Positions 1 to 18,034 of a stretch of DNA of 18,034 nucleotides are shown one piece after another. The stretch is taken from positions 1-18,034 of the forward strand of contig UQMI01000065.1 of NCBI GenBank assembly GCA_900542045.1. The letters run 5' to 3'. This DNA is from an uncultured Blautia sp. (lineage in GTDB: Bacteria > Bacillota > Clostridia > Lachnospirales > Lachnospiraceae). Position 1 is the first letter of the stretch. Every line of letters starts with the position of its first letter. The notes under the pieces were generated by a model. That model was not told the origin of the DNA and ran no database searches. It saw nothing but the letters and a program-made list of their open reading frames with translations. The position numbers and the translations under genes were made by a program.

Positions 1-67
1 AAATGTGGGCAGCAGATGTTCTTTAACGGAAAAACAGAGCAGCACGATTTCTCTGCTTTTCGTTCAT
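1..67 (-). pseudogene. 5' end of frameshifted small membrane protein gene (left copy)
   Basis: On the minus strand an ATG at 67-65 follows a strong ribosome site (AAGGAGGGG, about 7 nt away). That frame stops at TAA 25-23 after 14 codons. The coding sequence seen in the fuller copy at 12635-12905 continues in a neighbouring frame across this stop. The left copy therefore has the same apparent frameshift as the right copy, and it runs off the window edge. Its product would be the small hydrophobic protein described at 12635-12905, of unknown function. Confidence 0.55.
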
Positions 68-126
68 CCAAAATCCCCTCCTTTTTTCACTCTGACACTG
101 CCACACTGCCAGGCAAGACTCCTTCC
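1..126. repeat. Direct repeat, left copy (DR-L)
   Basis: This stretch is nearly identical, in the same orientation, to 12839-12958. The first 78 bases differ at one position (C56 here, T12894 there). The remainder differs by a small change in a C/T-rich tract and by an extra 8-base unit here (ACACTGCC in tandem). Similarity stops after CCTTCC at 121-126. The repeat begins at the first base of the window, so it may continue to the left. It covers the 5' end of a small minus-strand reading frame and the first few codons of the MarR remnant. Confidence 0.95.
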
Positions 127-426
127 AATCTTTCCCGGCTCTACCAAACTGGGCGAAAAACGGTGGAGCATCTTCGCAGACGGATTTAACGGAGAGGGCG
201 TCCTGATGGAGACCTACCGGGATTGTAAACTGCTGGCCAGGAAGAACGAAAAGAAAAAATCTCCGTTACGATTCTTCCCGCCGCTTAACCAGTTCTGGCA
301 GATATCGCCGCTGCACAGACAGACTATGAAACCGTCCGCTTCACGGATTTTACCGATCAGGATCTCACGGAATACGCACGGCTTACAGAAAAGATCAAAG
401 GAAATATCCAGAAGGTTCTCCAGTAG
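110..426 (+). pseudogene. MarR-family transcriptional regulator remnant
   Basis: Pieces of a MarR winged-helix repressor can be read in order on the plus strand, but in different frames. QARLLPI starts at 110. An HTH-like stretch, NGGASSQTDLTERAS, lies at about 159-203 and is followed by an in-frame TGA (204-206). PTGIVN continues in that frame. After a frame change near 230-256, the wing and C-terminal helices read KISVTILPA, then a TAA at 286-288, then VLADIAAAQTDYE, ending with IKGNIQKVLQ and TAG at 424-426. The N-terminal helix is missing because the upstream sequence is the direct repeat. At least two stops and two frame changes make this a dead gene. Its end overlaps the convergent kinase gene by about 30 bases. 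The MarR call rests on pattern recognition of the order and spacing of these motifs. Confidence 0.75.
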
Positions 427-1474
427 TTTCCATTTTCTTCACCGGAAGAAGGAACTCCACATCTGTTCCCACCTGATCTGTAGAATAGATGTGAAGTCCA
501 TATTCCGTGCCAAAAGCCAGATGGATCCGCTCATTCACGTTCAGAATCCCGATCCGCATCATTTTTTCTTCCATTCCCTTCTTTTTTTCTGCCTGCCGCA
601 GAGCTTCATTGATGACTCTGACCTTTTCTTCCTCCATACCAATTCCATTATCGATCACATGAATGACCAGATGATTTTTTGTCCGGTATGCCTGCAGAAC
701 CAGTTTCCCTTCACCCAGCTTTGGTTCCAGTCCATGATGAACCGCATTTTCCACAATCGGCTGCAGCAAAAGCTTTGGTATCAGACAATCCTTTGTATCT
801 TCCTCCACCTGATCAATCTTCGTAAACTTATTATTAAAACGAAACTGCTGGATCATAAAATAGTTATCAATATTCTTCAGTTCTCTGGACAGCGGAACCA
901 TATTTCCATCATTACTGATGCTGTACCGGAAAAGATTGGAAAGGGCTTTTGTCATGATCTCGATCTCCCAGATCCCATATGCCATTGCCTGGCCGCGTAT
1001 GGATTCCAGTGTATTATATAAAAAATGAGGATTGATCTGACTCTGCAGCGCATCCAACTCCGCCTGTTTTTTCATTAATATCGCTCTGGATTCTTTTGCT
1101 GCCAGTTCCTCCAGGGTGGATAAAATCGAATTCAGATCCTTATACAGCCCGTAAAGCTCATTCTCTTCCTCAATCTTTATTTGTCTGATCACGTTTTTAT
1201 CAGAGGCAACTCCGTGGATGACCTTTTCAATCGTTGTGACCGGTTCATATATTTTCCGATGAAAGACCAGAAGGATTCCATAAAAAGTTCCTGCCTGCAG
1301 ACAAACCAGACACAGAAACAAAAACAGCACCGTCCCCAAAGGCAGCAGCTGTTTCTTAATTACCATGATCAGCAATAGTAATTCCAGGAGCAGCGGCAGC
1401 AGAAACCCGATTCCGCTGTATAAAATTACCATCTGAAGCAATCGGCTGCGCAAAGCAAATTTTTTTTCTGTCAT
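395..1474 (-). CDS. YesM-type sensor histidine kinase lacking an extracellular sensor domain
   Basis: Membrane histidine kinase of 359 residues, the last gene of the regulatory unit. Two hydrophobic segments (about 15-38 and 47-70) are joined by only about 8 residues, so there is essentially no extracellular domain. A HAMP-like or coiled linker follows. The His_kinase (YesM/LytS) box is QSQINPHFLYNTLE with phosphoacceptor His150. The ATPase domain has the N-box LLLQPIVENAVHHGL (Asn243), DNGIGM (275-280) and GILNVNERI (309-317). It should phosphorylate the response regulator encoded 27 nt upstream. YesM kinases usually carry a large extracytoplasmic domain between the two helices, so the signal here probably comes from within the membrane or from a partner protein. 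The last codons overlap the convergent MarR remnant, so the extreme C terminus (GEPSGYFL) may not be ancestral. Confidence 0.93.
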   Translation of the reverse strand: MTEKKFALRSRLLQMVILYSGIGFLLPLLLELLLLIMVIKKQLLPLGTVLFLFLCLVCLQAGTFYGILLVFHRKIYEPVTTIEKVIHGVASDKNVIRQIKIEEENELYGLYKDLNSILSTLEELAAKESRAILMKKQAELDALQSQINPHFLYNTLESIRGQAMAYGIWEIEIMTKALSNLFRYSISNDGNMVPLSRELKNIDNYFMIQQFRFNNKFTKIDQVEEDTKDCLIPKLLLQPIVENAVHHGLEPKLGEGKLVLQAYRTKNHLVIHVIDNGIGMEEEKVRVINEALRQAEKKKGMEEKMMRIGILNVNERIHLAFGTEYGLHIYSTDQVGTDVEFLLPVKKMETTGEPSGYFL

Positions 1475-1501
1475 AAGCTCTCAACTTTCTCTCCTCTGCC
1501 T

Positions 1502-3124
1502 TTAAGAAAACATTTTTCTGTACTGTGCCGGAGATAATCCTGTCATCTTTTTAAAGAGTTTACTGAAATATTTGGAGTCTTTGTATCCAACCATTTCCCC
1601 TACTTCGCTGATCCGGTTTCTTACATCTCTCAGCAGACGTTCCGCGGCTTCGATCCGGTATTTGGCCAGATAATCGCTGTAATTCATGCCCGTCTCTTTT
1701 TTAAACAGTTCACCGAAATACTTCGGATTCAGACACACCTGGTCCGCCAGCACCTTTAATGATATATCTTCCCGGTAATGCTCTGCAATATACTGCTTTA
1801 CAATGGCAATCACTTTATCGTTTCTGCTTTTTTCTCCCAGTTCAAACCGCTCCTGCGCCTGGGCAAATACCCGGATCACGCAGGCTTCTGTCTGGGACAG
1901 GGAGCAGCAATTTTCCAAACACTCGCTGATTTTTTTCCATTCCTGCGGCATCTGTTCCCCGCGTATTCCATTGCGCATTAATGTCCTGAGAAACAAATTC
2001 GCAATTTCCACCGCAGTTTCCGTCAGAAGCGCCGGTGAAACCTGCTCATTTTCCGCAATTCGTTTCAGTACCCCGTGAATATAGGAAGATACCTCTTCTA
2101 TATCCAGAAAATGCGCATATCCTTCGATTCTTTTTTCATCCTCAGTTGTCAATACATCTTTCCACTCTGTAATCTCATATTCTTTCTGACCTGCTTCGAT
2201 GAGATTTCCGATCCCATACTGCCATCGTGACCGGATACTGTTCCTGGCCTCCCGGTATGAATGGAACAGATTCTCTATATTCCCTTTTTCTGTACCTGCC
2301 CCAATGGTTAATTCGATACCCAGTTCCAGTTTCTGTTCATCATTTACTTTCTTCCGCAGTTCCCGCAGATTTCTGTCCATCTCTCTTTTTCTATCCGGCG
2401 CATAATTCAGGATCTGTATCAGCCGCCGGCTTTCATAAAAAATGAACGTGTCATAACAGTTGTTCCGAAACACATCTGTGAAGTACCGGCTCAGTTTTGT
2501 CATCATGACTTCGTTCATCTCATGCATCTGATCGCTTCCCCGGGTTCTGTCCAGCTGATAAATCACAACCCGGTAACAGCCAGGAGCGAAATGGCATTCA
2601 AAGCGGCCGTTCAGTTCCGCCAATGCAGGAAGAATTTTCCCTTCTTCACGGAAAATATTGCGAAAATACTGCTCCTTTAACTGCCAGAGACTCATATCCA
2701 GCCGTGACTGCAGCTCCTGTTTTTCCTTTTCTTCCGCAGCGGATGTAAAAATCTTTTCTTTGATCTTTAATAAAAAATCCAGCAGTTCCTCCTGATCAAT
2801 GGGCTTTAGAATGTACCCGAGAGCCCCATACTTCAGCGCCTTCTGCGCATATACGAAATCACTGTAACCACTGACGATCATAAACTGTGTATCCAGTTTC
2901 TGTTCTCTTGTTCTCCGGATCAGTTCCACTCCGTCCATTCCCGGCATCCGGATATCCACCAGAACAAGCTGGGGATGCATTTTCTGGATCATTTCCATAC
3001 CGCGATATCCGTCATGAGCTTCCCCTATTATTTCAAATCCGGCTGCGTTCCAGTCAATCAGTTTTTGGATCAGCTGGCAGATCCAGATTTCATCGTCAAT
3101 AATCAAAACCTTTATCAATTCCAT
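1502..3124 (-). CDS. YesN-type response regulator, REC plus AraC-family HTH
   Basis: DNA-binding response regulator of about 540 residues. The N-terminal receiver domain has acidic residues DDE (about 10-12), the phosphorylation site in LVLVDIRMPGMDG (Asp57 counting from the ATG), and the conserved Lys in ILKPID. A long middle region of about 300 residues is typical of YesN regulators. The C terminus holds two AraC/XylS helix-turn-helix units: one around ISLKVLADQVCLNPKYFGEL, the other around ISEVGEMVGYKDSKYFSKLF. A GTG at 3127 lies directly before the ATG at 3124; the GAGAGG ribosome site is close to both, and ATG is preferred. The gene is 27 nt upstream of its presumed kinase partner. The obvious targets are the importer and GRE promoters in this cluster; this is inferred from position only. 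Confidence 0.94.
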   Translation of the reverse strand: MELIKVLIIDDEIWICQLIQKLIDWNAAGFEIIGEAHDGYRGMEMIQKMHPQLVLVDIRMPGMDGVELIRRTREQKLDTQFMIVSGYSDFVYAQKALKYGALGYILKPIDQEELLDFLLKIKEKIFTSAAEEKEKQELQSRLDMSLWQLKEQYFRNIFREEGKILPALAELNGRFECHFAPGCYRVVIYQLDRTRGSDQMHEMNEVMMTKLSRYFTDVFRNNCYDTFIFYESRRLIQILNYAPDRKREMDRNLRELRKKVNDEQKLELGIELTIGAGTEKGNIENLFHSYREARNSIRSRWQYGIGNLIEAGQKEYEITEWKDVLTTEDEKRIEGYAHFLDIEEVSSYIHGVLKRIAENEQVSPALLTETAVEIANLFLRTLMRNGIRGEQMPQEWKKISECLENCCSLSQTEACVIRVFAQAQERFELGEKSRNDKVIAIVKQYIAEHYREDISLKVLADQVCLNPKYFGELFKKETGMNYSDYLAKYRIEAAERLLRDVRNRISEVGEMVGYKDSKYFSKLFKKMTGLSPAQYRKMFS

Positions 3125-3184
3125 CACCTCTCTGTCTCATGGCAACTCAGATTGTTTCATTTTTCCGGTTTCCAGTTCAGAGAA

Positions 3185-4711
3185 TCACTGACAGGGTTTT
3201 GGTTCTATTCCCTCTATTTCTTCTCTTTCAATTTCTCCGGTCAACGTCCCGTTTTGCAGAATTAAAAAGCGGTGACTTAACGCCGTAATTTCCTCAATTT
3301 CGTCAGAAACAAACAGGATACTCATTCCCTGTGCGCTTAAAGTTCGGATCAGCGAATGTATTTTTTCCCGGATTTCGATATCAAGGCCAAACGTCGGATG
3401 ATCCAGAAACAGAACTTCCGGTGTTTCACTCAGGCATTGCGCCAGCTTTACCAGCTGACAAAAGCCCAGGCTCAATTCATGAACGGGACGGCTTAAATAT
3501 CCATCTGTAAATAAACCATCCTCATTCTGTAGTTTTTCATATATTTCCGCAGCAGAAGCAGAGCCGCCTGCCAGAAGCATCTGAAGGTAATATTTTGCCA
3601 TATAATTTGCCTGACGCTTATGAACGACTCCCAGACTGCTGACTCTTTTCAGAGACGGCAAAACAACATTATCCTGTACAGACAGTATATCGATCACTCC
3701 AAACTGGCCTGCTTTATTCGAGGCATAGGCAATCTTGTGGCGCAGCGCGTCTTCCGGTGAATGGATCTCAATGGGCTTTCCATTCAGGCAGATTTCTCCT
3801 TCTTCTTTCTTCTTCAATCCAAAAAGCAGATCCATAATTCTGGTTCTGCCGGAACCAGACAGCCCGGCAATCCCCAGAATTTCTCCTTCATGGATACAGA
3901 AGCTGGCTCCTTTGATCCCATCTCCACGCAGATTCTTTACCTGCAGGCGGATCCGTTTTCCTGCCAGAGTATCGTTCGGCCGGCTTTTCTGCTCCAGTTT
4001 CCCGGCAATCAGGGAAAAGATCTGCTCCTCACTGATGTGGCTCATTTCGAAAATACCGGCCATCATTCCATCCCGCAGAACCATTCCCCGGTCAGCGATC
4101 TGTTTTGCCCAACGGATATTGTGAAAAGTCAGCAATATACTGACTCCCTGATTCTTCAGCTGATGAAAAATGTCCTGAAGACAACTGCGTTCCTTATGAT
4201 CCAGAAATGAAAATGGTTCATCCATAATCAGGATTTTCGGATTTGTATACAGCGCCGCCGCCAGTTTGACCAGTTTTTTCTTTCCTGCTTCCAGCCTTCG
4301 GTAACGATAATGCAGCTGCAGTGAAACACCTACTCTTTCCAAAAGCTCTCTGGCAGTTTTCTTTCTTCGGTTATAATGCAGCAGAAATTCTCCGTCATTT
4401 TCAAAAAACAGATTGTCAAATACGGTCAGCGAATCAATATAGCCGCCGTTCTCTGGGATATACTGGATTTTTAACCGTTTTGCATCTTTCGGCGACTGTA
4501 TGTCAACCGGATATTCTTCATAGAAGAATTTTCCTTCATCTCTGGCCACAACCCCTGCCAGTGCTTCCATCAGAACTGTCTTTCCAGCTCCGTTTGCCCC
4601 CAGCAGCGCAACTATTTCTCCGGAAAACAGCTGCATATTAATATGATCCAATATTTTCATATGATAGATTTCCTTTGAAAGATTCTCTACCCGCAGCCTC
4701 TCCTGACGCAC
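3185..4711 (-). CDS. Degenerate RbsA-like tandem ABC ATPase, no permease beside it
   Basis: Protein of 508 residues with the two-nucleotide-binding-domain layout of sugar ABC ATPases (RbsA/MglA), but with several key motifs altered. The N-half keeps Walker A (GANGAGKT, 38-45), Walker B (LIMDEP, 161-166) and an H-loop-like TFHN. Its signature reads RLEAGKKK where LSVAQKQ-like is expected, and the Q-loop glutamine position reads IPEN. In the C-half, Walker A is GLSGSGRT (283-290), the signature is LSLGFCQLV (413-421), and Walker B reads LFLDHP, with His438 in place of the catalytic Glu. The intact RbsA homolog at 10370-11866 has the normal motifs. The start is a GTG with GGAG 4 nt upstream; no in-frame ATG lies nearby. 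It is the first gene of the unit with the response regulator and kinase, which suggests a sensing or regulatory job rather than transport. It may still energise a permease encoded elsewhere. Confidence 0.88.
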   Translation of the reverse strand: MRQERLRVENLSKEIYHMKILDHINMQLFSGEIVALLGANGAGKTVLMEALAGVVARDEGKFFYEEYPVDIQSPKDAKRLKIQYIPENGGYIDSLTVFDNLFFENDGEFLLHYNRRKKTARELLERVGVSLQLHYRYRRLEAGKKKLVKLAAALYTNPKILIMDEPFSFLDHKERSCLQDIFHQLKNQGVSILLTFHNIRWAKQIADRGMVLRDGMMAGIFEMSHISEEQIFSLIAGKLEQKSRPNDTLAGKRIRLQVKNLRGDGIKGASFCIHEGEILGIAGLSGSGRTRIMDLLFGLKKKEEGEICLNGKPIEIHSPEDALRHKIAYASNKAGQFGVIDILSVQDNVVLPSLKRVSSLGVVHKRQANYMAKYYLQMLLAGGSASAAEIYEKLQNEDGLFTDGYLSRPVHELSLGFCQLVKLAQCLSETPEVLFLDHPTFGLDIEIREKIHSLIRTLSAQGMSILFVSDEIEEITALSHRFLILQNGTLTGEIEREEIEGIEPKPCQ

Positions 4712-4767
4712 CTGTCTCCAAATCCTTTCATCCTGATTATTATTATTAGAAAATTCACTTATTTTCT

Positions 4768-4776
4768 ATTATAGCA
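4768..4776 (-). promoter_or_regulatory. Probable extended -10 promoter for the regulatory unit
   Basis: Read on the minus strand this is TGC followed by a perfect TATAAT (ATTATA on the plus strand at 4768-4773). That matches the TGn-TATAAT extended -10 form. The best -35 at the usual distance is weak (TTAAAA). It lies 57 nt upstream of the GTG at 4711 and just after the activase gene, so the ATPase-regulator-kinase genes can be expressed apart from the catabolic operon. A short TTGGC/GCCAA inverted repeat overlaps the activase stop codon and could weaken read-through. Confidence 0.5.
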
Positions 4777-4792
4777 TACTCATTTGGCAATT

Positions 4793-5713
4793 TTAACCGC
4801 CAATTTTTACCGGCAGACCTGCCTCCTCCAGTTTCTGCTTATAGGGCAGTAATTCTTCATCTTTTACAGGAGGCAGTTCCCTACGCATATAATCCCGGTT
4901 CAGAGCATCATATTTACTGATTCCCAGATTATGATACGGAAGAAGATGGATCATTTTCAGTTTTTCAGTCTTCTGAATTTCTTCTGCAAATTTCGAAATC
5001 CTGCTGAAATTTTCTTCATCCATATTAAATTCAGGAATACATGGCACTCTCAGGGATACTTCTTTTCCCAGCTTTTCTGTCAGCATCCGAATATTCTCCA
5101 ACACTTTCTGATTGGAAACGCCCACCACTCTTTTATGGGCGTTTTCATCCATGTGTTTTATATCGATCAGAAAATGGTCCACATACGGCGCTAACTCAGC
5201 AAATACTTTCGTCGGCGCGATTCCATGTGTTTCCATTGCTGTATCCATGTCCTTTTCTTTACAGGCTTTCAGAAATTTCCATACAAATGCCGCCTGCAGC
5301 GTAGGCTCGCCGCCAGTCACAGTAACTCCTCCCCCTGTATTTTTGTAAAAAGGCATGTCTTTTTCAACTTCAGCAACCAGCTCCTCTACTGTAACCTCTC
5401 TTCCGAATATCTGATAACATTCCACCGGACAATAGCGCACGCATATGCCGCAAAATGTACATCTGCTCCGGTCCAGACGGTTTTCTTTTCCCGGCCGGAG
5501 CGCTTTCTCCGGACACTTTTCCATGCAAAGTCCACATTCTGTACATTTATGTGCCAGGAAAGAAATGTCCCACTGCATCTTCTGGGATTCCGGATTCGCA
5601 CACCAGGGACATTTCAGCTGACATCCCTTGAAAAATACATTGGTACGTATTCCCGGCCCGTCATGAATGCAGTATCTTTGTATACTGTAGATCACACCTG
5701 TCTCACTCATCAT
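4793..5713 (-). CDS. Glycyl radical enzyme activating enzyme (radical SAM)
   Basis: Radical SAM protein of 306 residues that would install the glycyl radical on the GRE encoded 10 nt upstream. The radical SAM cluster motif is CQLKCPWC (Cys31, Cys35, Cys38), near the N terminus as in PflA-type activases. It is followed by two ferredoxin-like [4Fe-4S] motifs, CTECGLCMEKCP (about 57-68) and CTFCGICVRYCP (about 85-96). This double-cluster insert is typical of activases for glycerol dehydratase-type GREs and absent from PflA itself. GGEPTLQ is the SAM-binding GGE motif. Two adjacent ATG codons (5713 and 5710) follow a GAGG ribosome site; either could start the protein. Function is oxygen-sensitive and cytosolic. 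Close spacing to the GRE indicates co-transcription. Confidence 0.95.
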   Translation of the reverse strand: MMSETGVIYSIQRYCIHDGPGIRTNVFFKGCQLKCPWCANPESQKMQWDISFLAHKCTECGLCMEKCPEKALRPGKENRLDRSRCTFCGICVRYCPVECYQIFGREVTVEELVAEVEKDMPFYKNTGGGVTVTGGEPTLQAAFVWKFLKACKEKDMDTAMETHGIAPTKVFAELAPYVDHFLIDIKHMDENAHKRVVGVSNQKVLENIRMLTEKLGKEVSLRVPCIPEFNMDEENFSRISKFAEEIQKTEKLKMIHLLPYHNLGISKYDALNRDYMRRELPPVKDEELLPYKQKLEEAGLPVKIGG

Positions 5714-5723
5714 TGATTCCTCA

Positions 5724-8093
5724 CTAAAAGCTCATTTCTGTCCGGTCGATGATATCATCCTGGATTGCCTTGTTCAAATCTACGAAGAAAGCAGTATAAC
5801 CGGCAACTCTTACTACCAGATCTCTGTATTTCTCCGGTTCCTTCTGGGCTTTGCGCAGAGTTTCCGCAGACACTACATTAAACTGGATATGGAATCCGCC
5901 GGCTTCAAAAAATGTCTTGATCAACGCTGCCAGCGATGCAATTCCTTTTTCCCCTTTCAGCGCATTGGGATGATATTTCTGATTGTACTGCGTTCCATTC
6001 GTCACCAGCACATGATCCAGATGCGCTACTGACAAGGCCGCCTGTGTAGGACCATTTTTCTCGGATCCATGACTTGGAGAACATGCTTCTGCAATCGGCG
6101 TATGCGCGTATCTGCCATTCGGCATTGCACCGCAGTCTTCTCCAAAGGGTACATTTGCCGAGTTGGAATATTGTCCGGGAACAAACACTCCTCCTCTGAG
6201 ATTCCGGTACTGTCCAACTTCATCGCAGAAATACGTCAGGATTTTTCTTGCAATCTCGTCCACATAGGGATCATTGTTTCCATATTTCGGCGCATCCTTC
6301 AGAAGCTGTACCCGGATATCTTCATACCCCTGAAAATCATGCTGCAAAGCTTCTACCAGCTGCCTCATGGTAAACGCCTTTTCCTCAAATACCAGTTTTT
6401 TCACTGCACAGAATGAATCTGCCACATCAGCAAGTCCCACGCCCTGCGGACCGTCATGGTTATACTTGGCTCCGCCGTCATGCACCTCTTTGCCGCGTCC
6501 GATGCAGTCTTCTGTAAAAGAAGTGATATAAGGAAGTGTTACCCATTTTGCATGCATGGTGTTCACCACATTTCCGATCTGAACCATATGGTGCATTGCC
6601 GTATGGAACTGTTGTTTAAATGCATCCACAAATTCCTCATAAGATTCCATATCCTCTGCGCGCTTTGTTTGGGGTCCCACCTGTTTTCCTGTAACCTTGT
6701 CAAATCCTCCGTCCATGGTGATCTCCAGGCATTTAACCAGATTAAAATAACCGGAATTTGCAAAATGGCACATCTGCCCCTGCAGCCCCATTTCCACACA
6801 GCCGGCTACCCCCCAGTTCCTCCGGGCATCTTCCATAGATACACCTCGGTTCATCAAAGAAGGAATGGCAATTTCGTCATTATACATAGCAGGCATTCCC
6901 AGACCTTCCCGGATTACCTCAGCGCATTTTTTCAAAAATGCAAAATCCGAATTCTTATGTATCCGCACACAGACAGACGGCTGCGGCAGTTTGACTCTCT
7001 TCGTGGTATCCAGACAGATATACGTCAGTTCATTCACAGAGTCTTCTCCGTTCTCATCTGTCCCCCCCAGGGTAATCGTCTGTGAAATCGGATGTCCGCC
7101 AAAATACCGGGAATCATCTTCGTTCCATACTTCAATGATTTCTCCGCATTTCAGCCAAAAGGAATCCATCAGTTCTTCTGCAAACTCACGGGAAAGCGTT
7201 CCATTCTCTCTGTCTTTCTGATAAAACGGCCACAGGAAAAAGTCCAGTCTTCCAACGGATAATCCAGTTCCATCCGATTCAATCTGTGCGATCAGCTGCT
7301 GAAACCAGGTACACTGTACAGCTTCATAAAAATCTCTCGGCGGGTAGTAGGGTACTCTCCGACAGTTAGAAGCAATCCGCAGCAGTTCCTCCCGGCGTAC
7401 AGGATCGCTTTGCGCCTGTGCCTGCTCCTCCGCCAGAGCTGCATAACGTTCTGCAAAAATCTTCACTGCTTCACATACAATAATGACTGCCCGGTATACT
7501 GAAATCTTTTCAAAATCTTCTGGTACTGCATAATCCATTTTCTCCAGATATGCTTCGCATTCCTTTTGAATTCCCTCGAATCCCGTTTTTAAGACTTTCT
7601 CAAAATTCAAAAGAAAATGCCCGGTTCCTTTTGCAAGGGTATAACTGCAGGTAAACATTTTGGATTCCATGCTGTCAATTGCATCCTGAGGAAGCAGCGC
7701 CATTGTTCTTTCATATACAGTTTTCCCTCTCCAATATTCTTCCACAGACCGTATTTGCTCTTTTGCCGATTCTGATATCAGGAAACGGGAACCCTGCCGC
7801 TTCTCAAATGTATCCAGTTCATTCAGGAACCAGAGATTGATCTGCGGATGCAGAGGCGCAGCGCGAAGGGCGCTTCCCTGATTGCCCACCAGCAGTTCAT
7901 CTTCATAAATATGAATCGTCATTTTGCTGAGAGTTTCCTTTAATGCCAGCGCTGCCCGGATCACGGGAGGCTCCTGTTCTGTTTTGCGGTAAGATTCCGT
8001 CCATAATACTGCCCGTTCCGGACAAATGATCGGATCCGTATTTACCAGCCGTTCTCTTATTCTTTTGCACCTTTCTGTCATTACTTCTGCCAT
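5724..8093 (-). CDS. Glycyl radical enzyme (pyruvate formate-lyase-like), substrate unassigned
   Basis: GRE of 789 residues, close to the roughly 787 of B12-independent glycerol dehydratase. The start is the ATG at 8093, 5 nt after AGGAGG, rather than an in-frame ATG 21 nt upstream. The active-site motif is AGCVEMG, giving the thiyl Cys432 and general-base Glu434. This Cys-x-Glu pattern belongs to dehydratases and lyases (glycerol/propanediol dehydratase, CutC, HypD, IslA, HpsG) and not to pyruvate formate-lyase, which has adjacent cysteines. The C-terminal radical motif is RVAGYTAFF (Gly765). Aligned from memory to glycerol dehydratase, the Asp447 position reads Asn446 (FANSGYFN), and the His281-Ser282 positions read Thr-Gly (GTGLSVGR). 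A simple glycerol/propanediol dehydratase is therefore unlikely. The RbsABC-type importer upstream suggests a sugar, sugar acid or polyol substrate. No aldehyde dehydrogenase or microcompartment gene is in the window. Confidence 0.93.
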   Translation of the reverse strand: MAEVMTERCKRIRERLVNTDPIICPERAVLWTESYRKTEQEPPVIRAALALKETLSKMTIHIYEDELLVGNQGSALRAAPLHPQINLWFLNELDTFEKRQGSRFLISESAKEQIRSVEEYWRGKTVYERTMALLPQDAIDSMESKMFTCSYTLAKGTGHFLLNFEKVLKTGFEGIQKECEAYLEKMDYAVPEDFEKISVYRAVIIVCEAVKIFAERYAALAEEQAQAQSDPVRREELLRIASNCRRVPYYPPRDFYEAVQCTWFQQLIAQIESDGTGLSVGRLDFFLWPFYQKDRENGTLSREFAEELMDSFWLKCGEIIEVWNEDDSRYFGGHPISQTITLGGTDENGEDSVNELTYICLDTTKRVKLPQPSVCVRIHKNSDFAFLKKCAEVIREGLGMPAMYNDEIAIPSLMNRGVSMEDARRNWGVAGCVEMGLQGQMCHFANSGYFNLVKCLEITMDGGFDKVTGKQVGPQTKRAEDMESYEEFVDAFKQQFHTAMHHMVQIGNVVNTMHAKWVTLPYITSFTEDCIGRGKEVHDGGAKYNHDGPQGVGLADVADSFCAVKKLVFEEKAFTMRQLVEALQHDFQGYEDIRVQLLKDAPKYGNNDPYVDEIARKILTYFCDEVGQYRNLRGGVFVPGQYSNSANVPFGEDCGAMPNGRYAHTPIAEACSPSHGSEKNGPTQAALSVAHLDHVLVTNGTQYNQKYHPNALKGEKGIASLAALIKTFFEAGGFHIQFNVVSAETLRKAQKEPEKYRDLVVRVAGYTAFFVDLNKAIQDDIIDRTEMSF

Positions 8094-8098
8094 ATTGT

Positions 8099-8157
8099 CC
8101 TCCTTCCGACGCATTTACCGCGTCAATAATGGTAGATATGGAAGTTTACTTCCATAT
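8099..8157 (-). promoter_or_regulatory. GRE 5' leader with ribosome site, small hairpin and 22-bp palindrome
   Basis: The GRE ribosome site (CCTCCT on plus, 8099-8104) is preceded by a 5-bp inverted repeat, GACGC/GCGTC (8108-8112 and 8120-8124). Beyond it is a perfect palindrome with 10-base arms ATATGGAAGT and ACTTCCATAT (8136-8145 and 8148-8157) around a TT centre. The palindrome could be a protein operator or an RNA hairpin that controls GRE translation. Which one cannot be told from sequence alone. Confidence 0.5.
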
Positions 8158-8217
8158 TTCATTCCTTCTGTTCTTTTTCATTATCAGAAACATACCATAC
8201 AGGTTCCGTATACTGAT

Positions 8218-8249
8218 ATGTCCCAACAGAATCATTTCTGCCGGGACAT
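8218..8249 (-). repeat. Strong stem-loop between binding protein and GRE genes
   Basis: Two 14-base arms (8218-8231 and 8236-8249) enclose a 4-base loop. As RNA from the minus strand, every position pairs if two G-U pairs are allowed. No U-run follows, so this is not a standard intrinsic terminator. It lies about 31 nt after the binding-protein stop. Hairpins at this place in ABC operons often protect the abundant binding-protein message from 3' decay; that role is inferred here. Confidence 0.6.
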
Positions 8250-8279
8250 ATGAGGGTTCACTTTATCACATACTCTGCT

Positions 8280-9305
8280 TTAAAATGTAGAGTCTGGATC
8301 ATAATAATCATCCACATTGGATGCATCAATAAAAACAGAATCCATACTGATATTCTTATCTACTGTTTCACCGTCAATTAACTGCATGGCAACCTGAACT
8401 CCCTTTGCTCCCGGGAAAGGATACGTGAAAGTTCCTACCATTTCTCCTGCTTTGATCGCTTCCAGCGCTTCCTTCTGTCCATCCACGCTGACAATCTTAA
8501 TTTCGTCTCTTTCCGCTGATTTACTCGCCTTTAAGGCACCCAGTGCCATAACGTCACACTGTGCGTAAATGACTTCGATTTCCCCTTCCGGATAAGCCTG
8601 CAGCAGGTTTTCCGTTACGGTAATGGCTTCGGATTCTGTCCAGTTGGCTGTCTGCTGGGAAACCAGTTCAATATCGGTTCCTTCGATCTTTTCCAGCATT
8701 GGCTCACTTCTGTCCCTGCATGGAGATGAGCCGGGTGTCCCCTGGATTTCCACTAATTTGGTATATCCGTTTTCTCCCATATATTTGACAAGAAATTCTC
8801 CTGCAGCTGCTCCGATATCCCGGTTATTTGCACCGATAAAGCATGTCCAGTCATCCCCTTCCAGTTCCCGGTCCAGTACGATCACATGAATCCCCTGATC
8901 ATATGCTTTCTTGCAGACATTGGTCAGCGGCTGACTTTCAATGGGGCTGATCAGAATCGCCTGCACGCCCTTTGTGATCAGATCTTCCACATCAGAAATC
9001 TGTTTTTCCGTATTCCCGTTTGCGTCTGTTATTGTCAGTTCCACTTCCGGATGTTTTTCTGCTTCTTTGGAAACATCTTCCACCAGGCCGGCCCTCCATG
9101 CCTGACTGGTCGTATCAATTGACATTCCGATCTTGTAAACTTTTCCTTCCTCAGAACTTGACTCGGTTTCCGAACTCTCCGCGTCTGCATTTTCTGTGGT
9201 TTCTGTCTGTGCCGCAGTGTCCTCGTCTCCTGAGGAACAACCTGTAAGCAGCATACTGGCTGTCATAATAGCCGCCATCCCCAATGCCATCAGTTTTCTT
9301 TTCAT
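8280..9305 (-). CDS. Sugar ABC transporter substrate-binding lipoprotein (RbsB-like)
   Basis: Extracellular binding protein of the periplasmic-binding-protein type 1 family. The start chosen is the ATG at 9305, 9 nt after AGGAGG (plus 9315-9320). An ATG at 9311 is only 3 nt from that site, and a longer in-frame start would overlap the permease gene and spoil the signal peptide. The N terminus is a lipoprotein signal (MKRKLMALGMAAIMTASM) ending in the lipobox LLTGC, with the lipidated Cys at residue 23. An acidic Ser/Thr/Glu-rich linker follows. The mature part has RbsB-like features: YKIGMSIDTTSQAW, a segment with ILISPIESQPL, VIVLDRELEGDD, and IYAQCDVMALGALKA. The ligand is probably a pyranose or furanose sugar or a polyol. 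It delivers ligand to the permease encoded just upstream. Confidence 0.94.
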   Translation of the reverse strand: MKRKLMALGMAAIMTASMLLTGCSSGDEDTAAQTETTENADAESSETESSSEEGKVYKIGMSIDTTSQAWRAGLVEDVSKEAEKHPEVELTITDANGNTEKQISDVEDLITKGVQAILISPIESQPLTNVCKKAYDQGIHVIVLDRELEGDDWTCFIGANNRDIGAAAGEFLVKYMGENGYTKLVEIQGTPGSSPCRDRSEPMLEKIEGTDIELVSQQTANWTESEAITVTENLLQAYPEGEIEVIYAQCDVMALGALKASKSAERDEIKIVSVDGQKEALEAIKAGEMVGTFTYPFPGAKGVQVAMQLIDGETVDKNISMDSVFIDASNVDDYYDPDSTF

Positions 9306-9324
9306 TTTCATATGCCTCCTTTTT

Positions 9325-10368
9325 TTATTTTTTTCGTTCCATAGAATTAAATACCACTGCCAATATGATAATTCCTCCGCGCACCACATACTGGTAATAA
9401 GTGGAAATATTCGCCAGATTCAGAATATTGTTAATGATACCAATAATAATCGCTCCAATAATGGTACCGCCAATTGTTCCCACACCTCCGGTCAGTTTGG
9501 CGCCGCCGATTACACACGCGGCAATGGCATTCATTTCAAACGATTCTCCCAGCGTGGGATCGCCGGTTGTGGTCCTGGCTGTCAGGATTATCCCTGATAC
9601 CGATGCCAGTACACCGCACAGGATATACGCCCAGGTTTTATATTTGTCCACATTGATGCCCGCCACTCTGGCTGATTCCTGATTTCCTCCGATTGCTTTG
9701 ATATAACGTCCAAATATGGTACGGTTCAGCAGGAAAGCCATGATCAATCCTACGATCACTAACACCAGCACCTGTGTCGGAATTCCAAATATGATTCTTC
9801 CGTCTCCCAGAAACTGTACTTTTTCTGCAGTCTCTGAACTCATATAAATCGGTTTTCCATTGGAGATCAGCAAAGCGACTCCACGATATAAAGTCAGTGT
9901 TCCAATGGTCATAATAAAAGGCTGTACTTTTGCCTTGCAGATTACAATACCATTAAACAGCCCCCAGATTCCGCCAAAGATCATCAGGATCAAAATAGCG
10001 ATGACCAGACCGGCTCCGCCGCCTGGAACCAGTTTGCTTAAAATCCGGACGAGACCCTGAAACGGTCCCACAGCCGATTCCGGATCATACAGTGCGGCAA
10101 ACAATACGGAAGTAATGCCCACCACCGATCCAATGGAAATATCAATTCCCCCGGTAATAATAACCATCAGCAGGCCAATGGACAAAATACCGTTGGCTGC
10201 TACCTGACGCAGCACATTTAATATATTACTGGATGTAAAAAACGCATCCGAAATCAGTGATGCCAGGATAATCATTACCAACAGCACTATAACGGAACTA
10301 TATTTGTCCAGGATCATCTTCCCAATGGAAAACGCCTTATGATTTACATTTTCTTTTAACTTATCCAC
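9325..10368 (-). CDS. Sugar ABC transporter permease (RbsC-like)
   Basis: Integral membrane permease of about 347 residues, BPD_transp_2 (RbsC/MglC) type. The start chosen is GTG at 10368, one base after the ATPase stop codon and about 8 nt after a GGGGGA ribosome site. An upstream in-frame ATG at 10434 would add a charged segment antisense in character to this family and overlap the ATPase gene. About nine or ten hydrophobic helices can be seen, beginning with SSVIVLLVMIILASLISDAF. The family hallmark GLLMVIITGGIDISIGS is present, as is the cytoplasmic coupling region around AIGGNQESARVAGINVDK that contacts the ATPase. It probably works as a homodimer. The final residues (FNSMERKK) end 19 nt before the binding-protein start. 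Confidence 0.94.
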   Translation of the reverse strand: MDKLKENVNHKAFSIGKMILDKYSSVIVLLVMIILASLISDAFFTSSNILNVLRQVAANGILSIGLLMVIITGGIDISIGSVVGITSVLFAALYDPESAVGPFQGLVRILSKLVPGGGAGLVIAILILMIFGGIWGLFNGIVICKAKVQPFIMTIGTLTLYRGVALLISNGKPIYMSSETAEKVQFLGDGRIIFGIPTQVLVLVIVGLIMAFLLNRTIFGRYIKAIGGNQESARVAGINVDKYKTWAYILCGVLASVSGIILTARTTTGDPTLGESFEMNAIAACVIGGAKLTGGVGTIGGTIIGAIIIGIINNILNLANISTYYQYVVRGGIIILAVVFNSMERKK

Positions 10369-10369
10369 G

Positions 10370-11866
10370 CTACATTCCCCCTGTTGCCATTCCCAAAATA
10401 TTTTCTTCCGTTGCTTCCTCTCTGGAAATCTCACCGGTCAGTTTTCCACTGTGCATAACCAGTATCCGGTCACTCATTCCAATCACCTCAGGTAACTCAG
10501 AGGAAATCATAATGACTCCACAGCCGTGGTCAGCCATGTCCTGAATAATTTTATAAATTTCAGTCTTTGTTCCCACATCCACACCTCTTGTGGGCTCATC
10601 CACAATGATAATCTTCGACTGAGACATCATCGCCCGGGCAATCATAACTTTCTGCTGGTTTCCTCCCGAAAGGTCTCCCACTGCCTGCGCCGGCCCTGCA
10701 CATTTTACCCGGAGTTTTCCCAGATATTCTTCAATTACCTTTGTTTCTTTCATTCTGGAGATCACGCCCAACCGGCAAAGTCTGGGCAGAATGGAAATCG
10801 ACAGATTATCGCCGATGGAGGCCTTCAGAAACAGTCCGTCTCCTTTTCTGTCCTCTGTAATATAAACAATTCCCGCATCCAGAGCCTCTTTTGCCTGCTT
10901 AAAATGTACTTCTGTTTCACCCAGAAAAACCTTTCCTTCATCCAGCGGATCAATTCCAAAGATTGTCCTGCAGATTTCACTTCTTCCAGAACCTACCAAT
11001 CCGGAAAAACCAAGGATTTCACCTTCCCGAAGGGAAAAGCTCACATCTTCGAATACGCCTTTGCGGGTCAGATGTTCCACTTTCAGACAGACTTTCCCCG
11101 GTTTTTTCTGCTTTTCCGGATAGATATTTTTTATTTCCCGTCCTGTCATCATGGAGATCAGCCGGTCTTTCGTCACATCTTTCATATCGCACGTTCCTAC
11201 GTAAGTGCCGTCTTTCAACACCGTACAGCGATCGGCAATCTCCACCAGTTCCTCCAGTCTGTGAGAAATATAAATAATACTTCTGCCCTGTTTTTTTAAT
11301 TTGCGGATCAACTGAAACAGAACTTCCGTTTCCGGAAGAGTCAGAACAGAAGTCGGTTCATCCATTACAATAATCCGCGCATTCATGGAGACTGCCTTTG
11401 CAATTTCCACAAACTGCTTCTGCGCCACACTGAGTTCACCTGTCATTTTTTCCGGATCGAATTCTACGCCCACTGCTTTCATGGCGTCTTTCACCTGTTC
11501 CAGGACTTCCTTTTTCTTAATAATTCCTCTCTGATTTGGGATACGCCCCAGAAGAATGTTATCCGCTACCGTCAGGCAGTTTACAAGAGCCTGCTCCTGG
11601 TAGATCACCGCTATCCCCTGCCGCTGTGCCTGTATAGGAGAAGAAATCTGTATTTTCTTCCCATCCATATACATTTCGCCTTCATCCATCCGATAGGAAC
11701 CGCCCAGGATTTTCATAAGAGTGGATTTTCCGGCTCCATTTTCACCCAGGAGCGCATGTACCTCTCCTTCCTGTATTTCCAGATTTACGCCATCTAACGC
11801 CTTAACCCCGCCAAAGCGCTTTTTAATATTTTTCATTTCCAATACATTCGGACGAATTGCAATCAC
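10370..11866 (-). CDS. Sugar ABC transporter ATP-binding protein (RbsA/MglA-like)
   Basis: Tandem ABC ATPase of 498 residues, the first gene of the catabolic operon. The N-half has Walker A GENGAGKST (41-49), signature ELSVAQKQ, Walker B IIVMDEPTS and the H-loop ISHRLEE. The C-half has the degenerate Walker A GLVGSGRSE normal for this family, the signature LSGGNQQK and Walker B IIVDEPTRGVD. These are intact, unlike the paralog at 3185-4711. The start is a GTG preceded by a purine-rich AAAGGGAGAGGG; the next in-frame ATG (codon 11) has no good ribosome site. It powers import through the adjacent permease. The stop and the permease GTG are one base apart, which suggests translational coupling. 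Confidence 0.95.
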   Translation of the reverse strand: MIAIRPNVLEMKNIKKRFGGVKALDGVNLEIQEGEVHALLGENGAGKSTLMKILGGSYRMDEGEMYMDGKKIQISSPIQAQRQGIAVIYQEQALVNCLTVADNILLGRIPNQRGIIKKKEVLEQVKDAMKAVGVEFDPEKMTGELSVAQKQFVEIAKAVSMNARIIVMDEPTSVLTLPETEVLFQLIRKLKKQGRSIIYISHRLEELVEIADRCTVLKDGTYVGTCDMKDVTKDRLISMMTGREIKNIYPEKQKKPGKVCLKVEHLTRKGVFEDVSFSLREGEILGFSGLVGSGRSEICRTIFGIDPLDEGKVFLGETEVHFKQAKEALDAGIVYITEDRKGDGLFLKASIGDNLSISILPRLCRLGVISRMKETKVIEEYLGKLRVKCAGPAQAVGDLSGGNQQKVMIARAMMSQSKIIIVDEPTRGVDVGTKTEIYKIIQDMADHGCGVIMISSELPEVIGMSDRILVMHSGKLTGEISREEATEENILGMATGGM

Positions 11867-11891
11867 CCCTCTCCCTTTGTATTCTGTTATT

Positions 11892-11919
11892 ATTATAAAA
11901 GAATCCCCTCTGTCGCCAA
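11892..11919 (-). promoter_or_regulatory. Sigma-A-type promoter of the transporter-GRE operon
   Basis: On the minus strand TTGGCG (plus 11914-11919) and a perfect TATAAT (plus 11892-11897) are separated by 16 nt. The -10 lies about 26 nt upstream of the GTG at 11866. It is the only well-formed promoter seen ahead of the ATPase-permease-binding protein-GRE-activase genes, which have no other convincing internal promoter. Confidence 0.7.
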
Positions 11920-11971
11920 AAGGAGATAAAAGTCAGAAAAGGTGTCTTTAATCCAGAAAATGTACTTGCAT

Positions 11972-11991
11972 TTACAGCTCCACAACTGTAA
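11972..11991. promoter_or_regulatory. Possible operator upstream of the catabolic promoter
   Basis: Six-base arms TTACAG and CTGTAA are separated by 8 bases, about 53 bp upstream of the -35 element. The position suits an activator such as the AraC-type response regulator in this cluster. No second copy was noticed elsewhere, so this is a weak call. The rest of 11920-12131 shows no reading frame or recognisable element. Confidence 0.25.
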
Positions 11992-12131
11992 GAAACGCAA
12001 AGCCTAGGATGTCATTTACTGGAAACGTAAAAAAACGATTAAGATGCTAGCAAAATAAATATTACTTTAATCTGCTCCAGCTAATGAAAAAAAAGCCACC
12101 GGACAGGTTTCCCCATACGGCGACAGATATT

Positions 12132-12410
12132 TTATTTTGCAGAATAAGGCGTGTATGACCCAATACAGACCACTGTTAGAACCAGCACATCCTCTTCTAT
12201 ACGATAAATAAGTAGCCAATCCGGAAGGATATGACATTCCCGATGTCCCACACAATCACCAGCCAGATTATTTATGATCTCAGTTCTTCTCCGGCAACGG
12301 TTCACCCAGCGCCAGCAACGCCATTACCTGTTCCAACAATTTGATTTTTCGTCCGCGCTTGATCGCCCGCTTGCGGTCCTTCTTCAAACCAGTTGTGCAC
12401 TTAACAGCAT
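12132..12410 (-). pseudogene. YafQ-family toxin remnant (type II toxin-antitoxin)
   Basis: The minus strand reads KYAVKCTTGLKKDRKRAI and on through LLEQVMALLALGEPLPEKN before an in-frame TGA. After another stop and a frame change it resumes as GHRECHILPDWLLIYRIEED, then LVLTVVCIGSYT, ending at TAA 12134-12132. These are the hallmarks of YafQ/RelE mRNA interferases, including the GEPLPEK..DH and H-I-L-P-D-W-L-L-I-Y segments. The C-terminal catalytic His-x-Asp-Leu-Phe-like end is replaced by SYTPYSAK. With two stops, a frame change and no own start codon, the toxin is inactive. It would once have cleaved mRNA at the ribosome. Confidence 0.82.
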
Positions 12411-12443
12411 ACTTATATTCATATTTATTGCATTCTCAGCCAT
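12408..12443 (-). pseudogene. DinJ/RelB-family antitoxin N-terminal stub
   Basis: An ATG at 12443, about 7 nt after AAGGGAG, begins MAENAINMNISM, the usual opening of DinJ-type antitoxins. The sequence then passes directly into the N-terminal coding region of the YafQ remnant, out of frame. A deletion has therefore removed nearly all of the antitoxin. The loss of both antitoxin body and toxin activity fits joint decay of the module. Confidence 0.6.
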
Positions 12444-12471
12444 ATCAACGCTCCCTTCTGCTTGTGCTTTC

Positions 12472-12500
12472 AGTATATATCGTTTGCGCGAAGATGCCAA
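12472..12500 (-). promoter_or_regulatory. Intact promoter of the dead dinJ-yafQ module
   Basis: TTGGCA (plus 12495-12500) and TATACT (plus 12472-12477) are 17 nt apart on the minus strand. The -10 is 29 nt from the antitoxin ATG. It should still fire, producing RNA across the remnant toward 12130. The stretch 12444-12634 upstream holds no gene that I recognise, though a minus-strand frame runs through it from about 12581. Confidence 0.6.
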
Positions 12501-12634
12501 ACAATCTGCTCGAATAATTTCCGTTTGATTCATAAAAATAGCTCCTGCATGATGCCTGTTGCCATACATTTGAATATCCATCAGTCAAGTGCCAGAATCA
12601 TGAGAGTGACTCTGATAAAAAGTCGGTTTCCTGA

Positions 12635-12905
12635 TTACGCAGACCTCACGGAACTATCTTTTTTTTGTATAATCCGTATAAAAACAGCAATCACCCACAG
12701 GATCAGGAAGCCTATCCACGTTTCCCATACAGGGAAAAAATAGTCCCACAAAAAATCCTTATCTCCAAACAGCAATGGAAGGCAAATGCATAACAGTTCA
12801 CTTCCCAGCTGCCAAACCAGATACTTTACCAATTCCCGAAATGTGGGCAGCAGATGTTCTTTAACGGAAAAACAGAGCAGCACGATTTCTCTGTTTTTCG
12901 TTCAT
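12635..12905 (-). pseudogene. Small membrane protein gene, frameshifted near its start
   Basis: An open frame of about 82 codons (12883 to 12635) encodes an unrecognised protein. It has an amphipathic start (VKEHLLPTFRELVKYLVW), a short hydrophobic segment (LLCICLPLLFG), and a clear membrane helix (TWIGFLILWVIAVFIRII) with a basic end. The only codon at its head is a GTG with no good ribosome site. A proper ATG at 12905 with a G-rich upstream region lies one frame off and stops after 14 codons. A lost or gained dinucleotide in the AGAGAAA stretch would reconcile the two. The left copy at 1-67 carries the same lesion. Use of the GTG as a real start cannot be excluded. Confidence 0.5.
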
Positions 12906-12958
12906 CCAAAATCCCCCTTTTCTTTTTCACTCTGACACTGCCAGGCAAGACTCCTTCC
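12839..12958. repeat. Direct repeat, right copy (DR-R)
   Basis: Matches 1-126 in the same orientation, with one substitution in the first 78 bases, a length change in a C/T tract, and one ACACTGCC unit instead of two. After CCTTCC the two sites diverge completely: the left copy runs into the MarR remnant, while this one runs into noncoding sequence. Repeats and intervening DNA span about 12.8 kb. Confidence 0.95.
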
Positions 12959-12996
12959 GATTACCCACGCACTTAAAATTTTGATCTTATACAATC

Positions 12997-13025
12997 AGTA
13001 TAGCCTCACCAGAATTCGAAAGCAA
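12997..13025 (-). promoter_or_regulatory. Promoter facing the small membrane protein remnant
   Basis: TTGCTT (plus 13020-13025) and TATACT (plus 12997-13002) are 17 nt apart on the minus strand, about 92 nt upstream of the ATG at 12905. It lies outside the direct repeat, so the left copy does not have it within this window. No gene was found in 12959-13291; apart from this promoter and a plus-strand candidate at 13172-13202 the stretch appears noncoding. Confidence 0.5.
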
Positions 13026-13171
13026 GAAAGACCCTCTCGCTAATATGCCAAAAAAAGAACAAAGCGGTTCGGTCCTTTCAAACACGTACATTTACGACAG
13101 AACCACGGCTTTTCATGTCGCTTATGATAGAATCAAACTATTAAACGAAGGGAGATTTATTTTACCAGGAA

Positions 13172-13202
13172 TTGCAGATTCCGTCTGAAAATATGATATA
13201 AT
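13172..13202 (+). promoter_or_regulatory. Possible plus-strand promoter in a gene-free gap
   Basis: A perfect TATAAT at 13197-13202 is preceded by TGA (TGn extended -10), with TTGCAG at 13172-13177, a spacing of 19 nt. Transcription would run into the hairpin at 13292-13333 about 90 nt later. Only a very short frame with GTG or TTG start after AAGGAGG (near 13260) lies between, encoding about 14-16 residues. A small RNA or a remnant leader are the options. Confidence 0.3.
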
Positions 13203-13291
13203 CTCCATATCAGGAACCGTTGCCTATATCGAAAATATATATTTTGTAATCCACGCAATAAGGAGGGGTGAATTTGAACTCCGCCCCTAAA

Positions 13292-13333
13292 AATCCCCCC
13301 TATTTTTCATCAATTTGAAAAATAAGGGGGATT
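13292..13333 (-). terminator. Intrinsic terminator downstream of the MATE operon
   Basis: Two 18-base arms (13292-13309 and 13316-13333) pair with one mismatch around a 6-base loop. In minus-strand RNA the odd pair becomes G-U, and the stem is followed by a run of five U. It should stop transcription coming from the MATE gene and the small frame after it. Confidence 0.75.
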
Positions 13334-13377
13334 ATTATTCTGTCTATATCTGGGATCAACAGCAACGGAGAATCCCT

Positions 13378-13470
13378 TTATATGGATCCGGGGGAAGACT
13401 CTCTGATCTCCGCCCTTATCATTTCCATATCCCGATTCAGATACAGCTCTCTCAGCTCTTTTTTTATCAT
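13378..13470 (-). CDS. Small frame after MATE, possibly a truncated gene
   Basis: A 30-codon frame starts at ATG 13470, 6 nt after a perfect AGGAGG and 17 nt beyond the MATE stop codon. It encodes MIKKELRELYLNRDMEMIRA, then EIRESSPGSI. The charged, helical opening resembles the N terminus of small phage or conjugative-element proteins (DUF1492-like), but this is a weak impression. The body of such a protein would be missing. The good ribosome site argues that something was once translated here. Confidence 0.45.
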   Translation of the reverse strand: MIKKELRELYLNRDMEMIRAEIRESSPGSI

Positions 13471-13487
13471 ATACGTCCTCCTGCGTC

Positions 13488-14675
13488 TTATGCTTTTTCG
13501 ATACTTTTCATGGTCTTTTTAAACTGAACCGCAAACAAAATTGCCGTAAATGTCACAGCTATCGTATCTGCAATGGGTTCCGCCATATAAACTGCCATAG
13601 TCTGATTTCCTTTCAGGATCTGGGGCATGAGATAAATCAGCGGGATCAAAAGCACAAATTTTCTCATGACCGCAACTACAATGGATTCCGTTGCTTTTCC
13701 CAAAGCATTAAAGGTCATCTGGCAGGCCATCTGGATACCCATCAGGAACATGGCTGCCATATAGATGCGCAATGCCATCTTCGTATATTCCATCAGCTGG
13801 GCATCGGACGTAAACATAGCGGCAAAGCCTCCCGGGAACAGCATGACCAGAGCCCACAAAAGCACAGCATACCCCAGACTGACTTTCAGCAAAAGCTTAA
13901 ATGCCGCGCGGACTCTGCCGGCATCACCAGCTCCATAGTTGTAGCTGATGATCGGCTGAGCCCCCTGTCCAAGTCCCTGAAGGGGGAGCATGGCAAACTG
14001 CATAACACTGGTAAGAATCGTCATGGCGCCAACAGCGATGTCTCCGCCGTATTTCTGCAGGGAACTGTTAAAGCACACGGAAATAATACTCTCGCTGGCC
14101 TGCATGATAAATGTGGCAACCCTCAATGCCAGACACGGCATGATGATTTTGGGAACCAGTCCCAGATTTTTTCTTTTAATTTTCAGAAACGTTTTCTTTC
14201 CGCAGAGGAAGCTTACTACCCAGATACAGGAAAGAGCCTGGGAAATAATCGTTGCCAGAGCAGCGCCCCTTACGTCCATATCGAATCCAAAGATGAAGAT
14301 CGGGTCCAGGATGATATTCGTAACTGCACCGATCAGAACGGAAAGCATTCCTGTCTTTGCAAATCCCTGGGCCGTGATAAACGCGTTCATTCCCAGTGTA
14401 AGCTCCACAAAAATTGTTCCCAGCGCATAAATATTCATATAGCTGACGGCATATTCGATCGTGTTCTCACTGGCACCGAATGCCATAAGTAAATCTCTGT
14501 TCCAGATCAGTAAAACAGCAGTCAGAAGGATGGAAATTACAATCTGCAGCGTAAAACAGTTTCCCAGAGTCTTTTCTGCCGATTCCTTATCCTTTTTTCC
14601 CATGAAAATCGATGCTCTGGGGGCACCGCCATAACCCACCAGTGCCGCAAATGCGGACACGATCATGATCAGCGG
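13488..14675 (-). pseudogene. MATE-family efflux transporter, 3' part of a split gene
   Basis: About 395 residues of a multidrug and toxin extrusion (MATE) transporter, which exports drugs or cations by Na+ or H+ antiport. Homology begins abruptly at PLIMIVSAFAALVGYGGAPR, within what should be transmembrane helix 2 of a protein of about 450 residues. It then continues through typical segments such as FGASENTIEYAVSYMNIYAL and ELTLGMNAFITAQGFAKTGM to the normal C terminus. About 50-60 N-terminal residues are missing. Upstream of 14675 an open frame continues to a TTG at 14732, but it encodes unrelated residues with no ribosome site. The missing start region is found at 17933-18034 on the same strand, so the gene has been split by inserted DNA. 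Confidence 0.85.
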
Positions 14676-14720
14676 CACCCGTATGTCAAGCACACGACAA
14701 AAAATATATCTCTGCAAAAG

Positions 14721-14765
14721 CAGAAATCCCAAACTACCAATAGATTTGATAGTCTGGGGTTTCTG
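14721..14765 (-). terminator. Long hairpin after the AAA-TOPRIM gene
   Basis: Arms at 14721-14738 and 14748-14765 (18 bases each) enclose a 9-base loop. In minus-strand RNA all but one position pair when two G-U pairs are counted. It lies about 45 nt after the ATPase stop and close to the island edge. The U-rich tract is not directly adjacent, so it may terminate or protect the transcript, or be an end structure of the island. Confidence 0.5.
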
Positions 14766-14810
14766 TTTTCATTAAATTCTATGCCTTCAATAAAGCTAAT
14801 TATTGTAATA

Positions 14811-16562
14811 TCAGCTAACCAAAAAAGCTCTTAGAGCATCGACAAATTTCCAAATGGCCTTGTTTTCATCATATTCAATATCAAACAATTTGTTCAACGC
14901 TTTTGATATCCATTTAGATTTATTTGAAGACCTTTCAAGATCATAATCGACCAACCAGGACTCCAGTTCTCCGACATTTACAATAAATAACCCAATATTA
15001 GCGCAACAGGACCAGAGAGTATCAAAGTTATTTTGGAGTGCATCCGGTAATGCTGCCCGTCCATTCTTTTTAAATTCAGACAGCTCATCTGACTCATCTC
15101 TGAGCTTTTTTAAATTTTGTCTGAAATCAAATAATGCACTCGCAATATCATCGGGATCAGCAGTTTCGAGAATTGTAGTCCGTTCAGCAAGTTCTTTAGT
15201 TTTAGCTTGAAGGTCACACAAAATCTCATACTTATTCTGACTCTGAAAATGGTTTATTATTGCTTCTCGTTCTTCAAGCGCTTGGTTTTTTACCTGATCG
15301 TCTGGTGTTATTTGTAGTATGTCTGTAAATTCACGCTTATCCCTAATCACATCAGCATCTGCAATCATAGCGAATTTGATGCCAAGTTTTTTGTATGGGT
15401 CTATAATCTTCTTCAAAGTTTGCTTGTTATGGGCGTTAACAAAGTGCACCTCATCAGCAGATCCAATTTTTTGAAACAGTCGATGATAAAATACTGCATC
15501 TGCATCAGCTTCTGTTGCAACAACGCCTTTGTAAAACATGCCTTCTAGAACTCTTGAAGAAGATAGCAAAGGATCAGTAATTATTTGATTGAGGGTAGCG
15601 GAATCAAGAACATTTGCCTCCGTAACATTCTCAACTCTATCAAGATGAATAATTACAGCATCCCTTGTAGAACTCAAAAGCCCCCTTAGAAAATCTGCGC
15701 TATGAGTTGCAATAAAAATTTGTTGGGACGGCTCAACAAGTCCAGAAATAATCTCACCTAACTGCAGTGCCTGAGGTGGATGCAGAAACGCTTCTGGTTC
15801 ATCAAGTAAAAACACAGGTTTTTTGGCAGATACAATGGCGCTAATCATTCCCAAGACACTTCTTAAACCATCTCCTTGAGTATCTAATATCTGGTATCCA
15901 GATAGTTGCTCAAATGCTTCTTGTGGATTGTTAGAAACAAGGGAGAAATCATCCCCTACTTTGAATTCCAATGTTCCCAAATTGAATGGATTAAGGAATA
16001 TATCAATACCAAAAATCTTACGAATACACTCTCTAACAGTTTCTGTTGAGGATGAGCCAGAAATATAGAGGGCTTCTAAAACGTTTTTTGCTCCTCGTTT
16101 ATGTAAATTTTGCTGCACAGGCTGGCTCATTGCCAATTTCAATCGATTATCTGTATTTAGATAAGTTACCAATCCTGCTCCGGTTGCAGCACGAAACGCG
16201 CGTTTATCACGAACTAACCAATTTGACAATGTAGTTAAAATATCAGGATAAGTAGGTCCCGTAGGATCGCTATCTAATGTTGGGGCAATATGACGTAACT
16301 GTTTGCTTTGGTTTGTTTCAACTATTTTCATATCATAGGCTTGTTCTATTGCATCCCATGATTCAGGATAGGGAACTTCTAACTCATTTAAGATAACAGT
16401 AGGTGCTCGTGTTCCTGTTATGTATCCCAGCATATCTTTCAACAACTGTGTCTTGCCACAATTATTGGCACCAACAAAAACATTGATCCTTCCAGGCGTA
16501 AAAGGCTCCCCCTTTTTTAGACAAACAGAATTTATTCTATATATGTAGGTAGCTTCATCCAT
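14811..16562 (-). CDS. AAA ATPase-TOPRIM protein, OLD-like putative nuclease
   Basis: Protein of 583 residues. An ABC/SMC-type ATPase domain has Walker A GANNCGKT (31-38), Walker B FLLDEPEAFLHP (251-262) and an H-loop in IATHSADFLRG (284-294). A TOPRIM-like domain follows: VVATEADADAVFYHRLF, matching the E-x-x-x-D pattern (Glu351, Asp355), and AMIADADV, the D-x-D pair (Asp402, Asp404). These are the metal-binding residues of OLD-family nucleases. The remaining roughly 160 residues include a coiled-coil-like charged region and GELESWL (531-537), a motif common near the end of OLD-like proteins. The start ATG has GAGGAGG 9 nt upstream. OLD-type proteins act in phage defence alone or with partners (UvrD helicase in Gabija, reverse transcriptase in some retrons). 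No such partner is here; the neighbour is a Fic protein. A nuclease role is inferred from motifs. Confidence 0.85.
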   Translation of the reverse strand: MDEATYIYRINSVCLKKGEPFTPGRINVFVGANNCGKTQLLKDMLGYITGTRAPTVILNELEVPYPESWDAIEQAYDMKIVETNQSKQLRHIAPTLDSDPTGPTYPDILTTLSNWLVRDKRAFRAATGAGLVTYLNTDNRLKLAMSQPVQQNLHKRGAKNVLEALYISGSSSTETVRECIRKIFGIDIFLNPFNLGTLEFKVGDDFSLVSNNPQEAFEQLSGYQILDTQGDGLRSVLGMISAIVSAKKPVFLLDEPEAFLHPPQALQLGEIISGLVEPSQQIFIATHSADFLRGLLSSTRDAVIIHLDRVENVTEANVLDSATLNQIITDPLLSSSRVLEGMFYKGVVATEADADAVFYHRLFQKIGSADEVHFVNAHNKQTLKKIIDPYKKLGIKFAMIADADVIRDKREFTDILQITPDDQVKNQALEEREAIINHFQSQNKYEILCDLQAKTKELAERTTILETADPDDIASALFDFRQNLKKLRDESDELSEFKKNGRAALPDALQNNFDTLWSCCANIGLFIVNVGELESWLVDYDLERSSNKSKWISKALNKLFDIEYDENKAIWKFVDALRAFLVS

Positions 16563-16596
16563 GTGTGCTTTCCTCCTCTTTTTGTGTCTTGCTCAT
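16555..16596 (-). CDS. Possible 13-codon leader peptide before the ATPase gene
   Basis: An ATG at 16596, shortly after an AAGGGA ribosome-like site, opens MSKTQKEEESTHG and stops at TGA 16557-16555. It overlaps the ATPase start at 16562 by 8 nt. The arrangement would allow translational coupling. The peptide could equally be chance, since the AGGAGG of the ATPase lies inside it. Confidence 0.25.
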   Translation of the reverse strand: MSKTQKEEESTHG

Positions 16597-16606
16597 ACTT
16601 CCCTTG

Positions 16607-16633
16607 AAAATGCCAGTCAGTGTCTGGCATTTT
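16607..16633 (-). terminator. Hairpin between fic and ATPase genes (attenuator or terminator)
   Basis: Perfect 10-base arms AAAATGCCAG and CTGGCATTTT (16607-16616 and 16624-16633) surround a 7-base loop. On the minus strand the stem ends in four U. It lies 45 nt upstream of the ATPase start, so it could terminate fic transcription partially and set the level of the ATPase. Confidence 0.6.
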
Positions 16634-16645
16634 AGACTGCTCCAC

Positions 16646-16672
16646 AATTTAACAGACAATGTCTGTTAAATT
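16646..16672. promoter_or_regulatory. 27-bp near-perfect palindrome over the fic stop codon
   Basis: Thirteen-base arms AATTTAACAGACA and TGTCTGTTAAATT flank a single base. It overlaps the fic TAA (16671-16673). The core ACAGACA-TGTCTGT looks like a dimeric regulator operator. A weak minus-strand promoter may overlap it (TTGTCT, then TAAAAT 19 nt later), in which case binding would repress the ATPase gene. As RNA it would form a hairpin with an impossibly tight loop, so a DNA-level role seems more likely. Confidence 0.5.
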
Positions 16673-17795
16673 ACATATTATCAATATATAGCCGATGTGA
16701 AATCAATGCATATTCCCACATGCGATTCCGCTCGCCGTCACCGATTTGAGTGACAAACTTATGCTCTTGCAAAAAATGCATGGCTTTTGACACCGAATTA
16801 AATGATAAGCCTGTATGCTTCGCAGCGGACGAAACCGTTGTTATGGGAAATCTTCTTAAGTATTTGAAGACAGAATAGACACTTTTAGGCTGGCCTCCAA
16901 TGTGCATCAGTCGATCCTCGGCTTCGGTAATAGCTTGTTCATACTGTATCAATTGTTCAGCAGATTGCTTTGCTGCCTGGCCTATAGCATTAACAAAAAA
17001 CTTGATCCACCGAATATAACCACCGCTGTACTGGGTAGTCCGAAGTAAATCAAAGTATTCATTTTTATTATGATACAAGTACTCGGACAAGCATATCAGC
17101 GGCCGTGCCTCTTCAACGACATCATGCAGTATCATCGACATAAGGATCCGCCCGATAATACCGTTATACCGTTCAAATGGATGGATCATTTCAAATTGGT
17201 AATGTACCAGTGCTGCCTTAATTAGCGGATCAGTATTATGGTCGTTATAGAGATATGCAGAAATATCAGCCAGTGCCGGGAGCACAGCATCCGGTGCTGT
17301 AGGGTTGTATCCTTTGAGATTCGTCTTTGCACCCAGCCAAAAGGTTTGATGATCCCTAACATCTATCGAGTTATCCTCTGATTCTCCGTTAAGTGCGATA
17401 CCGCAAATCCGGCTCAAGTCAGGAGCTGCGACTTCCATACTTTTTGCCGCCTTAAATGCCATTTCCAGGTTAGCGATCGGCGTTATATCACCTTTGCCGG
17501 TGCCGCGGATAGTGAGTATTTCTTTGAAATCGGGACCGTCGTAGTCGATCATATGGGAATAGGTACACTCTTTCAAAAGCATCAGCTCCGCAAATGCTTC
17601 TTTATTCGGAGCATACTTAACAAGCCCTTCCAGAAAGCTAATGTTCCTGTGGGCTTCAATCAGTAAAGCAGCCAATTCGTCATCCATCTGATACATACCC
17701 CCGCGCATCAGGGGACGCGGGGTAAAGGAATAGAATGTAAGGCTTGGCTTTTCGGGATCAAAATGTTCCGTGTAATCACCTGTGTAGGGCAGCAT
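16671..17795 (-). CDS. Fic-domain protein with C-terminal winged helix, divergent active site
   Basis: Protein of 374 residues with the usual layout of Fic-wHTH proteins: an N-terminal Fic_N helix region (LLIEAHRNISFLEGLVKYAP, about 44-63), the Fic core, and a C-terminal winged helix (about 305-362: ITTVSSAAKHTGLSFNSVSK, then GERNRMWEY). Fic enzymes transfer AMP or other phosphate-containing groups to target proteins and often act as toxins. The catalytic motif reads HPFERYNGIIGR (205-216) against the canonical HPFxxGNGRxxR. His205, Asn211 and the last Arg216 are kept, but Gly is Tyr210 and the first Arg is Ile213. The usual autoinhibitory SSxIEG aligns to SHMIDY (80-85), with Asp84 in place of Glu. 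Start: ATG 17795 with GAGG 8 nt upstream. It is the first gene of the island and is followed by the AAA-TOPRIM gene after 108 bp. Activity and target are unknown. Confidence 0.88.
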   Translation of the reverse strand: MLPYTGDYTEHFDPEKPSLTFYSFTPRPLMRGGMYQMDDELAALLIEAHRNISFLEGLVKYAPNKEAFAELMLLKECTYSHMIDYDGPDFKEILTIRGTGKGDITPIANLEMAFKAAKSMEVAAPDLSRICGIALNGESEDNSIDVRDHQTFWLGAKTNLKGYNPTAPDAVLPALADISAYLYNDHNTDPLIKAALVHYQFEMIHPFERYNGIIGRILMSMILHDVVEEARPLICLSEYLYHNKNEYFDLLRTTQYSGGYIRWIKFFVNAIGQAAKQSAEQLIQYEQAITEAEDRLMHIGGQPKSVYSVFKYLRRFPITTVSSAAKHTGLSFNSVSKAMHFLQEHKFVTQIGDGERNRMWEYALISHRLYIDNM

Positions 17796-17856
17796 CGCAT
17801 ATACCTCAACAACAAATAGTCATTTTCAGTATATCATTGACACAGTGAATAGAAAA

Positions 17857-17898
17857 GAACTATTTCTTGATTTATCTCAGAAAACCAAGAAATAGTTC
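17857..17898. repeat. 13-bp inverted repeat upstream of fic
   Basis: Perfect arms GAACTATTTCTTG (17857-17869) and CAAGAAATAGTTC (17886-17898) are separated by 16 bases. The structure lies 62-103 bp upstream of the fic start and just upstream of a TATACT -10-like element (minus strand, about 17832). It may be an operator for the Fic winged helix or an end structure of the island, whose edge is only 35 bp away. Confidence 0.65.
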
Positions 17899-17932
17899 AA
17901 TAAAAATCGAAAATCGAGTTTCACGAATTAGC

Positions 17933-18034
17933 CATACACACGCCAACTCCGGTCAGCGCAGTCGCTCCGATTCCCGGAATATAGCCGCTATGATCGCTGG
18001 CAGGAAGAAAAAGGGGAGTTGATGCCGCTGCCTT
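17933..18034 (-). pseudogene. MATE-family efflux transporter, 5' fragment of the split gene
   Basis: Read from the window edge on the minus strand, the sequence encodes YIPGIGATALTGVGVCM, the end of helix 1 and start of helix 2 of the MATE protein whose remainder is at 13488-14675. Upstream bases include LPAIIA in a neighbouring frame. The roughly 15 residues normally between LPAI and the YIPG motif are missing, so the fragment also seems to have an internal deletion or frame change. After the Met codon the sequence leaves MATE homology and meets TGA at 17923-17921. The true start codon should lie beyond 18034. Confidence 0.7.

Follow-up and report, generated by a model that had tools for sequence, protein, structure and literature searches.

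A two-gene insert in a MATE transporter gene

The stretch of 18,034 nucleotides analyzed here (hereafter, the window), from an uncultured Blautia sp., contains a 3,255-bp element (14678–17932) that interrupts a MATE transporter gene and carries genes for a Fic protein and for an OLD-like ATPase with a TOPRIM domain (Table 1). Two copies of a CA core dinucleotide flank the element, and because they bound it, the coordinates in the first-pass annotation, 14676..17932, proved exact to the base. A MATE open reading frame (PF01554) enters the left end, and about 17 codons of MATE sequence (YIPGIGATALTGVGVCM) lie just beyond the right end. When rejoined with a single CA, the flanks GATCATGATCAGCGGCA and TACACACGCC match sites in other MATE genes (for example, GATCATGATCAGCGGCATACATACGCC in locus L159), and the site pattern was matched in 9 of the 13 MATE loci examined. 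The split transporter gene described earlier was thus borne out, with the flanks meeting at a shared CA in a site that is intact in related MATE genes, and comparison with uninterrupted homologs fixed both element ends to the base. The CA core is identical in four further loci (L218, L219, L220 and L248). Beyond ~17990, the window's final ~45 bases are not MATE-like, so that the visible N-terminal part of the gene is the short piece only.

Table 1 Features of the element and of the interrupted MATE gene, in window coordinates.
Feature	Position	Strand	Details
MATE gene, C-terminal portion	13488..14675	-	PF01554; uninterrupted homologs in L155, L157, L158
CA core dinucleotide, left copy	14676..14677	.	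Target half GATCATGATCAGCGG on its left; flanks rejoin once at CA
Element left end	14678..14709	+	CCCGTATGTCAAGCACACGACAAAAAATATAT; common to triplet-serine-recombinase elements; 84% match to MT837243.1
Terminator-like inverted repeat just inside left end	14720..14769	.	Similar stretch in L183, L046, L118 and the G119 cassette
OLD-like AAA ATPase with TOPRIM domain, predicted exchangeable effector, 583 aa	14811..16562	-	PF13304, PF13175, PF20469, all above cut-off
Hairpin pair between Fic and effector	about 16608..16672	.	AAAATGCCAG..CTGGCATTTT and TTTAACAGACA..TGTCTGTTAAA
Fic protein, SoFic-like layout, 374 aa	16671..17795	-	PF02661, E 2.9e-11; PADLOC SoFic model, 2.2e-52; degenerate motif HPFERYNGIIGR
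Inverted repeat between Fic start and right end, operator-like	17857..17898	.	GAACTATTTCTTG..CAAGAAATAGTTC
Element right end	17908..17932	-	Core to inward: GCTAATTCGTGAAACTCGATTTTCG; conserved beside Fic
CA core, right copy	17933..17934	.	Flank rejoining at CA
MATE gene, short N-terminal piece beyond insert	17935..17989	-	Translation YIPGIGATALTGVGVCM compared with relatives

Both genes lie where they had first been placed, and domain models agree with their assignment; the OLD-like TOPRIM model PF20469 scored 28.8 bits against a cut-off of 23.2. In 29 aligned sequences, the G31xNNxGKT P-loop, D254E255P256E257 and H287 of the ATPase are invariant, as are the TOPRIM acidic residues E351, D353, D355, D402 and D404. 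The former set corresponds to motifs of ABC-type ATPases. The protein resembles OLD nucleases, Gabija GajA and the retron Eco8 effector in combining an AAA ATPase and a TOPRIM domain on one chain, and nuclease activity is predicted, whereas, unlike in those systems, its neighbor is a Fic protein and not a helicase, reverse transcriptase or AriB partner. No GajB-type helicase adjoins it, the Fic and ATPase genes being the only ones recognized in the cassette. A search of 200 genomes of the family with the ATPase gave matches in 57 at E ≤ 1e-3, only one of which (G001) was a clear homolog, and no homologs were found in viral contigs.

The repeats noted earlier are real palindromes. The one upstream of Fic has 17-nt arms that are 94% complementary, is identical in L216 and has a similar layout in L217–L219. 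The hairpin pair (MFE z of −2.85) gave nothing at gathering score in an Rfam search, and in three other cassettes such a pair adjoins the left end.

Sister cassettes and their cargo

Including that of the window, we found seven similar cassettes, which begin with Fic in every case and together carry five kinds of predicted anti-phage gene. In each of the six other genomes with a close Fic, the gene adjoins a right end of the window's kind, and the left end is of the window type too. Five were found via Fic (5 of 299 genomes, all five with the right end beside it), and the sixth, G400, via its left end. The right end next to Fic is conserved in 6/6 relatives despite different flanks (L220 being the most diverged), and the distance from the core to the Fic start is 132–138 bp in all seven cassettes. 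Six cassettes were delimited (window, G154, G178, G296, G298 and G400; 3.3–6.5 kb), while that of G119 is split across two contigs, the first of which stops 114 bp past Fic, so that its cargo was read off the other. No serine-recombinase homolog was found in the six delimited cassettes (E ≤ 0.01) or in the two G119 pieces; for the window, where the insert had been said to lack a recombinase, tblastn at the same threshold agreed.

The cargo of the window cassette is the OLD-type ATPase-TOPRIM protein; elsewhere it is a PtuA-like ATPase, a caspase, a KAP NTPase or an nSTAND protein. Resemblances of the cargo to known or candidate defence families include caspase, PifA/KAP, RhuM (PDC-S05) and PtuA/retron-TOPRIM, with weak similarity of the nSTAND protein to LmuA/Cap4. 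Some cassette copies are decaying, as the G178 Fic gene carries a TGA and that for the KAP NTPase in G154 is split across two reading frames.

Searches for further members added little. Six exact matches to the right end occurred in 397 genomes, five of them Fic cassettes and one within another gene without Fic. With one mismatch allowed, the pattern matched 29 of 397 genomes, compared with roughly 80 for a reversed control (counted by eye), and because mismatch-tolerant matches were rarer than in the control, only the six exact ones were weighed. A Fic search of 392 genomes of the order returned seven at E ≤ 1e-40, with six at 28–32% identity excluded from the close relatives. Viral contigs yielded one 24% match to Fic and none by a Fic-alignment search, genus-level searches gave nothing further, and MT837243.1 was the only match in phage and plasmid collections, via its left end. 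Three sets of matches were set aside: the right-end stretch matched two Citrobacter phage Moon records (E 0.02), its sole match in the phage and plasmid collections and judged to be chance; a right-end 16-mer had 13 matches in viral contigs, in surroundings that by eye were not cassette-like and likewise judged to be chance; and a 14-base left-end pattern, for which the matches listed were mostly chance ones, was replaced by a longer one. Among the titles and abstracts listed by searches of the open-access literature on triplets, non-autonomous serine elements, SoFic and Fic cassettes, no such cassette appeared.

These relatives bear on the earlier proposal of a single defence or toxin-regulator system made up of two genes, those for Fic and for the OLD-like ATPase. 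The two genes are adjacent and co-oriented, AGGAGG precedes the ATPase start, and the G119 cassette likewise couples Fic to an AAA-TOPRIM-like protein, albeit a different one. However, the window ATPase adjoins Fic in none of the six other cassettes, which rules out a conserved pair; two ATPase relatives with DNA context, L001 and L002, show no Fic (in L001, only 287 bp upstream are visible); and a hairpin pair that is a cassette-end feature elsewhere parts the two genes here. We therefore regard a single two-gene system as unlikely. Of the original suggestion, an inserted, compact and recombinase-less cassette that is transferable and of defence type is supported, but not the Fic and OLD pairing as a system. 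Judging from the cassettes compared, Fic belongs to the element and the effector is exchangeable.

The exchange appears to extend into Fic itself. The protein aligns with 3eqx across residues 161–290. Its body is conserved, while the C-terminal part (from about residue 291) is swapped between cassettes. In 100-nt bins counted from the right end, window and G119 DNA are 91–98% identical in eight of the first ten bins and 78% and 84% identical in the other two, and then 46–49% in the next three and 60% in the last, partial bin. Cassette pairs with the same effector have the Fic C-terminus in common (98% and 95%), whereas in pairs with different effectors it is less alike (82% and 50%) and the right end is still alike (99% and 95%). 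With a constant body and a C-terminus that changes with the cargo, the Fic gene looks like a recombination hinge.

The link to elements with three serine recombinases

The left end of the window cassette also terminates elements with three large serine recombinases. The left-end pattern is present in 33 stretches of viral contigs and in 14 of 397 genomes. Serine-recombinase homologs lay on the fetched piece in 31 of the 36 non-window left-end loci, with all three types (at least 40% identity) in 23 of the 36; of the five loci without a recombinase, four stop at a contig end, and L194 shows recombinases on longer sequence. The 17 left ends in the 14 genomes comprised four Fic cassettes, eight intact or fragmentary triplets, three contig-end cuts and two with neither Fic nor recombinase (G307, a lone RhuM gene; G281, a TA-type pair). 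One genome, G178, has one cassette plus two complete triplets, and Fic had no match in 20 regions of triplet elements. The triplets with left ends closest to that of the window are L046, L118 and L183. Right ends of the autonomous type could be resolved in only two cases, both with integrase C-terminal probes, namely G316 (a ~70-kb element) and G400:C19 (a remnant); regex searches found none, and none was found in the G374 regions. Written with a slash before the core, these two read ...ACCGTAACGG/CA, whereas those of the cassettes read ...TTAGN/CA.

The elements also share a target. Left flanks end in the HxxR of an HxxR/H codon box, as in tyrosine-recombinase active sites, in 46 of 49 distinct flanks, and five flank pairs rejoined at CA read HDQRHTHA, HDLRHSLA, HGLRHTHA, HDIRHSHA and HELRHIRN. 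The first of these is the MATE site read antisense, which by its codons is an antisense mimic of the HxxR/H box.

Serine-integrase triplet elements were described by Ambroset et al. in 2016 (PMC4701971). Such elements have three large serine recombinase genes at one end, insert inside genes with 2–8 bp direct repeats, as here, and use mutT, traG and hsdM as targets in streptococci; the left flanks in our set differ in being HxxR boxes within tyrosine-recombinase-like genes. The left end and CA core of the window cassette are those of triplet elements, whereas its right end differs from the two resolved ones, and it contains neither the three recombinase genes nor conjugation genes. CIMEs and integrative mobilizable elements are non-autonomous relatives of ICEs. 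The cassette resembles them in being short, with att-type ends, one of which is ICE-type, and no recombinase or transfer genes, Fic and the ATPase being the sole genes recognized, and is unlike them in its constant Fic head, its exchangeable defence effector and a right end differing from the two autonomous-type ones.

That difference in right ends is the main weakness of the reading in which a triplet mobilizes the cassettes in trans. It would favor another, unseen recombinase, with the left end common to triplets by descent only; we consider this doubtful, as the left half-site, the CA core and the HxxR target box are all as in triplet elements. The cassettes could instead be full triplet elements that decayed by deletion of their recombinases. 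Left ends beside broken recombinase fragments (G323, G374 and G400:C19) and beside the lone RhuM gene of G307 are compatible with decay, but simple internal deletion of elements with the two resolved right ends cannot yield a cassette, because those ends differ from the cassettes'. Decay is also hard to reconcile with seven cassettes at different sites that are all compactly laid out, with the same conserved right end, Fic at a near-constant distance from it and no detected serine-recombinase remnant, and we regard it as very improbable.

The Fic protein and the proposed life of the cassette

SoFic anti-phage proteins resemble the window Fic in length and in having a Fic domain followed by a C-terminal domain, and Sofic protection reportedly works by AMPylation (PMC12249575). 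Together with the PADLOC SoFic match, this could point to a Fic defence toxin acting by SoFic-like abortive infection, the other genes being passengers. The active site, however, is degenerate. The window protein has His205, yet its motif (HPFERYNGIIGR) lacks the HPFx[D/E]GNGRxGR pattern of the SoFic AMP transferase, whose aligned place reads HPFIDGNGRTGR; none of the 120 Fic homologs listed has D/E at the fifth or R at the ninth motif position, and the NCBIfam SoFic equivalog model scores 88 bits against a cut-off of 550. In E. coli, SoFic is described as having a small downstream antitoxin gene, AS1, of 47 aa (PMC12249575). No such gene follows the window Fic: the gap to the ATPase is 108 bp, holds the two hairpins and, being shorter than 47 codons, has no room for an AS1-sized antitoxin. 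Window-type Fic proteins also differ from SoFic in their mobile cassette, second effector and cassette-dependent C-terminal part. We thus find it quite unlikely that Fic is the toxin.

The best reading of the window insert is a satellite-like defence cassette. We think it probable that this recombinase-less 3.26-kb cassette, with its triplet-element left end, Fic and AAA-TOPRIM effector, is mobilized in trans and serves a predicted anti-phage function. In a cell that also contains a serine-recombinase triplet, the triplet would cut the cassette out and join its ends at the CA, giving an expected circle junction of ...TTAGN-CA-CCCGTATGTCAAG... (TTAG[N]-CA-CCCG). The excised cassette would then enter another copy of the HxxR/H box, which normally encodes part of the active site of a tyrosine integrase; in the window, it presumably entered the antisense mimic in the MATE gene. 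The Fic C-terminus and the effector may be exchanged together when cassettes undergo homologous recombination across their conserved right end and Fic body. Fic, with its degenerate active site, might act as a sensor or controller rather than as an ordinary AMP transferase; killing or phage restriction would fall to the OLD-type ATPase-nuclease.

More tentatively, the cassettes may constitute a family of recombinase-less defence satellites of gut Lachnospiraceae-type bacteria that ride triplet elements and land in tyrosine-integrase active-site codons, so that each jump could both disable a rival integrase and arm the cell with an exchangeable anti-phage effector, with the catalytically altered Fic as universal head, controller and hinge. 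If this is true, these bacteria would have a vehicle that moves single defence effectors among them with no recombinase of its own, and its attachment box would coincide with the codons for the catalytic site of a rival class of recombinase. HPFE[RQ]YNG Fic genes would then be markers by which metagenomes could be screened for cassettes of this kind and for new effectors, and why degenerate Fic proteins precede unrelated defence effectors would become a testable question.

The insert in the MATE gene

The first-pass annotation described a Fic gene and a gene for an OLD-like ATPase lying in an insert that splits a MATE transporter gene, and our analysis confirmed both genes, the split and the exact ends of the element. 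No other gene was recognised between those ends, and both junctions carry the dinucleotide CA, hereafter the core. Joined once at CA, the MATE flanks read GATCATGATCAGCGGCA/TACACACGCC, a site found uninterrupted in the MATE genes of other genomes at 9 of 13 loci, with a reading frame running through it at three of five loci. Only ~17 MATE codons lie to the right of the insert; the window's last ~45 bases, upstream of this short piece, are not MATE-like and may reflect a second rearrangement or a contig-end artefact. GC content is 39.7% in the element versus 44.8% in window bases 1–14000. The window also holds a sugar or polyol operon, whose glycyl radical enzyme scores below all specific equivalog cut-offs shown.

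Coordinates and contents of the window features, the sister cassettes (named by genome, G) and related single loci (L); C after a genome denotes a contig
Feature	Location	Bases between cores	Content
Window cassette	14678–17932	3,255	Fic, OLD-type
Window core, left	14676–14677		CA
Window core, right	17933–17934		CA
Window Fic gene	16671–17795 (−)		374 aa
Window ATPase gene	14811–16562 (−)		AAA/OLD-TOPRIM protein, 583 aa
Window right edge	17990–18034		Not MATE-like
Window operon	395–11866		Two-component system, two ABC ATPases, ribose-type permease, substrate-binding protein (names partly by eye); glycyl radical enzyme (TIGR01774, 796 aa) and its activase (TIGR02494)
G154 cassette		5,057	Fic, RhuM, KAP (KAP gene broken)
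G178 cassette		6,549	Fic with internal TGA, RhuM, 1315-aa nSTAND protein
G296 and G298 cassettes		4,018 each	Fic, RhuM, caspase
G400 cassette		5,059	Fic, RhuM, 733-aa KAP
Fic fragment, L217	9707–9778		Copy of Fic residues 34–57
Fic fragment, L219	9247–9318		Copy of Fic residues 34–57
L003 (MT837243.1)	1–7347		Titled 'Bacteriophage sp.'
L249 and L250	G178:C2 177447 and 229728		Complete triplet elements
L240	G307:C40, 31–1020 bases inside left end		RhuM gene alone
L242	G281:C4, ~100–670 bases inside left end		RelE/YafQ-like and RelB/DinJ-like pair (named by eye)

Sister cassettes and the Fic protein

Searching with the window's Fic recovered five close relatives in 299 family genomes, and the G400 cassette was added through a search with the left end. 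All six sister cassettes share a right end of the same kind, most diverged in G178, and their flanks differ; in all seven copies Fic starts 132–138 bp from the core. The cargo comprises RhuM (PDC-S05, 2e-176), caspase (PF00656), KAP (PifA, 8e-84) and nSTAND (nSTAND5, with weak LmuA/Cap4 similarity) proteins. The G119 cassette lies on two contigs, one ending with the right end and Fic (78% identical), the other starting with the left end and a 578-aa AAA protein of the PtuA/RT-Toprim (PtuA/retron-TOPRIM-like) family; the content of the gap between them is not in view, and the two flanks fit HDIRH/SHVSHLI. The window's two genes are thus no ordinary pair, but because Fic heads sister cassettes with other effectors, it probably does not form a new two-gene system with the OLD-like ATPase, as had been proposed.

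In G296, G298 and G119 a hairpin pair (AACAGA..TCTGTT and AAAATGCCAG..CTGGCATTTT) adjoins the left end, but in the window it sits between Fic and ATPase, so the window ATPase may be a later addition outside a former cassette end. Compared with shuffled sequence, the window's pair is the better folder (z −2.85); it matched no Rfam family, and such hairpins may be terminators or operators.

In alignment to SoFic (3eqx), window HPFERYNGIIGR stands opposite HPFIDGNGRTGR, and the acidic residue and first Arg of the Fic motif are missing from all 120 homologs listed (variants include HPYEAGNGIVGR in L220 and HSFERYNGIVGR in L217). Since these residues hold Mg2+ and phosphate, we predict that ordinary AMP transfer by these Fic proteins is unlikely. 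Between RhuM and the caspase gene, L217 and L219 carry a 24-residue Fic fragment, 88–92% identical to window Fic with a Met codon just ahead, from a region that may contain a class-2 inhibitory helix; it could encode a small Fic-like peptide or be a recombination scar.

Comparisons among cassettes point to the Fic gene as a hinge at which C-terminus and effector are exchanged. From the right end, the window and G119 are 91–98% identical in eight of the first ten 100-nt bins (78% and 84% in the other two), then 46–49% in the next three, from about Fic codon 290, and 60% in a last, partial bin; the two cassettes are also alike in the ~90 bases nearest the left end. G298 and G154, which carry different effectors, match at 98.6% in the right end, 95% over Fic residues 1–200, 74% over 201–290 and 82% in the C-terminus, versus 81% (right end), 98% (201–290) and 95% (C-terminus) for G154 and G400, which share the same KAP. 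RhuM is 95–99% alike across G154, G296, G298 and G400 regardless of effector. When 110 of the 120 homologs (those with a length of 360–392) were compared, 428 pairs were at least 90% identical over residues 1–285, and 169 of these fell below 50% over 295–370; none of the 428 did so over the middle control stretch 100–185, itself within the matched part. The C-terminus alone might have diverged fast, but this would not readily account for the abrupt drop in DNA identity between the window and G119, and recombination is the simplest reading.

A shared left end and target

A distant search of phage records gave one match, MT837243.1, to the left end only. In this record, labelled bacteriophage, a tyrosine-integrase gene is broken at HDLRH by an inserted element whose first three genes encode large serine recombinases (513, 549 and 557 aa), each with PF00239, PF07508 and PF13408; judged by eye, its other genes include nothing phage-like. 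The left-end pattern TATGTCAAGCNNANGACAAAA was found in 33 viral-contig stretches, in 2 of 20 genomes in the genus of genome G030 and in 14 of 397 in its family (17 ends). Serine-recombinase homologs lie on the fetched piece at 31 of 36 non-window left-end loci, and 23 loci have all three types with at least 40% identity. Of the remaining five, four are cut off close to the element end because their contig stops there; for the fifth (L178), longer sequence shows such homologs. Serine-integrase triplets with 2–8 bp repeats are described for streptococcal ICEs (PMC4701971).

The two triplet elements in G178 are inverted with an identical 32-base left flank, and one of the two has tyrosine-recombinase sequences nearby; this genome also has a Fic cassette.

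The insertion sites have a common form. We compared 49 distinct left flanks of 45 bases, those of the window and the cassettes among them. In 46, one frame ends in HxxR followed by positions 1 and 2 of a His codon, matching the HDLRH active-site box of tyrosine recombinases. On the matching strand the window MATE site reads DHDQRHTHA and differs by one base from CATGATCTGCGGCA, the insertion site of the L183 element, and the G400 cassette likewise interrupts a gene without Pfam match (joined site HELRHIRN). The MATE insertion thus appears to have gone off target, into a mimic of the tyrosine-recombinase box.

None of the six delimited cassettes and neither of the G119 pieces gave a serine-recombinase match (E ≤ 0.01), and no Fic match was found in the 36 left-end loci or 20 triplet-element regions, most of which stop short of a right end. 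Left ends similar to the window's over >100 bases make the triplets of L046, L183 and L118 candidate helpers; their right ends were looked for and not found. The two resolved right ends of the autonomous (triplet) type, in G316 (~70 kb) and G400:C19 (a remnant), read ACCGTAACGG before CA versus TTAGN before CA in the cassettes, which speaks against the reading that triplet elements move the cassettes. Left ends also occur with neither Fic nor recombinase: that of G307 is a remnant or a minimal cassette, and in G281 a toxin–antitoxin-type pair is followed by an integrase-like HLRHTYA sequence.

We found no description of such Fic-headed cassettes in the open-access literature searched. The genomes sampled were mostly of one family, and the cassettes are assigned to gut Lachnospiraceae from the organisms named as the source of some Fic homologs, such as Anaerostipes faecis and Hungatella hathewayi, both of this family. 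On this sequence evidence, the window insert belongs to a family of predicted defence cassettes that are headed by Fic and lack a recombinase, and which left end and target tie to serine-recombinase-triplet elements.
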